Of a stretch of DNA of 64,000 bases, positions 1 to 64,000 are shown in pieces. A program made the position numbers and the translations under genes. The stretch comes from Haloarcula rubra (GTDB lineage: Archaea > Halobacteriota > Halobacteria > Halobacteriales > Haloarculaceae): contig NZ_RKLR01000001.1 in assembly GCF_019599465.1 (NCBI RefSeq), forward strand, positions 124,001 to 188,000, written 5' to 3'. The number at the start of each line of letters is the position of its first letter. The stretch's first letter is position 1. The notes beneath the pieces were generated by a model that searched no databases, was not told where the DNA came from, and saw nothing but the letters and a program-made list of their open reading frames with translations.

Positions 1-375
1 CGGCGCCTCGCGGACCGGGTCGGCCTGCTCTCGGAGGGACGACTCGTCGCGCTGGACGACCCGGAGACGCTCATCGCCGACCACGGCGGCGACAGCCAAC
101 TGCTCGTCGAGGGGACGTTCGACGAGGGAACGCCGGACGCAATCGACTACCCCGCCCGGACGGCACTCCGGAACGGCACGCTCGTCGTCTACGGCGTGCG
201 CCCGGAGTCCATCGGCAACGTGGTGGACGAACTGGACGCCGCGGGCGTCGGCTACGACAGTCTGACGTGGACGGAACCGGACCTCGAGGCCGTCTACCTC
301 GAACTGACCGGGACGGGGGTCGGGAGCGGCGGGGAACCGCGCGCCGACGAGGTAGCGGCGGGGGGTGCCCGATGA
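1..375 (+). CDS. ABC transporter ATP-binding protein, C-terminal part
   Basis: Partial gene entering from the left edge in frame 1. The first visible residues read RRLADRVGLLSEGRLVALDD, the stretch just after the Walker B/H-loop region of an ABC ATPase, where 'GRLVA.G/D' follows the D- and H-loops. The rest is a family-specific C-terminal tail that ends 'DLEAVYLELTG', as in ABC-2 drug/nodulation-type exporters. Walker A, the signature motif and Walker B lie outside the window. The stop codon overlaps the ATG of the permease by four bases, so the two are translationally coupled subunits of one exporter. The substrate cannot be predicted. Confidence 0.9.
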   Translation, partial: RRLADRVGLLSEGRLVALDDPETLIADHGGDSQLLVEGTFDEGTPDAIDYPARTALRNGTLVVYGVRPESIGNVVDELDAAGVGYDSLTWTEPDLEAVYLELTGTGVGSGGEPRADEVAAGGAR

Positions 376-1112
376 GCCGACTCGGCCGTCTCCGGTCGGA
401 GTCCCGGGCGGCGTCGCTGGCGTTCCTGCGCCGGCGGACCGCCGTCTTCTTCACGTTCTTCTTCCCGCTCATCATCGTCGTCATCTTCGGCGTCCTCGTC
501 CAGACCCGCCCCGGCGGCGGGGGCCTGTTCACCGAACCGCCGGCGTACTACGCGCCGGGGTACCTCGCCGTCGTCGTCCTGTTCACACCGCTCTCCCGAG
601 TGGGGAGCGAAGTCGCGCGACACCGCGACGGCAACCGGTTCGAGAAACTGGCGACGACGCCGCTGACCCGGCCGGAGTGGTTGCTCGCGCAGACGCTCGT
701 CAACGTCGTCATCATCGGCCTCGCAGGCATCGTCCTACTGGGGCTGATGGTGGCGCTGACCGGGGCCCAGATTCGGCCGTCACCGCTGTTGGTCCCGTTC
801 GTCGTCCTCGGCGTGGCGCTGTTCTGCGGCGTCGGCGCGATGCTCGGGAGTCTGGCAGACTCACAGGACGGCGTCATCTCGGCGAGCAACGGCATCGCGA
901 TCCCCCTCCTGTTCCTCTCGGAGACGTTCGTCCCGCCCTCGCTGCTCCCCGGATGGCTCCCGACGTGGCTGTCGCCGCTGACGTACTTCTCGCGCGGCGT
1001 GCGCGCGGCGACGACGGGCACGGGGGATTCACTGCTCCCACTGGCCGTCCTGACAGCGTGTGCCGTCGTCGGGTTCCTCGTCGGTGCGCGTCTGCTCCCG
1101 CGGACCGACTGA
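372..1112 (+). CDS. ABC-2 type transporter permease
   Basis: A 246-aa integral membrane protein with about six predicted hydrophobic segments. The first follows a short basic N-terminus ('FFFPLIIVVIFGVLV'), and there is a large loop before the central helices, the ABC-2 membrane-domain layout. The ATG at 372 is chosen because it overlaps the ATPase stop in an ATGA arrangement; an upstream in-frame extension would run through the ATPase gene. It is the channel-forming partner of the upstream ATPase, probably for export of a drug, lipid or polysaccharide precursor. No substrate is visible from sequence. Confidence 0.92.
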   Translation: MSRLGRLRSESRAASLAFLRRRTAVFFTFFFPLIIVVIFGVLVQTRPGGGGLFTEPPAYYAPGYLAVVVLFTPLSRVGSEVARHRDGNRFEKLATTPLTRPEWLLAQTLVNVVIIGLAGIVLLGLMVALTGAQIRPSPLLVPFVVLGVALFCGVGAMLGSLADSQDGVISASNGIAIPLLFLSETFVPPSLLPGWLPTWLSPLTYFSRGVRAATTGTGDSLLPLAVLTACAVVGFLVGARLLPRTD

Positions 1113-1149
1113 GTGGCCGTTCTGGACCGACGGTGCGGGAGCGGCCGAG

Positions 1150-1373
1150 CGCGTGGCGGCCACCTATGTCAACGTCGAACCGAGCAACGAGTACTTCGAC
1201 ACGGGACCCGAGTTCGACTACGTCGAGAACGCCCCAGTCGACCGGGAGGAAACGGTGGTCGGCTCCGAGGACTACGGCGAGTACCGGAACGTCGAAGTTG
1301 ACGCCACCCAGTACAAGTTCGCGGCGCCAAAGACGGGTTGACGCTGGCACAGTTGCCGTTCACGTCGCTCTAG
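1150..1373 (+). pseudogene. Decayed C-terminal fragment of a GH97/DOMON-type glycosidase
   Basis: No complete gene is present here, but two frames together match the end of the glycosidase that starts at 1534. In frame 1 'VVGSEDYGEYRNV' is followed by 'YKFAAPKTG' and a stop at 1341; the intact gene has 'VVGSEDYGAFRDV' and 'YTFGGAKSG'. Shifting to frame 3 gives 'TLAQLPFTSL' and a stop at 1371-1373, matching 'TLATVPFTPL' at the very end of the intact protein. About 28 residues between these blocks are missing. This is a frameshifted, internally deleted remnant of a paralogous gene, with no credible start of its own. Confidence 0.75.
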
Positions 1374-1533
1374 CGCGGCCGGCGTAGAACCCGGGGCGAC
1401 TCCGGCCGCTCGTCGTCTGTAGCATTATTCGACCTCTAATGTGATTCTCGTGGACGTGAACGGATTATTTAGCGACGCTATATGGTGAACAATCGTTGGA
1501 TTTATGATGTGCGTCTTCGCCTATGCTCGTGGA

Positions 1534-4500
1534 ATGGTTAGTAGACAATCTCAACAATCACTTAACAAACTGGGTCGGCGAGAGTTCCTCGGCGGCGTCG
1601 CGTCGCTGGTGGCGGCGGCGGCGTACACGCAGGACGTTCCGGCGTCGGCGGCGGCACAGGTCACAGGTGGCGACGACAGCGACAGACAGACGGTCACCTC
1701 CCCCGACGGCAGCATCGACGTACGGGTCGACGTGTCTGGTGGGACACCGACCTACAGCGTCGCCTTCGACGGGACGACCTACGTCGAACCGTCGGCGCTG
1801 GGCTTCGACTTCCAGAACCAGGCGACGTTCGGCGTCAGTGACGACGGCAGTAGCGGCGCCGGCATCACGGTCACCGGCAGTGAGCGCGGCACCGAGACGG
1901 AGTCGTGGACCCCCGAGTGGGACCAGTACGACAGCGTCACGGCGGAGTACAGCTATCTCCGCCTCGGCCTCGAGGAGACGGCCGGTCCGGGCCGGTCGGC
2001 GAACCTCGAACTGCGGGTGTTCGACGACGGCCTCGGGTTCCGCGTGGTCTTCGACGACTCCTTTGCGGCGAACAGCGACAAACTCGTCGTCGCCTCGGAG
2101 AACACGCAGTACAACTTCGCCGACGACTACACAGCGTGGTGGATTCGCAACGAGTTCACCAATCCGCGCTTCGAACAGGAGTACCGGGAGTCGAGTCTGA
2201 GCGACGTCGACGCCGGGACCCGGAGCATCCAACCGAACGGCAACACGGTTCGGACCGGCGCGCACACGCCGTTTACTATCAAGGCCGGCGACGACGCCTA
2301 CATGAGCGTCCACGAGGCCGACTTAGACGACTACTCGACGGCTTCTATCGTCCCGGCTACCGACAGTGGCGGGACGGCCTTCACCACGCAACTGGCGCCG
2401 CTCCCGGACAACACCAAAGCGTCGCTGTCGGCCCCCAACGCGACGCCGTGGCGGACCATCCAGTTCGGCCGGAGTCCGGGTGACCTCGTGGAGTCGTCGC
2501 TGATTCCGCTGCTGAACGAGGACCGGAACGACGAGGTGCTGCCGAGCGACGGGTCGGGCGGCGTCGACACGAGTTGGCTGACCCCCCGGACGTACATCGG
2601 CATCTGGTGGACGATGATCGCCGGGAACGCCAACTGGGAGTACAAGACCGACGCCGAGATATCGAACAGCGGCAACGACCCGGCCGGGTACATCCACGGT
2701 GCGCGCACCGAGCGGATGAAGCGGTACATGCACTTCGCCAGCCAGAACGGCATCGACAGTGTGCTGGTGGAAGGGTGGAACGAGGGCTGGGACACCTACC
2801 CCGGCGACGGGTCGGGACTGGAGATGGGCGTCGACGATTCGTATCCGGACTTCGACGTGCCGGAAGTGACCGACTACGGGGCGAACCTCTCGTCGTCGGT
2901 GGAGATGACCATCCACAACGAGACGGCCGGCAACATCCCGAACTACGAGGACGAGATACTGGACGACGACGTCTTCGACGGCTACGAGAGCGCCGGCATC
3001 CGCTCCATCAAGAACGGCTACGTCTCGGACCCCGGCCTCGGCTTCGAGGGTGACGGGACGACAGCGACACACAACCAGCACTGCCAACTCGCGGTCAACC
3101 ACCACCGGACCGTCATCCGGGAAGCGGCGGGCGAGCGCCAACTGCTGGAGATTCACGAGGGTATCAAGCCCACCGGTGAGCGCCGGACCTACCCGAACGT
3201 CGCCGCCCGCGAAGTCGTCAAGGCACAGGAGTACGACGGGTTCGGTGCCCTCGGGTCGAGCGTCGGCCGCGAGCACCACGTCACCCTCCCGTACACGCGG
3301 ATGCTCGCCGGCCCGACCAGTTTCCAGCCCGGCATCTTCGACATCACGTTCAACGACGACACCGGCGGCCAGATTCAGACGACGCGAGCGAAGCAACTCG
3401 CGATGTATCCCACGTACAACGCGGGTATCCAGATGGCCGCCGACCGGATCGAGGCCTACATCGACGACGAACTCGGCGTCGGCGAGTTCGTACAGGCGGC
3501 CGCGGGCACCCTGAGCGAGGGGACCATCACGGCCGACGACTGGCGGGACGCCTTCGGGACCAACTACGTTCCGCTGGACCCCAACCGCGAACCGTCGGGC
3601 GCGTCGGTGTCGTTCACCGTCACCGACGTTCCGGCTGCCGGCACCTACACGCTGCATCTCCGCTACGCCAGCGACGGCGAGGAGAACGCCGGCCGCGTCG
3701 TCGACAACGGCAACCCGCAGTTCACGCTCGGCGTGAACGGCACCACGCAGACGGTCGAACCCTCGTTCACGGAGTACTGGGACGACTGGCAGGTGCACGC
3801 CGTCGACGTGGACCTCGACGAAGGCGACAACACGGTCAGCCTCGGTATCGAGTACAGCGTCGACTCGGAGGGGAACTTCGAGAGCGGCGACGTCGGTGGG
3901 TTGAACGTCAACACGGTCGGTGTCACCGAACGGGGAGCGAGCGCCCCGTTCCCGGCCGAGTACACCGACCTCGACGAGAGCCACGTCGCGAACGAGAACG
4001 TCGCCGCCGAACCCGAGTTCGCGTTCGTCGAAGACGTGCCCGCCGGCGGCTGGGACGACACCGTCGCCGTCGCCGGCGAAATCGGCGACTACTCGGTGAC
4101 TGCTCGGCGCGAGGGCGAGACGTGGTACCTCGGTGCGATGTCCGACGACGGCGGGCGCGCAGTCGACGTCCCCCTCGACTTCCTCAACGAAGGGACGGCC
4201 AACGGCCGTAGCAACTCCAACGGCAAGGATCCACAGGGCCGGAAGTACGTCGCCGAAATCTACTCCGACGGCGCCCGTGCGGACGTAGACGCCGACCCGA
4301 CGTACGTCCGCATCGACGAGGCCGTCGTCGACCCGAGCACGACCTTCCTCGCGTCGATGGCCCGGGGCGGCGGGACGGCGGTCAAACTCCGTCCCGCGAA
4401 GGGGCGAGAGATCAACCGCCTCACCGAGTACGAACGGCCGGAACAGGACCTCACGTTCGCCATCGAGGACAGCGCGTCGCTCGACGACCAGTTCATCACT

Positions 4501-5391
4501 GCGATGGGGTCCAACGACAGCGAGTTCGTCGGCGGGCGGACAGTCGAGATACTCGTCGACGGCGACGTGGTGTCGACGGAGAACGTCCGTCTGGAACCGG
4601 GTGCGACCGACGAGACGTTCCATTTCGGCTACACCATCTCCTCGCGGGGCACCTACGACGTAGCGCTCCGTGACCCCGACGACGGTGACATCCTCGCCGA
4701 ACAGACCGTAGAGATTCGGCCCGGCGAACTCGTCGCCTCGTTCACCGACCCGAGCGGCGACGACTACGGGCCGGGCGGGTACGTCTACCCGACCAACGGC
4801 GCGTTCCAGGCCGGCGCGTTCGACCTCCGATCGTTCAGCGTCTACGAGGACGACTCGGCGTACCTGTTCTCGTTCGAGGTGGGGAACCTCTACGACGCCT
4901 TCGGCGGGGACTTCTCGCCGCACTACTTCGTCCTGTACCTCAGCGACCCGTCCCGTGAGGGCGGCCGGACGACCGAACTGGGGGACCTGAACGTCACCGC
5001 GAACTTCGGCAGCGAGTGGGACTACCGCGTCGCGGCCAGCGGGTTCGGTGGTGGTGTCGTCGACGCCACCGGTACCCAGACCGGGTCGCCCCGGAAACTG
5101 GTCGACTTCGACCGCAACTCGGTCATCCTCTCAGTCGACAAGAGCGCGCTGGGCGGTATCGACATCTCTTCGGTGTCCGTCGCACCGGTCGTCGGGTCCG
5201 AGGACTACGGAGCCTTCCGCGACGTGCAGGAAGAAGTCGGAGGATACACCTTCGGCGGCGCGAAGAGCGGGGCTGTCGACAACGCGACCAGTATCATCGA
5301 CTGCCTGACCCCGGAGGGCGTCGACCAGAGCGAGGCGCTCGACTACGACTCGGAGACGTTGGCCACGGTGCCGTTCACACCCCTACAGTAG
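1534..5391 (+). CDS. Tat-exported family GH97 glycoside hydrolase, multidomain
   Basis: A 1285-aa secreted enzyme. The chosen ATG (1534) gives a twin-arginine signal (LGRREFLGG, then an alanine-rich stretch to about residue 40); an in-frame ATG at 1504 would add ten residues. Domains in order: GH97 N-terminal beta-sandwich (about 55-300, with 'WWIRNEF' and 'HTPFTIK'), catalytic barrel (about 330-640, 'WLTPRTYIGIWWTM', 'VLVEGWNEGWD', 'EIHEGIKPTG.RRTYPN'), an inserted carbohydrate-binding-like beta-sandwich (about 680-800), the GH97 C-terminal domain (about 820-960), an Ig-like segment (about 975-1065) and a glucodextranase/DOMON-like C-terminus (about 1067-1285). The Glu after His in 'IHEGIKPTG' fits, from memory, the inverting SusB-like branch, whereas the retaining branch has Gly there. 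Probable substrate: alpha-glucan or alpha-galactoside oligosaccharides; which one is unknown. Confidence 0.9.
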   Translation: MVSRQSQQSLNKLGRREFLGGVASLVAAAAYTQDVPASAAAQVTGGDDSDRQTVTSPDGSIDVRVDVSGGTPTYSVAFDGTTYVEPSALGFDFQNQATFGVSDDGSSGAGITVTGSERGTETESWTPEWDQYDSVTAEYSYLRLGLEETAGPGRSANLELRVFDDGLGFRVVFDDSFAANSDKLVVASENTQYNFADDYTAWWIRNEFTNPRFEQEYRESSLSDVDAGTRSIQPNGNTVRTGAHTPFTIKAGDDAYMSVHEADLDDYSTASIVPATDSGGTAFTTQLAPLPDNTKASLSAPNATPWRTIQFGRSPGDLVESSLIPLLNEDRNDEVLPSDGSGGVDTSWLTPRTYIGIWWTMIAGNANWEYKTDAEISNSGNDPAGYIHGARTERMKRYMHFASQNGIDSVLVEGWNEGWDTYPGDGSGLEMGVDDSYPDFDVPEVTDYGANLSSSVEMTIHNETAGNIPNYEDEILDDDVFDGYESAGIRSIKNGYVSDPGLGFEGDGTTATHNQHCQLAVNHHRTVIREAAGERQLLEIHEGIKPTGERRTYPNVAAREVVKAQEYDGFGALGSSVGREHHVTLPYTRMLAGPTSFQPGIFDITFNDDTGGQIQTTRAKQLAMYPTYNAGIQMAADRIEAYIDDELGVGEFVQAAAGTLSEGTITADDWRDAFGTNYVPLDPNREPSGASVSFTVTDVPAAGTYTLHLRYASDGEENAGRVVDNGNPQFTLGVNGTTQTVEPSFTEYWDDWQVHAVDVDLDEGDNTVSLGIEYSVDSEGNFESGDVGGLNVNTVGVTERGASAPFPAEYTDLDESHVANENVAAEPEFAFVEDVPAGGWDDTVAVAGEIGDYSVTARREGETWYLGAMSDDGGRAVDVPLDFLNEGTANGRSNSNGKDPQGRKYVAEIYSDGARADVDADPTYVRIDEAVVDPSTTFLASMARGGGTAVKLRPAKGREINRLTEYERPEQDLTFAIEDSASLDDQFITAMGSNDSEFVGGRTVEILVDGDVVSTENVRLEPGATDETFHFGYTISSRGTYDVALRDPDDGDILAEQTVEIRPGELVASFTDPSGDDYGPGGYVYPTNGAFQAGAFDLRSFSVYEDDSAYLFSFEVGNLYDAFGGDFSPHYFVLYLSDPSREGGRTTELGDLNVTANFGSEWDYRVAASGFGGGVVDATGTQTGSPRKLVDFDRNSVILSVDKSALGGIDISSVSVAPVVGSEDYGAFRDVQEEVGGYTFGGAKSGAVDNATSIIDCLTPEGVDQSEALDYDSETLATVPFTPLQ

Positions 5392-5427
5392 CGGGGGAAA
5401 CGACTGGAGAATCGACCTTCGAGACGC

Positions 5428-5436
5428 TATTTTTCG
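5428..5436 (+). terminator. T-run after the GH97 gene
   Basis: About 37 bases after the GH97 stop, a run of five T (within 'ctatttttcgg') precedes the 3' end of the convergent DUF420 gene. Archaeal transcripts commonly end at such U-tracts without a hairpin. This is the only T-run in the gap. Confidence 0.4.
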
Positions 5437-5437
5437 G

Positions 5438-6079
5438 TTACTCGCGGAGAGTTGCGAGTTGCGGCCCAGCCACGGCCAGCAGCAGTGCTGCCTCGCCGCC
5501 ACGGGGCACCCAGCCGTAGATGTGGTTCAACATTACGTAGGTGACGAGGCCCAGAAAGAGGCTCAGACCCCACGCGGCGACGGCGAGGCGGCCGACCCGG
5601 GCGTGGGCCGTCTCGCGGAGTTCCGCGACGGAGTGCGAGAGTCCGAGGACCACGGCGTGGACCACGACGGGGACGGAGACGGCCGACAGGAGGATGTGGA
5701 TAGCCAGCATCACGAGATAGGCCCAGTACACCGGCCCTTCGACCAGAATCGACTTCTCGAAGCCGCCACCCACCTTCAGGAGGTACATGACGAGGAACGC
5801 GAGGATGAGGCCGAAGGCCGTCAGCATCGCGGCCCGGTGCTTGCGAACCTGGTCGGTCTTGATGAAGTAGACGCCGACGACGATGGCGGTCAGTGCAGCG
5901 GCGTTGACCACCGCGATGGCGTCCGAGAGGAGGATGACTGTCTCGTTGCTTATCGAGGGAAAGGGGAGCAGGCCCCCGAACGTCCCGAGGACGAGTGCGT
6001 AGCCGACGACGGAGGCGACAGCGGTGACGAGTCTCGGCGACGCACGAGCGCGCGACTGGAGTCTGTCTGCGACGGCCAT
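5438..6079 (-). CDS. DUF420 family membrane protein
   Basis: A 213-aa protein with about six hydrophobic segments and the DUF420 signature ('FIKTDQVRKHRAAMLTAF', 'AIHILLSA', and a C-terminal 'G.VTYVMLNHIYG'). DUF420 proteins are small haem-copper-oxidase-associated membrane proteins; the bacterial relative CtaM is needed for maturation of aa3-type cytochrome oxidase. The conserved histidines within helices fit metal or haem handling. No oxidase genes lie nearby, so a role in respiratory-chain assembly rests on family membership only. It converges with the GH97 gene. Confidence 0.85.
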   Translation of the reverse strand: MAVADRLQSRARASPRLVTAVASVVGYALVLGTFGGLLPFPSISNETVILLSDAIAVVNAAALTAIVVGVYFIKTDQVRKHRAAMLTAFGLILAFLVMYLLKVGGGFEKSILVEGPVYWAYLVMLAIHILLSAVSVPVVVHAVVLGLSHSVAELRETAHARVGRLAVAAWGLSLFLGLVTYVMLNHIYGWVPRGGEAALLLAVAGPQLATLRE

Positions 6080-6155
6080 ACTGATACGTAGGAAGCGAGT
6101 GGTTTCTGTGTTCTGAAAGCCTGCGCCAAAACTGTCGTCTATCGGGCCGACGCCG

Positions 6156-7370
6156 TCAGGCGAAGGTCCGCGAGACGTCTTCGTCTTCGGTCTCTTCCTG
6201 CTGAATCTTCTCCCACGCGTCGAGGAAGTCGTCCATCGCGACCTCGGTGCGGTCGTCGCGGATGGCGAACATCCCGGCCTCGGTACAGATGGCCTTCACG
6301 TCGGCACCGGAGGCCTCCTCGACGTCCTCGGCGAGGGCCTCGAAGTCGACGTCGTCGGCGACGTTCATCCCGCGGGTGTGAATCTCGAATATCTGCTTGC
6401 GGCCCTCGAAGTCGGGTTTCGGAACCTCGATGAGGCGGTCGAACCGGCCGGGCCGGAGGATGGCGCGGTCGAGCATGTCGAAGCGGTTGGTCGCGGCGAT
6501 GATGCGAATCTCGCCACGGTCGTCGAAGCCGTCCATCTCCGAGAGCAACTGCATCATCGTCCGCTGGACTTCGGCGTCGCCGCTGGTCTTCGACTCCGTG
6601 CGTTTGGCCGCGATGGCGTCTATCTCGTCGATGAAGACGACCGCCGGTTCCTCCTGCCGGGCGAGTTCGAACAGGTCACGGACGAGTTTCGCGCCCTCGC
6701 CGATGAACTTGTGGACGAGTTCGGACCCGGCCATCTTGATGAACGTCGCGTCGGTCTCGTTGGCGACGGCCTTCGCCAGCATCGTCTTGCCCGTCCCCGG
6801 TGGGCCGTGGAGGAGGACGCCGCTCGGCGGGTCGATGCCCACGTCCTCGAACATCTCGGGGCTGGTGAGCGGCATCTCGACCGTCTCGCGGACCTCTTCC
6901 ATCTGTTCCTGGATGCCACCGATGTCGGCGAACGTGACGTCCGGCGACTGGTCGACCTGCATCACGCGGGCACGCACGTCGGTCTCGTTGTCGAGTTGCT
7001 TGACGATAGAGAGAGAGTTGTTGACGGCGACGCGGTCGTCGGGTTCGAGGCCATCGCGCATCTCGTCGGTGACCTCGGTGAGCGCCTCCTGGTTGTTGCC
7101 GTGCTGTTTGATGATGACGCCGTCGTCGCTGAGTTCCTGCACCGTGGCGACGAACAGTGGCGACTGCTTGAGCTTCTTGTTCTCGTGGGTCAGCCGTTCG
7201 AGTTTCTGCTGGTACTTGTTGTTCTCCGCGTTGGCGTCCAGCAGTTTGTCGCGCATCTCCTCGTTCTGTGCTTCGAGCACCTCGAGCCGCTCCTGCAACG
7301 CCTCGATCTTCTTCTGCTGTGAGGCGTCCTCGTCGTAGGGCAGGTCGACCTCGTCGACGGTGTCGGTCAT
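6156..7370 (-). CDS. pan: Proteasome-activating nucleotidase (PAN), AAA+ ATPase
   Basis: A 404-aa hexameric unfoldase that feeds substrates to the 20S proteasome. Order: acidic N-terminal coiled coil (about 15-65, heptads rich in E/K/L), an OB-like domain (about 70-140), then the AAA+ module with Walker A 'GPPGTGKTMLAKA', Walker B 'VVFIDEIDAI', and 'RPGRFDRLIEVPKP'. The ATG at 7370 is preferred over a longer frame because it gives the usual PAN N-terminus and has a CATAATGA box 27 bp upstream. The C-terminus reads 'VSRTFA'; the docking motif of PAN is normally hydrophobic-Tyr-any, so here it is degenerate (Phe for Tyr). Confidence 0.97.
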   Translation of the reverse strand: MTDTVDEVDLPYDEDASQQKKIEALQERLEVLEAQNEEMRDKLLDANAENNKYQQKLERLTHENKKLKQSPLFVATVQELSDDGVIIKQHGNNQEALTEVTDEMRDGLEPDDRVAVNNSLSIVKQLDNETDVRARVMQVDQSPDVTFADIGGIQEQMEEVRETVEMPLTSPEMFEDVGIDPPSGVLLHGPPGTGKTMLAKAVANETDATFIKMAGSELVHKFIGEGAKLVRDLFELARQEEPAVVFIDEIDAIAAKRTESKTSGDAEVQRTMMQLLSEMDGFDDRGEIRIIAATNRFDMLDRAILRPGRFDRLIEVPKPDFEGRKQIFEIHTRGMNVADDVDFEALAEDVEEASGADVKAICTEAGMFAIRDDRTEVAMDDFLDAWEKIQQEETEDEDVSRTFA

Positions 7371-7392
7371 TACGCCACTCCTAGTAGGTGAA

Positions 7393-7400
7393 TCATTATG
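7393..7400 (-). promoter_or_regulatory. TATA-like box of pan
   Basis: Read on the minus strand, CATAATGA is centred about 27 bp before the pan ATG, the spacing expected for a leaderless or near-leaderless haloarchaeal transcript. The divergent flavoprotein gene begins 150 bp away. Confidence 0.5.
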
Positions 7401-7523
7401 AGGCTTCGGGTAGTGCCAGCATTCGATTCGGGACATAGAGGGGTCGTACCTCTGGTTCTCGGCACGCGAGCACAGTCGCAACGAACCGGCAGGTTTCTGT
7501 TGCGGGCCCGGCAACCGCCGCGT

Positions 7524-8261
7524 ATGTCCGACGAACCTGACTCAGTCGTCGTGGTCGGCGGCGGCGTCGCCGGCCTCTCGGCGGCGATATACACGGCACG
7601 AGCCGGTATCTCGACGCGAATCGTCTCGACGGGCGAGTCCATCCTGAACCGGAACGCGCATCTGGAGAACTACCCCGGCTTCCCGGCGGGCGTCAACCCG
7701 CGGCTCCTGCTGGAACTCATCCGCGCACAGACGCGGCGAGCGGGGGCGTGGTTCGTGGACGGACGGGTCCAGCGCGTCACGGAGACAGACGACGGCTTCG
7801 AGACGACTGTCGAGAACGGGGAGACGTTCGAGTCCGACTACGTTATCGCGGCCTCGTGGGCCGACGCGACGTACCTCGACGGCCTCGACGTCGACGTCGT
7901 GGACCGCGGGACAAAAGAGTTCATCGGCGTCGACGACTGTGGCCGGACCGCCGTCGACGGCCTCTACGCGGCCGGCCGACTGGCCGAGCAACACCACCAG
8001 ACCATCGTCGCCGCCGGGCACGGCGCACAGGTGGGGCTGACGCTCGTCGAGGACAGCGACGTGGACTTCTACCACGACTGGACCGCGCCGGAAGGGTACT
8101 TCACCGACCGGGACCGCGAGGTGCCACCGGGCTGTGAGGAGATAGGCGAAGAAGAGCGAAAGCGCCGGGAACAGGAGTCACTGGAGATGATGCAGCGCTA
8201 CTTCGAGGAACCGATGCCGGGCGAACCCACGATGCACCCCAGCGTCGCGGACGAGGAGTGA
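7524..8261 (+). CDS. Short thioredoxin-reductase-like FAD-binding protein
   Basis: A 245-aa flavoprotein of the TrxR/pyridine nucleotide-disulfide oxidoreductase superfamily. The dinucleotide-binding motif 'VVVVGGGVAGLSAAIYTARAG' lies at residues about 9-29, 'LENYPGFP' is the TrxR-like FAD loop, and 'GLYAAGRLAE..HQTIVAAGHGAQVG' is the second FAD motif. Relative to thioredoxin reductase (about 310-340 aa) it lacks the central NADPH-binding domain and the redox CxxC. The tail is Glu/Arg-rich with a predicted helix. The start fits the divergent promoter region with pan. Reductase activity on thioredoxin is unlikely; the electron donor and partner are unknown. Confidence 0.85.
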   Translation: MSDEPDSVVVVGGGVAGLSAAIYTARAGISTRIVSTGESILNRNAHLENYPGFPAGVNPRLLLELIRAQTRRAGAWFVDGRVQRVTETDDGFETTVENGETFESDYVIAASWADATYLDGLDVDVVDRGTKEFIGVDDCGRTAVDGLYAAGRLAEQHHQTIVAAGHGAQVGLTLVEDSDVDFYHDWTAPEGYFTDRDREVPPGCEEIGEEERKRREQESLEMMQRYFEEPMPGEPTMHPSVADEE

Positions 8262-8262
8262 G

Positions 8263-9303
8263 TCAGCGGTCGCCGAGGAGGTCACCCAGCCGTTCGATTC
8301 GCTCGGCGGTCGGTGGGTGCGAGCGCGTCTCGAGGTGGAACTCGTCGCCACCGGACTCGTCGAATCCGTAGGGGAGGAAACAGAGCCCGCTGACCCCGTC
8401 GTAGGCGCGCCGCTTGTCCGTCGCCGGGGTCGGCGCCGCGTCGGCGTCGAGTGTCTGGAGTGCGCCGACCAGTGCCGACGGCTTCCCGGTGAGTTTCGCG
8501 GCGCTCCGGTCGGCGGTGTACTCCCGCGCACGCGAGAGCGACCGCGCGAGCACGACGACGGGTGCCGTGAACACGCCGAGCAGGATACCCCCGACGACGA
8601 CGGTCAGGCCGAACACGACCAGAAACCCGGCCGTGAAGGCGACGGACCCGAAGGGGGCGGAGAGGAAGCGTGCGCTGAGGACGTAGGCGACGCCGACCCC
8701 GACCACACCGGCGAGGAGTCGGCTCCCGCGTGCGCCCGGGAGCGAGTCGTCGAGCGGGCCGTACTCGCCGTTGGTGAGCGCCGGCAGGAAGTTCGCCAGC
8801 GTCATCACCGTCGCGTCGCGGTTCGAGACGTGCATCAGCTCGTGGGCGAGGACGGCGTCGAGTTCGTCGCCGTCGAGGGTCGCGAGTAGCCCCTCGCTGA
8901 CGACGACGGTCGCACTCCCGAACGTCCCGACGGCGAAACTGTTCGGGACCGGACTGTCGGCCACCGCGAGCGTCGGCATCGCCACGTCCGCCTGCTGGCT
9001 GAGTCGCTGGACTCGGTCGTAGAGGTCGGGGAACTCGTCGCGTGTGACCTCGCGTGCGTCGGCGTCCGAGAGGGTCTGTGCGCGGGTGTAGCGCAACTGC
9101 GCCCAGACGAACGCGACGAGGGCGGGCACGACGACGGCGACCCACCACGCGACGCCGGCGCCGACCGGGAGTGCCGCCGCGACGGCGTCACGGGCCGGCG
9201 AGAGCCACGGGGTCAGGAGGTACGCGGCCGTCGCGACGACGGCGACGTCGACGGCGAGTAACAGGGAGAGGGTCAGGAGGATACGGCGGGTGAGTCTCCG
9301 CAT
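8263..9303 (-). CDS. htpX: M48 family zinc metalloprotease (HtpX-like)
   Basis: A 346-aa integral membrane protease for quality control of damaged membrane proteins. Two N-terminal hydrophobic segments (about 8-30 and 40-65) precede the catalytic domain with the zinc motif HELMH ('VLAHELMHVSNRD'), then two further membrane segments (about 180-230), and the third ligand region 'SRAREYTADRSAAKLTG', where the second Glu of REYTAD is the expected zinc ligand. A 'PPTAERIERL' tail is typical of HtpX. The stop lies one base past the convergent flavoprotein gene, so both transcripts end in the same place. Confidence 0.93.
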   Translation of the reverse strand: MRRLTRRILLTLSLLLAVDVAVVATAAYLLTPWLSPARDAVAAALPVGAGVAWWVAVVVPALVAFVWAQLRYTRAQTLSDADAREVTRDEFPDLYDRVQRLSQQADVAMPTLAVADSPVPNSFAVGTFGSATVVVSEGLLATLDGDELDAVLAHELMHVSNRDATVMTLANFLPALTNGEYGPLDDSLPGARGSRLLAGVVGVGVAYVLSARFLSAPFGSVAFTAGFLVVFGLTVVVGGILLGVFTAPVVVLARSLSRAREYTADRSAAKLTGKPSALVGALQTLDADAAPTPATDKRRAYDGVSGLCFLPYGFDESGGDEFHLETRSHPPTAERIERLGDLLGDR

Positions 9304-9378
9304 AGGGCGTATCTGAACTTACTGTCAACACGCCAAAATCCTTCTGGTGGCTCAAGAATGCGTCTGACCAAGGACAAT

Positions 9379-9386
9379 ACTTTAGA
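9379..9386 (+). promoter_or_regulatory. TATA-like box of the DUF4129 operon
   Basis: ACTTTAGA is centred 28 bp upstream of the GTG at 9411. This supports a leaderless transcript that starts at that GTG and argues against the TTG at 9387, which overlaps the box. Confidence 0.55.
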
Positions 9387-9410
9387 TTGGTTGGCAAGAA
9401 ATCAAAGGTA

Positions 9411-10412
9411 GTGCCTTCCAGCCCCATCCGCGCCGCTCTGGCCCTCCTCTGTGCAGGTGCCGTCATCTACGCGACGGCGCTGTTCCCCGCTGCGCTGGAC
9501 GTAGAACTCCGGCAACAGGCACCCGTCGAGGGGACGGCACCGACGCCGACCCCGACGCCCGACACGCCGACCCCGACACCAACGTCCTCGCCCACGCCCA
9601 CGGCGACACCGACCGCGGCACCGCCACCCGAGGCGGACGGTGGCGGCGGCCTGCCGGACCTCTCCTTCCTCCCGACGTTGCTCGCGTTGCTCGGCCTGAC
9701 AGCCGTGGGCTACGTCGGCGTGGTGCTGGTCCGGTCCAGCGACGGCTACGGAGAGGCAGACATCAGGCTCCCTTGGGTGGGACGTATCCCACTCCCGTTC
9801 GCTGGCGTCGTCCAGCGGATTCCGCAGGTCACGGCCACCGTCCTGCTCGCCGGTGGGGGCGGCCTCGCCCGAGTCGCGGCGGGCGTCGGCACGGTGGTCC
9901 GGGGCGTCGGGCACGGCGTCGCGGCCGGTCTGGGCCCCGTCGGCAGGATACTCGGACGGTCGGTCACCGCCCTCCCGGGTGCGCTCGCCATCCTCGCGAC
10001 GGCACCGGTGCGGTCGCTGGCCGGGCTGGCCGGTGGTGGCCTGTTCGCGTCGCTCCGCGACGGCTTCGAGCGCCCCGGCTTCGTGGAACCGGACGACCCG
10101 ACGACAGAGGACGCTCGGACCGCCGCGTCGGTCCCGGTAGGTAGCGACGCCGGCGAAGACTCGAGTCCGCTTACGATACGCGAGGCTTGGGAGCGATTGA
10201 CCGACGCCGTCCCGGTCGACAATCCGACCGCCACGACGCCCGGCGAGTACGCACGCGAGGCGATAGCCGCCGGCCTCCCCGCGGGACCGGTCTGGCGACT
10301 GACCGAGGTGTTCCGGGCCGTCACCTACGGCGGCGAGTCGCCGTCGACCGGTCGGGCGGAGGCCGCCCGTGACGCACTCCGCGACGTCTTCGGCGGAGGT
10401 GACGAGTCGTGA
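9411..10412 (+). CDS. DUF4129 domain-containing membrane protein
   Basis: A 333-aa protein with an N-terminal signal-anchor ('IRAALALLCAGAVIYATAL'), a Pro/Thr repeat linker (TPTPTPDTPTPTPT, about residues 45-75), a second membrane helix (about 85-110), a glycine-rich middle, and a C-terminal DUF4129 domain ('IREAWERLTDAVPVDN..ATTPGEYAREAI..GLP', about 245-325). DUF4129 is often found beside transglutaminase-like, DUF58 and MoxR genes. First gene of a four-gene operon with four-base overlaps. A role in assembling or remodelling the cell envelope is an inference from that association only. Confidence 0.85.
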   Translation: MPSSPIRAALALLCAGAVIYATALFPAALDVELRQQAPVEGTAPTPTPTPDTPTPTPTSSPTPTATPTAAPPPEADGGGGLPDLSFLPTLLALLGLTAVGYVGVVLVRSSDGYGEADIRLPWVGRIPLPFAGVVQRIPQVTATVLLAGGGGLARVAAGVGTVVRGVGHGVAAGLGPVGRILGRSVTALPGALAILATAPVRSLAGLAGGGLFASLRDGFERPGFVEPDDPTTEDARTAASVPVGSDAGEDSSPLTIREAWERLTDAVPVDNPTATTPGEYAREAIAAGLPAGPVWRLTEVFRAVTYGGESPSTGRAEAARDALRDVFGGGDES

Positions 10413-11176
10413 GCGAGACGGTGACCACGGACGAGCGCACCACCGACGAGGTGACGGTCCCGACCCGGGACACCGCGACGGACCCGGACGAAACCGTCAC
10501 CGCGACGCGGTCGGCACGGGCGAGAGTCGACGGCACGGTCGACCGGGACGACACCGGCGGCTGGTGGCGGCTGTTCGCCGCCGTCGGACTCGTGTCGCTC
10601 CTCGCCGCCGTCGTCGTCGCGACGGTCCCCGGACTCGTCGGCTCGCTGGTCGGTGCCGGGACGACGGCGACGCTCCGTGCCGCCATCCCGGCGACGGCCG
10701 GCCTCGTCACACTGCTCGGCCTCTACGGCGTCGTCACACGGTCCCACGCCGCGGACAGCGACGACCCCGCCCCCGTGGAACTCCCGACGGCTACCCCCGA
10801 GTCGATGCAGGGGCCTACCCAGACCGTCGTGGGCGACGACGTCGACGACCTGCTCGACCGCATCGACGGTCGCGTCGACCCCTACGACGGACTCGAAGCG
10901 AGTTACGCGGCCGACGTGCGCCGGCGACTCCGCGAGACGGTCGAACGGACGCTCGTCCGCCGTACGGGACTAGACGCCGAGGAGGCCCAGGACGCGGTCG
11001 AGGCGGGGACGTGGACCGACGACCCTCGCGCCGCGTCGTTCCTCGGCGGCGACGGCGTCCCGGACCCGCCGCTCGGGCGACAGGTCCGCGACTGGGCCAG
11101 CGGCGAGGGGTTCGACCGCAAGGTCGACGCGACGCTGGCCGAGATTCGGCGCCTTCGGGGAGGTGACGGCGCGTGA
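10409..11176 (+). CDS. DUF7269-like membrane protein
   Basis: A 255-aa protein starting with GTG that overlaps the preceding stop (GTGA). The acidic N-terminal tail (about 1-45) is followed by two membrane helices (about 50-75 and 88-110, 'LFAAVGLVSLLAAVVVATV' and 'AAIPATAGLVTLLGLYGVV'), and then a soluble helical domain ('LLDRIDGRVDPY', 'RRRLRETVERTL', 'AEEAQDAVEAGTWTDDPRAASFLG'). That arrangement is found in the haloarchaeal DUF7269 family, which lies between DUF4129 and DUF58 genes. No biochemical function is known to me. The family number is from memory; the operon position is seen directly. Confidence 0.7.
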   Translation: MSETVTTDERTTDEVTVPTRDTATDPDETVTATRSARARVDGTVDRDDTGGWWRLFAAVGLVSLLAAVVVATVPGLVGSLVGAGTTATLRAAIPATAGLVTLLGLYGVVTRSHAADSDDPAPVELPTATPESMQGPTQTVVGDDVDDLLDRIDGRVDPYDGLEASYAADVRRRLRETVERTLVRRTGLDAEEAQDAVEAGTWTDDPRAASFLGGDGVPDPPLGRQVRDWASGEGFDRKVDATLAEIRRLRGGDGA

Positions 11177-12522
11177 GCGAGCGACGGCGGGGTCGCCGCG
11201 CCGTCGGTCTCTCGGTCGCACTCGTGACCGGCGCCGCCGGCCTCGCGACCGGGAACGCGGCCATCTTCGTCGCCTCGACGGTCGGCCTCGTGTACGCCGC
11301 CTACGAGAGCGCGACGCGACACCCCGAACCCGAACTGACCGTCGAGCGGACGCTCGAACCGGCCGCGCCGCTCCCGGGCGACGAGGTGTCGGTGACCGTG
11401 ACGGTCCGCAACGAGGGACGCAGGCACCTCCCGGACGTGCGCGTCGTCGACGGCGTCCCCGACCGCCTCCGTGTCGTCGACGGGTCGCCACGGTTCGGGA
11501 CGACGCTCGACGTCGACGACAGCGCCGCCTTCGGCTACAGCGTCAGGGCGCGACGCGGCGAACACCCGTTCGGCGAGACGACCGTCGTCTGCCGTGACCT
11601 CGCCGGGACCACGGAGTCCCGTGCGTCGGTGACCGTCGAGACGACCATCGACTGCGGCGCGGACGTGGAGTCGCTCCCGCTCTCGGCACGCGAACTCACC
11701 CAGACCGGACGCGTCCAGACGCAGGCGGGCGGCGACGGCGTCTCGTTCTACGGCATCCGCGAGTACCAGTCGACGGACCCGATGCGACGCATCGACTGGA
11801 ACCGCTTCGCCCGGACGAGCGAACTGTCGACCGTCGAGTACCGGGAGACGGCCGCGGCGAGCGTCGTCCTGTTGGTCGACACGCGGCACCCTGTCGCGGC
11901 GCGGCCACGCGACCCCGACGCGGTCCAGTTCTGTACGTACGCCGCCGAGCGACTGGCCGAGACGTTACTGGCCGAGAACGACCGGGTCGGTGCCGCCACC
12001 TTCGACGACTGTGCGTACCTCCGCCCCGCGGCCGACAGGAACCAGTACCGCCGCCTGCGGGCGTTCCTCGCCGCCGTGACGGGCGGCGACGGCGTGACAG
12101 CCGACGGACAGCGGGACGACGGCGAGGTCGGCCGCCTGTTCCCGCCCGGCGCCGAACTGCGAGCGAACCGCCCCTCCCCGACGGGGTCGGCACCGGACCG
12201 CCACGGACCGGTCGCGGACGGCGGCGACGCCGTCGAGACGCTCGACCGTCGCCTCCCCGACGAGGCACAGGTCGTGTTCTGTAGCCCGCTACTGGACGAC
12301 CGGGCGGCCGACGCGGCCAGACGTCTCGCCGCGTACGGCCAGGCGGTGACCGTCGTCAGCCCGGACGTGACGGCGTCGGAGACGGCCGGCGGCACCCTCG
12401 CGGGGTTCGACCGGGACGAACGCATCGACGGCCTCCGCGGGACGGTCCGCGTGGCCGACTGGACGCTGACGGACCCGCTCGCGAAGACGCTCGCGCGGGC
12501 CACGGAACGGTGGTCGGCGTGA
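11173..12522 (+). CDS. DUF58 domain-containing protein
   Basis: A 449-aa protein that begins at a GTG overlapping the previous stop. Two N-terminal hydrophobic segments (about 10-45) are followed by a beta-sandwich region resembling a repeat-of-CARDB/DUF11-like fold ('VSVTVTVRNEGRRHLPDV'), then the DUF58 core 'GVSFYGIREYQSTDPMRRIDWNRFARTSELSTVEY' region (about 192-225, described here by its key residues Y-G-IREY, D-MRRIDW and R), and a von Willebrand-like part ('VVLLVDTRH'). DUF58 proteins usually accompany MoxR-family AAA ATPases, thought to be chaperones for metal or complex insertion. No MoxR gene is in this window. Confidence 0.9.
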   Translation: MSERRRGRRAVGLSVALVTGAAGLATGNAAIFVASTVGLVYAAYESATRHPEPELTVERTLEPAAPLPGDEVSVTVTVRNEGRRHLPDVRVVDGVPDRLRVVDGSPRFGTTLDVDDSAAFGYSVRARRGEHPFGETTVVCRDLAGTTESRASVTVETTIDCGADVESLPLSARELTQTGRVQTQAGGDGVSFYGIREYQSTDPMRRIDWNRFARTSELSTVEYRETAAASVVLLVDTRHPVAARPRDPDAVQFCTYAAERLAETLLAENDRVGAATFDDCAYLRPAADRNQYRRLRAFLAAVTGGDGVTADGQRDDGEVGRLFPPGAELRANRPSPTGSAPDRHGPVADGGDAVETLDRRLPDEAQVVFCSPLLDDRAADAARRLAAYGQAVTVVSPDVTASETAGGTLAGFDRDERIDGLRGTVRVADWTLTDPLAKTLARATERWSA

Positions 12523-14021
12523 CGGGTCTCGACGCCCGCCCGGTCGAGTCGACGGCGGCGCTTGCGGGGACGCTAGCCGTCGTCGTCGCACTGGCCGTCG
12601 GCCTCGGAGTCGGGTCCCCGCTGCCCGTCGCGACGAGCGTCGTCGGGGGACTAGCAGTCGCCGGCGGCGCGTGGGCACTGGACCGGGAGACGAACGCACG
12701 AACCGCGGCCGGGAGCGTCGCACTCCTCGCGGGGTCGCTCTGTCTCGGCCTCGCGCTGTACCTCGGGCGCGGGAGCTACGCCCTCCCCGTGTACGCCGGC
12801 ATCGGCGTCGCGGTCGCGCTGGTCGCCGTCGACGCCACGACCGGGCTGGTCGAGAGCGAGTCGCTCGGGACGGCGTTGCGCGAGAACGGGAACGCGCTAC
12901 TCGTCGGTATCGTCATCGCTGTCCTGCTGAACCTGAACGCCCAGTTCGGTGTGGCGACCGCGTTCTTCGGGGCGCTACTGGCCGCCGCGGTTGCCACCCC
13001 GCTGGGCGCGTTCGTGACGCTCCAGCTAGCGGTCCTCGGCGTCCTCGGCCTGCTTTCGCGTGCCGTCCCGGTACTGACCGACTGGGTCCCGGAGACGGGT
13101 TCCGACGGTCCGCTCGCGACGCTCGACGACGTGGCCGTCTCGCCGCGAGCGCTCCCGAGGGCGGTCTGGGGCGTCGTGGGCCTCGAAGTGCTCGTCGCGC
13201 TGAGTCCCGTCGGCCGGTCGCTGTTCGCCCTGTTGCTCGACAGCGTCCCCGTCGTGGGGCCGCTGCTCGAACTGGCGCTCGGGTGGCCGCTCCACGTCCT
13301 CGTCGGACTCGTCGGCGCGGCGCTGTCTGCCGTCCTCCTCGCCGACGCCGCGCAGGTCTGGGTGGTCGACTGGCTCGGTGACGACCCCGCGCGGACCCTC
13401 GCTCTGCAGGCCGGCGGTCTGGTGGCCGTCGCTGCCACCCTCGTCGGCACCGCCGTCGCGTCGGCGCTGGGGGTCACGCCCCTGTCGGTAGGCACGGCCG
13501 GCGTGGCGCCGCTCGTCGGTCCGGCGGGCGTCGTGCTCGGCGGGGCCGTCTCGCTGCTGTTGCTCGTCGGTATCGCCCTCCAGATACCGTCCGTGCTCTC
13601 GGCCTACGGGCTCCTCCCGTCGTCGACGGCCGGGTTCGCGGCCGGGAGCGCTCTCCTGTTCGTGACGACGCTCGCCGCCGCGGAGATGGGGCTGGCCACG
13701 CCGCTGGTCGTCCTCGGCGTCGCCGGCGCGATACTCGTCTGGGACACCGGCGCTCACGCCCGCAACATCGGCGACCACCTCGGCCGGGCCGCCGACTCGA
13801 CGGACAGCCAGTTCGTCCACGTCACGGGGAGCGCGCTAGTACTGGCCGGCGGCGTCGGGCTGGCCCTCGCCGCACGCTACCTCCTCGTCCCGGTGCTCGC
13901 GCCGCCTGCCGACCCGACCGCCGCTGGCAGGTCGGCTGTCGCGCTCGGCCTCGTCGTCGTCGCCGTCATCGCGTTCGGCGTCGCCATCACGCTCCGAGAC
14001 GGCCGTCCGGCCGGCGAGTGA
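12510..14021 (+). CDS. DUF7519-like polytopic membrane protein
   Basis: A 503-aa very hydrophobic protein with about 12-13 predicted transmembrane helices and few polar loops. It begins at GTG 12510 (or GTG 12519) inside the end of the DUF58 gene, a 13-base overlap. It is the last member of the DUF4129-DUF7269-DUF58 operon, and the haloarchaeal family DUF7519 occupies this place in related gene sets (from memory). No transporter signature is obvious. It may be the membrane scaffold of a MoxR/DUF58-type system. Confidence 0.7.
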   Translation: MVGVTGLDARPVESTAALAGTLAVVVALAVGLGVGSPLPVATSVVGGLAVAGGAWALDRETNARTAAGSVALLAGSLCLGLALYLGRGSYALPVYAGIGVAVALVAVDATTGLVESESLGTALRENGNALLVGIVIAVLLNLNAQFGVATAFFGALLAAAVATPLGAFVTLQLAVLGVLGLLSRAVPVLTDWVPETGSDGPLATLDDVAVSPRALPRAVWGVVGLEVLVALSPVGRSLFALLLDSVPVVGPLLELALGWPLHVLVGLVGAALSAVLLADAAQVWVVDWLGDDPARTLALQAGGLVAVAATLVGTAVASALGVTPLSVGTAGVAPLVGPAGVVLGGAVSLLLLVGIALQIPSVLSAYGLLPSSTAGFAAGSALLFVTTLAAAEMGLATPLVVLGVAGAILVWDTGAHARNIGDHLGRAADSTDSQFVHVTGSALVLAGGVGLALAARYLLVPVLAPPADPTAAGRSAVALGLVVVAVIAFGVAITLRDGRPAGE

Positions 14022-14043
14022 TACCGGACCCGAGGACAGACAC

Positions 14044-14049
14044 TTTTAG
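14044..14049 (+). promoter_or_regulatory. TATA-like box of coaBC
   Basis: TTTTAG, centred about 27 bp before the ATG at 14073, implies a leaderless coaBC transcript separate from the preceding operon. Confidence 0.5.
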
Positions 14050-14072
14050 GCCGTCACGGCGAAGGGCGAGGC

Positions 14073-15251
14073 ATGTTGCAGGGAGTCAACGTCGTGTTGG
14101 GGGTCTCAGGCTCCATCGCCGCGGTCAAGACGGTGGAACTGGCCCACGAGTTGCGTCGACAGGGGGCGTCGGTCCGAGCGGTGATGACCGACGCGGCGAC
14201 GGGTATCGTCCACCCGTGGGCCGTCGAGTTCGCGACCGAACACGACGTGGTGACGGAACTGACCGGGCGGGTCGAACACGTCGACCTCTGCGGGGTCGAC
14301 GGGTGGGGGGACGTACTGCTCCTCGCGCCGGCGACGGCTAACTCCGTCGGGAAAGTCGCGGCGGCCATCGACGACACGCCCGTGACGACCTGTGCCACGA
14401 CGGCGCTGGGCGCGGGACTGCCCGTCGTCGTCGCGCCGGCGATGCACGAACCGATGTACGACCACCCCGGCGTCCTCGACGCCATCGAGCGCGTCGAGTC
14501 GTGGGGCGTCGAGTTCGTCGACCCGCGCGTAGAGGAGGGGAAGGCGAAGATAGCCACGGAGGAGGCTATCGTCACCGAGGTGGCCCGCGCCGCCGGAGAC
14601 CGGCCGCTCGACGGCCGGCACGTCGTCGTCACGAGCGGGGCGACCACCGAGTCCGTCGACCCCGTACGGACGCTGTCGAACCGCGCGTCGGGTCGCACCG
14701 GGCGTGCGGTCGCACGGGCCTGTTACGTCCACGGCGCGGCCGTGACGCTCGTCCACGACAGCCCGGACGTCCCGTACGCCACCGTCGAAGCGGTCGAATC
14801 GGCCGCGGAGATGACGGCGGCCGTCGCCGACGTGGCGCCCGACGCCGACGCCCTCGTCTCCGCCGCGGCCATCTCCGACTACACCGTCGACGCCGCCGAC
14901 GAGAAGATACAGAGCGGGCAGGACGACCTGACGCTGACGCTCGAACGGACGCCGAAACTCATCGACACCGTCCGCGAGGACAACCCCGACCTCCCAATCG
15001 TCGGGTTCAAAGTCGAGTCGACGGCCGACGACGAGACGCTCGTGCGCAGAGCCCGCGACGTCCTCGAACGGGCCGGTCTCGCGTTCGTCGTCGCCAACGA
15101 CGCGAGCGTGATGGGGGCGGCCGACACCCGCGCGCTCGTCGTCCGCGCCGACGAGACGAGCGAGTACGTCGGCGACAAGCAGGGCCTCGGCACGCGAGTG
15201 GCGGCGGAACTCGCCGACGAACTCGGGGACCGGGCCTCGCCAACCGAGTGA
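14073..15251 (+). CDS. coaBC: Bifunctional phosphopantothenoylcysteine decarboxylase / phosphopantothenate-cysteine ligase
   Basis: A 392-aa Dfp-type enzyme for two consecutive steps of coenzyme A synthesis: CTP-dependent coupling of 4'-phosphopantothenate with cysteine (CoaB) and FMN-dependent decarboxylation (CoaC). The CoaC half (about 1-180) shows 'GVSGSIAAVKTVEL', 'LLLAPATANSVGKVAAAIDD' in short motifs, and the 'PVVVAPAMHEPMYDHP' active-site block with His. The CoaB half (about 190-385) has 'VVVTSGATTESVDPVRTLSNRASG', 'AAAISDYTV' and 'LTLERTPKLID'. Length is close to the family norm. It stands alone after the DUF7519 gene. Confidence 0.96.
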   Translation: MLQGVNVVLGVSGSIAAVKTVELAHELRRQGASVRAVMTDAATGIVHPWAVEFATEHDVVTELTGRVEHVDLCGVDGWGDVLLLAPATANSVGKVAAAIDDTPVTTCATTALGAGLPVVVAPAMHEPMYDHPGVLDAIERVESWGVEFVDPRVEEGKAKIATEEAIVTEVARAAGDRPLDGRHVVVTSGATTESVDPVRTLSNRASGRTGRAVARACYVHGAAVTLVHDSPDVPYATVEAVESAAEMTAAVADVAPDADALVSAAAISDYTVDAADEKIQSGQDDLTLTLERTPKLIDTVREDNPDLPIVGFKVESTADDETLVRRARDVLERAGLAFVVANDASVMGAADTRALVVRADETSEYVGDKQGLGTRVAAELADELGDRASPTE

Positions 15252-15343
15252 TTGCGAAATAGTTTTGCGTATCCCGTGGTTCGCTTTCGGTAACGACTGT
15301 AGCGTGCGTCAACCACCCAAAAACAGGATTCTCAACTACTACC

Positions 15344-16390
15344 GTGACTGCATCTGACGCCCGCCGTCTACTGGTGCCGGTCGACGACTCGGTGACCTTG
15401 CGGAACACCGTCGCCTACGTCGTCGCAGAGGCCGAGACGGCGGCCACGGACGGGCCGGTCGAACTCCACTTCGTCGACGTCGCCACCACCCGGTCGGTCG
15501 ACCCGGACGCCCCGGAGGAACTCTCCGAGGCCACCGAACTACTCGAACGCGTGGAGGTGTGGGTCGAAGAGGACCTCGGCGAGGACCCGCCGACGGGTAT
15601 CAGCGTCGAGACGGCGGTGCTGGGTGCCGACCGCTACCTCTTCAGCCCCGGCGACTACGCGGAGGCGATACTCGACTACGCCGCCGACGTGGGGGCCGAC
15701 CGAATCGTCCTCGACCCGGAGTACAGCCCCGGCGGTGCGACGCCGATGTTGCGTCCGCTGCAACTCGAACTGACGCGCGACGACATCGCCGTAGAGGAGG
15801 CGCCGGTCGAGCGACGGACAGAGGCGACAGTCCTCGGCCGGGCCGCCTCGCTCCCGAAGTACCTCACCGTCTTCGGCGCGTCGTACCTGTTCTACATGCT
15901 GTTGAGCGCGTGGAAACCGCTCGACTTCCTCACCGGCTTCTTCACCGCGACGCTCGTGGCGGTGCTGTTGGCTCCCGTCGCGTTCAGTCAGCAACCCTCC
16001 GTCTTCCGCGTCGGGAAGCAACTCGCTCGGATGGCGGTGTTCGTGCCGTACCTGCTGAAGGAGATCGCCGTCGCCAACCTCCAAATCGCGTACGTCGTCC
16101 TCCATCCGAGTCTTCCCATCGACCCGAAAATCGTCGAACTGCGAGCGGCGGTCTGGGGCGACGCCCCGGTGACGACGCTCGCGAACAGCATCACGCTCAC
16201 GCCGGGCACGCTCACGGTGGATGTCACCGACCGCGCGTTCGACATCCACTCGCTGACCGCCGGGTCCCGCGAGGACCTGTTCGCGGGCGGCCTCGAACGG
16301 GCGGTCAGGTTCGTCTTCTACGGCCGAGAGGCGGCAGCCATCGCGTCGCCCCGTGAACGCGGGGACGACGGGGAGGGGCAGGATGGTTGA
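15344..16390 (+). CDS. mnhE: Cation/proton antiporter subunit E with N-terminal USP-like domain
   Basis: A 348-aa first gene of the Mrp-type operon; GTG start at 15344. Residues 1 to about 150 look like a universal-stress-protein domain ('LLVPVDDSVTLRNTVAYVV', 'GADRIVLDPEYSPGG'), normally a nucleotide-binding fold. Residues about 165-330 are the MnhE/MrpE domain ('LYMLLSAWKPLDFLTGF', 'PYLLKEIAVANLQIAYVVL', 'TLANSITLTPGTLTVDV'). Ordinary MrpE proteins are about 160 aa, so this is a fusion. Subunit E stabilises the antiporter assembly. The next gene starts eight bases before this stop. Confidence 0.92.
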   Translation: MTASDARRLLVPVDDSVTLRNTVAYVVAEAETAATDGPVELHFVDVATTRSVDPDAPEELSEATELLERVEVWVEEDLGEDPPTGISVETAVLGADRYLFSPGDYAEAILDYAADVGADRIVLDPEYSPGGATPMLRPLQLELTRDDIAVEEAPVERRTEATVLGRAASLPKYLTVFGASYLFYMLLSAWKPLDFLTGFFTATLVAVLLAPVAFSQQPSVFRVGKQLARMAVFVPYLLKEIAVANLQIAYVVLHPSLPIDPKIVELRAAVWGDAPVTTLANSITLTPGTLTVDVTDRAFDIHSLTAGSREDLFAGGLERAVRFVFYGREAAAIASPRERGDDGEGQDG

Positions 16391-16658
16391 GTTCGCGACG
16401 GCGCTGCTGGCCATCGCGGCCGCGTTCGTCGTCTTCGCCGTCGTGGCGCTGTACCGCGTCTTCGTCGGCCCGACCATCCACGACCGGGTCATCGCCGTCA
16501 ACGTCATGGGGACCAACACCGTCATCGCCATCGCGCTCGTCGCCGCGGCGTTCCAGGAGTCGGTGTTCCTAGACGTGGCGCTGGTCTACGCCCTGCTGAA
16601 CTTCCTGCTCTCGATAGCGTTCTCGAAGTTCAACGTCGAACACGGGGGTGTGCTATGA
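16383..16658 (+). CDS. mnhF: Cation/proton antiporter subunit F
   Basis: A 91-aa protein with three transmembrane helices, the length and topology of MrpF/MnhF. The motif 'LYRVFVGPTIHDRVIAVNVMG' region contains the conserved G-P-D-R, and 'FLDVALVYALLNFL' matches the last helix. Small structural subunit of the multisubunit Na+(K+)/H+ antiporter. Its ATG lies eight bases inside mnhE and its stop overlaps mnhG by four. Confidence 0.95.
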   Translation: MVEFATALLAIAAAFVVFAVVALYRVFVGPTIHDRVIAVNVMGTNTVIAIALVAAAFQESVFLDVALVYALLNFLLSIAFSKFNVEHGGVL

Positions 16659-16975
16659 CGCCCGTCGAGTGGGGTATCGTGGCCCTCGCCCTCGTCGGCG
16701 CCTTCTTCGGTGCCGTCGCGGCGCTGGGCATCGTCCGGTTGCCGGACGTGTACACCCGCGCACACGCGGCGTCGAAGAGCGACACGCTGGGTGCCGTCCT
16801 CACCGTCGGCGCGGCCGCGCTGGCCCTCCAGTCGGACATCTCGACGGTGAAGGCCGTCTTCCTGCTCACGTTCATGTTCCTCACCAACCCGACGGCCGCC
16901 CACGCCATCGCCCGGGCGGCACAGGACCAGGGTATCGAACCGTGGACGCTCGACGACGGGGAGGGAGAGACGTGA
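16655..16975 (+). CDS. mnhG: Cation/proton antiporter subunit G
   Basis: A 106-aa protein with three transmembrane helices. 'GIVRLPDVYTRAHAASKSDTLG' region residues (R-L-P-D-Y-R-H-A-K-T-G) are the hallmark of MrpG/MnhG/PhaG. ATGA overlaps join it to both neighbours. It is required for a complete Mrp complex; it does not itself carry ions. Confidence 0.96.
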   Translation: MTPVEWGIVALALVGAFFGAVAALGIVRLPDVYTRAHAASKSDTLGAVLTVGAAALALQSDISTVKAVFLLTFMFLTNPTAAHAIARAAQDQGIEPWTLDDGEGET

Positions 16976-17511
16976 CGCTGACCGCCCTCGAAGGCGCACT
17001 GCTCCTGTTCGTCGTCGGGTGTGCGCTCGGGGCCGCGCTGCTGCGCGACACGCTGGCGTCGGTGATGTCGTTCGCCGCGTACAGTCTGGGCGTCTCCATC
17101 ATCTGGCTCATCCTGCAGGCCCCGGACGTCGGCCTGACCGAAGCGGCGGTCGGTGCCGGCATCATGACCATCCTGCTCCTGGTGGCGCTGGCGAACACGG
17201 TCACGCCCGACGCCGACCGACTGCTGGAACCGGTGAACGTCCGGACGGTACTGCTCGTGGGCACGTTCGTCCTCGTGATGGCGGCCACCGTCCCCGCGCT
17301 GCCGGCCATCGGCGACCCGAGTTCGCCGGTCGTCGGCGGCGAGGTGACCCAGTACTACCTCGACAACGCCTACGAGCAGACCGACGTGAAGAACGCCGTC
17401 ACCGCGGTGCTCGCGGCCTACCGTGGGTTCGACACGCTCGGCGAGGCCGTCGTGGTGTTCGCGGCCGGCGTCGCCGCGCTGACGGTCCTCCGTCGGGAGG
17501 TGTTCGCATGA
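16972..17511 (+). CDS. DUF4040 subunit (MrpA C-terminal / MbhD-MbhE-like)
   Basis: A 179-aa protein that starts at a GTG overlapping mnhG. 'LRDTLASVMSFAAYSLGVSIIWLILQAPDVGLTEAAVGAG' region (L-R-D, Q-A-P-D-V-G-T-E-A-V-G) is the DUF4040/MbhD domain, followed by a helix pair and 'TDVKNAVTAVLAAYRGFDTLGEA', the MbhE-like block. In bacterial Mrp this sequence is the C-terminal extension of the large subunit MrpA; here it is an independent polypeptide, as in archaeal Mrp and membrane-bound hydrogenase complexes. Confidence 0.9.
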   Translation: MTLTALEGALLLFVVGCALGAALLRDTLASVMSFAAYSLGVSIIWLILQAPDVGLTEAAVGAGIMTILLLVALANTVTPDADRLLEPVNVRTVLLVGTFVLVMAATVPALPAIGDPSSPVVGGEVTQYYLDNAYEQTDVKNAVTAVLAAYRGFDTLGEAVVVFAAGVAALTVLRREVFA

Positions 17512-17978
17512 GCGTCGACGACCAACCCGGCCTCTACGTCGAGAGCACCATCATCATGACGACGGTCCGGGTCGTCGCGCCGTTCGTCCTCACGTTCGCG
17601 CTGTTCATCATGTTCCACGGCGCGGACTCGCCGGGCGGCGGGTTCCAGGGTGGCGTCATCGCCGGGTCCGTCGTGTTGATGCTCGCCTTCGCCTACGGTA
17701 TCGAGTCGACGCGACAGTGGCTGGACGTGCGCGTCGTCGTCGCGCTCGCGGCCGGTGGCGTCCTCACCTTCGCCAGTATCGGCCTCGGCACCATCGTCCT
17801 GGGCGGGCAGTTCCTCCAGTACACCGAGTACGAGGTGTTCCTCTCGCACGCGAGCAAGTACGGTATCGAACTGGTCGAACTGGGCATCGGCGCCATCGTC
17901 GCCAGCGTCGCCATCGGCCTGTTCTTCCTGCTCGCGGCCGGGTTCGGGCACGTCGTCGACGAGGAGGGTGAGGCATGA
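17508..17978 (+). CDS. mnhB: Cation/proton antiporter subunit B
   Basis: A 156-aa protein with four transmembrane helices. 'VESTIIMTTVRVVAPFVLTFALFIMFHGADSPGGGFQGG' region carries the MnhB motif H-G-x-x-S-P-G-G-G-F-Q-G-G. It overlaps both neighbours by four bases. The domain packs beside the MrpA C-terminal domain in known Mrp structures, which matches its gene position after the DUF4040 subunit. Confidence 0.95.
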   Translation: MSVDDQPGLYVESTIIMTTVRVVAPFVLTFALFIMFHGADSPGGGFQGGVIAGSVVLMLAFAYGIESTRQWLDVRVVVALAAGGVLTFASIGLGTIVLGGQFLQYTEYEVFLSHASKYGIELVELGIGAIVASVAIGLFFLLAAGFGHVVDEEGEA

Positions 17979-18343
17979 TACCGTTACAACTGGACCTGCT
18001 GACGACGCACTACAACTACTACGCCGTCGTCCTGTTGCTGGGCATCGGCCTGTACATGCTGGTGGAGTCGGCGAACCTGGTGAAGAAGGTCATCGGGATG
18101 AACGTCTTCCAGACCGGCATCTTCCTCTTCTTCATCACGCTGGCCTACCGCACCGGCGGGAACCCGCCGGTCATCACCGACGGCGGCGGCCCCTACGTCA
18201 GCCCGTTGCCGCACGTCCTCATCCTGACGGCTATCGTCGTGGGCGTGAGTCTGACGGCGGTCGCACTTGCGCTCATCGTCCGCATCTACGCGGAGTACGG
18301 GACGCTGGACGAAGACACACTGGAGCAACTCTACTATGATTGA
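17975..18343 (+). CDS. mnhC: Cation/proton antiporter subunit C (NuoK-like)
   Basis: A 122-aa three-helix protein homologous to NuoK/MrpC: 'GLYMLVESANLVKKVIGMNVFQTGIFLFFI' region with conserved Lys/Gly/Asn, and 'PLPHVLILTAIVVGVSLTAVALALIVRIYAEYGT' with the P-x-x-L-T-A-I-V motif. The Glu in the first helix is expected to take part in the proton relay. Four-base overlap with mnhB and eight-base overlap with the following D subunit. Confidence 0.96.
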   Translation: MIPLQLDLLTTHYNYYAVVLLLGIGLYMLVESANLVKKVIGMNVFQTGIFLFFITLAYRTGGNPPVITDGGGPYVSPLPHVLILTAIVVGVSLTAVALALIVRIYAEYGTLDEDTLEQLYYD

Positions 18344-19814
18344 ACATCTCCCCGTCTTGCTGGTCGTGTTGCCCATCGTCGGCGGGACCGTCCCGCTGGT
18401 AGCCAGTCTGTTCACCGACCGCGCCGGGTGGCCCGTCGCGACGCTGACCGTGTTCGTCCACGCGGTGCTGGCCGGACTGCTCGGCTGGACCGTCTGGACC
18501 GAGGGCGTCGTCTCCTACGCCGTCGGCGGGTTCGCCGCACCGTACGGCATCGAGTTGGTCGTCGACGGCCTCTCGGCGTCCGTCGTCGTCCTCGTCGGCG
18601 TCGTGGCACTCGGCGTCCTCGCCTACGCGCGACACGCCGGCCCGCACTCGAACGCCTTCTACAGCCAGTACCTCTTGTTGGTCACCGGCCTCACGGGGAT
18701 GACCGTCACCGGCGACGTGTTCAACCTCTACGTGTTCCTCGAAATCACGGGACTGGCCGCGTACGGCCTCGTCGCAAGCGGCCGCGAGGCGAGTTCGGCC
18801 GTGGCGGCGCTGAAGTACCTCATCATCGGCACGGTCGGCGCGTCGCTGTACCTCCTCGGCGTCGGCTACGCGTTGGCGGCGACGGGGACGCTGAACATGA
18901 CCGACCTCGCGGACAAACTCGCGGCGGTCGGTTACGACTCGACGCTCGTCCTGACGGCGTTCGGCCTGATGGTCGGCGGACTCACGGTGAAGGTGGCCCT
19001 GTTCCCCCTGCACACGTGGCAACCCGACGCCTACGCGAACGCGCCGGACAGCGTCAGCGCGTTCATCTCCGCGCTCGTCTCGACGGTGTCGGCGTACGCT
19101 CTGGCCCGACTGCTGTTCTCGGTGTTCACCGTCGAATTCCTCGAAGCGGTGCCCGGTGCCCGCTGGGCACTGCTGACGCTGGCCTCGGTGAGTATCGTCG
19201 CCGGCAGTGCTCTCGCCGTCTCACAGAACAGCGTCCAGCGGATGCTCGCGTACTCGTCGGTCTCACAGTTCGGCCTCGTGATTGCGGGGTTCACCGTCGC
19301 GACGCCCATCGCCGTCGTCGGGGCGACGGTCCACCTGCTCGGCCACGCCGTGATGAAAGGGGGCCTGTTCGCCGCCAGCGGCGTCATCGAGCGTGAGACC
19401 GGGGCGACCACCGTCGGCGGCTACGCCGGGATGGCCGCCCGGGCCCCGGTCGCCGCCGGTTCCTTCGCCGTCCTCGCACTGGCGATGGTCGGCGTCCCGC
19501 CGGCCGTCGGGTTCGTCGGGAAGTGGTACATCGTCGTCGGCGCCGTCGAGGCCGGCGTCTGGCCCGTCGTCGCCGTCTTACTGGCGAGTACGCTCCTGAC
19601 GCTGGCGTACTTCGCCCGGCTGGTCGAACGGCTCTACTTCGCCGAACCGACCATCCGCGAGGAGGCCGCCGTCGCCGACGGCGGGGCGAGCGTCTCGACG
19701 GGGATGATAGCCGTCGTCGTCGTCGCGGCCGTCCTCGCCGTCGCACTCACCGCCGCCGTACCCGCACTCGAACAGGTGCTCGAACAGACGCTCCCCCCAC
19801 TCCTGAACCAATGA
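18336..19814 (+). CDS. mnhD: Cation/proton antiporter subunit D, first copy
   Basis: A 492-aa proton-conducting transporter (NuoM/N, MrpD type) with about 14 transmembrane helices. 'NLYVFLEITGLAAYGLVA' carries the conserved Glu in helix 5; 'MVGGLTVKVALFPLHTWQPDAYANAP' region has the lysine-containing helix 7/8 signature with 'HTWLPDA'-type sequence; 'QNSVQRMLAYSSVSQ' follows. It probably forms one ion channel of the complex. The ATG is eight bases inside mnhC. Confidence 0.95.
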   Translation: MIEHLPVLLVVLPIVGGTVPLVASLFTDRAGWPVATLTVFVHAVLAGLLGWTVWTEGVVSYAVGGFAAPYGIELVVDGLSASVVVLVGVVALGVLAYARHAGPHSNAFYSQYLLLVTGLTGMTVTGDVFNLYVFLEITGLAAYGLVASGREASSAVAALKYLIIGTVGASLYLLGVGYALAATGTLNMTDLADKLAAVGYDSTLVLTAFGLMVGGLTVKVALFPLHTWQPDAYANAPDSVSAFISALVSTVSAYALARLLFSVFTVEFLEAVPGARWALLTLASVSIVAGSALAVSQNSVQRMLAYSSVSQFGLVIAGFTVATPIAVVGATVHLLGHAVMKGGLFAASGVIERETGATTVGGYAGMAARAPVAAGSFAVLALAMVGVPPAVGFVGKWYIVVGAVEAGVWPVVAVLLASTLLTLAYFARLVERLYFAEPTIREEAAVADGGASVSTGMIAVVVVAAVLAVALTAAVPALEQVLEQTLPPLLNQ

Positions 19815-21508
19815 CAGACGTCGCATCCATCCGACCGCTGCTCGCAGTCCTCGTGTCGGCCGTCGCCATCCCGATTATCCTCTCGCTGAAGGGGCGACCG
19901 AACGTCCGCGAAGGCGTCACGCTCACCGTCGCCGCGGCGAAGTTCGCCATCGTGGCCAGCATGGTGCCGGGCGTCCTCTCGGGGACGGTGTACGTCTTCT
20001 CCTTCGGTCAGTTCGCCACCGGCATCCAACTGGCTCTGCGGGCCGACCCGCTGGGCCTCCTCTTCGCCGCGCTGGCGAGTCTGCTGTGGATAGTGACGAG
20101 TTTCTACTCCATCGGCTACATGCGCGGACTGGACGAACACGCCCAGACCCGGTACTTCGCGTCGTTCGCCGCGAGTCTGGCCTCCGCCGTGGGCGTCGCC
20201 TTCAGCGCGAACCTGCTCACGCTGTTCGTCTTCTACGAACTGCTGACGGTGTCGACGTACCCGCTGGTCACCCACGACGAGACGGACGAGGCGCGCGCGG
20301 CCGGTCGAAAGTACCTCGCGTACACCTTCGGCGGCGGCGTCGCCGTCCTCGGCGGCACCGTCCTCGTGTTCTTCCTCACCGGGACGACGGCGTTCACCCC
20401 CGGCGGCATCGAGGCGCTGGCGACGGCCGACCCGACGCTCGCCCGCGCGGCGTTCGCGCTGCTCGCGGCCGGGTTCGGCGTGAAGGCGGCGCTGATGCCG
20501 GTCCACTCGTGGCTCCCGGACGCGATGGTCGCGCCGACGCCCGTCTCGGGCCTGCTCCACGCCGTCGCTGTCGTCAAGAGCGGCGTGTTCGGCATCGCTC
20601 GCCTCGTGCTGGACGTGTACGGGACGGACCTGATGAGCGACCTCGGCGTGGACCTGCCGCTGGCCGCCGTCGCCGCGTTCACGCTCCTGACCGCGAGCGT
20701 CATCGCGCTCCGACAGGACAACCTCAAACGACGGCTGGCGTACTCGACTATCAGCCAACTCTCCTACATCGTCCTCGGGTTGGCCTTGCTGGAGGGGCAG
20801 GCGCTGGTCGGGGGGTTGCTCCACATCCCCGCCCACGCGTTCATGAAGCTCACCCTGTTCTTCTGTGCGGGCGCCATCCACGTCGAGACCCACACCGACG
20901 ACATCAGCGACATGGCCGGCATCGGGACGCGGATGCCGCTCACGATGGCCGCCTTCGCCGTGGCGTCCGCGGGGATGGCCGGCATCCCCCTCGTGGCCGG
21001 GTTCGTCAGCAAGTGGTACCTCGTCATCGGGGCCTTGGAGGGCGGCGGCCTCGTCTTCGCCGCCGCGCTGCTGGTCTCGGGCGTGCTCAACATCGCGTAC
21101 TTCTGGCCCATCGTCTATCAGGCGTACTTCGAGTCGCCCGAGAGCCACGACGAGAAACCGCTCGTCGAAGCGGTGCTGGGCGGTCGCTCGGTTCGAGCGG
21201 ACGGCGGTGACGCCGAGACCGTCGACCCAGAGACCGAGGAAGCGGCGGCCGACGACGACGAGGTCCCCGACCCCCAACACATCGACCACCTCGGGAAACA
21301 CCGCGAGGACGTCGAACACCACGGCGGTCCGCCGGCCAGTGGCTGGGACCAGCGCAACTGGCGCGGGGCCGAGAGCACGTGGTTCATGCTCGGCCCGATT
21401 CTGACAGCGGCGACGCTGTCACTGTTGCTCGGCATCGTCCCGCGTGGCGTCGTCTTCCTGCGAATCGTCGAGACTATCGTCGGGAGTCTCCCGGGGGTGG
21501 TGCTCTGA
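19811..21508 (+). CDS. Cation/proton antiporter subunit D, second copy
   Basis: A 565-aa NuoM/MrpD-type subunit. 'FVFYELLTVSTYPLVTHDETDEARAAGRKYL' region, 'GVKAALMPVHSWLPDAMVAPTPVSGLLHA' region and 'RQDNLKRRLAYSTISQLSYI' are the conserved blocks. Compared with the first copy it has a roughly 70-residue hydrophilic, acidic insertion near the C-terminus (about residues 450-525, rich in D/E/H) followed by a final helix. It overlaps both neighbours. Which of the three antiporter-like subunits carries Na+ rather than H+ cannot be told from sequence. Confidence 0.94.
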   Translation: MTDVASIRPLLAVLVSAVAIPIILSLKGRPNVREGVTLTVAAAKFAIVASMVPGVLSGTVYVFSFGQFATGIQLALRADPLGLLFAALASLLWIVTSFYSIGYMRGLDEHAQTRYFASFAASLASAVGVAFSANLLTLFVFYELLTVSTYPLVTHDETDEARAAGRKYLAYTFGGGVAVLGGTVLVFFLTGTTAFTPGGIEALATADPTLARAAFALLAAGFGVKAALMPVHSWLPDAMVAPTPVSGLLHAVAVVKSGVFGIARLVLDVYGTDLMSDLGVDLPLAAVAAFTLLTASVIALRQDNLKRRLAYSTISQLSYIVLGLALLEGQALVGGLLHIPAHAFMKLTLFFCAGAIHVETHTDDISDMAGIGTRMPLTMAAFAVASAGMAGIPLVAGFVSKWYLVIGALEGGGLVFAAALLVSGVLNIAYFWPIVYQAYFESPESHDEKPLVEAVLGGRSVRADGGDAETVDPETEEAAADDDEVPDPQHIDHLGKHREDVEHHGGPPASGWDQRNWRGAESTWFMLGPILTAATLSLLLGIVPRGVVFLRIVETIVGSLPGVVL

Positions 21509-23301
21509 TGGCGACCGGACCGCTGACGGCGGTGCCACCCGTCGTCGTGTTGCTGGCGGTCGCCGTCCTCGTCGCGTTCCTCCCACGACGGGTCGGCCAC
21601 GCCCTCGGCGTAGCGGCGACCGGGGCAGCGACCGTCTGGGCGTGGGTCGTCCCGTCGGGCGCGCACCTCCAGACCACGTTCCTCGGCTTCGAGGCCGTCC
21701 TCCTGAACGTCGACGAGTTCTCGCGGCTGATGGGACTCATCTTCGGGTTCATCGGCGCCGCCGCGGTCCTGTACTCCTACGCCAGCGAGGCCGAGAACGT
21801 CCAGACGGCGTTCGCGCTCTCGTACGTCGCGACCAGTTTCGGTGCCGTCTTCGCCGGGGACTGGCTCACGATGCTGTTCTTCTGGGAGTTGATGGCTATC
21901 ACCAGCACGTTGCTGGTGTGGCACTACCGCGGCGCGGCGGTCCGGGCCGGCTTCCGCTACGCGCTGTTCCACGGCATCGGCGGGACGCTCCTGATGGCGG
22001 CCATCCTCCAGAACTACGTCGCCAAGGGGACCTTCCTGTTCGCCTCCGTCCCCGGCGGGCCCGAGACTGCCGGTATCGTCGCCGGCCTGCCCGCCGCGCT
22101 GGCGGCCGTCGGCATCGGCGTCAACGTCGGCTTCATCGGCCTGCACGCGTGGCTCCCGGACACCTACCCGCGGCCCCACGTCGCCGCGAGCGTCTTCCTC
22201 TGCGTGTTCACGACCAAGACCGGCGTCTACGGGATGTACCGCGCGTTCCCCGACGGCAACGTCGCCATCGCGTACATGGGCGGCGGGATGGCCGTCTTCG
22301 GCGCCACGTTCGCGCTGTTCCAGAACGACATGCGCCGCCTGCTCTCCTACCACATCCAGTCGCAGGTCGGCTACATGATAGCCGGCGTCGGCATCGGCGG
22401 CGCCCTCGCACAGGCCGGGGCGTTCGCCCACGTGTTCAACCACATCCTCTACAAGGGCCTGCTGTTCATGACCGCCGGCGTCGTCGTCTACCGCACCGGC
22501 GAGGAGAGCCTGAAGAAACTCGGCGGCCTCTGGCGGGAGATGCCGATTACGGCGACGGCGTTCACCGTGGCGGCGCTCTCCATCGCCGGGTTCCCCGGCT
22601 TCAACGGGTTCGTCAGCAAGGGCATCGTCATCGCCGGGAGCCACTACGACTTCGTGAAGGGGCCGCTGTACGTGGGCGGCCGGACGACGCTCGAGTGGCT
22701 CCTCCTCATCGGTGGCGTCGGCACCTTCATGTCGTTCATCAAGTTCGGCTACTACGCCTTCTTCCACGGCGAGTACGACGGGAGCGTGACCGACGCCAAC
22801 CGCCTGCAGAGCGTCGCGATGGTGACCGTCGCGGCGCTGTGTGTCGGCTTCGGCGTCTTCGACGGCGCGCTGTTCAGCATCCTGCCGTTCGACGTCACCG
22901 ACGGGGCCGTCGTCTCGCACGTCTACACGACCTACACCGTCGACCACCTCGTCGAGGGACTGGCGCTCGCCGCCGCCGGGCTGGTCGGGTTCGCCCTGAC
23001 GAAGAAACCGCTCTCGAAACTCGGTCGCGTCCCCGACGTCGACTCGCTGTACAACCCGACGGTGTTCTACGGGACGCGAGCGCTCGTCGTCGGCGTCACC
23101 GAACTGTACGCCGCCGTCGACCGGGCCGTCGTCGGTGCGACCAACACACTCACCGTCGCCGTCACCGACCCCAACGCGCTGTACGACCGCGTCGTCGGTG
23201 CCGACGAAGACGAACCGGCCTATCCCCTCCGGGCCGGTATCGGGTTCAGTATCCTCGTGCTCGCCATCTTCGTGACAGTCGCGTTACTCTTACTACCCTG
23301 A
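21508..23301 (+). CDS. Cation/proton antiporter subunit D/A-like, third copy
   Basis: A 597-aa proton-transporter-family protein, the last gene of the antiporter operon; its ATG shares one base with the preceding stop. Conserved blocks: 'LTMLFFWELMAITSTLLVWHY' (helix 5 Glu), 'NVGFIGLHAWLPDTYPRPH' and 'QNDMRRLLSYHIQSQVGYMIAG'. Its length and C-terminal extra helices make it the closest of the three to MrpA/NuoL. Together with the separate DUF4040 and MnhB subunits it would reconstitute a MrpA-like large subunit. Confidence 0.92.
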   Translation: MATGPLTAVPPVVVLLAVAVLVAFLPRRVGHALGVAATGAATVWAWVVPSGAHLQTTFLGFEAVLLNVDEFSRLMGLIFGFIGAAAVLYSYASEAENVQTAFALSYVATSFGAVFAGDWLTMLFFWELMAITSTLLVWHYRGAAVRAGFRYALFHGIGGTLLMAAILQNYVAKGTFLFASVPGGPETAGIVAGLPAALAAVGIGVNVGFIGLHAWLPDTYPRPHVAASVFLCVFTTKTGVYGMYRAFPDGNVAIAYMGGGMAVFGATFALFQNDMRRLLSYHIQSQVGYMIAGVGIGGALAQAGAFAHVFNHILYKGLLFMTAGVVVYRTGEESLKKLGGLWREMPITATAFTVAALSIAGFPGFNGFVSKGIVIAGSHYDFVKGPLYVGGRTTLEWLLLIGGVGTFMSFIKFGYYAFFHGEYDGSVTDANRLQSVAMVTVAALCVGFGVFDGALFSILPFDVTDGAVVSHVYTTYTVDHLVEGLALAAAGLVGFALTKKPLSKLGRVPDVDSLYNPTVFYGTRALVVGVTELYAAVDRAVVGATNTLTVAVTDPNALYDRVVGADEDEPAYPLRAGIGFSILVLAIFVTVALLLLP

Positions 23302-23342
23302 TAGCTGAGGGTATTTTCACAGTGGATAATCGGTGCCGTCCA

Positions 23343-23350
23343 TTTATATA
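23343..23350 (+). promoter_or_regulatory. TATA box upstream of pilin 1
   Basis: TTTATATA lies 96-103 bp before the pilin ATG at 23446, which implies a 5' leader of about 70 nt. A small dyad, GTGTC-G-GACAC (23425-23435), sits just before the start codon. Confidence 0.55.
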
Positions 23351-23445
23351 CACACGCACTGTCTCAATCAAGTAAGGACACTGCGAGACGGGCGGATACT
23401 CTCCGCTATCGGCTCGACTCGAAAGTGTCGGACACAAGACAAACC

Positions 23446-23925
23446 ATGGACATCAAACGATTCTTCGACGACGACGACGCCGTCTCTCCCGTTATCGGCG
23501 TCATCCTGATGGTCGCCATCACAGTTATCCTCGCAGCGGTCATCGCAACGTTCGTGCTCGGTCTGGGCGACCAGGTCAGCAACACCGCGCCGCAGGCGAG
23601 TTTCAGCTTCGACTACGATAGTGCAACTGGTGACGGTGAGTTAGATATCACTCACGATGGTGGCGACACTATAGAAGCTCAGAACCTGCAGATAACTTCT
23701 GATACCAGTTTTGACGGTACTGGCACTGTCTCTGGACAAACATCAGCTGCGTTCACCGAGTTCGCCGCGTACAGTGACGGAAGCGAGATTTCGGCAGGGA
23801 CTTCAGTTACCATTGAAGCAAGTTCCTCAGGAGACTTAGATGACGGTACCGTCCGCGTCACCTTCCAGTCTGACCAAGGCGACAACTCCGCAACGCTCGC
23901 CGAGTGGTCCGGTCCGGACGCCTAA
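23446..23925 (+). CDS. Type IV pilin (class III signal peptide), pilin 1
   Basis: A 159-aa pilin. The N-terminus '[27 protein letters not shown]' region has the acidic pre-sequence, the [15 protein letters not shown] block and the long hydrophobic assembly helix characteristic of haloarchaeal PilA-type pilins; cleavage by the prepilin peptidase PibD would occur just before or within 'AVSPVIG'. The ATG at 23446 gives the normal short leader peptide. The C-terminal beta-rich domain is Ser/Thr/Asp-rich, shares 'ITHDGGDTI' and '[12 protein letters not shown]' with pilin 2, and is visibly AT-richer than the N-terminal part. No pilus assembly ATPase is in the window. Confidence 0.93.
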
Positions 23926-23937
23926 ACACGTCGCTGC

Positions 23938-23945
23938 TTTTCTTT
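23938..23945 (+). terminator. T-rich stretch after pilin 1
   Basis: TTTTCTTT begins 13 bases past the pilin stop, in an otherwise GC-rich gap. It is a plausible U-tract terminator separating pilin 1 from the regulator gene. Confidence 0.4.
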
Positions 23946-24047
23946 CGACTCGGGCACCAGACGACTAGCGGACCGTACCGATTATTACCGTCGACTCGCA
24001 TGACTACGACACATGATTCGGGTCGGGCGAAGGGAAGTGACCGGTGC

Positions 24048-24617
24048 ATGAGTCAGCAGGCACAACCCCGCCCGTCGGAGGACTCCGCAGACTCGCTCTC
24101 GAAGGGCGAGATTTTCGACGTCCTCCAGAACGAACGCCGTCGCTACGTCCTGCAGTACCTCCGCGAGAACGGCGGCCCAGTAGAATTGGGTGCCCTCGCC
24201 TCACACGTCGCGTCACGGGAGTACGACTGCGACTCCGACGACGTCTCCAGCGCTCAGCGGAAGCGTGTCTACACGACGCTCCAGCAGACCCACCTGCCGC
24301 GGATGGACGAAGCCGGTATCGTCGAGTACGACGCCGACGACGGCGTCATCGCGACGACGCCGCAGACGAACGAACTGACGGTGTATCTCGAAATCGTCCC
24401 CGGGAGCGAGTTCCCGTGGCGCGAGTACTACCTCTCCTTCGGCGCCATCAGTCTCGCCGTCGTCGTCGTTCTTTGGGTCGGCGTCTACCCCTTCACCCTG
24501 CTCCCGCCGCTCGTGTGGGCGACGGTGATGGCCGTCGTCCTCACCGGGTCCGCGCTGTACCACACCGTGCTGGGCCGGGAGATGACGCTGACCGAGTTCA
24601 ACGACGACGACAAGTGA
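24048..24617 (+). CDS. DUF7344-type HTH regulator with membrane anchor, next to pilins
   Basis: A 189-aa protein. Residues about 20-110 form a winged-helix domain ('KGEIFDVLQNERRRYVLQYL', 'LGALASHVASRE', 'RKRVYTTLQQTHLPRMDEAGIVEYD'), and two hydrophobic helices follow (about 130-150 and 155-175). The ATG at 24048 is the first giving a sensible N-terminus. It lies between two pilin genes in the same orientation. Its closest relative in this window is the regulator at 47973-48566, which also flanks a surface-protein gene set. DNA-binding control of the pilins is likely by context; the membrane part suggests that it senses an envelope signal. Confidence 0.8.
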   Translation: MSQQAQPRPSEDSADSLSKGEIFDVLQNERRRYVLQYLRENGGPVELGALASHVASREYDCDSDDVSSAQRKRVYTTLQQTHLPRMDEAGIVEYDADDGVIATTPQTNELTVYLEIVPGSEFPWREYYLSFGAISLAVVVVLWVGVYPFTLLPPLVWATVMAVVLTGSALYHTVLGREMTLTEFNDDDK

Positions 24618-24662
24618 CGTCTCCAGTATTCACTGATGATAATCAGAGGGCGTTCGACCGCC

Positions 24663-24672
24663 TTTTTAAATA
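24663..24672 (+). promoter_or_regulatory. Distal TATA-like box upstream of pilin 2
   Basis: TTTTTAAATA lies about 215-224 bp before the pilin 2 ATG. If used, the transcript would carry a leader of about 190 nt containing several dyads. A second candidate box, TATAAG (24758-24763), lies within an inverted repeat (see 24721-24875). Confidence 0.4.
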
Positions 24673-24720
24673 TCGAGCCCTCGAACCAGTTTTTCGGTTT
24701 ACAGGTGGGTCTTGAGGGGT

Positions 24721-24875
24721 TTCAGGCCCGGCTTGAAGCGCTAAAACGTAGTGTGGGTATAAGTGTACCCACCTCATGTGAGGTGACACAGCACACCTTC
24801 GCGAGCGATAATCTGTGGTGTGGTGGGGTTAAGGACTGATTATCGCCCGGGAAACAACACACTGCGGTGTGCGTG
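24721..24875 (+). promoter_or_regulatory. Dyad-rich leader/operator region upstream of pilin 2
   Basis: Five dyads are packed before the pilin 2 start. Imperfect TTCAGGCCCGGCTTGAA is at 24721-24737. GTGGGTA/TACCCAC (24753-24759 and 24766-24772) brackets a TATAAG. CACCTCA/TGAGGTG (24770-24776 and 24779-24785) shares bases with the previous arm, so the two are mutually exclusive as hairpins. GCGATAATC/GATTATCGC (24805-24813 and 24838-24846) and CACAC/GTGTG (24858-24862 and 24867-24871) complete the set. These could be operators around a TATA box or a structured mRNA leader; nothing comparable is seen before most genes here. Confidence 0.55.
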
Positions 24876-24886
24876 GACACAAACAC

Positions 24887-25390
24887 ATGGACCTAAAAGA
24901 ACTGTTCAACGACGACGACGCTGTCTCGCCCGTTATCGGGGTCATCCTGATGGTAGCTATCACAGTCATCCTCGCGGCGGTCATCGCGTCGTTCGTCCTC
25001 GGACTCGGCGACCAGGCACAGCAGACGACTCCTCAGGCGAGCTTCGCATTCGACTACGACGCTAGTGCTGGTACTGCGTCTGACAGTGGTATTCTTACCA
25101 TCACTCACGATGGCGGCGATACCATCCAAGCAGGCAGTCTCTACCTTCGGGGTAGCAATATCATGACCTCCTCGGAAGCGAGTACAGACAGTATTTCGAA
25201 TGCTAACTACTTCGAAGGAGATGGTGCGTGGTCAGACTCATCAGCCTTTGGAGGAACTAGCAGTGAGGTCTCAGCAGGTTCCGGTATAGATGCTGCTGCG
25301 TTCAACGACTACGATGTTCGCGTCGTCTACGAACCACCGGAAGGCGACAACTCCGCCACGCTCGCTCAAGACTCCGGCCCCGAAGCGTAA
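24887..25390 (+). CDS. Type IV pilin (class III signal peptide), pilin 2
   Basis: A 167-aa paralogue of pilin 1. The leader and assembly helix are nearly identical ('[16 protein letters not shown]' and 'VLGLGDQ'). The globular part shares 'ITHDGGDTI' and 'GDNSATLA' but is otherwise different and contains an extra Ser/Gly-rich loop. The ATG at 24887 gives the same M-D-(I/L)-K start as pilin 1. The gene is preceded by an unusual dyad-rich region and followed by a T-run. The two pilins may be alternative or co-assembling subunits. Confidence 0.93.
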   Translation: MDLKELFNDDDAVSPVIGVILMVAITVILAAVIASFVLGLGDQAQQTTPQASFAFDYDASAGTASDSGILTITHDGGDTIQAGSLYLRGSNIMTSSEASTDSISNANYFEGDGAWSDSSAFGGTSSEVSAGSGIDAAAFNDYDVRVVYEPPEGDNSATLAQDSGPEA

Positions 25391-25412
25391 CTAACTCGCT
25401 TCCATTCTCGTA

Positions 25413-25417
25413 TTTTT
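25413..25417 (+). terminator. T-run after pilin 2
   Basis: Five T within 'cgtatttttcag', 23 bases after the pilin 2 stop and before the next promoter. Confidence 0.45.
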
Positions 25418-25448
25418 CAGCCCGATAGCGACGGCTACGCCACGATGC

Positions 25449-25457
25449 TTTTATTTA
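25449..25457 (+). promoter_or_regulatory. TATA-like box before 25478
   Basis: TTTTATTTA is centred about 26 bp before the ATG at 25478, the spacing of a leaderless haloarchaeal transcript. Confidence 0.5.
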
Positions 25458-25477
25458 CACCACCCAAGAGCAACGTA

Positions 25478-25966
25478 ATGATGGATTACCAGCGTGCCAT
25501 CGTGCTGGGGGTGGCGAGCGTCGTCGTCGTCACGGCAGTCGTCTCGGGGCCGCTGGTGCCCGGTGTCACACTGACACAGGAGCACGACGTCGCCTACGGA
25601 GAGGGGAACGCGACGGTCGCGGGGGTGCAGTTTCCCGACCGTGTGACCGTCGAGCGGGCCTCGTACGGGCAGGAGGGGTACTACCTCGACATCCCGCCGG
25701 CGACGGTGCAGTTCACCTCGCTATCGGGGTCACCGACGGTCACGTACCGTCTGAGCGTCGCGGAACTCGGGTACAGCAGGTCGACGGTGCACTTTCTCGA
25801 CGACGGCGTCGGCAAGCGGTTCGAGGTGACGCTGCAAGCCGACAGTTTCGGTGCCGACGAACTGTCCCGAGAGAGCTACGCCGGGACGCTCGACGTCGTC
25901 GTGGACGACGCGCGTAGTCGCCGCGTAGTGGGCCAGCGGAACGTCACCGTCGAGGTGGTGGGATGA
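25478..25966 (+). CDS. Small exported or membrane-anchored protein, function unknown
   Basis: A 162-aa protein. An N-terminal hydrophobic segment (about 6-28, 'AIVLGVASVVVVTAVVSGPLV') is followed by an extracytoplasmic beta-rich domain ('YLDIPPATVQFTSLSGSPTVTYRLSV', 'FEVTLQADSFGADEL', 'RRVVGQRNVTVEVV' segments). I do not recognise the family. The stop overlaps the start of the next gene (a polytopic membrane protein) by four bases, so the two are likely functional partners. The upstream TATA spacing supports the ATG at 25478. Confidence 0.75.
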   Translation: MMDYQRAIVLGVASVVVVTAVVSGPLVPGVTLTQEHDVAYGEGNATVAGVQFPDRVTVERASYGQEGYYLDIPPATVQFTSLSGSPTVTYRLSVAELGYSRSTVHFLDDGVGKRFEVTLQADSFGADELSRESYAGTLDVVVDDARSRRVVGQRNVTVEVVG

Positions 25967-27861
25967 GCACCGACACCGTCGTCGGACGACGTCTCGACCG
26001 GAAGCGGCTCACACGCGTCCGCGAGAGCGTCGTCGCCGTACTCTTCGGCGATAGAGTCGGCCTCGCCCTGTTCCTCGGGTGTGCCTGTCTGTTCGCGCTG
26101 TTCTGGCGCACGACGATCCTCATCACAGATACGTACACGCTCGCGAACGGCCTCTACAGTCTCTCGAACGGGAACGTCTTCCTCACCGAGGCGGTGTACG
26201 GCCCGAGTCTGGACACGCCGGGCACGGAGTACTACCGGGGCAACCCTATCGCTCGGAACTACGGCGCTATCGTCCTCTCGCTACCGTTCTGGGCGCTGCT
26301 CGAAGGTCTCGGCGCGGTCGTCGACCTGCGAATCGGCATCGTCGCACTGTGGTCGCTCGGATTGCTCGCATTCGTCGTCACCCTCGGCCGACACCTCGAT
26401 AGCGAGACTGTCGTCGCAGGGGGGAGCGTGCTCGTGCTCGCCGTCTTCGGCCTGAACGTCGCACTGGCCCGGCCGCTCGATAGCGCGTCGACCCATCTCT
26501 ACGCGCTCCAGTTGTTCCACCTCACCGTCGCGGCGTTCGCGCCAGTCCTGCTGTATCGACTGGTCCGGCGGATGCACACGAGTCGCGTCGGTACCCTGAC
26601 TGCAGTGGCGTTCACCCTCGGAACGCCGCTGGCGCTCTGGGCGACGGTACCGAAACGCCACGTCTTGACGGCGACCGTGGTCGTGGCAGTCGCGTACTGC
26701 CTCTACCGGAGCCGGATGCCGACCGACGGCGTCCTGATGAGACGGCCAGCGACCTTCCGTGCGCTCGCCTACGCGCTCGTCGGGCTGTACGCGTGGGTGC
26801 ACGCGCCAGAAGCGTTGCTCCTCGCCGTCGTCCTCGCGCTCGTCGACGTCCCGACCGCGCCGGAGAACAGTCCGAGGACGCTGCTACTCGTCGCCGTCGC
26901 GTTCGGCCTCTCGCTGGTCCCGTTCTTCGTGACGAACGCACTCGTCGCCGGGTCACCAATCCGCCCGCCACGGTTGCTCGCCGTCGCCGGGTCGGGTGGC
27001 GGGAGCGGGAGTACCGGCACCGCAGCCGCCGGGTCGGGAAGTGGTGCTACCTCGACGGGCATCCTGACGGTGCTCGCTCCGTTGTTCACCGCCATCGAAC
27101 CGGTTGTCGAGCCCCTGCTCCTCCTCGGTGGCGAACTCCTCGTAGGCGCACAGGCAATCGTCTCGCAACCGTCCGAACTCTACCACGCCCTCGTCCGCTC
27201 GGGCTACACGGCCGGGACGGTCGACCTGTCGAACGAGGAGGCGGTCAACCTCTCGCTGCTGGAGTCGGCCCCAGTGTTGCTCGCCCTCGCCGGCGTCGTC
27301 GCGTCACTTCGGGGACGACGCCGACGGCCGTCGATTCCGTCTCGGATTCTCTCGGGACCACGCGTCGTCGATATCTTCGCGATACTCCTGTTGCTGGGCG
27401 TGACGTTGCAGTACGCCAGTCGGTTGCCGATTCACGCCCAGATAACGGTTCGGTACCTGTTCCCGCTCTACCCGCTGGGTATCTACCTCCTGATTCGTCT
27501 CCCGGTCTTGCGAGCGACGCTCGCGGAGAACTATCGACTGTTCGCCTGGACAGTGGCCGGCAGTATCGCCGTCGGCGGCCAACTCGTCGTCGTGGTCGTC
27601 GCGCTCACGACGAACGGCCTCGGCGAAGCGTTCCAGTTCCACGCACTGCTCTCGCTGGCCGTCGCGATTCCGCTCGGCGTGTGGGCGGTCGCCGGCAGTT
27701 CGGACGGCTGGTCCGGGCGCGTCGGTGCCGTGCTCCTCGGTGTGACCACGGCCCTCCCGGCGCTGTTCGGCCTCCTCACCGCCGTCGAGTACTACGCGCT
27801 CGGCGACACACACGCTCTGCCGATGGTTCGCGCCCTCGGTGAACTGCTGCCCCTGCTGTGA
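25963..27861 (+). CDS. Polytopic membrane protein, possible GT-C-type glycosyltransferase
   Basis: A 632-aa protein with about 12-14 transmembrane helices. After the first helix comes a large outside loop 'TDTYTLANGLYSLSNGNVFL' region with Asp and aromatic residues, followed by 'PGTEYYRGNPIARNYGAI', a topology reminiscent of GT-C/ArnT-like lipid-sugar-dependent glycosyltransferases, in which the first loop carries the catalytic acid. A Gly/Ser-rich loop is at about residues 340-360 and there is a long extracytoplasmic segment at about 400-430. The enzymatic assignment is an inference from topology; no family motif is certain. Confidence 0.6.
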   Translation: MSTDTVVGRRLDRKRLTRVRESVVAVLFGDRVGLALFLGCACLFALFWRTTILITDTYTLANGLYSLSNGNVFLTEAVYGPSLDTPGTEYYRGNPIARNYGAIVLSLPFWALLEGLGAVVDLRIGIVALWSLGLLAFVVTLGRHLDSETVVAGGSVLVLAVFGLNVALARPLDSASTHLYALQLFHLTVAAFAPVLLYRLVRRMHTSRVGTLTAVAFTLGTPLALWATVPKRHVLTATVVVAVAYCLYRSRMPTDGVLMRRPATFRALAYALVGLYAWVHAPEALLLAVVLALVDVPTAPENSPRTLLLVAVAFGLSLVPFFVTNALVAGSPIRPPRLLAVAGSGGGSGSTGTAAAGSGSGATSTGILTVLAPLFTAIEPVVEPLLLLGGELLVGAQAIVSQPSELYHALVRSGYTAGTVDLSNEEAVNLSLLESAPVLLALAGVVASLRGRRRRPSIPSRILSGPRVVDIFAILLLLGVTLQYASRLPIHAQITVRYLFPLYPLGIYLLIRLPVLRATLAENYRLFAWTVAGSIAVGGQLVVVVVALTTNGLGEAFQFHALLSLAVAIPLGVWAVAGSSDGWSGRVGAVLLGVTTALPALFGLLTAVEYYALGDTHALPMVRALGELLPLL

Positions 27862-27874
27862 CTCGTTGACGACG

Positions 27875-27884
27875 AATTTTTGTA
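27875..27884 (+). promoter_or_regulatory. TATA-like box of hpt
   Basis: AATTTTTGTA is centred 26 bp before the ATG at 27906. It also contains a T-run that may end the preceding transcript. Confidence 0.45.
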
Positions 27885-27905
27885 CGGGCTCGCAGTACCG
27901 CCAGC

Positions 27906-28475
27906 ATGGACCAGCTCAAGGAGTCGCTCCTCGACGCGCCGATAATCGAAAAGGACGGCTATCACTACTTCGTCCACCCCATCAGCGACGGCGTCCCGAT
28001 GCTGCGCCCGGAACTCCTCCGCGAAATCGTCATCAAGATCATCCGGAAGGCGGAACTGGAGAACGTCGACAAGATCGTCACGCCCGCGGCGATGGGCATC
28101 CACCTCTCGACGGCCGTCTCCCTGATGACCGACATCCCCCTCGTCGTCGTCCGCAAGCGCCAGTACGGACTGGACGGAGAAGTCGCGCTCTCGCAGGTCA
28201 CCGGCTACTCCGAGAACGAGATGTACGTCAACGACGTCTACGAGGGCGACCGCGTCCTCGTCCTCGACGACGTGCTCTCGACGGGCGGGACGCTCGCGGC
28301 ACTGACCGGCGCGCTCGAAGACATCGGTGCCGACATCCGCGACATCGTCTGTGTCATCAAGAAGGCCGACGGCGAGAACCGCCTCGACGAGGCCGGCTAC
28401 GACGCGAAGACGCTCATCAACGTCACCGTCGACGACGGCGAAGTCGTCATCGTCGACGAACACGGCGACGGATAG
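27906..28475 (+). CDS. hpt: HGPRTase-like purine phosphoribosyltransferase
   Basis: A 189-aa type I phosphoribosyltransferase that salvages purine bases using PRPP. The PRPP-binding motif is '[17 protein letters not shown]' (about 115-131), preceded by '[33 protein letters not shown]' region, the flexible loop and base-binding area typical of archaeal Hpt/APRT-like enzymes. Length matches haloarchaeal homologues. Base preference is uncertain: haloarchaeal members have been annotated both as hypoxanthine/guanine and as adenine-type. Confidence 0.92.
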
Positions 28476-28593
28476 CACGCACACTGCCTGCGGTTTTGGA
28501 GTTCGTCAGACGGATACCGGCTCGGTCGTCCGTAGTATAGTTATAATCTCCGTGGACGGGTTCGTCGCTCTGGGTCTTGAGAGCGACAGAATA

Positions 28594-28668
28594 TAGCGGG
28601 AGGTAGATTTGAACTACCGATCTGCGGGTTATGAGCCCGCCGGAATCTCCTGGCTATCCCATCCCGCT
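28594..28668 (-). tRNA. Initiator tRNA-Met (CAT)
   Basis: On the minus strand the gene folds as a complete cloverleaf. The acceptor stem is AGCGGGA/TCCCGCT with discriminator A at 28594, the anticodon arm is GCGGG-CTCATAA-CCCGC, and the T arm is GGTAG-TTCAAAT-CTACC. The A1:T72 pair and the three consecutive G:C pairs flanking the CAT anticodon loop identify the initiator rather than elongator tRNA. CCA is not encoded and no intron is present. A TTAATG element about 30 bp upstream (near 28698-28706) is a possible promoter. Confidence 0.95.
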
Positions 28669-28736
28669 ACCTGTTCATACCCGAGGCCCCTCATTAAGGG
28701 TTGTGATTCGAGTGCCGTCCGTGAATTAGTGACGCG

Positions 28737-29228
28737 CTATGCGGCGCCGTCCCGGTGGACCTGCCACGTGAACAGACTCTCGAAGACGTAGTTGACGAGC
28801 ATCGCGACGGCGATGGCGATAGGGCTCGCGGCGATGAACCAGAGGTCGGTATCGAAGACGACGAGTTCGACGGTGAGGTACTGGGTCAGGAACCAGTAGA
28901 CGACGAGCTGGACGGTGACGCCGCCCGAGCGGACGACATGGGACTTCACGAGGCGTTTGAGGAAAGGGCCACGACCGGCGGCACCCATCGTCGAGAACGT
29001 CCAGTGTTCGTTGACGAGGAACATCACGACGATGGCCGTCTCGATGCCGGCGGCCTTCGCCCAGAGGTCCGGGACGCCGAAGACGAGGCCGAGAACCGCA
29101 AGGACGGTGTTGTCGCTGACGGCACCGACGACGCCGACGGAGACGAACTGGCCGAACCGGACACCGGAGACGAGCGACTCGAACCGGTCGGGAACGAAGC
29201 GCCGGAGGCGGTCACCCGGTCCGTTCAT
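28737..29228 (-). CDS. GtrA family membrane protein
   Basis: A 163-aa protein with four transmembrane helices: 'FGQFVSVGVVGAVSDNTVLAVL', 'ETAIVVMFLVNEHWTFS', 'VQLVVYWFLTQYL' and 'AVAMLVNYVFESLFTW' (segments). The N-x-x-W-T-F element is the GtrA signature. GtrA proteins are thought to help flip or present lipid-linked monosaccharides. Its ATG overlaps the stop of the upstream GT2 gene by four bases, the common GT2-GtrA pairing, so the two likely act together in transfer of a polyprenyl-linked sugar. Confidence 0.92.
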   Translation of the reverse strand: MNGPGDRLRRFVPDRFESLVSGVRFGQFVSVGVVGAVSDNTVLAVLGLVFGVPDLWAKAAGIETAIVVMFLVNEHWTFSTMGAAGRGPFLKRLVKSHVVRSGGVTVQLVVYWFLTQYLTVELVVFDTDLWFIAASPIAIAVAMLVNYVFESLFTWQVHRDGAA

Positions 29229-29992
29229 CGGTCACGTTCGACGAGCGCCGTCGGGTCCTCCCGGCGGGCGGCGATAGCGGTGTGGAGGCGGTCGTCACTG
29301 AGTTGTTTCGCCCGGTGACGGGCGGCCAACAGCGCCCGGAACAATGCGACGGAGTCACGGACCGGCGAGACGGTCGACCCCGGTCTGTCCTCCCACGTTA
29401 TCGGCACCTCGGTGACGCGCAGATCGAGCGCCCCGGCCATCGCGACCAGTTCGACGTCCCACGCGAACCCGGGTTCGTAGAGGTGCCGGCGGACCTGCGC
29501 CCACGCGCCAGCGTCGATGGCCTTCGCGCCACACTGGTAGTCGTACAGCGAGACGTCGAGGAGGCGGCCGGCCAGCCACGCGAACGCGTCGCCGAGGAAC
29601 CGGCGGGCGAACGTCTGGTGGCTGGCGACCGCGGCGTCGGGGTGGCGTCGGGACCCAACGGCGAGATCGGCGTCGCCGTTGGCGACCGGCGACACCACTT
29701 CGGCGAGGGAGTCGACGGGGGTCGACCCGTCGGCGTCGGCGAAGACGAGGACGTCCGTCGACAGCGTCTCGAACCCGGCGGTGACGGCGGCACCTTTCCC
29801 GCGGCGGTACGGCACCGTCTCGACGCGCGCCGGCAGGTCGGCCAGTCGCTCGGGCACGTCGTCTCTCGGCGCGTCGAGTTCGACCACGATGGTCGCCGGG
29901 TCGAGGTACTCGTCGATGGCGGTGACGTACGTCCGCAACTGGGCGACGTCGGGGCGGTAAGCCGGGACGACGATACCGACGGAACGCGACAT
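29225..29992 (-). CDS. GT2 glycosyltransferase (polyprenyl-phosphate sugar synthase type)
   Basis: A 255-aa GT-A-fold transferase without membrane helices. 'GIVVPAYRP', 'PYRRGKGAAVTAGFE', the metal-binding 'FADADGSTP' (DxD) and 'CGAKAIDAGAW' are seen, an arrangement shared with dolichyl-phosphate glucose/mannose synthases such as DPM1 and haloarchaeal AglJ-like enzymes. It probably charges dolichol phosphate with a hexose from an NDP-sugar at the cytoplasmic face. It precedes GtrA in one operon. The sugar and the final acceptor (S-layer glycan, lipid or pilin) cannot be read from sequence. Confidence 0.9.
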   Translation of the reverse strand: MSRSVGIVVPAYRPDVAQLRTYVTAIDEYLDPATIVVELDAPRDDVPERLADLPARVETVPYRRGKGAAVTAGFETLSTDVLVFADADGSTPVDSLAEVVSPVANGDADLAVGSRRHPDAAVASHQTFARRFLGDAFAWLAGRLLDVSLYDYQCGAKAIDAGAWAQVRRHLYEPGFAWDVELVAMAGALDLRVTEVPITWEDRPGSTVSPVRDSVALFRALLAARHRAKQLSDDRLHTAIAARREDPTALVERDR

Positions 29993-30063
29993 CGTGTTAG
30001 CTTCCTCGGTGGGCGAGTAAAAACAGTTCGAAGACGCGTGCTACACCGACCGGTGCAAAAGAC

Positions 30064-30069
30064 GTATAG
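30064..30069 (+). promoter_or_regulatory. TATA-like box of the DUF2298 gene
   Basis: GTATAG, centred about 28 bp before ATG 30094 and 25 bp before the adjoining in-frame GTG 30091. Confidence 0.4.
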
Positions 30070-30093
30070 GCCCGCGTCGCACTCTCTCGGGTG

Positions 30094-32412
30094 ATGGAGT
30101 ACGGCCTCGTCGTCCTCTGGCTCGCGCTCTACCTGTCGCTCTGTTACGTCGGCGCGACGGTCGCTGCGGTCCTGTTCCCGCGGTTCGCGAACCGTGGCGT
30201 CGCGTTCGGTATCCCCGTAGCGCTGACGATACTGTGGCTCGTCACCTACGTCGTCGGTCGCCTCTCGCTGACCGCGGGCATCTACCTCGGACTCGTCGCC
30301 CTCGTCGCCGCCGCGGGGGTCGCCGCCGTCCGGGGCGTCACCGTCGACGGACGGGCCTACGCGGAGGTCGCGGCCGTGTTCACGCTCGCCTTCGGTTTCC
30401 TTGTCGCCGTCCGGGCCTTGGACCCCGCCATCGTCCCCATCGGTGGCGAGAAGTTCCTCGACTACGGCCTGTTGAAGTCGCTGTTGCGGGCCGACACGCT
30501 CCCGCCGGAGGACATGTGGTTCGCCGGCGAACCGGTGGCGTACTACTACGGCGGCCACCTGCTGGCGGCCATCCTCACGCGTCTCACGGGAACTGCCGGC
30601 CAGTACGCCTACAACCTCGCTCTCGCGGGGTTCTACGCGACGCTCGTGACCGCGGCCTACGGACTGGCTGGCGCCGTCGCGGCCGACAGAGGCGTCCCCC
30701 GCCGACTGGCCGCGGGGTTCTCAGCCTTCTTCGTCGGCGTCGCCAGCAACCTCTCGACGCCCACGCGGTTCCTCATCTGGCTCCTGCCCGAGGGCGTCAC
30801 GCAGTGGGTGGCGAGCGCCGTCGGCTACGAAATCGAGGGGCTCGCCGCCGGACCCGACCGCTTCAGCTACTGGGACGCCAGCCGGGTCATCACCGACGAC
30901 GCCGGTGACTTCGTGACCTACGAGCCCAGTGCGGCCTTCGTCATCGACGAGTTCCCCCTCTTCGCGTGGCTCAACGGCGACATGCACGCTCACATGATGA
31001 GCACGGGCTTCCTGCTGTTGGCTGCCGCGCTGTGTTTCAGTTACTACCAGACGCCGGCGGTGGAGTGGCGTCGCCGACTGACGCTCCTGTTCGGAGCGCT
31101 CCCGACGCTGGCGGGCCTGATGGCCGTGACGAACACGTGGTCGTTCCCCTCCGTCGCCGGCCTCGCGATGCTGACCGTCGTCCTCGCCCCGTCGGACCCG
31201 ACGACGCTGTTGCCCAACGGCGTCGGCCGGCGACTCCGGACGACCGGCCTGACACACGAGGCCGTCCGCGTCGGCGTCGCACTCGCCGTCGCCGTCGCCA
31301 TCGTCCTCGTCGGGTTGCTGTGGTCGCTCCCGTTCTGGCTGGGTGCGGCGAGCGGCCGCGAGATAGCCGTCCTCCCGGACCGGACCTCCCTGCTCGAACT
31401 GCTCTCGGTCCACGGCGTGTTCCTCGTCCCGTTCGCGCTCTACCTCTACGCGCAGGCCGGACGGGCGCTCGGGACGGACCGAGCACGGGTGGTCGGTGTG
31501 GCGACGGTGGGCGTCGTCTTCCTCGGCGCGGCGGTCGACCTCGCCGCGGTCGGACTCCTCGTCCCGCTCGTCGCCGGAACGTGGCTGTTCGCCCGGTCGC
31601 CGTCGCTGAGTCGGTCGCTCGATTCCGTGCCCGCGCTCACCGACGGCGGTGACCGCACTGTCGACTTCGAAGTCGTCCTGATTCTGGCCGGTGCCGGCCT
31701 CGTCTTGCTCGTGGAGTTCGTCTTCGTGAAGGAGAACATCGGCCGGATGAACACCGTGTTCAAGACGTACATGCAGGTGTGGGTGCTGTGGGCGGCCGCC
31801 GTCGGCCCCGTGCTGGCGTGGCTCCTCACACGGTGGCGGCCCGACGGGGAGACGCGGCGGACGGTGACGACGACCGGGATACGGGCGTTCGTCGCCCTGC
31901 TCGTCGTCTCGACGTCGGTGTACGGCGCGTTCGCGCTCTCGAACCACGTCGGCGCCGCCGGCGACCCGACGCTGGACGGCACTGCGTATCTGGACCGCGA
32001 ACACCCACGGGAGGCCGAGGCGATTCGCTGGCTGGACCGGACCGTCGAGGGGCGACCGACCATCGTCACCGCCGCGCCCGCCGGCTACCGGTGGAACCCC
32101 GACGAGGGCAAGGGGTCCAGTGCCCCGGCGAGTCTGACCGGCCTGCCGACGGTCGCTGGCTGGTACCACGAGGCCCAGTACCGCAACGAAACGGTGTATC
32201 AGACGCGCGTCGAGGACGTCAGGACGATATACACCGGCAGCGCCGGCGACCAGATAGCGCTCCTGCGGCAGTACGACGTGCGGTACGTCTACGTCGGGCC
32301 CGCAGAGCGCGCCCGGTACGGGGAGATAACGGTCGACCACGTCTCGGGCGTGACTGTAGAGAAACGGGCCGGGGATGTGGTGGTGTACCGCGTCCACCGA
32401 GAACAGCTCTGA
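30094..32412 (+). CDS. DUF2298 (Chlor_Arch_YYY) polytopic membrane protein
   Basis: A 772-aa membrane protein with about 14-16 helices. The DUF2298 signatures are present: 'WFAGEPVAYYYGGHLLAA', 'FAWLNGDMHAHMMSTGFLLL' region (with G-D-x-H-A-H), 'FVKENIGRMNTVFKTYMQVW' region and 'GYRWNPDEGKGSSAP'. Members occur in haloarchaea, methanogens and Chloroflexi and are probably GT-C-type transferases, since the acidic/His motif lies on an outside loop. Upstream and divergent is the GT2/GtrA pair, which could supply its lipid-linked sugar donor. The biochemical role is not established. Confidence 0.88.
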   Translation: MEYGLVVLWLALYLSLCYVGATVAAVLFPRFANRGVAFGIPVALTILWLVTYVVGRLSLTAGIYLGLVALVAAAGVAAVRGVTVDGRAYAEVAAVFTLAFGFLVAVRALDPAIVPIGGEKFLDYGLLKSLLRADTLPPEDMWFAGEPVAYYYGGHLLAAILTRLTGTAGQYAYNLALAGFYATLVTAAYGLAGAVAADRGVPRRLAAGFSAFFVGVASNLSTPTRFLIWLLPEGVTQWVASAVGYEIEGLAAGPDRFSYWDASRVITDDAGDFVTYEPSAAFVIDEFPLFAWLNGDMHAHMMSTGFLLLAAALCFSYYQTPAVEWRRRLTLLFGALPTLAGLMAVTNTWSFPSVAGLAMLTVVLAPSDPTTLLPNGVGRRLRTTGLTHEAVRVGVALAVAVAIVLVGLLWSLPFWLGAASGREIAVLPDRTSLLELLSVHGVFLVPFALYLYAQAGRALGTDRARVVGVATVGVVFLGAAVDLAAVGLLVPLVAGTWLFARSPSLSRSLDSVPALTDGGDRTVDFEVVLILAGAGLVLLVEFVFVKENIGRMNTVFKTYMQVWVLWAAAVGPVLAWLLTRWRPDGETRRTVTTTGIRAFVALLVVSTSVYGAFALSNHVGAAGDPTLDGTAYLDREHPREAEAIRWLDRTVEGRPTIVTAAPAGYRWNPDEGKGSSAPASLTGLPTVAGWYHEAQYRNETVYQTRVEDVRTIYTGSAGDQIALLRQYDVRYVYVGPAERARYGEITVDHVSGVTVEKRAGDVVVYRVHREQL

Positions 32413-32430
32413 GAAGCGACGGGACCGCGT

Positions 32431-32703
32431 TCAGGCTTCGGCGCTCGGTTCGCCGCGTTCGCGAAGGACCGTGACCGCTTCGGCCTCGACGTCCTCGGTG
32501 TCGAGGTGAATCGGGATGTAGTCCTGTCGTTTGAACGTCTCCTCCTCGTCTTCCTGTCCGATAGTACACCACAGTTGCGGGCGGTCTGGGCCGTGCCAGT
32601 CGCCCTGTCGAGCGACGGCGAACACCTCGTACTCGTCGCCGTCGTACTCGATGCGGCCGCCCTTCCGGAGGCCGGGGTCCCCGTGGATGATGAGCTTCTT
32701 CAT
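32431..32703 (-). CDS. HAH_0734-type small conserved haloarchaeal protein
   Basis: A 90-aa acidic soluble protein starting 'MKKLIIHGDPGLRKGGRIEY'. Central aromatic residues ('WHGPDRPQLWCTIG') suggest a compact SH3-like or OB-like fold. It matches, from memory, the haloarchaeal family named after HAH_0734. The longer frame upstream of the ATG is rejected because it crosses the divergent L44e promoter area. It faces away from the ribosomal gene cluster. Function unknown; nucleic-acid or ribosome association is only suggested by the neighbourhood. Confidence 0.8.
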   Translation of the reverse strand: MKKLIIHGDPGLRKGGRIEYDGDEYEVFAVARQGDWHGPDRPQLWCTIGQEDEEETFKRQDYIPIHLDTEDVEAEAVTVLRERGEPSAEA

Positions 32704-32799
32704 GGCAGTGGCTTCGGAAACGGCGTACTTAGTGACTTCGAAGGCGAGCGAGAGAACGGTCCACATGGCGAGACGGCGGCCCACTCCGAACCGTACGGG

Positions 32800-32806
32800 T
32801 TTTAAG
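32800..32806 (+). promoter_or_regulatory. TATA-like box of the L44e operon
   Basis: TTTTAAG lies 35-41 bp before the L44e ATG, predicting a short leader of about a dozen bases. Confidence 0.5.
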
Positions 32807-32840
32807 CGCCCGTGTCGAATCGCCCGTAAGGTCGATATCT

Positions 32841-33119
32841 ATGGAGATGCCGCGACGCTTCAATACGTACTGTCCGCACTGTAACGAGCACAACGAACAC
32901 GAGGTCGAGAAGGTCCGTTCCGGTCGCGAGACCGGAATGAAGTGGATCGACCGCCAGCGCAAACGCAACTCCGGTATCGGGAACGACGGGAAGTTCTCGA
33001 AGGTCCCCGGTGGGGACAAACCCACCAAGAAGACGGACCTCAAGTACCGCTGCGGAGAGTGTGGCAAGGCCCACCTCCGCGAAGGATGGCGCGCCGGCCG
33101 ACTGGAGTTCCAGGAGTAA
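32841..33119 (+). CDS. rpl44e: 50S ribosomal protein L44e
   Basis: A 92-aa zinc-binding ribosomal protein of the archaeal/eukaryotic L44e (eL42) family. Two CxxC pairs ('CPHC' near residue 11 and 'CGEC' near 74) bind zinc; '[11 protein letters not shown]' and '[17 protein letters not shown]' are diagnostic. It lies at the E-site of the large subunit. It heads the conserved archaeal cluster L44e-S27e-aIF2-alpha-Nop10, with S27e starting two bases after this stop. Confidence 0.98.
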
Positions 33120-33121
33120 TC

Positions 33122-33295
33122 ATGGCTGGAAGCTTCGTCACCGTCGCCTGTCCGGACTGCGAGAACGAACAGACCCTCTTCGAGAAGGCGTCGACCGAGG
33201 TCTCGTGTGCCGTCTGTGGCCACACCCTCGCCCGACCCACCGGTGGGAAAGCCGCCATCGAAGGCGAAGTGACCGACGTCGTCGAGGCCCGATAG
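33122..33295 (+). CDS. rps27e: 30S ribosomal protein S27e
   Basis: A 57-aa protein with a four-cysteine zinc ribbon, '[32 protein letters not shown]' in short blocks C-P-D-C and C-A-V-C. This is the S27e family of archaea and eukaryotes. The start at 33122 gives the usual length. It lies between L44e and aIF2-alpha with gaps of two and one bases. Confidence 0.98.
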
Positions 33296-33296
33296 G

Positions 33297-34097
33297 ATGA
33301 AATACAGCGGCTGGCCCGAACCGAGCGAACTCGTCGTCGGCAAGGTCGACGAGATCGAGGACTTCGGCGTGTTCGTCGACCTCGAGGAGTACGAGGGCAA
33401 GCGTGGCCTCTGTCACATCTCCGAGGTCGCCAGCGGATGGATCAAGAACGTCCGCGACCACGTCAACGAGGGTCAGACGGTCGTCGCCAAGGTGCTAGAC
33501 GTCGACGAGAGCGCCCAGCAGATAGACCTCTCCATCAAGGACGTCAACGACCACCAGCGCAAAGAGAAGATTCAGGAGTGGAAGAACGAGCAGAAGGCCG
33601 ACAACTGGATGGAACTGGCCTTCGGCGAGGACATCGACGACGAGGCGTACAGCGCCGTCGCGAACGCGCTCCTGGCCGAGTTCGGGTCGCTGTACGACGG
33701 GTTCGAGGCGGCCGCCATCCACGGCGCCGACGCTCTCGACGAGACGGACCTCGACGACGACGAAGTCGAGGCCATCGTCCAGACGGCCCGCAACAACGTC
33801 TCGGTGCCGTACGTCAACGTCACGGGCTACGTCGACCTCGAGTGCCCGACCGCCGACGGCGTCGACGTCATCAAGGAGGCGCTGAAGGCCGCCGAGGGCA
33901 ACGGCGAGGTGCCCGAGGAGATTCAACTCGAAGTCACCTACGTCGGGTCCCCGGAGTACCGCATCCAGGTACAGGCGCCCGACTACAAGACGGCCGAGGG
34001 CGAACTCGAAGAGAGCGCCGCCCGCGCGAAGGCCGTCGTCGAGGAGCACGGCGGGAGCGCCGAGTTCCACCGCGAGCGTAGCGAAGACGACGAGTAA
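33297..34097 (+). CDS. Translation initiation factor aIF2 subunit alpha
   Basis: A 266-aa protein. The N-terminal S1/OB domain (about 1-85: '[25 protein letters not shown]', '[20 protein letters not shown]', 'DLSIKDVN' segments), the helical middle domain (about 90-170) and the alpha-beta C-terminal domain (about 180-266) match a/eIF2-alpha. With the beta and gamma subunits, encoded elsewhere, it delivers initiator tRNA-Met to the ribosome. The Nop10 gene follows after two bases, preserving the order found across archaea. Confidence 0.98.
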
Positions 34098-34099
34098 CG

Positions 34100-34282
34100 A
34101 TGAAGTCCGACATCCGGGTGTGTTCGGCGTGGGACACCGAACACGGCGCCCCGGTGTACACCCTCTCCGACTCCTGTCCCGAGTGTGGCGCCGAGGCGGT
34201 CAACAGCGCCCCGGCACCGTTCGACCCGACGGACCCCCACGGCGAGTATCGACGTTCACTTAAGCGCCGCAACCGCCAATAG
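34100..34282 (+). CDS. nop10: H/ACA RNP protein Nop10
   Basis: A 60-aa protein of the box H/ACA pseudouridylation complex, binding Cbf5. 'KSDIRVCSAW' followed by 'TLSDSCPECGAEAVNSAPAPFDPTDPHGEYRR' in pieces shows the zinc ribbon (C8 and CPEC, with the first pair reduced as in many haloarchaea) and the conserved P-x-x-F-x-P-x-D-x-x-G-x-Y-R-R tail. Its 3' end contains the promoter of the next gene. Confidence 0.97.
   Translation: MKSDIRVCSAWDTEHGAPVYTLSDSCPECGAEAVNSAPAPFDPTDPHGEYRRSLKRRNRQ
34258..34264 (+). promoter_or_regulatory. TATA-like box inside the end of nop10
   Basis: ACTTAAG is centred 27 bp before the PAC2 ATG at 34288 and lies within the last codons of nop10, so the PAC2 gene probably has its own leaderless promoter in addition to read-through. 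Confidence 0.5.
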
Positions 34283-34287
34283 GCGGT

Positions 34288-35046
34288 ATGGACGAATTCG
34301 ACATCGAAGTACTCGCCGACCCGGACCTGGAGGACCCCGTCCTCGTCGAGGGCCTCCCCGGTGTCGGACACGTCGGAAAACTCGCCGCCGAGCACCTGCT
34401 GGAGGAACTGGACAGCGAACTCGTCCGGCGCGTCTACTCGACGCACTTCCCGCCGCAGGTCAGCATCGACGACCGGACGGCCCAGCTAGCGAGCGCCGAG
34501 TTCCACGCCGTCACGCCCGAGGAGGGCCGGGACATGCTCGTCCTCTCGGGCGACCATCAGGCACAGGACAGCGAGGGCCACTACGGCCTGACCGACGCGT
34601 TCCTCGACGTCGGCGAGGACTTCGGCGTGGAGGAAGTGTTCGCGCTGGGCGGGGTCCCCACCGGCGAACTCATCGAGGAGTACGACGTGCTGGGCGCGAC
34701 GACCACCGACGAGTTCGCCGACAGGCTCGAAGCGTCGGGCGTCGTCTTCCGCGAGGACGAACCCGCCGGCGGCATCGTCGGCGTCTCCGGACTCCTGTTG
34801 GGCCTCGGCGAACGGCGCGACATCCCGGCGGCCTGTCTGATGGGCGAGACGTCCGGCTATCTGGTCGACCCCAAGAGCGCGCAGGCCGTCCTCGAAATCC
34901 TCCAGGACGTCGTCGGCTTCGACGTCGACTACGAGTCGCTGGAGGAACGGGCCGACGAGATGGAGGAAGTCGTCCGGAAGATACAGGAGATGGAACAGCA
35001 GAACGCGCCGTCGCCGGCCGACGAGGACCTCCGGTACATCGGGTGA
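34288..35046 (+). CDS. PAC2-family proteasome assembly chaperone homologue
   Basis: A 252-aa acidic protein of the PAC2 (PF09754) family. 'VLVEGLPGVGHVGKLAAEHLLEEL' region, 'HFPPQVSI' and 'GLLLGLGERRDIPAACLMGETSGYLVDP' in pieces are conserved; a C-terminal coiled coil follows (about 205-245). Eukaryotic PAC2 helps assemble the 20S alpha ring; archaeal homologues bind 20S subunits but can also be ATP-independent chaperones. Located after nop10 in a conserved translation neighbourhood, while the proteasomal ATPase pan lies 27 kb away in this window. Confidence 0.9.
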   Translation: MDEFDIEVLADPDLEDPVLVEGLPGVGHVGKLAAEHLLEELDSELVRRVYSTHFPPQVSIDDRTAQLASAEFHAVTPEEGRDMLVLSGDHQAQDSEGHYGLTDAFLDVGEDFGVEEVFALGGVPTGELIEEYDVLGATTTDEFADRLEASGVVFREDEPAGGIVGVSGLLLGLGERRDIPAACLMGETSGYLVDPKSAQAVLEILQDVVGFDVDYESLEERADEMEEVVRKIQEMEQQNAPSPADEDLRYIG

Positions 35047-35055
35047 CAGCGAGAA

Positions 35056-35065
35056 TTTCTTATTT
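35056..35065 (+). promoter_or_regulatory. TATA-like box of the J-domain gene
   Basis: TTTCTTATTT is centred about 26 bp before GTG 35087, which supports that start. Confidence 0.45.
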
Positions 35066-35086
35066 CGCCGGCGCCAACGGACTCGC

Positions 35087-35686
35087 GTGCAGGTAGACCC
35101 GAGTTCGGTACCGGAGTGGTTGCTCCTCGGCGTGGTCCTCGGCCTCGGCGGGAGTCTGCTGGTCGCCGGACTGTTCGTCCTCGCGGGGCGACTCTTTCCC
35201 GCCGACCAGCAGGCACGCCAGTTGCGCGACGGCGGCGAGGAACGCCGACGCGCGGAGTTGCGAGAGTATCTGCAGGCCATCGACGAGCAGTTCGCGGAGA
35301 ACCACTTCGTCGAGGGCCAGCACGTCGCCTTCTACCTCCCCAAACGGGACGTCGCCATCACGTTCGACGCGCGGGCGTACTACCGCATCGAGCGGTCGCC
35401 GACGCGGCCGGTCCTCGTCGAGCACGAGATGCCGGGCGTCCATCTGGGCGCTCGCCTCCCCTTCGAGACGCCGGAGGTGTCGCTCGGACCGGCCCCCGAG
35501 CGGTCCGCCGACCCGACGTTGCAGGCGTTCGCCGAACTCGGACTGCGACAGACGGCGACGCTGGCCGAGGTGAAGTCGGCCTACCGCGACCGGGTGAAAG
35601 AGGTCCACCCGGACCACGGCGGCGACGAGGACGAGTTCAAGCGGGTGCGTGAGGCGTACACGATGGCGAAACAGCACGCCTCGTAG
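35087..35686 (+). CDS. Membrane-anchored J-domain protein
   Basis: A 199-aa protein. GTG start. One transmembrane helix (about 9-33, 'EWLLLGVVLGLGGSLLVAGLFVLAG') is followed by a coiled linker, a beta-rich domain (about 70-125, 'VAFYLPKRDVAITFDARAYYRIE') and a C-terminal J domain (about 145-195). The J domain has 'TATLAEVKSAYRDRVKEVHPDHGGDEDEFKRVREAY' in pieces with the essential HPD. J domains stimulate DnaK ATPase, so this one likely recruits Hsp70 to the membrane. It is not part of a dnaK-dnaJ operon. Confidence 0.88.
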   Translation: MQVDPSSVPEWLLLGVVLGLGGSLLVAGLFVLAGRLFPADQQARQLRDGGEERRRAELREYLQAIDEQFAENHFVEGQHVAFYLPKRDVAITFDARAYYRIERSPTRPVLVEHEMPGVHLGARLPFETPEVSLGPAPERSADPTLQAFAELGLRQTATLAEVKSAYRDRVKEVHPDHGGDEDEFKRVREAYTMAKQHAS

Positions 35687-35699
35687 TCGGGGGCGACCA

Positions 35700-36146
35700 C
35701 TAGCCGTCTCGCTGGGCCTCGTACAGGTGGACCATCTCGGCGACGAACCAGAGTTTCAGCGCCATCGACAGCGCCGTCGCGAGCGCCGTCTCCGCGGGGT
35801 GACGGCGGACGGCAGCGTAGAGCGCGTACAGCCCCGCCACGCCGGTGAGGTAGTTCAGGACGGTCGGATAGCTGGTCGCGTCGCGGTCCGCCTTCGTCCA
35901 GAGCCGCTCGCCGTACACCCCCTTCGTCATCCACGCACTGTCGTCCTCGGGCGGCGCGAACAGGAAGGGATTGACGGCGACGAACGCGAGCGTCAGCACG
36001 AGGCCGCGCCAGTCCCGCCGGTAGAGGCAGGCAATCAGGAGCGGCAGGGTCGGGACGCGGGACCACCCGCTCAGTGGGTTGGCGTGACGCGCCCAGAAGT
36101 AGCGGTCGAGGGCGGAGTCGTCCGAGGGGAGGTGGGACGGGGCCAT
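35700..36146 (-). CDS. DUF6653 family membrane protein
   Basis: A 148-aa protein. 'YFWARHANPLSGWSRVPTLPLL' region and 'AVNPFLFAPPEDDSAWMTKGVYGERLW' region are the recognisable DUF6653 blocks; three to four hydrophobic helices are predicted. The ATG at 36146 is preferred to a TTG two codons upstream. It converges with the J-domain gene and lies downstream of, and in the same direction as, the threonine-synthase-like gene. No function is known. Confidence 0.8.
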   Translation of the reverse strand: MAPSHLPSDDSALDRYFWARHANPLSGWSRVPTLPLLIACLYRRDWRGLVLTLAFVAVNPFLFAPPEDDSAWMTKGVYGERLWTKADRDATSYPTVLNYLTGVAGLYALYAAVRRHPAETALATALSMALKLWFVAEMVHLYEAQRDG

Positions 36147-36187
36147 ACCCAACGGTCGGCTCGCCCCGTCAAATCCCTACCGACGGT

Positions 36188-37315
36188 TCAGAGCCCCTGA
36201 CTCATCAGGTGAGAGCGGAGGAGGTCGGCCTCCTTGCTCCCGGCGACGGGGTTGACGAGCACCACGTCCTCGTCCGGCGCGAAGGCGTCGCGGTTGGCGA
36301 GCGCTCGGACGCCGGCGACGGCAGTCCCGCCGGTCGCCCCGACTTCGGGCCCCATCTCGCACCCGTCGACCGCACCCTGCAACACGTCCTCGTCGGGTAC
36401 CGCGACGGCACCGCCGTCGGTCGCGTGCAGGGCGTCGACGGCGGCGGCCCCGGCGGCCGGGTCGGGAATCTCCAGTGGCCCGACGATGGTGTCCGGGTGG
36501 TCGACCGGCGTCGGGTCGGCCACGCCGTCGCGCACCGCGTCGGCGATTGGCGCCGACGCGTCCGGCTGGGCCGCGTAGAGTCGGGGGACCGACTCGACGA
36601 GGCCGGTCGCCGCGGCGAGTGCGAAACCGCGTTCGAGGCCGACGACCGTCTCGCCGTGGCCGGTCGGGTGGACGACGGCGTCGGGTGCGGTCCACGCGCG
36701 GTCGTCGAGGAGTTCCAGCGCCAGCGCCACGCCGCCGGCGACGCGGAAGGGGTGGCCGGGCGCGACGGACGTGAACGCCTCGTCGCTCCCTTCGAACGCC
36801 GCCACAGCGTCGGGATAGCGGCCCTCGACGACGTACATGTCGCCGCCGTGGACGTTCACCATCGCCTTGTTGAGGAACGGACAGCGCGAGGGGACGAACC
36901 CCTTCGAGTCGACGTCCGCGCGGGCGGCGTACGCCGCGGCGGCCTGTGCGCCGTTGCCCGGCGAAGGCGTCGCGACGCGGTCGGCGCCCTGCTGGACGGC
37001 CGCCGAGACGGCCAGTGCCAGTTTCCGGTCGGCGAGCGACCCGGTCGGATTGCGGCCCTCGTCCTTGACCGCGGCGCTGGCGACGCCGAGTTCGTCGGCC
37101 AGCGTCGGCACCGCGACGAGCGGCGTCGCCCCCTCGTCGATGCTGACGGCCGCGTCGGTCGGGAACGGTCGGGCGTCGTCGGCACTCGCCACCTCGTCGG
37201 CGTCGTACTCGGGGGCGAGGACGCCGCCGCAGTCGGGACAGCGCTCTTCGTCGGGGTCGGCTGACGCGCCACACGCGGTACAGGAGAGGCCACGGAACGC
37301 CGCTGTCGTCTGCAT
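36188..37315 (-). CDS. Threonine-synthase-like PLP-fold protein lacking the canonical lysine
   Basis: A 375-aa protein with an N-terminal zinc ribbon ('LSCTACG', 'CPDCGG') and a fold-type II PLP-enzyme body as in archaeal threonine synthase ('DEGATPLVAVPTLADELGV', 'DEGRNPTGSLADRK', 'PSPGNGAQAAAAYAARA'). In true threonine synthases the motif reads NPTGSFKDR, with Lys forming the PLP aldimine; here it is NPTGSLADR, so Phe-Lys has become Leu-Ala. The phosphate loop is also altered ('PTGHGETVVG' for the usual G-N-G-G). It may be a non-catalytic or repurposed paralogue, or the Lys three residues later may substitute. The ATG at 37315 gives the zinc ribbon at its normal place. Confidence 0.85.
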   Translation of the reverse strand: MQTTAAFRGLSCTACGASADPDEERCPDCGGVLAPEYDADEVASADDARPFPTDAAVSIDEGATPLVAVPTLADELGVASAAVKDEGRNPTGSLADRKLALAVSAAVQQGADRVATPSPGNGAQAAAAYAARADVDSKGFVPSRCPFLNKAMVNVHGGDMYVVEGRYPDAVAAFEGSDEAFTSVAPGHPFRVAGGVALALELLDDRAWTAPDAVVHPTGHGETVVGLERGFALAAATGLVESVPRLYAAQPDASAPIADAVRDGVADPTPVDHPDTIVGPLEIPDPAAGAAAVDALHATDGGAVAVPDEDVLQGAVDGCEMGPEVGATGGTAVAGVRALANRDAFAPDEDVVLVNPVAGSKEADLLRSHLMSQGL

Positions 37316-37370
37316 ACCCGGCCGTGAGGACGGCACCCACAAGTGTCGTCCGGTCCACTCCAGCATCCTC

Positions 37371-38657
37371 ATGAGCCACGAGTCCGAACCACGGCCCATG
37401 ACAGACGTGGTCGTCGCCGGTGGGGGCCTCGCGGGACTGGTCGCGGCCCGCCACCTCGCAGAGTCGGGACTGGACGTGACGGTGTTCGAAGCGAGTGACG
37501 GCGTGGGCGGCCGGGTCCGGACCACCCACGAGGACGGCTACACGTTCGACCGGGGGTTCCAGGTGCTGTTCTCCGCCTACCCAGCGGTCCGGCGCGAACT
37601 CGACGTCGAGGCACTCTCGCCCCGTCCCTTCACGCCCGGCGCGACCATCGCTCGCCCGAACCACCGGTCCGTGCTGTCGGACCCACTTCGGAACCCGACG
37701 GCCGCGCCGCAGACGCTGTTCAACACGGACGTCCGGACGGCCGACAAACTTCGACTCTTTTCGCTCCAGCGTGAACTGGCGGGGCGGGACGCCGAGACCA
37801 TCCTCGACGGCCCCGGTAGCGGGCAGTCCATCGCCGAGTACCTCGCCGACAGAGGGTTCTCGAAGCGCTTCGTCGAGCGGTTCGCGGCGCCGTTCTACGG
37901 CGGCATCACGCTCGACCGCTCGCTGGGCACCGACAGCGCCGTCTTCGAGTACACCTACAAGATGCTGAGCGAGGGCGAGATATTCGTCCCCGCGGCGGGG
38001 ATGCAGGCGATGCCCGAGCAACTGGCCGACCGCGCCGTCTCGGCGGGGGCGACCATCGAGACGGGGCGCGAGGTGCAGGCCGTCGAGGGGAGCGACGGCG
38101 AAGTGACCGTCGAGGTGGCCGGCGAGACGGTGACGGCGGACGGGGCCGTCGTCGCGACGGACCCCGCCACCGCTCGTGAACTCACCGGCGTCGACGCCGT
38201 CCCGTCCGACGCGCTGGGCTGTGTCACCCAGTACTTCTCGCTGCCGACGAGCAAGGCGCCGTCGATGGGCAAACGCATCGTCCTCAACGCGGCCGACGAC
38301 CGCCCGAACACCGTCGCGCCGATGTCCGCCGTCGCGCCCGAGTACGCCCCCGAGGGGATGGAACTGTACAGCGCGACGTTCCTCGGCGTCCCGGACGAGG
38401 ACGACGCGACGCTGGCGGCCGCGGTGCAGGAGACGCTCGGGTCCTGGTACCCGGCGGCCGGGTTCGACGCGCTCGAACACCTGCGGACCGACCGGGTGCC
38501 TCTCGCGCAGTTCGCGCAACCGCCGGGCTTCAGGGCGGGCCTGCCGGACCCCGACGCCCCCGACGGCGACGTCGTGTTGGCCGGTGACTACACCCGCTGG
38601 TCGTCGATTCAGGGTGCGCTGGAGAGCGGGAGAATCGCGGCGGAGAGACTGTCCTGA
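37371..38657 (+). CDS. FAD-dependent amine-oxidase/desaturase-type oxidoreductase
   Basis: A 428-aa flavoprotein. 'VVVAGGGLAGLVAARHLAESGLDVTVFEA' region is the N-terminal FAD Rossmann motif and 'GVGGRVRTTHEDGYTFDRGFQVLFSAYP' region follows as in protoporphyrinogen oxidase, phytoene desaturase and amine oxidase relatives. 'FAAPFYGGITLDRSL' and the C-terminal 'VVLAGDYTRWSSIQGALESGRIAAERL' in pieces complete the FAD site. Start ATG 37371, with an in-frame ATG at 37398 as alternative. Divergent from the PLP-fold gene by 55 bp. The substrate is unknown; haloarchaeal members are often called protoporphyrinogen-oxidase-like. Confidence 0.9.
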   Translation: MSHESEPRPMTDVVVAGGGLAGLVAARHLAESGLDVTVFEASDGVGGRVRTTHEDGYTFDRGFQVLFSAYPAVRRELDVEALSPRPFTPGATIARPNHRSVLSDPLRNPTAAPQTLFNTDVRTADKLRLFSLQRELAGRDAETILDGPGSGQSIAEYLADRGFSKRFVERFAAPFYGGITLDRSLGTDSAVFEYTYKMLSEGEIFVPAAGMQAMPEQLADRAVSAGATIETGREVQAVEGSDGEVTVEVAGETVTADGAVVATDPATARELTGVDAVPSDALGCVTQYFSLPTSKAPSMGKRIVLNAADDRPNTVAPMSAVAPEYAPEGMELYSATFLGVPDEDDATLAAAVQETLGSWYPAAGFDALEHLRTDRVPLAQFAQPPGFRAGLPDPDAPDGDVVLAGDYTRWSSIQGALESGRIAAERLS

Positions 38658-38686
38658 GACGACGTCTCGAAGGCGTCGCGGCGGGC

Positions 38687-38842
38687 CTACGCTGCCGGGC
38701 CGCCGCTACTCGTGTTTCCCTCGTGTCCCTCCTCGTCGTCGATGAGGACCGCCGAGACGTACTTTATCGTCGCGAAGTACAGCAACAGCAGGCAGAACAG
38801 CGTTATCGCGATAAGCGCGAGTGCGGCACCAGTCTGAACCAT
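38687..38842 (-). CDS. Small single-span membrane protein
   Basis: A 51-aa protein with one hydrophobic helix near the N-terminus ('ALALIAITLFCLLLLYFATI') and a short acidic, Ser/Gly-rich tail. The ATG at 38842 is the first that puts the helix at the N-terminus; a longer frame exists but begins within a GC-rich intergenic region. I do not recognise the family, but codon choice (third-position G/C) and isolation between convergent and co-directional genes support a real small gene. Confidence 0.6.
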   Translation of the reverse strand: MVQTGAALALIAITLFCLLLLYFATIKYVSAVLIDDEEGHEGNTSSGGPAA

Positions 38843-38944
38843 ATCCGTGGGTCCACCGCGGTAGCCCAAATACCTACCGTTATACGCTCCGGTGCCGCGC
38901 GTCACCGCGCCGTTCGCGGCCGTCTCCCGCCGGTCGCCGAGCCC

Positions 38945-39625
38945 TTACAACAGCCGACGGAACTCCCCCAGCGGCGGGAACGACCGGGTCTGTCGGGCGC
39001 TCTCGTCCCAGACGACCGGTTCGAGCCTGTCGGCGTCGGTGACGAGCGGCGACTGGAAGTCGCCGGCCGACATCTCGTTGACCACGACGCCGGCGTTAAG
39101 GCGGTTGAACGACGGGAGCATCACCACGTCCGCACCGCGGTACTGGTCCGGGCCGACCAGATAGCACGGGCGGCGCTGTCCCTCGATGACGATGGTCGGG
39201 TGGTCGTGCCCGACGACGTAGCGGTCGGCGTCGCTGTCGGGTGCCTCGTGGCCGTGCAGGACGACGGTGTCGCCGATTCGGTGCTCGCGTTCCGTGGGGC
39301 CGTCCCACACCGAGTCCAGCATCGTGTCGTGGTTGCCCGGCGTGACGACGAGACGGGCCCCGGCGTCGCGGGCGACGGCTTTCAGGCCAGCCACGGTGTC
39401 CTCGACGGTCCGAGGGACCGTCTGGAAGGAGTGGAGCAAGTCGCCGGCGACCACCACCGTCTCGGGACCGTGTCGCTCGACGAGCGAGCGGAACCGCTCG
39501 ACGACGTCGGTCCCCGACCCGACCGGAAACTCGAGGTTCCCGCCGGTGCCGCGGCCCACGTGGAGGTCGGCGACGACGAGTGTGTCGCCGACGACCAGCG
39601 CCCGGTCGTCGTATCGTGCGTCCAT
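38945..39625 (-). CDS. Calcineurin-like metallophosphoesterase
   Basis: A 226-aa enzyme of the archaeal MPE family (YP_910-type, often near DNA-repair helicases). All metal motifs are present: 'VADLHVGR' (D-x-H), 'VVAGDLLHS' (G-D), 'VTPGNHDTML' (G-N-H-D), 'LHGHEAP' (H) and 'VGHDHPT' (G-H-x-H). Two metal ions (Mn/Fe) are expected. The substrate, whether nucleic acid end, nucleotide or phosphoprotein, is not predictable. The neighbouring divergent gene encodes a transcription regulator. Confidence 0.92.
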   Translation of the reverse strand: MDARYDDRALVVGDTLVVADLHVGRGTGGNLEFPVGSGTDVVERFRSLVERHGPETVVVAGDLLHSFQTVPRTVEDTVAGLKAVARDAGARLVVTPGNHDTMLDSVWDGPTEREHRIGDTVVLHGHEAPDSDADRYVVGHDHPTIVIEGQRRPCYLVGPDQYRGADVVMLPSFNRLNAGVVVNEMSAGDFQSPLVTDADRLEPVVWDESARQTRSFPPLGEFRRLL

Positions 39626-39678
39626 CGGGTCGGTGTCGGGGCTACGCGCACATATCGCTGGCGTCCGCAGGACAGAGG

Positions 39679-39687
39679 TATTTTTAG
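39679..39687 (+). promoter_or_regulatory. TATA-like box of the regulator at 39709
   Basis: TATTTTTAG is centred 26 bp before the ATG at 39709. Confidence 0.5.
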
Positions 39688-39708
39688 CCGTGCCGACTAC
39701 GGGCCACT

Positions 39709-40479
39709 ATGGTCGACGTCCTCGAGAACAAACGGGCCGCGACGCGCTTTCGCATCCTCGTGGAGATAGCGGAGCGCCAACCCGCGGTCAGTCAGGGCGA
39801 GATAGCTGAGGCCGTCGGTGTGACGAGTCAGGCGGTCAGCGAGTACATCCGCGACCTCGTCGACGAGGGCCTCGTCGAGAAGGAGGGGCGCTCTCGCTAC
39901 CGGGTCACGAAGGAGGGCGTCGACTGGGTGTTCCAGTCGGCGACCGACATGCGGCGGTTCGTCGACCGCGTCACCGACGACGTCCTCGGGAGCGTCCAGG
40001 AAGACGCCGCCATCGCCGAGGCCGCGTTAGAGGAAGGCGAGACCGTCTCGCTCTCGCTCTCCGAGGGGTTGCTCCACGCCGCGCCCGGCGACGACGGCGG
40101 GGCGACGGGCGTGACGACGACGAGCGCCGCGGCGGGGTCCGTCGTCGGCGTCACCGGATTCGAGGGCGTCATCGACCTCGAACCCGGCCACGTCAGCGTC
40201 GTGCAGGTCCCGCCGGTTCGGTCGGGCGCCGTCACGAACACGGACGACATCGCCGCGGCCTGCGAGGACGCCCCCATCGTCACGGCGGCGGGCGTCGAGG
40301 CAGTCGCCGCCCTCCGCGAGGCGGGCGTCGAACCGACGACGTACTTCGCGGCCGGCGAGGTGGCCGCCGACGCCGCCTCTCGCGGGTTGGACGCCGTCGT
40401 CGTCGCCACACAGGACACGGTCGGCCGCGTCACCGACGCCCTGCGGGACGCGAGCGTCGGCTACGACGTCACGCAGTGA
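39709..40479 (+). CDS. MarR-like winged-helix regulator with C-terminal sensory domain (DUF7839-like)
   Basis: A 256-aa protein. N-terminal winged helix (about 8-75): 'NKRAATRFRILVEIAERQPAVSQGEIAEAVGVTSQAVSEYIRDLVDEGLVEKEGRSRYRVTKEG' read in pieces, with the recognition helix at 'TSQAVSEYIRDL'. A linker and an alpha/beta domain (about 110-256) follow, rich in Val/Ala/Gly with repeated D-G and G-V elements; the C-terminal 'VATQDTVGRVTDALRDASV' resembles a Rossmann-like half. The whole layout recurs in haloarchaea; ligand and targets are unknown. A 59-aa protein gene follows after 34 bases. Confidence 0.85.
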   Translation: MVDVLENKRAATRFRILVEIAERQPAVSQGEIAEAVGVTSQAVSEYIRDLVDEGLVEKEGRSRYRVTKEGVDWVFQSATDMRRFVDRVTDDVLGSVQEDAAIAEAALEEGETVSLSLSEGLLHAAPGDDGGATGVTTTSAAAGSVVGVTGFEGVIDLEPGHVSVVQVPPVRSGAVTNTDDIAAACEDAPIVTAAGVEAVAALREAGVEPTTYFAAGEVAADAASRGLDAVVVATQDTVGRVTDALRDASVGYDVTQ

Positions 40480-40481
40480 AA

Positions 40482-40489
40482 CCTTTTCC
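40482..40489 (+). promoter_or_regulatory. TATA-like box of the 59-aa protein gene
   Basis: CCTTTTCC is centred about 28 bp before ATG 40514, weakly TATA-like but in the leaderless position. Confidence 0.3.
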
Positions 40490-40513
40490 TCGCCGGCGGG
40501 CGTCGGGTCGAGT

Positions 40514-40693
40514 ATGAGCGACAGCGACGACGGTTCGGACGACGTGACAGAGGCCGTCCAGACGTTCCTCGGTGAGGCCGACTCGGCCTACGAGGAGTAC
40601 GACAAGGGGTACACCGACGCCGACGCCATCCTGCGGCGTCTGGAGACGGCAATCGAGTCCCTGCGCGAGGCCACGGGTAGCGACGACGAGTGA
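40514..40693 (+). CDS. Small acidic helical protein (59 aa)
   Basis: A 59-aa ORF beginning MSDSDDGSDDVTEAVQTFL and ending DDE, with no transmembrane segment. It is very acidic, with a predicted pair of amphipathic helices ('AVQTFLGEADSAYEEYDKGY' and 'DADAILRRLETAIESLREA'), recalling the size and two-helix pattern of exonuclease VII small subunit or other coiled-coil scaffolds, although no homology can be claimed. Codon usage (almost all third positions G/C) and the upstream box support expression. It lies 34 bases after the regulator gene and before the thiolase. Confidence 0.7.
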   Translation: MSDSDDGSDDVTEAVQTFLGEADSAYEEYDKGYTDADAILRRLETAIESLREATGSDDE

Positions 40694-40744
40694 GCAGCCG
40701 GCCGGCGGGCGAACAGTATTGTAGCCTCGGCGTCACTTCGGAGT

Positions 40745-41908
40745 ATGACCGACGTGGTCGTGGTCGACGGCGCTCGCACAGCACACGGCAGTCTCCTCGG
40801 CGCCCTCTCGGCGAAGTCGGCGACGGACCTCGGACGGGCGGCCGTCGAGGGCGTCCTCGACCGCACCGGCGTCGACGAGGGCCTCGTCGACTGGGTGTGT
40901 CTCGGCAACGCCGTACAGGCCGGCGTCGGGCAGGTGCCGGCCAGACAGGTCGTGGTCGAGTCGCCGCTCCCCGACCGGTGTCCGGCGACGACCACCAACG
41001 AGGCGTCGGGGTCGGGCCTCCGAGCCATCACGACGGCCGTCGACCGCATCGACGCGGGCCGGGCGTCGGCCTGTCTCGCCGGCGGGATGGAGTCGATGTC
41101 GAACGCACCCTATCTCGTCCGGGAGATGCGCGATGGCCGCCGACACGGGGACTCGACGCTCGTCGACGCGATGATTCACGACGCCCTGTGGGACGCGACC
41201 TACGACGCTCACATGGGGACGCTCACCGACCGCATCGCCGAGCGCTTCGACGTCTCTCGCGAACGGCAGGACGAGTACGCCCGCCGGAGCAACCACCGCG
41301 CCGGCGAGGCTATCGCCGAAGGACACTTCGAGAAGGAGATGGTCCCCGTCGAAGCAGGCGACCACCTCGTCACCGAGGACGAAGGCCCGCGCCCCGAGAC
41401 GACGATGGAGGACCTCGCCAGACTCCCACCGGCGTTCGCCGACGACGGGACCATCACGGCGGGCAACGCCTCGAAACTCTCCGACGGCGCCGGTGCACTG
41501 CTACTGGCCGACGCCGAGACGGTCGACGAGGCCGGACTGGGGCCGATGGCCCACGTCGAGGACTACGCCGTCGCCTACCGCGACCCTTCGGAGTTCTCGC
41601 TGGCGGTCTGTGACGCCGTCTCGAAACTGCTGGACGGGAACGACCTCTCGGTCGACGACGTCGACCACTTCGAACTCAACGAGGCCTTCGCCGCACAGAT
41701 GGTGTACGTCGCCGACGAACTCGGGATTCCCCCGGAGAAGCACAACCCGCTGGGCGGCGCGGTGGCGCTGGGCCACCCTATCGGTGCCAGTGGCGGCATC
41801 CTCACGACGACGCTGGTGTACGCGATGGAACGCGAAGACCACGACAGGGGCGTGGTGGGGATGAGCGTCGGCGGCGGGGGCGCTATCGCCATGTCGCTGG
41901 TGCGGTAG
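40745..41908 (+). CDS. Thiolase family protein with Ser replacing both active-site Cys
   Basis: A 387-aa thiolase-superfamily protein. Family blocks are intact: 'DGARTAHGSLLGALS', 'GNAVQAGVGQVPARQ', 'GGMESMSNAPYL', 'FELNEAFAAQMV', 'GHPIGASGG' and a C-terminal glycine stretch. The nucleophile position, NKVCGSG in classical thiolases, reads NEASGSG, so Cys is Ser; the second catalytic Cys, usually C-V-G-G-G, reads S-V-G-G-G. From memory, haloarchaeal beta-ketothiolases such as BktB/PhaA of Haloferax use Ser-His-His, so this may still be active, but those act with an OB-fold subunit, which is not adjacent here. The last 42 bases are duplicated downstream. Confidence 0.9.
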   Translation: MTDVVVVDGARTAHGSLLGALSAKSATDLGRAAVEGVLDRTGVDEGLVDWVCLGNAVQAGVGQVPARQVVVESPLPDRCPATTTNEASGSGLRAITTAVDRIDAGRASACLAGGMESMSNAPYLVREMRDGRRHGDSTLVDAMIHDALWDATYDAHMGTLTDRIAERFDVSRERQDEYARRSNHRAGEAIAEGHFEKEMVPVEAGDHLVTEDEGPRPETTMEDLARLPPAFADDGTITAGNASKLSDGAGALLLADAETVDEAGLGPMAHVEDYAVAYRDPSEFSLAVCDAVSKLLDGNDLSVDDVDHFELNEAFAAQMVYVADELGIPPEKHNPLGGAVALGHPIGASGGILTTTLVYAMEREDHDRGVVGMSVGGGGAIAMSLVR

Positions 41909-41975
41909 GACCGCCCAGCGGACACGCGAGGAAGTCGGCGGCGGGGGCGCTATCGCCATGTCGCTGGGGCGGTAG
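41867..41975 (+). repeat. 42-bp direct repeat: duplicated 3' end of the thiolase gene
   Basis: The last 42 bases of the thiolase gene (41867-41908, including its stop) recur at 41934-41975 with a single mismatch (T to G, 'ctggtgcgg' against 'ctggggcgg'), 25 bases after the first copy. The second copy is outside any gene and ends with the same TAG. This looks like a short tandem duplication. Confidence 0.9.
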
Positions 41976-42051
41976 CACGAGCGAGACGCTCAAAGGCCGG
42001 TCGAAGCGACCGCTGGTTCTTCGGGACCGTGTCGAGTACCCCGTCCCACCG

Positions 42052-42429
42052 ATGCCCGTCCACGCCAATCGGACGCTCCGCTACGTGGCCGTTCTCGTGG
42101 TACTCGCCGCCGCTGTCCTCGCCGTGGGTGCGACGACCGCCGAGCGACGCGCCCTGGACGCCGAGTCGGAGTACGTCGACCACCGTCTCGAACAGCAGGC
42201 GGCCTGCCTCTCCGACTGGGGGACCGACGAGGGTGCGGGACCGTCCCGTGACGCCGAGATACGGCAGGTGACGCTCGGGGGCGTCTACGTCGACGTGACG
42301 GTCCCGTACGCCTACACCGTCGGAACGGGCGACGACAGGGTGTTCGCCGACACTGCCTCCCGGGCCACCTACGTCGTGACACCCACCACGACCACCCGCG
42401 TCGGCGGCGACGACGTGGCGGTGTGTTGA
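42052..42429 (+). CDS. Small exported protein of unknown function
   Basis: A 125-aa protein. A hydrophobic N-terminal helix (about 10-28, 'YVAVLVVLAAAVLAVGATTA') acts as signal or anchor, and an extracytoplasmic domain with two cysteines (about 45 and 125) follows; 'TLGGVYVDVTVPYAYTV' suggests beta strands. The second Cys is the last residue. I do not recognise the family. It lies between the thiolase repeat and the aminotransferase, with no overlaps. Confidence 0.7.
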   Translation: MPVHANRTLRYVAVLVVLAAAVLAVGATTAERRALDAESEYVDHRLEQQAACLSDWGTDEGAGPSRDAEIRQVTLGGVYVDVTVPYAYTVGTGDDRVFADTASRATYVVTPTTTTRVGGDDVAVC

Positions 42430-42488
42430 CCGACGCCGGGCCGACGAAATCGGGAAGAATTATCGGCCTACCCCCCACAGGACAGAGC

Positions 42489-43613
42489 ATGACCGAATTC
42501 TCCAGCCGCGTCGAACAGGTATCCATCTCGGGCATCCGCGAGGTGTTCGAGGCCGCGGGCGAGGACGCCATCAACCTCGGCCTCGGGCAACCGGACTTCC
42601 CGACGCCGGACCACGCTCGCGAGGCCGCCGTCGACGCCATCCGGTCGGGCAAGGTCGACGCCTACACGTCGAACAAGGGGACCCGCGAACTCCGCGAGGC
42701 CATCGCCGCGAAGCACGACCGGGACAACGACCTAGAGGTCGACCCCGAGGACGTCATCGCCACCTCCGGCGGGAGCGAAGCCCTCCACATCGCGCTGGAG
42801 GCCCACGTAAACGAGGGCGAGGAGGTCGTCTTCCCGGACCCCGGGTTCGTCTCGTACGACGCGCTGACCCACCTCGCTGGCGGGACGCCCAACCCCGTCG
42901 GTCTGCGCGAGGACCTGACGATGGACCCCGCGACGGTCGAGGACGCCATCACCGAGGACACCGCGGCGTTCGTCGTCAACTCGCCGGCCAACCCGACCGG
43001 CGCCGTCCAGTCGCCCGAGGACATGCGCGAGTTCGCCCGCATCGCGAGCGACCACGACGTGCTCTGTATCTCCGACGAGGTGTACGAGCATCAGGTGTTC
43101 GAGGGCGAGCACCGTTCCCCGGCGGAGTTCGACGATACGGGCAACGTCGTCGTCGTCAACGCCTGCTCGAAGGCGTACTCGATGACCGGGTGGCGCCTCG
43201 GGTGGGTCACCGGGTCGAACGAACGCATCGAGCGGATGCTCCGGGTCCACCAGTACGCACAGGCCTGTGCCTCCGCGCCGGCCCAGTACGCCGCCGAGGC
43301 GGCACTCACCGGCCCGCAGGAGCCAGTCGCGGAGATGCGTGAGGCCTTCGAGGAGCGCCGCGACGTCCTCTTGGCGGGCTTCGAGGAGATGGGGCTGGAG
43401 TGTCCCACGCCGAAGGGGGCGTTCTACGCGATGCCGAAGGTGCCCGAGGGCTGGGTCGAGGAAGTCATCGACCGCGGCGTCGTCGTCGTCCCCGGCGACG
43501 CCTTCGGCGAGAACGGCGACGGCTACGCCCGTATCTCCTACGCGACGGACCTGGAGACGCTGAAGGAGGCCATCGACGTCATGGCCGAGGCGACGGCGGC
43601 GGTTCGGGAGTAG
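42489..43613 (+). CDS. Class I/II PLP-dependent aminotransferase
   Basis: A 374-aa fold-type I aminotransferase of the AAT-I-gamma/aspartate aminotransferase type. 'NLGLGQPDFPTP', 'YTSNKGTRELREAIA', 'SPANPTGA' (carboxylate-binding Asn), 'ISDEVYEHQVF' and the PLP-lysine motif 'ACSKAYSMTGWRLGW' are all present, as is the C-terminal 'ARISYATDLETLKEA' Arg. Substrates probably include aspartate, glutamate or aromatic/branched amino acids. The ATG at 42489 is preferred; upstream in-frame codons lie in the intergenic gap. Confidence 0.93.
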   Translation: MTEFSSRVEQVSISGIREVFEAAGEDAINLGLGQPDFPTPDHAREAAVDAIRSGKVDAYTSNKGTRELREAIAAKHDRDNDLEVDPEDVIATSGGSEALHIALEAHVNEGEEVVFPDPGFVSYDALTHLAGGTPNPVGLREDLTMDPATVEDAITEDTAAFVVNSPANPTGAVQSPEDMREFARIASDHDVLCISDEVYEHQVFEGEHRSPAEFDDTGNVVVVNACSKAYSMTGWRLGWVTGSNERIERMLRVHQYAQACASAPAQYAAEAALTGPQEPVAEMREAFEERRDVLLAGFEEMGLECPTPKGAFYAMPKVPEGWVEEVIDRGVVVVPGDAFGENGDGYARISYATDLETLKEAIDVMAEATAAVRE

Positions 43614-43792
43614 TCCCGAAATTGGTACGGTCTCGGTAGAGAGTTGCAAGAACGGTTTTCAGGGTCGCTGTCCTCGGTTCGAGCGAACTCGCCGTGGGCC
43701 ACGTACACGACAGCGACCGGCGGGACGCCGGCGAGCGGACCGCCGAGAGACAGACCTTTGAGACAGGCACGAGCAGTCAGGATACGAGAGGG

Positions 43793-44071
43793 ATGGAGAA
43801 AGCGCTCTGGTACCTGCTGACGGCGACGCGTGGCGGTGCCAACAGGGCGCGCATCATCGACGCCCTCACGGAGCGACCGATGAACGCGAACGAACTCGCC
43901 GACGAACTGGACGTGGGCTACAAGACGATACGCCACCACATGGAGCAACTCGAAGAGCACGACGTGGTCGAGTCCGGCGACGAGGACTACGCCAAACTGT
44001 ACTTCCTCACCGACCGGTTCGACCAGTATCGGGACACCTTCGAGGACATCGTGGAGCAGATGGACACATGA
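43793..44071 (+). CDS. Winged-helix (ArsR-like) transcription regulator
   Basis: A 92-aa DNA-binding protein. 'LLTATRGGANRARIIDALTERPMNANELADELDVGYKTIRHHMEQLEEHDVV' in pieces forms one ArsR-type winged helix (recognition helix 'GYKTIRHHMEQL'), followed by 'YFLTDRFDQY' wing and tail. A single-domain haloarchaeal family often paired with a small membrane protein. Only a 13-codon ORF separates it from the membrane protein at 44109, and all three junctions are ATGA-type overlaps. Confidence 0.9.
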   Translation: MEKALWYLLTATRGGANRARIIDALTERPMNANELADELDVGYKTIRHHMEQLEEHDVVESGDEDYAKLYFLTDRFDQYRDTFEDIVEQMDT

Positions 44072-44109
44072 GCGACAGCACAGACGGACGGCAGGAGGTC
44101 GAGGGCTGA
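44068..44109 (+). other. 13-codon ORF between the ArsR-like regulator and its membrane partner
   Basis: ATG at 44068 overlaps the regulator stop and its TGA (44107-44109) overlaps the ATG of the next gene. It encodes only MSDSTDGRQEVEG. It could be a coupling peptide that carries ribosomes across the gap or the remnant of an N-terminus; no function is claimed. Confidence 0.35.
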
Positions 44110-44405
44110 TGGCGATGGGGACCCTCATCACCGCCGCGGCGGTACTCGCGGGCGTCAACGTCCTCCTGTTGTTGCCGTTGCTCGGGGTCTGGGTGCGAAA
44201 CTACGCGACCTTCCGGACCGGACTGGTCGCCGGACTGGTGGCGTTCGCCGTCGCGATGCTCGTCGAGAACGCCGTCGCGCTGTACTTCTTCTTCTCGATG
44301 CAGAGCTTCTACGCCGGCGACCCACACGTCCAGCAGGCCGTCCTCGTGTTGCGAGCGCTCCAGTTCGTCGCCATCGCCGGCCTGAGTTACACGACGCTCC
44401 GGTAG
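44109..44405 (+). CDS. Small three-helix membrane protein, partner of the HTH regulator
   Basis: A 98-aa protein with three hydrophobic segments ('LITAAAVLAGVNVLLLLPLLGVWV', 'LVAGLVAFAVAMLVENAVALYFFF' and 'VLRALQFVAIAGLSYTTL', each read approximately). ATG 44109 overlaps the stop of the 13-codon ORF; ATG 44115 is an alternative. Function unknown. The fixed adjacency to a one-domain winged-helix protein suggests that it senses or transmits an envelope signal to the regulator, but this is inference. Confidence 0.75.
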   Translation: MAMGTLITAAAVLAGVNVLLLLPLLGVWVRNYATFRTGLVAGLVAFAVAMLVENAVALYFFFSMQSFYAGDPHVQQAVLVLRALQFVAIAGLSYTTLR

Positions 44406-44465
44406 CTGTCGTCGATATTGCAGTAGCCGAAGGGTCGATAGGGGTCCGACCCGTACGGTGGTTCG

Positions 44466-44837
44466 ATGGACCACCTCGCCCCGTCGAACGTCCCGGTCTA
44501 CGCGACGCCCGACGAGCAACAGGCAATCTGGGAGCGCTGTGCGAACCGCGGCCACCCCGTCGTCGCCGTCCGGGCGGCGACGCGCGGGTACATCGTCCGC
44601 TACGACCTCCAGCACTTGGACGAACAGCTCTCGGCGGCCACGCTCCAGCGGTTGCGCGACCGGGTTCGCTCCCGTCGTCCGTACCCGACGGGGACCGACC
44701 CCATCTCCGAGACCGAAGGCGTCGGCGGGGAGGCCGGGCCCGTCTCGGGCGAACTACACACGTCGAGCGAGGGCGACGGCCGAGACCTCGCGTCCCACAT
44801 CTCACAGTTCGTGCTGGACCGCGACAACTGGCGGTAG
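44466..44837 (+). CDS. Conserved haloarchaeal hypothetical protein
   Basis: A 123-aa soluble protein with no membrane segments. It opens 'MDHLAPSNVPVYATPDEQQ' and ends 'LASHISQFVLDRDNWR'; the middle has a beta-strand pair ('PVVAVRAATRGYIVRYDLQHL') and an Arg-rich helix. I do not recognise a domain. Codon usage and conserved-looking aromatic termini support a real gene. The downstream UbiA-family gene has its own promoter. Confidence 0.7.
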   Translation: MDHLAPSNVPVYATPDEQQAIWERCANRGHPVVAVRAATRGYIVRYDLQHLDEQLSAATLQRLRDRVRSRRPYPTGTDPISETEGVGGEAGPVSGELHTSSEGDGRDLASHISQFVLDRDNWR

Positions 44838-44863
44838 GGCCCGCCGAGACAGAGCCGCACGAG

Positions 44864-44871
44864 ACTTTTTG
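44864..44871 (+). promoter_or_regulatory. TATA-like box of the UbiA-family gene
   Basis: ACTTTTTG is centred about 28 bp before ATG 44896. Confidence 0.45.
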
Positions 44872-44895
44872 CCACGTCGGGCCCTGTGTCGTCGT

Positions 44896-45750
44896 ATGGC
44901 AGTCGCCCGACACGAGTCCGGCCCCGTCGCGGCGGGCAGAGCCCTCGCCTCACAGGTACACCCCGTGTTCATGCTCCCACCGCTGGCGACGTCGCTGTTC
45001 GGCGCGTTGCTCGCGGGCGAAGTCACGGTCGCCGTCGCCGCGCTCCACGCCGCGGCGATGTTCTTCGCCGTCTACACCGCCCACGTCAAGGACGGCTACG
45101 TCGACTTCCACGTCCGCGGGGAGGACGACGACCACCCGCTGACGGTCGGCGGGTGTCGCGGCGCACTCGTCGGCGCCGGAGTCGGCTTTCTGACCTGCAC
45201 GGTCGGCCTCTGGCTGTTCGTCGGCCCGGGCGCCGCCCTCCTGACACTCCCGACGTGGGTCATCGGCTACACGCACGCGCCGCAACTCGACCTCAACCCA
45301 GTGGGGGCGACGATGGGCTATCCGACCGGCATCGCGCTGGCGTTACTGGGCGGGTACTACGCGCAGGCCTCGGCACTCAGCCCGCGAGTACTGGGGCTGG
45401 CCGCCGTCTTCCTCGCGTTGCTGACCGGCATCAAGATAATCGACGACGAGAAGGACTACGACTACGACCGCTCCATCGACAAACGGACCGTCGCGGTGGT
45501 GTTGGGGCCCCGACGAGCGCGGCAACTGGCCCGGTCGCTGCTCGTCGCGGCGATGGTCGGCGTCGTCGGCCTCGCGTTCACGCTGCCCGGGGTCCCCCCG
45601 ACGGCGGCGGGTGCGGCCGTCGTGTTCGGCGTAGTCGCCGCCGTCGCCCACCGCGCGGAGTCGGAGCTGGCGACGAAGTTGCTCATTCGCGGTTCGTACC
45701 TCTTTCTGGCGGTGCTCGTGGCCGCGGTGTGGTTCCGGCCGCTCGGGTGA
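44896..45750 (+). CDS. UbiA-family prenyltransferase
   Basis: A 284-aa intramembrane prenyltransferase with eight or nine helices. The second Asp-rich motif is clear: 'GIKIIDDEKDYDYDRSIDKRT' region (D-D-x-x-D-x-x-x-D). The first, normally N-D-x-x-D-x-x-x-D, is replaced by 'HVKDGYVDFHVRGEDDDHP', with acidic residues in a different spacing. UbiA enzymes transfer prenyl chains in quinone, haem or archaeal lipid synthesis; the acceptor here is unknown. A menaquinone or lipid role would be the default, but the unusual first motif sets it apart. Confidence 0.85.
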   Translation: MAVARHESGPVAAGRALASQVHPVFMLPPLATSLFGALLAGEVTVAVAALHAAAMFFAVYTAHVKDGYVDFHVRGEDDDHPLTVGGCRGALVGAGVGFLTCTVGLWLFVGPGAALLTLPTWVIGYTHAPQLDLNPVGATMGYPTGIALALLGGYYAQASALSPRVLGLAAVFLALLTGIKIIDDEKDYDYDRSIDKRTVAVVLGPRRARQLARSLLVAAMVGVVGLAFTLPGVPPTAAGAAVVFGVVAAVAHRAESELATKLLIRGSYLFLAVLVAAVWFRPLG

Positions 45751-45849
45751 GTCGAGCGCGGTCGTCGGTCGGTCCTCTGCCGCGACCGTCCCGTGATTCG
45801 CGCGTCTCTCACGGCCAGTGAACCGGCGCTCGCGTCGGTCGAAGTTCTA

Positions 45850-47976
45850 CTAATCGTCCGTCTCGCCCTCGTCTGCTGTTTCTGCCTCGGTCGGCGCCTC
45901 TGTCTCAGTCGGGGCCTCGGTTTCCGTCTCAGTCGGTGTCGGCGTTTCTGTCTCGGTTGGTGTCGATGTCTCGGTCGGCGTCTCGGTTTCAGTCTCAGTC
46001 GGTGTCGGTGTCTCCGTTTCCGTCTCTGTTGGTGTTTCCGTCTCTGTCTTGGTCGGTGACGCCGTTTCCGTCTCTGTCTCAGTGGGCGTCTCGGTTGGTG
46101 TCGGCGTGTCGTCCTCTGTCGGCGTCCCGGTTTCCGTCTCCTGTTCTATCTGAACCGCCGAATCAGTCTCTGTCTCTGCAGGTATCTCGGTCCCCGTCTC
46201 GGTTGGACTGGAAGTATCTGTCCCGGTGGCCGTCGGCGTTTCAGTCTCTGTCTCGGTTTCGGTGGGTGTCGACGTCGGTGCAGGGGACGGCGGAGGTGTA
46301 CTCGATTCCGTCGGCGTCGGCTCAGGTGTCGCCGTCGACGAGTCGGATGCTGACCCTCCCGCGTCCATGGTTGGCGTTTGGGTGAGTGTCGGCGTGTCAG
46401 TTCTGCTCGGCGTCTCCGACGCCGGTTCCGTCGCCGTCGTTGTCGGCGTCCGGGTCCCCGTCGACGACTCCGCAGGAGTGGCAGTCCGCGTCGTGGTCGG
46501 AACCGGCGTCGCAGTCGACGTCTCTGCCGGAGTCGCCGTCGGGGCCGATTCGGTGGCCTGAGATTCGGACCCCGAGTCGGCCGACGTCGGTGCCTCGGTC
46601 GCCGTGGATTCGGTCTGCGTCACGGACGCGTCTTCGTCCCGAATTTCGCTCTGTGACGTCTGCTGTTCGGTCGCCGTAGATTCGGCCGTCGTAGCGGTCG
46701 CCTCCGTGGTCGACGTGGCGGCCCCTCCCGCTGTCGACGTCCCGGTCGGAGTCTCGCTCTCGGTGGGTGACGCTGCCCCGGTCGTGGTCCGGGTCGGTGA
46801 CCCCGTCGGTGCTGACGTCGCCGTGGCACCAGCGTCGTCGACCGTCTGTGTAGGGCTCGAACCGTCAGTCCGCGTCTGTGACTCGGTCGCCGTCGTGTCG
46901 TCTGTCGGTGTTGCCGTCGCCGTCTCACTCGGCGTCGGAGCCGACACTTCTGGTGGTGGGTCCGAAGACGAGTCGGTCTCGTCCGTGGACTGTGTCTCCG
47001 ACGAGGTCGTCTCGGGGGACGACGTCGTGACTGGCGAGTCCTCCGACGGAGACTCCGTCGACGAGTCTGGCTGTCGGTCGGCGGACGCAGTGGCCGTATC
47101 GACGGGAGTCGCGGTCGGGGTCGTCGGCGCTTCGCTCTGAGTCGGAGAGTCGGTCTCGGTCCGTGCCGACGTCGGCGTGACGTCTCCCTCCGGCGTCGGC
47201 TCTCTGGACACCACGTCGAGGAGGCTCGCCGTCGACTCGGACTCGGGTGTGCGCGTCTCATCTAGCTGAGTCGTGTCGACGCTCTGGGACGCCACCTGTT
47301 CGGTGCTGCTGTCGGTGCGGGTGTCCGTCTGCTGCTCGGTAGTCCCTCCCGAGTCCTGTGTGTCGGCGTCGCTGTCGCCGCCATCCGACGACGAGTCGGC
47401 GTCACTAGTCTGGGTCGCCGTCGTGGTCGTCTCGGACTGGTTCGTGCCGCCGAAACTGTCGCCGATGTCCTGCACTCGCTCGATGGATCCCTGGATGGTC
47501 TCGGCGAGGGTGTCCTGGAGGCTGCCGCCGCTGCATTCGACGTTGACGGTTCTGTCCAGCGACACCTCGACGCCGCTGCCCGTCGCGCGTATCTCGACCG
47601 TGACCGTCTCCGTGGCACCGCTCTCGCTACAACTGACGTCGGCGACGAGAGCACCGGTCTCGCCGCTGTCGAGCGAGCCCGGTTTCTCGAAGTTCGTCAG
47701 TCGGACGCCGCCGTCGGTTTCGTTCGTGACGGTCAGGTCGAGTTCGAGGGCCCTCCCGAACCGGTTGGTGAACGACGCGAGCGTCACGTCGGAACTGCCG
47801 TTCCCGTCGACGGTGACCCGGTCGTGTGCGATGCCCAGATACGCGTTCTCGTCCTCGACGACGGCCGCGGTCAGCCCCCGCCCGGCGGTCACGCTGCTGA
47901 ACGCGCCGCTCTGTGCCAGCAGCGACGCGAACACCACCAGCGCGCCGACGGCGAGGACGAGTCGGCGTCGCCTCAT
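45850..47976 (-). CDS. Large Thr/Glu-repeat exported protein with TasA-like N-terminus
   Basis: A 708-aa surface protein. A basic n-region and hydrophobic helix (1-26, 'MRRRRLVLAVGALVVFASLL') precede 'GAFSSVTAGRGL' and 'DENAYLGI', the same pattern as the small SipW-type protein at 48893 ('GAFESANATRGV', 'DANAYLKL'). A beta-rich domain (about 30-150) containing 'RTVNVECSGG' follows. From about residue 175 onward the chain is almost only T, S, E, P and A, ending in dense E-T-E-T-P-T repeats. No cell-wall or PGF-type sorting tail is seen. Likely heavily O-glycosylated stalk or matrix protein. The start overlaps the stop of the regulator gene by four bases. Confidence 0.85.
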   Translation of the reverse strand: MRRRRLVLAVGALVVFASLLAQSGAFSSVTAGRGLTAAVVEDENAYLGIAHDRVTVDGNGSSDVTLASFTNRFGRALELDLTVTNETDGGVRLTNFEKPGSLDSGETGALVADVSCSESGATETVTVEIRATGSGVEVSLDRTVNVECSGGSLQDTLAETIQGSIERVQDIGDSFGGTNQSETTTTATQTSDADSSSDGGDSDADTQDSGGTTEQQTDTRTDSSTEQVASQSVDTTQLDETRTPESESTASLLDVVSREPTPEGDVTPTSARTETDSPTQSEAPTTPTATPVDTATASADRQPDSSTESPSEDSPVTTSSPETTSSETQSTDETDSSSDPPPEVSAPTPSETATATPTDDTTATESQTRTDGSSPTQTVDDAGATATSAPTGSPTRTTTGAASPTESETPTGTSTAGGAATSTTEATATTAESTATEQQTSQSEIRDEDASVTQTESTATEAPTSADSGSESQATESAPTATPAETSTATPVPTTTRTATPAESSTGTRTPTTTATEPASETPSRTDTPTLTQTPTMDAGGSASDSSTATPEPTPTESSTPPPSPAPTSTPTETETETETPTATGTDTSSPTETGTEIPAETETDSAVQIEQETETGTPTEDDTPTPTETPTETETETASPTKTETETPTETETETPTPTETETETPTETSTPTETETPTPTETETEAPTETEAPTEAETADEGETDD
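45870..46275 (-). repeat. Low-complexity Thr-Glu-Thr-Pro codon repeats
   Basis: In-frame short tandem repeats encode E-T-E-T-P-T units of variable length at the 3' end of the 708-aa gene. On the plus strand they read as repeated 'gtctcggtc' and 'ggtgtc' words. Unit lengths are irregular, consistent with slippage or recombination, and different from CRISPR repeat-spacer structure. Confidence 0.85.
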
Positions 47977-48566
47977 CGCTCGCGCACCTCTGGTGGCTCG
48001 GCCGTACTCCCGAGGCGTAGCTGCGAGTGATTGAGGTAGGTGTGTACGACCGCGGAGACGAAGACGGCGACGACGAGGAACAGCGCACAGGAGAGGTCAG
48101 GTACCCGACCGAGCGGACCGAGGTCGGCCCACGCGGCCGTGACGACGACCAGCCCGAGCGTGGAGAGCGCGAGGTAGTATCGGCTCCACGGCACGTCCAC
48201 GCCGGGGACGACGTCGAGATACACCTCCAGGTCGGCGACGGCGTCGGCGAGTTCGACGGTCTCCCGGCGGTTGTCGTACTGTACGAACCCGCTGGCGTCC
48301 ATCTTCGGCAGGTGATGCTGGTGGAGCGCAGTCTTGACGCGCTTCGTCTCGGCCGAGGTCAGTTCCCCGACGGCCTTCTCGTTCTCCCACGCCGCGACGT
48401 GTTCCGCGAGTTCGCGGAGGTACACGCGCCGTGCCTGTTGCTTGAGATAGTGGAAGACGAACCGCCTGCGTTCGTTGCTCAGTATCTCGAAGACGGTGTT
48501 TTCGGAGGGTGGCTGATCCGCGCTGCCCTGCTGTGGTCTGGATGGTTCGACGTCGACTTCGCTCAT
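47973..48566 (-). CDS. DUF7344-type HTH regulator with membrane anchor, surface-module copy
   Basis: A 197-aa protein. Winged-helix region (about 20-110): 'ENTVFEILSNERRRFVFHYLKQ', 'LRELAEHVAAWEN', 'AETKRVKTALHQHHLPKMDASGFVQYD' in pieces; then two hydrophobic helices (about 130-150 and 155-180). It is a paralogue of 24048-24617, with the same 'NERRR' and 'HLPKMD/HLPRMD' motifs. ATG 48566 gives the shortest credible N-terminus. It overlaps the Thr-rich protein gene and is divergent from the SipW-type gene, so it may control both through the intervening dyad. Confidence 0.85.
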   Translation of the reverse strand: MSEVDVEPSRPQQGSADQPPSENTVFEILSNERRRFVFHYLKQQARRVYLRELAEHVAAWENEKAVGELTSAETKRVKTALHQHHLPKMDASGFVQYDNRRETVELADAVADLEVYLDVVPGVDVPWSRYYLALSTLGLVVVTAAWADLGPLGRVPDLSCALFLVVAVFVSAVVHTYLNHSQLRLGSTAEPPEVRER

Positions 48567-48892
48567 GATTGGGTCCGTTGACCCCGCGTCAACGCTGCCG
48601 AATCTCACCACAGGGAGGGGACTTAGTTAGATAGATGACATATAGGAATATCCCGAGGTTGTCTCGTTTTAATAGTCGGTAAACTATTACCGGCCGAACA
48701 TACGGTCGGGTTACCGATTCGAAAAGACGGATTGCAGGCCTCAGTACCCTATTTCACCGCTGCAACCGGCGTCTGCATGCTGCGGCCCGCATATACCAAA
48801 GGTGTGATACGATGATGGTGGAAGTGAGCACACTGGAAGCGAATGTTGGTGACGTGATTGGTCGTACGGGTGTGCACAAGGAGCACAAGACA
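48567..48892. promoter_or_regulatory. Divergent intergenic region with nested dyads and two TATA-like boxes
   Basis: A 326-base gap without a gene. For the minus-strand regulator, a TATA-like CCTATATG lies near 48638-48646. For the plus strand, GCATATACC lies at 48789-48797, giving a leader of about 70 nt before ATG 48893. Between them are TAATAG/CTATTA (48670-48675 and 48684-48689) and, nested within, GGTAA/TTACC (48678-48682 and 48687-48691), a plausible operator. An in-frame ATG at 48812 upstream of the SipW-type gene is not favoured. Confidence 0.55.
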
Positions 48893-49378
48893 ATGCAACG
48901 ACGCAAATTCCTCATCGGAATGGGATCGCTCGCCGCTGGTTCAGCGGCTGCAATAGGTACTGGTGCGTTTGAGAGTGCCAACGCAACACGTGGTGTGAGT
49001 GTAAGTCTGGCTGCAGACGCCAATGCTTATCTTAAACTCACTGCCGACGACGAATACGTCACAAACGATAGTGGGACTGGAACCCTGACAGTTGATTTAG
49101 GTGGGCCGACGACCGATGAAGGAGGTCAAGGATTCAACGACAACGCCGTGACGGTAGTGAATACTATCAACATCCAAAACCAGGGCGGGAATCAAAAAAC
49201 AGTTAATATTGATCTCGTTGACAACACTGGTTCAGGTATCCAAGCGGCGCTCAACGGTGATCCCACCTTAGGCCCTGGTGGCTCAGTAAGTGATGCGGTA
49301 CAATTCACGGTCGATACAAAGAACGCAAACCCTGAGAACTCCGGTGGTAACATAGTCATCAAAGCGCAAGAAGTATAA
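48893..49378 (+). CDS. SipW-type exported protein (DUF1102/TasA-camelysin-like)
   Basis: A 161-aa protein. The N-terminus 'MQRRKFLIGMGSLAAGSAAA' and 'GTGAFESANATRGV' is the form found in haloarchaeal DUF1102 and SipW-dependent proteins; cleavage is expected near 'ESANA'. A beta-sandwich domain follows ('DANAYLKLTADD', 'VTVVNTINIQNQGGNQKTVNIDL' in pieces), ending 'GNIVIKAQEV'. TasA/camelysin relatives form extracellular fibres, including bundling pili in Pyrobaculum (from memory). The gene is conspicuously AT-richer than its neighbours, with many A/T third positions. The signal peptidase follows at 49513. Confidence 0.85.
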   Translation: MQRRKFLIGMGSLAAGSAAAIGTGAFESANATRGVSVSLAADANAYLKLTADDEYVTNDSGTGTLTVDLGGPTTDEGGQGFNDNAVTVVNTINIQNQGGNQKTVNIDLVDNTGSGIQAALNGDPTLGPGGSVSDAVQFTVDTKNANPENSGGNIVIKAQEV

Positions 49379-49483
49379 CATTATCCAGATTACTATAATC
49401 ATCCCAATAGGTATTTAATTCATAAATTTTTGAACTATATACTTCACTTATATACTATCCAAATCTACGTACGGCCGTTCGGA

Positions 49484-49490
49484 ACTTAAA
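49484..49490 (+). promoter_or_regulatory. TATA-like box of the signal peptidase gene
   Basis: ACTTAAA is centred 26 bp before ATG 49513, implying a leaderless transcript separate from the SipW-type gene. The surrounding 49379-49512 stretch is strongly AT-rich and holds no ORF. Confidence 0.5.
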
Positions 49491-49512
49491 CATCTATCTA
49501 AGTCATTAGGCC

Positions 49513-50670
49513 ATGGGTGAAATATCAGTTCACCGTCTCGTTACGGGTAGCGTGTTATTGTTTGTCGTTGCTCTGTTGATCGGAGCGATGTTGGGGCAAC
49601 CAATTCTGCTCGGGTTTGTAGAGACAGGTAGTATGGAACCAACCCTGCAAACCGGCGACGGCTTTGTCGCCATCCCTGCGGTCGTCGCGGGACCAGTAGA
49701 AGAAGGGGATGTCGTTGTCTTCCGCGCCGAAGAGATACAAGGCGGTGGCCTGACAACCCACCGCATTGTTGAATCAACCGATAGTGGATACGTCACGAGA
49801 GGTGACGCCAACCCGTTTACCGATCAGGATGGTGAAGAACCACCTGTCAGGAATGATCAGATCGTCGCAGTAGTCTGGCAACCAGGCGGCGAGGTACTGG
49901 CGATTCCCGGTGTCGGTGCGGTTGTTACCGGAACGCAAGATGTGCTCCAACTAGTTCAACGAAAACTCGCCGCCGCGTTGGGTACCCGCTCGCTGTTGGG
50001 CGTACAGGGACTGGCATACCTGTTCTTCGGTTTCACGGTACTCGTCTATCTTGTCGATACCTGGCGTTCTGATAATCGAAAGCGTGATTCGCGAACTCAC
50101 TCCCGCGACTCGGGCACGAGTACACGACTCCTTGTCGGTATCTTCGCTGCCGCTATCGTTCTCTCAGCCACAGCAGTGATGATCGGACCAGCAGGACCGC
50201 AAGAATTCGGCGTCGTCAGCGCGGAAACCGACTCGCCAGGGACCCGCGTCATCGAACAGGGAACGACCGAGTCAACGACGTACCCAGTCGGCAACGGGGG
50301 AGTGGTTCCGGTAGTCACCTATCTCGAACCGGGGAGCGACGCCATAGACGTCGAACCGCGTGAACTCGCGGTTCCCCGGCGGTCGGTCGCCAACGCCACA
50401 GTCACGTTGCACGCACCACCAGAGACAGGGTACTACCGTTATTTCGTCATTGAACACCGCTACCTCGCCTTACTCCCACAGTCGCACATCCGCACACTCT
50501 ACGAGATTCACCCCTGGGCACCCATCGTCGTCATCGACACGGTACTCGGCGTCCCGTTCTACCTCGTCGGTGTCAGACTGGTCGGCACCGGACGGATACG
50601 GAACCGCTCGCGGGACGTGGAACGGCCGGTCAGTGCTCGTCTGCACCGATGGGTCAGGCGTCTGTACTGA
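49513..50670 (+). CDS. Signal peptidase I, S26B/SipW type, with extended C-terminus
   Basis: A 385-aa membrane peptidase. TM1 at about 8-30, then the catalytic Ser in 'ETGSMEPTLQTGDG' and the His in 'TTHRIVESTD' (Ser-His/Asp arrangement of ER-type peptidases, instead of the bacterial Lys), then 'TRGDANPFTDQD'. Three more helices (about 165-185, 208-228 and 338-358) and an extracytoplasmic beta domain between the last two make it longer than the usual 200-250 aa. Likely a dedicated processing enzyme for the SipW-type protein and perhaps the Thr-rich protein. The first half of the gene is AT-rich, the second half GC-rich. Confidence 0.9.
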   Translation: MGEISVHRLVTGSVLLFVVALLIGAMLGQPILLGFVETGSMEPTLQTGDGFVAIPAVVAGPVEEGDVVVFRAEEIQGGGLTTHRIVESTDSGYVTRGDANPFTDQDGEEPPVRNDQIVAVVWQPGGEVLAIPGVGAVVTGTQDVLQLVQRKLAAALGTRSLLGVQGLAYLFFGFTVLVYLVDTWRSDNRKRDSRTHSRDSGTSTRLLVGIFAAAIVLSATAVMIGPAGPQEFGVVSAETDSPGTRVIEQGTTESTTYPVGNGGVVPVVTYLEPGSDAIDVEPRELAVPRRSVANATVTLHAPPETGYYRYFVIEHRYLALLPQSHIRTLYEIHPWAPIVVIDTVLGVPFYLVGVRLVGTGRIRNRSRDVERPVSARLHRWVRRLY

Positions 50671-50782
50671 GTACCGACGCCGAGAACCCTGCCGAAAGGC
50701 CACCTTGCGGAGCGCGAGCGAGACAGCAGCCACGGTATCCTGACTATAGCAATCACCGTGGCTGTGCAGTCCCCGACGTAGC

Positions 50783-51100
50783 ATGACCACCGTCACCAAC
50801 CTCCCTCGACGCCCGCTGGCACCACCGGACGTCGCCGAACTCAACGGCGACGACCGTATCGACGTCGCACCGTACGGCGGGGTGCGGGACGACGGCGTCC
50901 GTATCTACGCGGTCAAGTTGGCCGTCGACGACACCGCGTACGCCCTCGGGTTCGACGACGCGACCGAGCAGTGGGAGCACCTCCTGACGGTGGACGCGGC
51001 GGACCTGTCGGCTGCGGACGACCAGCTCGATACGGTGCTCGACGAGTGGGCCGTCGAGACCTACGGCGGAAGCTTCGACGTGGTGAAGCCTATCGGTTAG
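50783..51100 (+). CDS. Small haloarchaeal hypothetical protein
   Basis: A 105-aa acidic soluble protein: 'MTTVTNLPRRPLAPPDVAEL', then 'VRIYAVKLAVDDTAYALGFDDATEQWEHL', read in pieces, and 'AVETYGGSFDVVKPI'. An alpha/beta fold is likely. No recognisable domain and no signal peptide. It lies inside the surface module between the peptidase and the DUF5305 gene, but nothing in its sequence connects it to export. Confidence 0.7.
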   Translation: MTTVTNLPRRPLAPPDVAELNGDDRIDVAPYGGVRDDGVRIYAVKLAVDDTAYALGFDDATEQWEHLLTVDAADLSAADDQLDTVLDEWAVETYGGSFDVVKPIG

Positions 51101-51296
51101 ACGGCCGAGGGACAGCGAGACAGTAGGCCGAGAGAGAGGTACTGTCGGCAGTCCAGCGACTCGAGTCGATAGCGGTCTTCGCGTCCGTTTCCCCCCGCCT
51201 CTGGCAACGAAAGCAGTTCGTACTCGCCGACCGAAAGTTCGCCTGAACGAGGATATCAGTGGCATAACAAACAGGTGCGGTGAACCGTGAGGACTT

Positions 51297-52469
51297 ATGA
51301 ATAGACGTTGGTTGCGCGTGCGGGCGCTGCTGGAGTCGCAGTTCGAACTGCTCGTCGTGGTCCTCCTCGCCCTCGCACTCGCCGGCGGGTGGGTGACCTA
51401 CGGCGCGTACGTCGACCCCGGAACCACGACGGAGGAACGGGTCGTCTCGTCGTGGGGGACGACCGGCGACTACGACCACGCCGCGACGGTCGTCGAACCG
51501 AACCCCATCTACGACGTCGGCACGACGCTGGAGAACCAGTCGCTCTACGTGGCCGCCGTCGCGCCCGAACTCGACGGGACCTTCAGGTTCGGCTACAACG
51601 CGACCGACGGCGGTAACCTCGACGTAACCGTCGCGGAGCATCTCGTCGTCCACTCCGTGGCCGAAGAGGACGACGCGACCGTCGAGGTCTGGCGGCAGGT
51701 CCGCTCGCTCGACGAGCAGTCGGTCGACTCGGTGCGACCGAACAGGACTGTTCGCGTGCCCTTCACCGTCGACGTCAACCGGACGATGAACCGCACGGAG
51801 CGAATCGAGGAACGACTCGGCGACCCGCCCGGGACTCCGCAGATGGCGGTCGTCGCGACCGTCCGGCTGAACGGGACCGTCAACGGGGGCGAGGTCAACC
51901 GCACGATGGAGTACGTCCTCCCGGTCGCCTTCGACCGGGGCGCGTATCGGGTGAACGCGACGGCGGCGACGCAGCGGTTCGAGACGACCGAGACGGTCGT
52001 GGTGCCGCGGGAACCCGGCCAAGCCGAGACCCTCGGCGGGCCGGCAGCGCTCGCGCTGGGACTGCTCGGCCTCGTCGCACTCGGGGCCGCCCGCTGGCGG
52101 AACGACCTCGCACTCACCGACGCCGAACGCGAACGCCTCGCGTTCGAGGACGACCGCGAGGAGTTCGACGAGTGGATCAACGCCATCGAACTCCCGTCCG
52201 ACGCCGAGTCGCTGCCCCGCGCGGAGGCGTCGTCGCTCGGTGACCTCGTCGACTTCGCCATCGACACGGACAACAGCGTCGTCGAGCGACCCGACGACGG
52301 CGCGTACTACGTGATTCACGACGGCTACGCCTACAGCTACGCCCCGCCGGAGATAGACGGAGCGTCACCGGACGACCGCCCGACGACGCCGACGGACGGG
52401 TCCACGATGGAGGCGAGCGGAGCCGAGGCGTCGAGCACCGAGACGGACGGGACCGACGGCGAGAGGTGA
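51297..52469 (+). CDS. DUF5305 family membrane protein
   Basis: A 390-aa protein with an N-terminal helix (about 16-37, 'FELLVVVLLALALAGGWVTYG'), an extracytoplasmic beta-rich domain (about 40-240: 'FRFGYNATDGGNLDVTV', 'TVRLNGTVNGGEVNRTMEYVLPVAF' in pieces), a second helix (about 245-265) and a cytoplasmic acidic tail. DUF5305 genes commonly stand beside SipW-type signal peptidases in haloarchaea (from memory), so a role in processing or assembly of the exported fibres is likely. The start is supported by its position and by a weak upstream box. Confidence 0.85.
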   Translation: MNRRWLRVRALLESQFELLVVVLLALALAGGWVTYGAYVDPGTTTEERVVSSWGTTGDYDHAATVVEPNPIYDVGTTLENQSLYVAAVAPELDGTFRFGYNATDGGNLDVTVAEHLVVHSVAEEDDATVEVWRQVRSLDEQSVDSVRPNRTVRVPFTVDVNRTMNRTERIEERLGDPPGTPQMAVVATVRLNGTVNGGEVNRTMEYVLPVAFDRGAYRVNATAATQRFETTETVVVPREPGQAETLGGPAALALGLLGLVALGAARWRNDLALTDAERERLAFEDDREEFDEWINAIELPSDAESLPRAEASSLGDLVDFAIDTDNSVVERPDDGAYYVIHDGYAYSYAPPEIDGASPDDRPTTPTDGSTMEASGAEASSTETDGTDGER

Positions 52470-52484
52470 AGGCACCCCCGTCGC

Positions 52485-53663
52485 TCAGTTCTCGCTGATT
52501 ATCTTGACGACCGCGCCCTCCTCCAGTTCCGTCTCGTCGCTGATGCGGCGGTTCTCACGGGCGTCGACGGCGTGGGTGTAGCCGTCGCCGATGTCCGAGT
52601 GGACGGCGTAGGCGAGGTCCTTCGGCGTCGACCCGCGGGGCAGGAGGTGCGCGTCGGGTAGGACGTTGCCCTGTCCGTCGGTCCACTTCGTGTCGTTCTG
52701 GACGGGATAGGCCGTGACGTGGTCGAGCAGGTCGTAGACGGCGGCGTCCATCGCCTGCTGGACCCCGGTGCCACCGTACTCGGCCATCACGTCGCGGATG
52801 CGGTCTAAGCCCTGTCGCTGTTGGTCGCTCACGTCGGCGACGATGTCGAAGTCCGGGTCGCCGGGGTCGTAGTCGACGGCCCCCGCCTCCGCGGCCTTCC
52901 GCAGGGCCAGTTCGCCGTCGGCCGTCGCCGGGACGACCAACTCGGCGGCCTCCCGCAGGCGCTCGACGTTGTCTTCGGGCGCGACGTCGGCCTTGTTGGC
53001 GACGACCACGATGGGTTTCGTCCGCTGGCGTATCTGCCTGGCCAGCGCCTCACGATGGTCGTCGGTCCACGCGATTGGGTCCTCGGGGTAGTCGAGTTCA
53101 CGCAGCGTTCGAGCCACGTCCAGTTCGCTCGCGCCGACGCCGGCGAGCAAGTCGAGCAGTGCCTCGTCTAAGTCGAAGTCCGGCGAGCGCGACTGGCGTT
53201 CGACGGACTCCCAGTTGCGGTCGACGATGCTGGCGAGCCAGAGGTCCATCTCCGTCTCGACGAAGTCGACGTCTTCGACCGGGTCGTGTTCACCCACTTC
53301 GACCGGTTCGCCCTCCTCGTTCGTGCCGCCGGAGGCGTCGACGACGTTGAGGATGACGTCGGCGTTCGTGAGTTCGTCGAGGAACTGGTTGCCCAGTCCG
53401 CGCCCCTCGTGGGCGCCGGGGACGAGGCCGGCAACGTCGATGAGTTCGACGGGGACGTAGCGCTTGCCGTCCCGGCAGTCGTCGTCGCCACAGCGCTCCT
53501 CGCGGTCGAGACAGGGACACTCGGTGCGGACGTGGCTCACGCCGCGGTTGGCGTCGATGGTCGTGAACGGGTAGTTCCCCACGTCCACGTCGGCCATCGT
53601 CGCCGCCTTGTAGAAGGTAGACTTCCCGGCGTTGGGTTTGCCAGCGAGTGCGATAGAGAGCAT
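52485..53663 (-). CDS. ychF: Redox-regulated ATPase / translation-associated GTPase YchF (Obg family)
   Basis: A 392-aa P-loop protein. G1 '[16 protein letters not shown]', G2/G3 '[26 protein letters not shown]' in pieces, NKAD-like '[18 protein letters not shown]' and a C-terminal TGS domain ('[23 protein letters not shown]' in pieces) define the archaeal YchF/Obg branch. An insertion after G2 contains a cysteine cluster ('[19 protein letters not shown]'), typical of the archaeal version. It likely monitors ribosomes. Convergent with the DUF5305 gene. Confidence 0.95.
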
Positions 53664-53753
53664 GCTACCCCCTACCAGAGAGGGCGGAAAGGGGGTTTCG
53701 GTTCGAGCGGTCGAATCGGCGGGGCACGCACAGTGGGGCCGTGCGGCGCGGTT

Positions 53754-54794
53754 TCAGTCCGAGGCTTCGGCCGTGTCTTCTCGGTCGCTGGCGTCGGCCG
53801 CCGCCTCTGTCTCGTCGGCGGAGTCGTCGCCGGAGTCGTCGGCGTCGCCGTCCTCGGGTGCGTCCGCGTCGGTTTCGGCAGCGGTGTCGCTATCGCTCTC
53901 CAGTTCCTCGGCCATCTCCGCCATCGCGGCGGCGGACTCGTCGGGCCGGTCGAGCACTTCCTCGGTGTGCATCCGCATGCCCTCGCGAGCGCGAATCTTC
54001 CCGTCCACGGTGGCGTTCTCGTGGAGTTCGACGGTCTTCGCGGAGATGTCGCCCCACACTTTCGCGCCCGGACCGACGCGAACGTCGCCGTTGCGGGTCG
54101 TCACGTCGCCCTTGATTTCGGTTCCCTTCCCGACCACCACGTCCTCGCGGGCGCGGAGACTCCCGAAGACGACGTTGTCGCGGCCCACTTCGAGCGACTC
54201 GGCGCGGATGTTGCCGTGGAGACGGCAGTCGTCGCCGATGGTCGCCGGCGTCGAGACGCGCCACGCGTCGTCGGAGACGCTGGCGCCACGCGGGACGAGT
54301 ATCGGGTCGTGGTCGTCCGCGTCGTCGCCGAGCATCTCGTCGACGAGGTCCCGAGCGGCCTCGTCCTCGCCGATGCGCAGGAGTTGCGAGAGGTAGACGA
54401 ACAGGAAGACGATGGTCGGCATCGGGTTCCGGATGACTATCCAGCCGTTGGCCTCGAACCCGTTCTCGATGTCGACGTCGTCGCCGATGTCCAGGTCGCC
54501 GGCCACCCGCAACTCGCCGCCGATGTGGACCCGTTCGCCGATGTAGGCGTCTTCGCCGACCAACACGTTGTCCTCGACGTCACACCACATGTCGAGGCGG
54601 CAGTCGCCTTCCGCCTCGATGTGGCCGCCGAAGCGGACCCGTTCGTCGGCGATGACGGACCGGCCGCGGACGCCGAACTCGACCGTGCTCTGCCCGCCGA
54701 TGATGACGTCGCCGTCGGTGACGAGGTCGTGTTCCTCGACGGTGGTCCCGTCGGGAATCGCGAGTTCGGAGAGCGGGTCAGAGCCGATTGGCAC
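53754..54794 (-). CDS. Polymer-forming cytoskeletal (bactofilin-like) protein
   Basis: A 346-aa acidic protein, GTG start at 54794. The centre is a repeating beta-helix pattern of the bactofilin type, e.g. 'VEEHDLVTDGDVIIGGQSTVEFGVRG', 'RLDMWCDVEDNVLVGEDAYIGE' and 'VHIGGELRVAGDLDIGDDVDI' (each in short blocks), and 'DVTTRNGDVRVGPGAKVWGDISAKTVELHENATVDGKI'. A hydrophobic stretch near 'PTIVFLFVYLSQLLRIG' interrupts it, possibly a membrane association. The C-terminal 60 residues are very acidic. Bactofilins polymerise without nucleotide; a role in cell shape is plausible. Confidence 0.85.
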   Translation of the reverse strand: MPIGSDPLSELAIPDGTTVEEHDLVTDGDVIIGGQSTVEFGVRGRSVIADERVRFGGHIEAEGDCRLDMWCDVEDNVLVGEDAYIGERVHIGGELRVAGDLDIGDDVDIENGFEANGWIVIRNPMPTIVFLFVYLSQLLRIGEDEAARDLVDEMLGDDADDHDPILVPRGASVSDDAWRVSTPATIGDDCRLHGNIRAESLEVGRDNVVFGSLRAREDVVVGKGTEIKGDVTTRNGDVRVGPGAKVWGDISAKTVELHENATVDGKIRAREGMRMHTEEVLDRPDESAAAMAEMAEELESDSDTAAETDADAPEDGDADDSGDDSADETEAAADASDREDTAEASD

Positions 54795-54817
54795 ACCATC
54801 TAAAGCGTTTTCGACGG

Positions 54818-54826
54818 TCTTAAAGC
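54818..54826 (-). promoter_or_regulatory. TATA-like box of the bactofilin-like gene
   Basis: Minus-strand CTTTAAGAC is centred about 28 bp before GTG 54794, supporting that start codon. Confidence 0.45.
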
Positions 54827-54909
54827 CTGAGGGCGTGCACGACGGGCGTCTGACACACGTCTGACGTGCGTGTGTGAACCACTGTCTGATACCCGGTGAG
54901 AGACTACAC

Positions 54910-54915
54910 TTTTAT
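54910..54915 (+). promoter_or_regulatory. TATA-like box of the DUF5800 gene
   Basis: TTTTAT is centred 26-27 bp before ATG 54939. Confidence 0.5.
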
Positions 54916-54938
54916 TCGGAACGGCCCTATCCAGCGGT

Positions 54939-55136
54939 ATGACCGTTCTCTCGTTCGACGAACACGGCGTCGACGTCGTCTACGACGGCACGGAGTTCCG
55001 GCTCGAGAAGGCCCTCATCGAAGACGCCACCCAGAAGTCCTACCCCGACGTGACCGACCACGAGGTCCTCCAGCTGGTCGAACCCGACCCGTCGCTCTCC
55101 GGTGAGCCACAGCGAATCGCGGAGATAGTCGACTGA
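54939..55136 (+). CDS. DUF5800 family small protein
   Basis: A 65-aa acidic protein, 'LSFDEHGVDVVYDGTEFRLEKALIEDA', 'QKSYPDVTDHEVLQLVEPDPSLSGEPQRI' in pieces, matching the haloarchaeal family DUF5800. Soluble, alpha/beta, no cysteines. The upstream box fits a leaderless mRNA. Function unknown. Confidence 0.85.
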   Translation: MTVLSFDEHGVDVVYDGTEFRLEKALIEDATQKSYPDVTDHEVLQLVEPDPSLSGEPQRIAEIVD

Positions 55137-55272
55137 CCACCCTGCCATAGTGCGATTCTCACGAAGGTATCGAATCCCTCGTAGGAACATAACGGCTAAT
55201 CGACATAAGCACCGCCGTCTTGCGTTCTCGGACGTGCGAAATCGTGGCAAAATCACACATAGTCGGCAGGCA

Positions 55273-55278
55273 TTTAAG
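55273..55278 (+). promoter_or_regulatory. TATA-like box of the thiolase/DUF35 operon
   Basis: TTTAAG is centred 26-27 bp before ATG 55302. Confidence 0.55.
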
Positions 55279-55301
55279 AGCGCGGGACCCACTGTGTGGT
55301 A

Positions 55302-56468
55302 ATGTCAGACCCACGAGTCGCAGGGGCCGGCGTCACGGCGTTCGGGAAACACCCCGAACGCACCGGTCGCGACCTCTTCGCGGAGGCGGGCCTGGAGGCA
55401 CTCGACGCCTCTGGCGTCGCCCCGGAGGACGTCGACGCGCTCTACTACGGCAACTTCATGGGCGAGCTCGCAGAGCACCAGGGCCATCAGGGGCCGCTGA
55501 TGGCCGAAGCTATCGGCGTCGACGCACCGGCCACCCGGTTCGAGGCCGCCTGTGCGTCCGCCGGTGCCGCGGTCCGGTCCGCCGTACGGGACCTCCGCAA
55601 CGGCGAGGCCGAGGTGGTCGTCGTCGGCGGCGCCGAGCGGATGACCAACATCGGCACCGCCGCGGCGACCGACGCCCTCGCCATCGCCGCCGACGACCTC
55701 TACGAGGTCCGAGCGGGGATGACCTTCCCCGGCGCGTACGCGCTGATGGCGCGGTCGTACTTCGACCAGTACGGCGGCTCCCGCGAGGACTTGGCCCACA
55801 TCGCGGTGAAGAACCACGAACACGCGCTGGTCAACGACCACGCCCAGATACAGAAGGAGATTACCGTCGAGGACGCCATCGAGGCACCGACTATCGCCAG
55901 TCCGCTCGGTCTGTACGACTCCTGCCCCATCACGGACGGGGCCGCCGCAGCCGTCTTGACCACGGCCGAGTACGCCGCCGACCACGGCCTCGACGCCCCC
56001 GTCGCCGTCACCGGCACCGGTCAGGGCGGCGACAACCTCGCGTTACAGGACCGACCACACCTCGCACAGACGCCCGCCGCCGACAAAGCGGCCGAGGAGG
56101 CCTACGCGGACGCCGGCGTCGGCCCCGACGACGTCGACGTCGCCGAGGTCCACGACTGTTTCACCATCGCCGAAGTGCTGGCAATCGAGTCGCTGGGCCT
56201 CTACGAACGCGGCGAGGGCATCCACGCGGCGACGAACGGCGAGACGGACCGCCACGGCGACCTGCCGGTGAACCTCTCCGGCGGCCTGAAGGCGAAGGGC
56301 CACCCGGTCGGTGCCACGGGCGTCGCCCAGTTGGCGACCGTCGCGTGGGTGCTGGACGGGTCACACCCGCGGGCGGACGCCGTCCCGGACGGCACCGTCG
56401 GCGTCGCCCACAACGCCGGTGGCACCGTCGCGTCTACCACGGTCCACGTACTGGAGGTGCGAGAATGA
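55302..56468 (+). CDS. SCP-x/acetoacetyl-CoA-type thiolase, paired with DUF35
   Basis: A 388-aa thiolase superfamily protein of the SCP2-thiolase branch. The catalytic Cys is present in 'EAACASAGAAVRSAV'; 'EVHDCFTIAEVLA' and 'GHPVGATGVAQL' carry the His residues; the final block is 'GVAHNAGG', without the second Cys, as in this branch. ATG 55302 is six bases after an in-frame GTG. It overlaps the DUF35 gene by four bases (ATGA). Such thiolase-OB pairs act with HMG-CoA synthase or in beta-ketothiolase complexes; the OB-fold protein holds the active complex together. Confidence 0.92.
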   Translation: MSDPRVAGAGVTAFGKHPERTGRDLFAEAGLEALDASGVAPEDVDALYYGNFMGELAEHQGHQGPLMAEAIGVDAPATRFEAACASAGAAVRSAVRDLRNGEAEVVVVGGAERMTNIGTAAATDALAIAADDLYEVRAGMTFPGAYALMARSYFDQYGGSREDLAHIAVKNHEHALVNDHAQIQKEITVEDAIEAPTIASPLGLYDSCPITDGAAAAVLTTAEYAADHGLDAPVAVTGTGQGGDNLALQDRPHLAQTPAADKAAEEAYADAGVGPDDVDVAEVHDCFTIAEVLAIESLGLYERGEGIHAATNGETDRHGDLPVNLSGGLKAKGHPVGATGVAQLATVAWVLDGSHPRADAVPDGTVGVAHNAGGTVASTTVHVLEVRE

Positions 56469-56851
56469 CCGAACCAGCCCCGGACGGCGAGTACGACGAG
56501 TGGCTGGACGCCATCGAGGCCGACGAGGGGTACTACGTCGAGTGTGCGAACGGGCACGGCTGGCTCCCGCCACGTCGGGTCTGTCCCGAGTGTGGGTCCA
56601 GAGAACTGACCGCGGAACCGCTCCCCGACAGCGGCGAAATCGTGACGCACTCGACCATCACCGTCGCGACGCCGCAGTTCGAGGACGACGCGCCCTACGT
56701 CACCGCCATCGCAGACTTCGGCCCGGTGTCGGTGACGGGGCTCGTCCGCGGTGTCGACCCGGAAGAGGTGGAGATGGGTGCGGTCGTCGGCGTCGAAGTC
56801 GGCGAGCGAGAGACGACCGGCGACCGTGCCGTCGTGTTCCGGCCTCGCTAA
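56465..56851 (+). CDS. DUF35 OB-fold/zinc-ribbon thiolase partner
   Basis: A 128-aa protein. The N-terminal helix is followed by a rubredoxin-like zinc ribbon ('CANGHGWLPPRRVCPECGS', with the first pair reduced to one Cys plus His) and the OB fold ('GEIVTHSTI', 'PYVTAIADFGPVSVTGLVRG'). The family (also called ChsH2/OB-Zn) stabilises SCP-x thiolases and HMG-CoA synthase. It overlaps the thiolase start-to-stop and, tail to tail, the alpha/beta hydrolase by four bases. Confidence 0.93.
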   Translation: MTEPAPDGEYDEWLDAIEADEGYYVECANGHGWLPPRRVCPECGSRELTAEPLPDSGEIVTHSTITVATPQFEDDAPYVTAIADFGPVSVTGLVRGVDPEEVEMGAVVGVEVGERETTGDRAVVFRPR

Positions 56852-57795
56852 CCCTCGTTCTCGACGCGAATCTCCGCCGTACGACCCTGCACCACGTCGA
56901 CGAACTCGTGGGGATGTTCGACGTGGGGGAGCAACAGCGAGTCGCCGAAGACGACCAGCGTCGCGTCGGCCCGGTTGGCGAGGTCACGGCCGTCCGACAG
57001 CGGCGTGATGTCCGCGTCTTCGCCCCAGACGAGCGTTGTCGGGACGTCGAGGTCCGCCAGTACGTCGCCGAGGTCCCCCTCTGGGTCTAGGAACCCCGAG
57101 AGGAACGACGCCGGGGCGAACCGGGCCCCCTGCTGGTGGCCGCTCTGCCACTCGTAGTCGACTATCTCGTCGGAGAGGTTGGCCACGTCGTAGTAGCCGT
57201 GGTCGTCGTGGAAGTGGCGGATGGAAGCCTTCGAGACGACGAGGTTGAACAGCGCCTGCCCGACGACGGGCGACCGGAGCAGCGACCGGACCCAGACGTT
57301 CCGATTGCCCATCGAGGAGTCCGTGGGGCAGACGAGGACGAGTTCGTCCACGTCGACGTCGCGGGCGGCCAGCGCGGCGTAGGAGGCCGTGAGCGACGAG
57401 GCGACGACGGTGGCGTCCTCGGCCTCGTCCTCGAGGAAGTCCCTGACGAACGTCGTCAGCAGCGACGCCGAGTACAGCAGGGGCGGCCGGTCGGAGTGAC
57501 CGTACCCCGGCAGGTCCGGCGCGAGGACGTGGTACTCCTCGGCCAACTGCTCGAAGACGGTGTGGAACTCGTGGCTGGAGGCCGCCGCGTTGATGCCGTG
57601 GAGGAGCACGAGGTCGGGGTCGTCGGGGTCGCCGGCCTCCGTGTAGGCGACGTCGAAGCCACGCCAGCGGTAGGTCCGCTGGTCGCCCGGCAACAGTGGT
57701 TCGAACCCGTCGGCGCGCGACTGGAGGACGCGGTTGACGAGTGCCGTCGTCCCGACCGCACCGACGGCGGCACCCAGTACCTTTCGGAACTTCAT
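56848..57795 (-). CDS. Alpha/beta-fold hydrolase
   Basis: A 315-aa enzyme. 'DLVLLHGINAAASSHEF' (oxyanion HG), 'LAPDLPGYGHSDRP' and the nucleophile elbow 'VVASSLTASYA' are seen; the usual G-x-S-x-G is A-S-S-L-T here. The acid 'WGEDADITPLSDG' and His 'LLPHVEHPHEF' complete the triad. An N-terminal hydrophobic stretch ('VLGAAVGAVGTTALVNRVLQS') may anchor it. The substrate is unknown; position beside acyl-CoA genes is the only hint. Confidence 0.88.
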   Translation of the reverse strand: MKFRKVLGAAVGAVGTTALVNRVLQSRADGFEPLLPGDQRTYRWRGFDVAYTEAGDPDDPDLVLLHGINAAASSHEFHTVFEQLAEEYHVLAPDLPGYGHSDRPPLLYSASLLTTFVRDFLEDEAEDATVVASSLTASYAALAARDVDVDELVLVCPTDSSMGNRNVWVRSLLRSPVVGQALFNLVVSKASIRHFHDDHGYYDVANLSDEIVDYEWQSGHQQGARFAPASFLSGFLDPEGDLGDVLADLDVPTTLVWGEDADITPLSDGRDLANRADATLVVFGDSLLLPHVEHPHEFVDVVQGRTAEIRVENEG

Positions 57796-57948
57796 ACACC
57801 CGCCTACGGGCCGGACCCTGTTTATACGTGGTGGGGAGGGGCCGAAACCGACGGGTCGACAGATGCGACGGTATAAGGACGTCCGTGGAGAACACCCGCC
57901 CGCCGCGCGCCGACGAGGACTCGTCGTCCGCGTGGTTTCCCTTTCCCC

Positions 57949-58992
57949 TCACGGGGCGTTCTCGGCGTCGAGACACTCCCGGAGCGGCGCGAGTACCTCG
58001 TCGACGACGGTGTAGGGGTCCGTCTCGCGCGCCATCACGTCGTCGACGGCCGACTCGATACCGCCGTGGCGGGCCAGTTCGCCGGCCACCAGTTCGTTGG
58101 CGTCCTCGCGCAACAGCGTCCGTATCTCCGCGGCGAACCGGTCGCGGGCCTGTCGCTCTCGCGCGCCCGTCCGGTCGAGGAACTCGCTGTGGTCCTCCAG
58201 CACCGAGATGAACGCCTCGACGCCCTCGCTCCGGTTGGCCACCGTCTCGACGATGGGCGGGTCCCACGTCTCGTCGGTGTCGTCCGTTCCCTCCGTCGCG
58301 GCCTCGCCCTGTTCGGCGGTGGCCACCGCCCCGTGGTGCCCCGCCTTGCCGGCCCCACTCCGTCCCTGTAACATCTCACGTAACTGCTGGACCGTGCGGT
58401 CCGCGCCGTCCAGGTCGGCCTTGTTGACGACGAAGACGTCCCCGATTTCGAGGATACCGGCTTTGAGCATCTGGACGTCGTCGCCGCTCCCCGGCGGGAC
58501 GAGGACGGCCACCGTGTCGGCGGTCCGGACGATGTCGACTTCGTTCTGCCCGGCACCGACCGTCTCGACGATTATCACGTCTTTCCCGAAGGCGTCCAGG
58601 GCGGTGACGGCGTCCGTCGTCGCCGTCGACAGGCCGCCCAGCGACCCACGGGCCGACATCGACCGGAAGAACACGTCCATGTCGCCGGCGTTCGACGCCA
58701 TGCGGATGCGGTCGCCCAGTACTGCCCCGCCGGAGTACGGCGAGGACGGGTCGATGGCGATGACGCCGACGGTCAGCCCCCGGTCGCGGTACTCGGCGGC
58801 CACCTTGTCGACGAGCGTGGACTTCCCCGCGCCGGGACTGCCGGTGACGCCGACGACGTCGGCGTCGCCGGTGTGCTGGTGTAACTCCGAGACTATCTCC
58901 CGGTAGCCCGGTGCGCGGTTCTCTATCTTCGTGATGACCCGCGCCAGCGCGCTGTGTTTGCCAGCCAGCAGGTCGTCGACGAGGTCGGTCAT
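57949..58992 (-). CDS. meaB: Methylmalonyl-CoA mutase-associated GTPase MeaB
   Basis: A 347-aa G3E-type GTPase that protects and reloads adenosylcobalamin-dependent methylmalonyl-CoA mutase. Walker A 'GVTGSPGAGKSTLVDKV', 'AIDPSSPYSGGAVLGDRIRM', 'IIVETVGAGQNEVDI' and 'NKADLDGADRT' are all present. Its ATG overlaps the stop of the B12-binding subunit gene by four bases. A glutamate/threonine-rich insertion at about 215-235 is lineage-specific. The catalytic mutase subunit gene is not in the window. Confidence 0.96.
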   Translation of the reverse strand: MTDLVDDLLAGKHSALARVITKIENRAPGYREIVSELHQHTGDADVVGVTGSPGAGKSTLVDKVAAEYRDRGLTVGVIAIDPSSPYSGGAVLGDRIRMASNAGDMDVFFRSMSARGSLGGLSTATTDAVTALDAFGKDVIIVETVGAGQNEVDIVRTADTVAVLVPPGSGDDVQMLKAGILEIGDVFVVNKADLDGADRTVQQLREMLQGRSGAGKAGHHGAVATAEQGEAATEGTDDTDETWDPPIVETVANRSEGVEAFISVLEDHSEFLDRTGARERQARDRFAAEIRTLLREDANELVAGELARHGGIESAVDDVMARETDPYTVVDEVLAPLRECLDAENAP

Positions 58993-59411
58993 CGCTCGGG
59001 TGCGTGTTCGCGGATGTAGGAAATCATCTCCTCCATCGACGCGCCGGGGCCGAATATCTCGTCGACCCCCCGGTCTCGCAACTCGGCCTTGTCGTCGTCG
59101 GGGACGATGCCGCCGACGAGAATCAGTCGGTCGTCGAACGCGTCGTACTCCTGCAGGCCGTCGAGAATCTTCGGGACCAGCGTGTTGTGCGCCCCCGAGA
59201 GGATGGAGATGCCGACGACGTCGACGTCCTCCTGGACGGCGGCCTGCACGACTTCGTCCGGGGACCGGTGGAGGCCGGAGTAGATGACTTCGAACCCGGC
59301 GTCACGTAGTGCGCGGGCGATGACGTGTGCGCCCCGGTCGTGGCCGTCGAGGCCGACTTTCGCGACCAGACACCGGATGGTGCGCTCTCCCTGCTCCTGC
59401 TCGACACTCAT
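58989..59411 (-). CDS. B12-binding subunit of methylmalonyl-CoA mutase
   Basis: A 140-aa cobalamin-binding domain. 'VAKVGLDGHDRGAHVIARAL' contains D-x-H-x-x-G, whose His is the lower ligand of cobalt, and 'ILSGAHNTLVPKILDGL' and 'VGGIVPDDDKAEL' are the other cofactor-pocket elements. Archaeal mutases are split so that this small subunit is separate from the catalytic chain. Directly upstream of meaB in one operon. ATG 59411 is the first good start; the longer frame is rejected. Confidence 0.95.
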   Translation of the reverse strand: MSVEQEQGERTIRCLVAKVGLDGHDRGAHVIARALRDAGFEVIYSGLHRSPDEVVQAAVQEDVDVVGISILSGAHNTLVPKILDGLQEYDAFDDRLILVGGIVPDDDKAELRDRGVDEIFGPGASMEEMISYIREHAPER

Positions 59412-59480
59412 GGCACCAGCTACCACGGCGTGCGGTTTGACTCTTGCCCCGGTCCGGAGCGCCAGACGAGGAGTGGCCAC

Positions 59481-59612
59481 TTACGCCGGAAACACGAGAT
59501 ACGGCACGACGAACAGCAGGAGGAACATGAACAACAAGACGAGACCGTACCCGGCGAGCGTCCCGGCGGCGGTCAGCCACGCCGGGTGGTCGAACTGGTC
59601 GAGCGCCGTCAT
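59481..59612 (-). CDS. Small single-span membrane protein (43 aa)
   Basis: A 43-aa ORF beginning MTALDQFDHPAWLTAAG and ending VVPYLVFPA, with a single long hydrophobic helix ('YGLVLLFMFLLLFVVPYLVF'). It lies in the same direction as the B12-binding gene and upstream of it. It is short but has the third-position G/C pattern and a helix matching many tiny haloarchaeal membrane proteins. Function unknown. Confidence 0.6.
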   Translation of the reverse strand: MTALDQFDHPAWLTAAGTLAGYGLVLLFMFLLLFVVPYLVFPA

Positions 59613-59660
59613 AGCGTCTCTGTCGACCGCGGGTGACAAAGAAGTTCGGGCGAACGCGGA

Positions 59661-59846
59661 CTACTGCCGGCCCAGTCCGCGCTCTCGGACGCCGTCCCGT
59701 ATCGTCTCTGCCCGCTTCCGGACGCGGCTGGCGTAGCGCTGGACCTTCTCGGGTTTCTCCCCGTAGAAGGAGGCGACCCAGTGGACGTCGAAGTAGAGGG
59801 CTATCCACGACTCGACCTCGACGCTGTCCGGCACTGGCGCGTTCAT
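59661..59846 (-). CDS. Small conserved haloarchaeal protein
   Basis: A 61-aa soluble protein, 'MNAPVPDSVEVESWIALYF' followed by 'SFYGEKPEKVQRYASRVRKRAETI'. Basic C-terminal half; no membrane span. Family not recognised. In the same direction as the neighbouring small genes and the B12/MeaB operon. Confidence 0.65.
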   Translation of the reverse strand: MNAPVPDSVEVESWIALYFDVHWVASFYGEKPEKVQRYASRVRKRAETIRDGVRERGLGRQ

Positions 59847-59888
59847 ATCAGCGTCCCGACGACAGAAGCTCGGCGTCGTGTCGGCGGT

Positions 59889-60176
59889 CTACATCCCCAT
59901 GTCGGCGGCCGCTTCGGGGACGGGGAGTGCGTTCGGCGAGGTGCCGAGCAGCTCCGCGGCGTGGTCCAGCGCCATGTCGAACCCGTAGTAGCGTTCGAGT
60001 TCGTCGCCGTCGGCGCTGGGCCGGACCTTCAGCATCGCGTACCCCTCGACGTTCTGGGCGACGGCGGCGGTGCGCCCGTCCGCCTCGAAGGTGAGCAGTC
60101 GCTCCGCCTCGGTCTCTCGATAGCGAGCGGTGATGCCGTCGGCCGTCGCCTCCGTCGGGTCCTCGGTGTCTGCCAT
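59889..60176 (-). CDS. DUF7111-like small haloarchaeal protein
   Basis: A 95-aa acidic protein, 'GITARYRETEAERLLTFEADGRTAAVAQNVEGYAMLKV' in pieces, ending 'ALPVPEAAADMGM'. Alpha/beta, soluble. From memory it belongs to a haloarchaeal DUF. It is divergent from the HTTM gene with a 58-base gap. Confidence 0.7.
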   Translation of the reverse strand: MADTEDPTEATADGITARYRETEAERLLTFEADGRTAAVAQNVEGYAMLKVRPSADGDELERYYGFDMALDHAAELLGTSPNALPVPEAAADMGM

Positions 60177-60234
60177 CGACCGGGCGTTGGGACCGGACGC
60201 AGTGAAAGCTGTCGGTTACGGAGGTGGAAGACTT

Positions 60235-61689
60235 ATGTCCGCGACCGCGCTGTCAGTGGACACCGTGACGTCGACAGTCCGCGAGGCGCTCGGTCGTCGG
60301 GTCGCGCTAGACCGGCGGGCACTCGCTGCCTTCCGCGTCTCGCTCGCGGTCGTGCTCCTCGTCGACCTCGTCCGCCGCGCGCCGGACCTCGTCGCGTTCT
60401 ACACCGACGCCGGTGTGCTCCCGCGGTCGGTGCTGGCGGCGCTGTACCCCGGCTGGAACGACCTCTCGCTCCACGCGCTCTCCGGTGCCGCGTGGGTGCA
60501 GGTGCTCCTGTTCGTCGCCGCCGGACTCGCCGCTCTGTCGCTGCTCGTCGGCTATCGGACTCGGCTGGCGACGGTCGTCTCGCTCGTCCTCCTCGTCTCC
60601 GTACAGGTCCGAAACCCGCTCGTCCTCAACAGCGGCGACGTGCTCCTGCGTCGACTGTTGTTCTGGGGGGCCTTCCTCCCGCTGGGCAGTCGCTGGGCCG
60701 TCGACGCCACCGAGGGCGCGACCGACGACCACGGCGTCGTCGGCCCCGCCACGGCCGGGTTGCTGGCACAGGTGGTCGTCGTCTACGCGACCAACGCCGC
60801 CGTGAAACTGCGGGCCGACGTGTGGCTTCGGGGCGACGCGGTCCGCTACGTCTTCCAACTGGACCACTTCACCGTCTTGCTCGGTGACGTCGTCGCCGGG
60901 TGGACACCGCTCCTGACGCTCGTCGACTGGCTCTGGGTCGGCATGTTGCTGACCTCGCCGCTGCTCGTCGTCCTGACCGGGTGGCGTCGGGCGGCGCTGG
61001 TCGGGGCGTTCGTCGGTGCTCACCTCGGGATGGTGCTGACGCTCTCCATCGGGGTGTTCCCGCTGGTCTCGGTGACGGGGTTGCTCGCGCTGGTCCCGAG
61101 CGTCGTCTGGGACCGCGTCGAGGGCCGCCTCCGACCGCTCGCGTCGCTCTCGACGGCCGGGTCGGGTCGGACGCCGATTGCCGACCGCGTTCCGGCGCTC
61201 TCGCACGTCGCCCGCGCGCTCGCGGTCTGCTGTCTGGCCGTGATTCTGGTGACCAACGCCGTCGGCCTCGGCGTCGTCGCCGCGCCGGCGGGCACGCCGG
61301 ACCGACTGACGGACCGCTCGTGGGACATGTTCGCACCGTCGCCGCCGCTGGCGACGTGGTGGTACGAGGCCCCGGCGAACCTGACCAGCGGCGACCGAAT
61401 CGACGCACTCACCGGGGACCCCTACGAGCGGACCCGTCCCACGGAGGCCGCGGCACGGTACCCCAACGAGCGCTGGCGGAAGTTCCTCGACGACGCGCGG
61501 AGCGAACCCAGACTCCGCCGTTCGCTGGCGGGGTTCCTCTGTGAGCGGTGGAACCGGACCCACGCCGACGGGATGACGGCGGTGAGCCTGTGGGTGGCGA
61601 CGGAACGGACGGACCTCGACGGTCCAGAGACGGTCGAGCGGGAGCGGTTGGGACGGTATCGCTGTGGCGCCGTCCGGTCCGGTCGGTGA
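60235..61689 (+). CDS. HTTM-domain (gamma-carboxylase-like) polytopic membrane protein
   Basis: A 484-aa membrane protein with six to eight helices. 'FRVSLAVVLLVDLVRRAPDLVAFYTDAGVLPRS' in pieces, 'GYRTRLATVVSLVLLVSVQVRNPLVLNSGDVLLRRLLFWGAFLPLG' in pieces and 'KLRADVWLRGDAVRYVFQLDHF' are HTTM features, the domain shared with vitamin-K-dependent gamma-carboxylase. The C-terminal roughly 110 residues form a soluble domain ('RWRKFLDDAR', 'LRRSLAGFLCERWNR'). The function of microbial HTTM proteins is unclear. Confidence 0.88.
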   Translation: MSATALSVDTVTSTVREALGRRVALDRRALAAFRVSLAVVLLVDLVRRAPDLVAFYTDAGVLPRSVLAALYPGWNDLSLHALSGAAWVQVLLFVAAGLAALSLLVGYRTRLATVVSLVLLVSVQVRNPLVLNSGDVLLRRLLFWGAFLPLGSRWAVDATEGATDDHGVVGPATAGLLAQVVVVYATNAAVKLRADVWLRGDAVRYVFQLDHFTVLLGDVVAGWTPLLTLVDWLWVGMLLTSPLLVVLTGWRRAALVGAFVGAHLGMVLTLSIGVFPLVSVTGLLALVPSVVWDRVEGRLRPLASLSTAGSGRTPIADRVPALSHVARALAVCCLAVILVTNAVGLGVVAAPAGTPDRLTDRSWDMFAPSPPLATWWYEAPANLTSGDRIDALTGDPYERTRPTEAAARYPNERWRKFLDDARSEPRLRRSLAGFLCERWNRTHADGMTAVSLWVATERTDLDGPETVERERLGRYRCGAVRSGR

Positions 61690-61747
61690 CCGCGGCGACC
61701 GGCGCGAAGTCGAAACACCCGAAGGGGCGCCCGACCTGAGTCCGGCC

Positions 61748-62047
61748 ATGGCGAAGTGGTTCCAGAGCGGTCGGCGGCGGGACATGTGCGTCATCCTCGC
61801 AGGGGCCGAGGACGGCGAACTGACGGGCCAACGGCTCAAGACGCGCCTCGAGCGGCGGTACGACGCGCGCATCGAGCCAAAGAGCTTCTACGGGGCGCTG
61901 GAGGCGATGGCGGACGCCGGGTTCGTCCAACACCGCACCGACGGCATCGCCGACAAGTACTCGCTGACCGAGGGCGGCGAGCGTCGCCTGCGCGAGCACT
62001 ACGCGTGGATGGGCGAGCACCTCGGCGAGGCGGACGGCGAACAGTGA
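61748..62047 (+). CDS. PadR-like winged-helix protein
   Basis: A 99-aa one-domain protein: 'GRRRDMCVILAGAEDGELTGQRLKTRLERRYDARIEPKSFYGALEAMADAGFVQHRTD' in pieces, with the PadR-like 'SFYGALEAM' recognition helix and the C-terminal 'YSLTEGGERRLREHY' wing. Isolated; convergent with the acyl-CoA dehydrogenase gene, leaving a one-base gap. Confidence 0.85.
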   Translation: MAKWFQSGRRRDMCVILAGAEDGELTGQRLKTRLERRYDARIEPKSFYGALEAMADAGFVQHRTDGIADKYSLTEGGERRLREHYAWMGEHLGEADGEQ

Positions 62048-62048
62048 C

Positions 62049-63191
62049 TCAGTCCAGCAACTCGTCGGCGATGGTGTTGCGGAGGACCTCGCTGGTCCCC
62101 TCGTATATCTCGTTGAGTTTGGCGTCGCGGTAGAACCGCTCGACGGGGAAGTCCTTCGTGTAGCCGTAGCCGCCGTGAATCTGGATGCCCTCGTTGGCCA
62201 CCTCGCGGGACACCTCCGAGGCGTACAGTTTGGCCTGTGCGGCCTCCTTGACGAAGTTCTCGCCGCGCATCTTCAGGTCGGCGGCCTGATGCATCAACAG
62301 GCGGGCGGCCTGTGTCTTCGTGTCCATGTCCGCGAGTTTGTGCTGGATGGCCTGAAAGTCGGAGATGGGCTGGTCGAACTGCTCGCGGTCCTGTGCGTAC
62401 CGCAGCGCCTCGTCCAGCGCGGCCTGTGCGATGCCGACGCCGCGGGCGGCGATAGTGATGCGCCCGCCGTTGAGCGTCTTCAGCGCGTGGACGAACCCGC
62501 GGCCCTCGTCGCCGAGGCGGCGCTCCTCTGGGAGGTACATCTCGTCGAAGCGCAGTTCCGCCGTGGGACAGCCCTTGTCGCCGAGTTTGTGTTCGGTCCC
62601 CTCGACGACGAACCCGTCGTCCTCCTCGGGTCGGACGACGAACGAGGAGATGCCCTTGTTGCCCGCCTCGGGGTCCGTCTTCGCGAACAGGACGACGGTG
62701 TCGGCGACGGAACCGTTCGAAATCCACAGTTTCCCGCCGTCGACGACGTACCCGTCGCCGTCCGGTTCGGCCGTCGTCGTCATCGCCGGTACGTCACTGC
62801 CGGCGCCGGGTTCAGAGAGCGCGAACGCGCCGACGTCCTCGCCCTCGGCCATCGGGGTGAGGTACGTCTCCTTCTGGGCCTCGTCGCCGAACTCGTAGAC
62901 CATGTTGCAGGCCAGCGAGATGTGGGCGGCGACGATGGTGCCGAGACCCCCGCTCCCGCGGGATATCTCCTCCAGTGCCATCGCGTAACTGTGGTAGTCG
63001 AGGCCGGCGCCGCCGTACGCTTCGGGGATGGGCATCCCCATCAGCCCCAACTCGGCCATCTGGTCGACGAGGTCCCACGGGAACTCGTCCGACTCGTCTA
63101 TCTCGGCGGCGCGCGGAACGACTTCCTCGTCGACGAACTCCGCGACCATCTCTCGGATCTGGCGCTGTTCCGCTGTGGGACTGAAGTCCAT
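62049..63191 (-). CDS. Acyl-CoA dehydrogenase
   Basis: A 380-aa flavoenzyme that introduces the alpha-beta double bond of acyl-CoA. '[15 protein letters not shown]' (FAD/substrate), '[14 protein letters not shown]', '[37 protein letters not shown]' in pieces and the C-terminal '[32 protein letters not shown]' block are all present; the catalytic Glu of short/medium-chain enzymes is in 'IYEGTSE'. Electrons go to ETF. A 3-hydroxyacyl-CoA dehydrogenase follows upstream on the same strand, so the pair likely serves beta-oxidation. Confidence 0.95.
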
Positions 63192-63276
63192 GTGACAAGG
63201 TATCGAGGCCCGCGCCTTTACTGTTCGGCAACTGGCGGTCCGTTGTCTGCCATCGTATGCCGGCCGCCACGGCGGG

Positions 63277-64000
63277 TCAGTCGTACTCGTAGAACCCCGC
63301 CCCGGTCTTCTTCCCGAGGTCGCCGGCGGCGACCTTCCGCTTGAGGAGGTACGCCGGCTTGTAGCGGTCCCCGAGTTCCTCGTGGAGCGTCTCGCTCGCG
63401 TCGAGGACGACGTCGAGCCCGATGTGGTCGGCCAGTTCCAGCGGCCCCATCGGGACGTTCGTCCCGAGGGTCATCCCGCGGTCGATGTCGGCCATCTCCG
63501 CGACCCCCTCGTCGTAGGCGCGGATGCCCTCGTTTATCCACGGCATGAGGATACGGTTGACGACGAAGCCGGGTTTGTCGTCGGCCTCCCACGTCTCCTT
63601 CCCGAGGTCTTCGGCGAACGCGTGCCCCAGTGCGAGGGTGTCCTCGCTCGTCTTCTCGCCGACGACCACCTCGACCCCCTTCATCACCGGGACTGGGTTC
63701 ATGAAGTGCAGTCCCAGCACCCGTTCTGGTCGGTCGACGACGCTGGCGATGGTGGTGATAGAGAGCGTGCTGGTGTTCGTCGCGAGCACCGTCTCGGGGG
63801 CACAGGTCTCCGCGAGGTCCTCGAAGACGGACTGCTTGACGTCCATGTCCTCCGTGGCCGCTTCGACCACGATGTCACAGTCGGACAGGTCGGCGAGGTC
63901 GGTCGTCCCATCGATGCGGTCGCGGGCGCGGTCGGCTTCCGGGCGGGTCAGTTCGTCCCGGGCGACGAGTCGGGCGAGGCTCTCGTCCACGTCCTCGAAC
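63277..64000 (-). CDS. 3-hydroxyacyl-CoA dehydrogenase, C-terminal part
   Basis: The gene runs off the right edge, so the N-terminal NAD-binding motif is missing. Visible blocks: '[15 protein letters not shown]', '[16 protein letters not shown]', the catalytic '[19 protein letters not shown]' with His and Asn, '[19 protein letters not shown]' and '[18 protein letters not shown]', ending 'TGAGFYEYD'. This is the HBDH/FadB-type L-3-hydroxyacyl-CoA dehydrogenase without a hydratase domain in the visible part. Upstream of and co-directional with the acyl-CoA dehydrogenase, with an 85-base gap. Confidence 0.94.

Follow-up and report, generated by a model that had tools for sequence, protein, structure and literature searches.

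The presence of six adjacent genes with a shared layout in the haloarchaeon Haloarcula rubra raises the questions of (i) whether this set makes an extracellular fibre; (ii) to which known kind of fibre system it belongs; and (iii) how it came to lie where it does. The genes are part of a 64,000-nt stretch of DNA that was analyzed as a whole and is referred to here as the window (GCF_019599465.1, contig NZ_RKLR01000001.1, positions 124,001-188,000 of the forward strand). An earlier note had read them as a SipW/TasA-like surface-fibre module with its own regulator. All six open reading frames (45850-52469) are intact, with no interruption in the ORF listing, and the gene order, the divergent promoter and the four-base overlap of the regulator gene with the Thr-rich gene (47973-47976) are present as the note had described them. 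The features are as follows, in window coordinates, with the basis of each assignment in parentheses.

44896-45750: UbiA prenyltransferase gene, left flank
45751-52484, no strand: whole insertion, 6734 bp (gap from the UbiA gene to the YchF-type GTPase gene; stop codons overlap in closest relatives)
45850-47976, minus strand: putative TafC-type exported protein, 708 aa (TafE model, E 3e-5; N-domain profile-profile match to Taf subunits)
47973-48566, minus strand (or from a GTG start at 48611): DUF7344 winged-helix regulator with a C-terminal membrane hairpin (Pfam PF24035, E 1.2e-29)
48567-48892, no strand: divergent control region separating the regulator and subunit genes (conserved blocks in five aligned orthologous regions)
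48893-49378, plus strand: putative Taf-type fibre subunit, 161 aa, with twin-arginine signal (TafE and TafA matches below cut-off; PDB 9p0a)
49513-50670, plus strand: SipW-like archaeal signal peptidase with a predicted outer PapD/MSP-like domain (TIGR02228 above cut-off; invariant residues; model)
50783-51100, plus strand: cytosolic-looking protein, 105 aa (homologues beside Taf genes in other genomes)
51297-52469, plus strand: DUF5305 membrane protein, putative peptidase partner (Pfam PF17231, E 3e-54; linkage to SipW genes)
52485-53663: YchF-type GTPase gene, right flank

The 161-aa subunit and its relation to tafi

The 161-aa protein has a homologue of solved structure among fibre subunits: it matched PDB entry 9p0a ('Structure of Natrinema sp. 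J7-2 Tafi pilus') with an E-value of 1.1e-7 as a single sequence and of 5e-33 when a profile of 22 relatives was used. Taf denotes the Tat-fimbriae ('tafi') of haloarchaea (Galeva et al., iScience 2025, 28:111793, as cited in PMC12687288). Among the NCBIfam models, the protein matched TafE (E 1.7e-10, 40.9 bits) and TafA (E 2.4e-6, 27.7 bits), both below the equivalog cut-offs, which are 190 bits for TafA, 410 for TafC and 155 for TafE and are reached by no protein of the locus. By these scores, we class the locus as a relative of tafi, not as an equivalog. A predicted model of the subunit, of moderate confidence (AlphaFold, pLDDT 65), aligned with 9p0a (Z 6.5, 113 residues, 14% identity) and also with the Pyrobaculum bundling pilus 7ueg; since these Z values are shared by unrelated beta-sandwiches, it is the sequence evidence that carries weight for the identity of the subunit. 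The fold check that the earlier note had suggested was answered by homology to 9p0a; TasA and camelysin are not among the fold matches listed for the model, an absence that counts neither way. The note's label for this protein, DUF1102, holds for paralogues in the same genome (E 9e-8 and 0.0015), but the protein itself has no such Pfam match at E<=1.

The start at 48893 is supported by the motif MQRRKF, since this is conserved in relatives. The signal that it opens (MQRRKFLIGMG...) is of the twin-arginine type, its RR being invariant in 22 sequences, and by this motif the main subunit is predicted to be exported via the Tat pathway. Cleavage is predicted at TGA/F, between residues 25 and 26, so that Phe26 would be the first residue of the mature protein. 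The 9p0a chain has 215 residues in sequence and 188 in the structure library, lengths that would fit a mature start at this Phe provided that no C-terminal residues are missing from the model. Whereas the surroundings have a GC content of about 0.68, the subunit gene has 0.505, the peptidase gene 0.584 and the 134-bp gap separating the two 0.313; the same dip is seen in a subunit gene of Haloarcula salina and of genome G011, which suggests that it goes with subunits.

A true Bacillus-type TasA/SipW matrix operon would also account for a SipW-like peptidase that matches NF046067 (E 1.2e-9) and for a TasA-like signal with Phe beside the predicted cut. However, the peptidase scores 38.0 bits where NF046067 requires 190, the signal of the main subunit is Tat-type and not plain Sec, and the tafi match is far stronger, and we regard such an operon as highly improbable. 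Of the earlier SipW/TasA-like reading, fibre-subunit homology stands, but the nearest relative is tafi rather than the Bacillus TasA operon.

We consider it very probable that the H. rubra set is a compact, divergent tafi-type cluster making a thin surface fibre. Following Tat export, the dedicated SipW-like peptidase would cut the 161-aa subunit after the TGA/F motif, and the freed N-terminal strand would drive polymerization by donor-strand exchange, the mode of assembly given for the TasA fibres of B. subtilis in PMC9674648. The fibre proposal of the earlier note is supported by homology to the Tafi pilus and by gene linkage (see below), from which we infer that a fibre is actually made by this locus. 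A gene set this small lends itself to studying the cleavage and polymerization of Tat-exported subunits in the absence of a pilus motor.

The TafC-type protein and the regulator

The gene for the 708-aa protein lies downstream of the regulator gene and overlaps it, which is where TafC lies: the regulator gene (11167-11727) and the TafC gene (10007-11170) of L078, a canonical cluster (genome G007), likewise overlap by four bases. The protein consists of a signal peptide with a GAF motif, a Taf/TasA-like domain of about 130 residues and a tail of 553 residues. Residues 1-146 matched TafE below the cut-off (E 3e-5, 23.8 bits), and no TafC match was found among the NCBIfam matches listed. Profile-profile comparison, with most of the signal peptide trimmed, linked the N-domain to Taf subunits (probability 97.8%, E 1.1e-12); the domain is a homologue of TafC as well. 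The tail is composed of 30% Thr, 13% Glu, 13% Ser and 11% Pro and is made up in part of imperfect repeats; no C-terminal anchor was seen in the protein. In the orthologues examined, TafC-type proteins have about 150-390 residues and are without the Thr-rich stalk. The TafC of L078 scores 569 bits, above the cut-off, and has a LamG lectin domain (E 2.8e-22) at its C-terminus.

From its sequence and gene position, we take the 708-aa protein to be a putative TafC-type subunit with a fused stalk. As the N-domain is shared and the LamG and Thr-rich tails differ, TafC-type proteins would seem to combine a common adaptor domain with a passenger that varies, a lectin in one lineage and a mucin-like stalk in H. 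rubra. Having the same kind of N-domain as the main subunit and a long, probably glycosylated stalk, it may serve as a minor subunit at the tip or surface of the fibre.

The long stalk, unique to the H. rubra copy, and the fact that the 708-aa protein is the largest product of the set are also what would be expected if the locus made a non-polymerizing surface coat, in which SipW-like cutting frees single-domain Taf-like proteins and the Thr-rich protein is the functional product. We think this quite unlikely, however: 9p0a shows the homologous subunit polymerized, and the clusters of relatives contain one to several subunit genes each.

The regulator had been described as a membrane-anchored HTH protein, and its DUF7344 winged helix and C-terminal membrane hairpin agree with that description. 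For its start, ATG at 48566 is likelier than GTG at 48611 because of the starts in relatives. The divergent region (48567-48892) holds blocks that are conserved in an alignment of five genomes; a search for an operator in it returned these blocks and no convincing repeat. From this divergent promoter, the membrane regulator would control both arms of the cluster.

Signal peptidase, linked genes and signal-peptide DNA

The peptidase matched TIGR02228, archaeal signal peptidase I, with 59.9 bits (cut-off 51.85). S40, H83, D98 and D104 are invariant in 17 sequences, Ser40 and His83 forming the active site. The extra external domain noted earlier was located at residues 226-318, between transmembrane helices, and was modelled well (blocks with pLDDT mostly 70-93), while the catalytic part of the same model is poor. 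MSP domains were its best fold matches (VIA, Z up to 8.2), and PapD-type chaperones followed (CupB2, Caf1M and YadV, Z 6.4-6.5); on this model, the outer domain is a single Ig-like, PapD/MSP-like domain. Because this fold is common, a chaperone role is offered as a hypothesis only. The possibility that the outer domain is a copy of the fibre domain was rejected after a profile comparison, which found no similarity (probability 1%). Peptidase relatives with 38-45% identity occur on haloarchaeal plasmids. A viral origin was rejected, there being no peptidase relative in viral contigs and no PHROG hits.

The assignment of the last gene to DUF5305 was borne out by Pfam. Of 146 genomes of the family, 106 have the peptidase, 110 have Taf-type subunits and 114 have DUF5305; the newly recognized class of archaeal fibres thus reaches well beyond its canonical members. 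Counted by the listed places of full-length-type matches (131 peptidase genes and 144 DUF5305 genes), 118 of the 131 SipW genes have a DUF5305 gene no more than 12 kb away. Per genome (n=146), 103 have both, none has the peptidase only, seven have DUF5305 only and 36 have neither (Fisher p 1.6e-27, with genomes treated as independent and kinship ignored). Furthermore, regulator, TafC-type protein, subunits, peptidase and DUF5305 protein recur together in many loci, so that the genes are kept together in many haloarchaea and are not scattered. At the membrane, assembly or anchoring would be the task of the DUF5305 protein and the peptidase's outer domain.

Homologues of the 105-aa protein with 56-58% identity are encoded beside Taf genes in loci L094 (genome G123) and L096 (genome G076), in the former with all five other genes and in the latter with subunit, regulator and TafC-type genes; a damaged copy lies beside Taf-type genes in G017 (L095). 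Since the gene adjoins Taf-type genes in three more genomes, the 105-aa protein probably belongs to the fibre system, where its role is probably cytosolic.

The DNA encoding the signal peptides of the subunits is unusually conserved. In 16 subunits, the signal peptides are 90% identical on average and the mature parts 35%. Where subunits share an amino acid, the third base of the codon is also the same in 74% of cases in the signal and 41% in the mature part, as against 32% expected from codon usage, and agreement is higher in the signal than in the mature part for 133 of 136 pairs. Two paralogues of genome G012 do not differ at all in their signal DNA (first 78 bases), while their mature third positions agree at 27%. 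RNAalifold placed a closed structure exactly over the signal-peptide stretch. In its inner hairpin, the pairing between codons 14 and 18 is CG in 12 sequences, GC in seven and GU, UA and UG in one each, with one break, and the changes are compensatory at synonymous positions. The observed covariation score was reached in none of 500 shuffles, a count of a kind that related sequences inflate. Among 46 sequences, some of whose signals align poorly there, 33 pair at codons 14/18, compared with 18.2+-3.0 in shuffles. A stable fold of the signal RNA was rejected: its energy is not lower than that of synonymous-codon shuffles (mean z 0.2), so that it is covariation, and covariation alone, that speaks for the hairpin. 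A known RNA element was likewise rejected, as there was no Rfam match in the region. We regard the hairpin in the signal-peptide DNA as a lead. More speculatively, and on balance improbably, this DNA may be an RNA element or an anchor for exchanging subunit bodies between clusters, and the PapD-like outer domain could cap each subunit after cleavage. If so, the signal DNA would act beyond its role as a signal, and signal peptidase and assembly chaperone would be united in one protein. With its outer Ig-like domain, the peptidase allows a test of whether processing and assembly are directly coupled.

Insertion site and comparison with known systems

The six genes form exactly one 6.7-kb insertion, the 6734-bp unit between the UbiA and YchF-type GTPase genes, and this is the new observation here. 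In the closest relative (G022), the flanking proteins are 94 and 97% identical and the stop codons of the flanking genes overlap by four bases; the same overlap is found in G019, where the site is also empty. In four further genomes (G008, G016, G021 and G012), the flanking genes are 1-80 bp apart. Related clusters, 4.3-6.7 kb long, fill the site in G011, G024, Haloarcula salina and G017; in G076, which belongs to another genus, it holds a four-gene version and in G028, judged from the sequences, apparent polysaccharide genes instead. The site is a hot spot that varies between genomes, by gain in H. rubra or loss in G022; the cluster behaves as a site-specific insertion that is absent from the closest relative, and the set occupies this variable chromosomal site as one unit.

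H. rubra has a second cluster (L016, C11:839.7-847.0 kb). The locus is not a recent duplicate of it, a possibility rejected because peptidases of the site form one clade (support 100/99), apart from the second-cluster peptidase. No second subunit and no TafF was found between 48611 and 52469 (ORF listing, NCBIfam models); close relatives have both. As these genes are missing and the cut-offs are not reached, we class the set, by sequence, as a tafi-type sister variant outside canonical tafi. For the same missing genes, the H. rubra copy may rely on the second cluster or be decaying.

It is conceivable, though we rather doubt it, that the locus is a reduced, helper-dependent copy that makes no fibre of its own, its 161-aa and stalked 708-aa proteins joining the fibres of the second cluster. 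That cluster has what the locus lacks, namely two TafA/TafE-like subunits, a TafF-like gene and a rhomboid-like gene, and its first subunit has a 96% identical signal peptide; in G017, the cluster at the homologous site is without a peptidase gene and a complete cluster lies elsewhere in the genome. However, the H. rubra locus retains an intact peptidase, DUF5305 protein and regulator, and in each of G011, G024 and Haloarcula salina the search found one peptidase gene, at the shared site, which indicates that the site can serve alone. A tafi-type cluster with a fibre of its own is the reading that we prefer.

Compared with canonical tafi, the H. rubra locus has a homologous subunit with a twin-arginine signal, a TafC-type gene that overlaps the DUF7344 regulator gene, a DUF5305 gene nearby and the same outer domain on the peptidase. 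In L078, where TafA, TafC, TafE and TafF are all above their cut-offs, regulator, TafC, signal peptidase and DUF5305 are neighbours as they are here. The locus differs in scoring below all equivalog cut-offs, in having a single subunit gene and no TafF, in the Thr-rich stalk that replaces a LamG lectin domain, and in its extra 105-aa gene, gene order and placement at an insertion site. With the second cluster of its own genome it has the divergent layout in common, the peptidases being 67%, the regulators 46% and the DUF5305 proteins 42% identical; the second cluster differs in its two subunits, in its TafF-like and rhomboid-like genes and in a separate, well-supported peptidase clade. The TasA/SipW system of B. 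subtilis likewise combines a dedicated SipW-like peptidase with an exported subunit and has Phe next to the cleavage site of TasA, as given in PMC10269814. The H. rubra set, in contrast, has a predicted Tat-type rather than a Sec signal, a peptidase of the archaeal family with a PapD-like outer domain on the model, and DUF5305 and DUF7344 partners. The bundling pilus of Pyrobaculum calidifontis (7ueg) resembles the subunit model in fold (Z 6.4 over 105 residues, a value that unrelated beta-sandwiches also reach), but it belongs to another phylum and gave no match in the PDB sequence search.

The UbiA–YchF interval

The interval between the UbiA prenyltransferase and YchF-type GTPase genes (window 45751-52484; extracted loci L100-L106) is an insertion hot spot. 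Nothing is inserted there in six genomes of the same genus, and Taf-type clusters occupy it in other genomes; in G028, it carries apparent polysaccharide genes, read from the sequence as a glycosyltransferase, an epimerase and a deacetylase. The G017 cluster at this site (L095) looks as if it were decaying, because the peptidase gene is missing and the gene for the 105-aa protein is damaged (L095 9745-9861).

Other filament-related loci

Further Taf-type genes of the genome that carries the window, and type IV pilin genes of the window, are as follows:

L064 (G000:C22:680000-693632), 6247-9310: third Taf-like group, with DUF5305, peptidase and one twin-arginine subunit
L016 (second Taf-type cluster), 10784-12568: TafF-like protein and rhomboid/rhombosortase-like protein (E 3e-4), adjoining the peptidase
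Window 23425-25390: DUF7344 regulator gene (E 3e-31) between a pair of archaeal type IV pilin genes, whose Pilin_N matches have E 6e-28 and 3e-27

The TafF-like and rhomboid/rhombosortase-like genes, an arrangement beside the peptidase that recurs in many relatives, point to a possible extra processing step in the second cluster. As the type IV pilin genes, which lie in a second GC dip, flank another DUF7344 regulator, regulators of this family adjoin two filament types within the window.

Signal-peptide-coding DNA of the fibre subunits

When window 48893-48970 was aligned with the matching stretch from 22 relatives (alignment A5), synonymous sites were found to be conserved in this signal-peptide-coding DNA, within which a hairpin is predicted, with compensatory synonymous changes at codons 14/18 and 15/17.

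Follow-up and report, generated by a model that had tools for sequence, protein, structure and literature searches.

A compact Haloarcula relative of the Tat-fimbriae locus with a TafC-like protein bearing a threonine-rich stalk

Tat-fimbriae (tafi) were named only in 2025 (Galeva 2025, iScience, as cited in PMC12687288). In the literature searched, where Galeva 2025 was represented by the citing paper and by the NCBIfam names, neither a description of the assembly order of these fimbriae nor an account of a tip role for TafC was found. Two shaft subunits available for comparison are the Tafi pilin of Natrinema sp. J7-2 (PDB 9p0a) and AbpA of Pyrobaculum (7ueg). TapA of Bacillus subtilis is described in PMC10151520 as having a complete Ig domain together with a donor N-terminus, as unable to sit inside the filament, and as lying near the membrane. 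For the haloarchaeal S-layer glycoprotein, PMC2913515 describes an O-glycosylated domain by the membrane anchor, which is proposed to be a spacer.

The window analysed here, a stretch of 64,000 nucleotides of the Haloarcula rubra genome, includes a compact locus related to taf, the Tat-fimbriae locus.

Layout of the locus

The features of the locus are listed in Table 1. The genes of the giant protein (708 aa) and of the small protein (161 aa) are divergent and not adjacent. Between them sits the gene of a DUF7344 winged-helix protein, probably a regulator, which overlaps the start of the giant by 4 bases. Among loci found via the small protein, a TafC-like gene lies directly behind the DUF7344 gene in 68 of 79, and the divergent layout is therefore the rule; each locus has one TafC-like gene versus one to several shaft genes. 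The giant shares with TafC this position behind a DUF7344 gene, near genes of the TafA, TafE, TafF, SipW-like and DUF5305 types. No TafF was recognised in the window locus, and none of the Taf models comes anywhere near its curated cut-off with a protein of the window.

Table 1. Coordinates of features in the window
Feature	Coordinates	Strand	Basis
Giant: 708-aa TafC-like protein with Thr-rich stalk	45850..47976	-	TafC N-domain match
Giant, signal peptide, residues 1-25	47902..47976	-	signature motif
Giant, mature N-tail, residues 26-39, FSSVTAGRGLTAAV, putative donor strand	47860..47901	-	pLDDT; consensus common with small family
Giant, predicted Ig-like beta-sandwich, residues 40-149, Cys116 and Cys148	47530..47859	-	fold, conserved Cys pair
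Giant, stalk, residues 150-708	45853..47529	-	composition; no C-terminal membrane helix
DUF7344 winged-helix protein, C-terminal hydrophobic segments	47973..48611	-	PF24035 E 1.2e-29; position kept in 68/79 loci
Small protein, 161 aa, Tat signal, Tafi-type fibre subunit (TafA/TafE-like)	48893..49378	+	NCBIfam, 9p0a profile
SipW-like signal peptidase I with additional C-terminal half, 385 aa	49513..50670	+	TIGR02228
105-aa protein	50783..51100	+	one other fetched locus only
DUF5305 membrane protein	51297..52469	+	E 3.1e-54; after SipW in most relatives

The 4-base overlap, and the neighbourhood of the two genes in 68 of 79 loci, would also suit a giant that is not structural but is the secreted partner of the DUF7344 regulator, acting as a sensor of fibre assembly. 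This is very improbable, because the donor-strand signature and the named TafC homology (see below) indicate a structural role.

The sequence-only reading suggested that both proteins may be processed by one peptidase, and a SipW-like peptidase is indeed present in the same cluster. It scores 59.9 bits with the archaeal model TIGR02228 (cut-off 51.85), versus 38 bits with the Bacillus SipW model (cut-off 190). Processing of the giant by the same peptidase as the small protein is plausible, as is its glycosylation.

A palindrome in the divergent promoter (CGGTAAactaTTACCG, 48677-48692) is perfect in the window; as a candidate operator it was rejected, the best scores over 97 intergenic stretches being no higher than those of shuffled sequence.

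The fibre subunit and the shared N-terminus

The small protein belongs with the Tafi-type fibre subunits. Its family matches 9p0a with a profile E of 1.9e-21 (1.1e-7 for the single sequence), and the fold neighbours of its model include 9p0a and 7ueg (VIA Z 6.5 and 6.9). In contrast, the giant family matches 9p0a at 4.2e-5 over the first 35 residues only, that is, the donor region. Among NCBIfam models the small protein matches TafE (1.1e-9, 38.3 bits; cut-off 155) and TafA (2.6e-6, 27.6 bits; cut-off 190), under the equivalog cut-offs of both. Its signal peptide has the features of a Tat substrate (RRKFL, moderate hydrophobicity), and 70 of 72 family members have RR within the first 14 residues. 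The signal peptide of the giant contains RRRRLVL yet is very hydrophobic (2.79 vs 1.51), and a twin arginine is found in only 21 of 43 members of its family.

The N-terminus of the giant reads MRRRRLVLAVGALVVFASLLAQS-GAFSSVTAGRGL...DENAYL and that of the small protein, from the ATG at 48893, MQRRKFLIGMGSLAAGSAAAIGT-GAFESANATRGV...DANAYL. The two thus have in common a signal peptide, G-A-F-(S/E)-S-x-x-A-x-R-G-(L/V) and D-x-N-A-Y-L, as had been pointed out from the sequence, and the giant is likewise encoded divergently and over four times longer (708:161 = 4.4). The exact pattern occurs in none of 5819 background ORFs of the examined loci. Homology to the Tafi pilin 9p0a, which is modelled from about residue F28, suggests that the giant would be cleaved at GA/F. 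In the AlphaFold models the N-tail of the giant is disordered (model residues 1-17, giant 23-39, pLDDT <50), and the matching segment of the small protein is a low-confidence strand.

The proposed relationship had been staked on similarity reaching beyond the first 45 residues. The pairwise alignment (BLASTP, E 2e-6, 18/52 identical) covers residues 1-52 of both proteins and ends there, but weak profile similarity continues. The mature N-domains give a profile-profile probability of 98.8%; once the N-terminal 24 or 30 residues of the mature sequence are trimmed, it is 68% or 71% (score 29.9 or 29.8). For the same two cuts the maxima of 100 column shuffles each are 11.9 and 12.0, reversed profiles give 13.0 and 12.9, and shuffles of 8-column blocks, a harsher control, reach 28.8 and 18.7. 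Set against these controls, the similarity of the profiles past the signature is real but weak.

The TafC-type family and its C-terminal modules

With the stalk excluded, the N-domain of the giant matches NCBIfam TafC (NF052521) at E 7.5e-16 (residues 15-149 vs 16-145 of 373), its 58.2 bits being far below the equivalog cut-off of 410 bits; a bona fide TafC scores 567 bits. For the whole giant, NCBIfam lists a weak match to TafE (3.1e-5) and none to TafC, the latter presumably being masked by the Thr-rich part, and a Pfam scan of the giant gave no match. The giant resembles TafC in its N-terminal domain, signature region and Cys pair. In place of the Laminin_G_3 module (LamG, lectin-like; E 3e-23) of the bona fide TafC, however, the giant continues in about 560 residues rich in Thr, Ser, Pro and Glu, and Pfam detects no LamG module in it. 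Of the 559 residues of the stalk, 165 are Thr, 74 Ser, 73 Glu and 60 Pro, and it is probably O-glycosylated. The O-glycosylated stretch of the haloarchaeal S-layer glycoprotein is likewise Thr-rich; it is extended and precedes a membrane anchor, whereas the giant has no such anchor.

Across TafC-like proteins the C-terminal module varies: LamG, bactofilin-type, Thr/Ser or acidic stalks, or none. A C-terminal membrane helix is found in 0 of 104, which does not support an anchoring role, one of the suggestions made for the giant. TafF-like proteins have such a helix in 55 of 71 cases (proteins cut by the locus end, namely one TafC-like, three TafF-like and two small, are left out of these counts).

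For the signature counts a strict regular expression with a shuffle control was used; it replaced a first one that was too loose, matching 70 of 71 TafF-like proteins. The strict signature is present in only 54 of 104 TafC-like proteins (9 in shuffles), which counts against a donor role across the family, and the donor signature in 2 of the 55 membrane-helix TafF-like proteins (9/55 in shuffles). The distance from the signal end to the GPN anchor, with a median of 21 in TafF-like versus 29 in small proteins, supports a shorter TafF N-terminus, both anchors being found in only 20/55 and 41/212 of these proteins, respectively.

Residues 40-150 of the giant are predicted to fold confidently without the N-tail (AlphaFold block means 88-97). 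Its model resembles only common Ig-like or PapD-like folds (TM ~0.5), and Tafi and AbpA entries are absent among the 50 matches listed, a listing that is not exhaustive. The Cys pair is kept in 38 of 56 TafC-like domains (set A3, the window plus 55 of 69 sequences), and 66 of 70 fibre shaft subunits (set A4, the window plus 69 of 143) have no Cys at all; both sets were chosen by coverage, redundancy and length. Set A1 was reduced from 43 rows to 39 by taking out L081, L082, L093 and L026, which were doubtful or almost identical to other rows. On the monomer prediction, the fold matches and the Cys pair, the beta-sandwich may be complete without a donor strand.

The common signature and the weak similarity across the domain would also agree with a giant built into the shaft as a minor subunit, so that stalks would stud the whole length of the fibre. 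This is unlikely, considering that the giant family is separate, is represented once per locus, and has a Cys pair and a confident fold without a donor strand. The earlier view of the giant as a special version of the fibre subunit with a stalk is supported as to the fibre system and the tip or cap type, but not as to a plain shaft subunit extended by a stalk: the giant belongs to a distinct TafC-type family with its own conserved Cys pair.

Position of the giant in the fibre

The preferred reading, with a probability of roughly two in three, is that this compact tafi locus encodes a shaft subunit, the small protein, and a donor-only terminal subunit of the TafC type, the giant, most likely at the distal tip. 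Cleavage of the small protein at GA/F would free an N-terminal strand that inserts into the next subunit, giving a donor-strand fibre. The giant would retain a cleavable N-terminus and a donor strand like that of the shaft subunit, which would let it dock into the first subunit of the shaft. Its beta-sandwich, if complete and probably disulphide-locked, would accept no strand, so that the giant would have to occupy one end. Restricted to the donor role there, it would start the fibre and display its C-terminal module at that end, which here would be the stalk of about 560 residues, probably O-glycosylated.

By analogy the giant may be compared with TapA of the TasA fibres, which it appears to resemble in combining a complete Ig domain with a donor N-terminus that matches the fibre subunit's, and in having a SipW in the locus. 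The tail of TapA differs from that of the giant, and TapA is not known to be Tat-linked. The report of TapA near the membrane (PMC10151520) counts against a distal tip, since an initiator may by that token lie at the fibre base. The giant would then cap the cell-proximal end, initiating at the membrane or S-layer, with the stalk crossing the S-layer to serve as spacer or anchor, much as proposed for the O-glycosylated spacer beside the membrane anchor of the S-layer glycoprotein (PMC2913515); the absence of a TafF-like base gene from the window locus would fit this. Such a position is improbable, though less so than that of a minor shaft subunit: none of the 104 TafC-like C-termini has a membrane helix, the TafF-like protein of related loci already provides one, without the donor signature, and lectin and beta-helix modules at the position of the stalk better suit outward display.

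The distal, donor-only reading of the giant may be extended, tentatively and at somewhat less than even odds, to polar donor-strand Tat-fimbriae with two dedicated ends. The tip would be a donor-only, disulphide-locked TafC-type protein with a C-terminal module exchanged from lineage to lineage: a lectin, a bactofilin-like beta-helix, or a stalk that is acidic or mucin-like and Thr-rich. The base would be an acceptor-only TafF-type protein with a stalk and a membrane helix. Roughly half of the lineages have a tip signal peptide without a twin arginine, and in these the tip would be exported by Sec and the shaft by Tat.

If the donor-only and acceptor-only reading is true, the starting, extending and ending proteins of an archaeal fibre in whose locus no usher is seen could be told apart by a rule that is both simple and testable, and the swappable tip modules would account for the adhesion targets of each species.

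Relatedness of the giant and the small protein

The sequence-only reading had named two motifs shared by the giant and the small protein, G-A-F-(S/E)-S-x-x-A-x-R-G-(L/V) and D-x-N-A-Y-L, and both are found in the two proteins exactly as stated. None of 5819 further ORFs from the examined loci contains the shared finding pattern. BLASTP aligns the two proteins over residues 1-52 (E 2e-6), with no pairwise similarity past residue 52. In contrast, profiles of the two families (56 giant-type and 70 shaft-type mature sequences) are aligned at 98.8% probability, and at 68% and 71% after 24 or 30 residues have been trimmed from the mature N-terminus. Both trimmed scores exceed those of 100/100 column shuffles and 100/100 block shuffles, although one block shuffle came near (28.8 vs 29.9). 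The refuting outcome named in the sequence-only reading, a loss of similarity beyond the first 45 residues in profile searches, is not seen, but the remaining similarity is weak. Because the profiles match beyond the signature where the pairwise alignment does not, the two proteins are, as judged from sequence, distant relatives with the strongest conservation at the mature N-terminus.

The small protein matches the NCBIfam families TafE (1.1e-9) and TafA (2.6e-6), both under the curated cut-offs, and its family profile matches PDB 9p0a, entitled 'Structure of Natrinema sp. J7-2 Tafi pilus', with an E of 1.9e-21. The 9p0a model comprises 188 of 215 residues and the alignment extends to residue 215. 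If there is no internal gap, the first modelled residue is F28, which corresponds to the F of GA/F, and cleavage would therefore fall within the shared motif. The structure model of the small protein is of moderate confidence (pLDDT 76), and its VIA Z values of 6.9 for AbpA of Pyrobaculum (7ueg), 6.5 for 9p0a and 6.1 for FimA lie in a range that common folds also reach.

The TafC domain and its C-terminal modules

With the stalk excluded, the N-domain of the giant matches NCBIfam TafC (E 7.5e-16, residues 15-149 on 16-145 of 373), and more weakly TafE (3e-6) and TafA (0.005). Among 293 genomes of the order, TafC finds matches in 200 at E 1e-5, some covering the LamG half only, and 14 are above the cut-off. 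The comparison locus L091 encodes a bona fide TafC (567 bits), in which a Laminin_G_3 module (E 3e-23) comes after the TafC domain; the TafA (250.6 bits), TafE (224.6 bits) and TafF (581.7 bits) of that locus are bona fide as well. The N-domain is thus the same in this TafC and the giant, but the former carries a lectin module and the latter a mucin-like stalk. The tafi fibre system is already known; the giant is a variant in which a mucin-like stalk replaces the lectin behind the TafC domain.

Among the 104 TafC-like proteins whose C-terminus is complete, the stretch after the domain measures ≤ 15 residues in 26, 16-60 in 17, 61-150 in 44, 151-300 in 13 and > 300 in 4. The modules include LamG (L091), DUF5649 repeats, acidic runs, Thr/Ser stalks, bactofilin-type beta-helices (3.6e-16 in L101, 1.6e-19 in L201) and unknown domains of up to 600 residues. 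The bactofilin-type fold family is usually cytoskeletal and cytoplasmic; in three loci it is fused to a secreted TafC-like domain (see table). A module of about 600 residues is present in L193, where it has no Pfam match, and in L194, likened to L193 by eye.

The giant's stalk is of the long Thr/Ser kind (557 residues, 43% Thr+Ser), as is that of Halobium salinum (L172; 414 residues, 51%). In L062, a close relative, the Thr-rich tail is 24 residues long. Since the giant's stalk contains imperfect tandem repeats and has a coding-like composition (GC by codon position 0.55/0.70/0.74), it likely grew from a short tail via repeats.

Organization of the loci

Features of the window and of comparison loci (the latter with their own coordinates)
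Feature	Position	Strand
Giant, TafC-like	45850-47976	-
DUF7344 regulator	47973-48611	-
Palindrome CGGTAA-N4-TTACCG	48677-48692	
Small protein	48893-49378	+
SipW-like peptidase	49513-50670	+
105-aa protein	50783-51100	+
DUF5305 membrane protein	51297-52469	+
Second, fuller taf-like locus (G000:C11)	L025:5755-13006	
TafF-like gene, rhomboid-bearing locus	L025:8658-10571	
Third, reduced taf-like locus	L026:6208-9313	
TafC-like with bactofilin-type beta-helix	L101:5695-7836	
TafC-like with bactofilin-type beta-helix	L175:6854-8473	
TafC-like with bactofilin-type beta-helix	L201:4128-5144	
TafC-like with ~600-residue module	L193:4148-5947	
TafC-like with ~600-residue module	L194:2383-4176	

The 79 loci compared, all from named organisms, were gathered via the small protein and hence blind to the giant. 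Of these, 75 contain a DUF7344 gene, which in 72 is divergent from a shaft-type gene. A TafC-like gene occurs in 69, always one per locus; in 68 it immediately follows a DUF7344 gene on the same strand. The divergent arrangement noticed in the window, being kept across these loci, is therefore a family rule. SipW-like (40), DUF5305 (37), TafF-like (45) and rhomboid (21) genes were counted within 7-kb flanks, which often end too early. The contig L118, listed under a Spirochaetaceae MAG, carries a haloarchaeal-type shaft protein gene and is probably misbinned.

The perfect palindrome between the divergent genes of the window is not conserved among relatives. The SipW-like peptidase and its relatives, at about 385 aa, are twice the length of the Bacillus SipW model (189), and the extra half could act as an assembly chaperone or platform. 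The same Haloarcula genome (4.67 Mb) holds two further taf-like loci, the fuller of which encodes a stalkless TafC-like protein, DUF7344, two shaft-type proteins, a TafF-like protein, a rhomboid, a SipW-like peptidase and DUF5305.

Export, anchoring and assembly of the fibre

A twin arginine is present within the first 14 residues in 70/72 shaft-type and 21/43 TafC-like proteins, the start codons of some of the latter being uncertain. Mean signal hydrophobicity of TafC-like vs shaft-type proteins is 2.18 vs 1.56 in a first set and 1.72 vs 1.61 in a second. The giant's signal, RRRRLVL with a very hydrophobic core, is compatible with either Tat or Sec. Among loci that have a rhombosortase-like neighbour, 25 of 31 encode a TafF-like C-terminus with E-(P/L)-G-G-(F/I)-like residues ahead of the membrane helix; among loci lacking one, 8 of 24 do (p 0.0007, for a motif chosen after inspection). 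The TafF-like C-terminus and the rhomboid are a possible archaeal rhomboid-sorting pair.

In the model of the giant, a confident Ig-like sandwich starts at residue 40, and residues 23-39, which hold the shared signature, are disordered; the domains it matches in fold are of the Ig-like, PapD-like and alpha-2-macroglobulin types. Two cysteines, Cys116 and Cys148, lie close to or at the ends of two strands; 38/56 TafC-like sequences have both, and 66/70 shaft-type sequences have no Cys. A hydrophobic C-terminal segment is found in 0/104 TafC-like, 1/210 shaft-type and 55/71 TafF-like proteins. The strict donor signature is found in 179/210 shaft-type proteins (7 in shuffled copies), 54/104 TafC-like proteins (9), half of which thus lack it, and 2/55 TafF-like proteins with the segment (9).

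In TasA fibres, as described in PMC9674648, the N-terminal strand of one subunit (residues 28-38, F29 and I32 among them) completes the next. In TapA, according to PMC10151520, a complete Ig domain is combined with an N-terminus like that of TasA; the protein can donate a strand but not receive one, and it stands at the filament beginning. This combination is taken as a model for the role of TafC-type subunits. Neither a two-ended donor-only/acceptor-only model nor the module swapping was found in the literature searched, which did not include the tafi paper itself.

From the fold, the cysteines, the gene number, the C-terminal segment and the signature, which are results, we infer an assembly logic in which TafA/TafE-type subunits would be both donor and acceptor, the TafC-type subunit donor-only, and the TafF-type subunit acceptor-only and membrane-anchored. 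Because the anchored end would be the accepting one, the donor-only TafC-type subunit would be placed at the distal end of the fibre.
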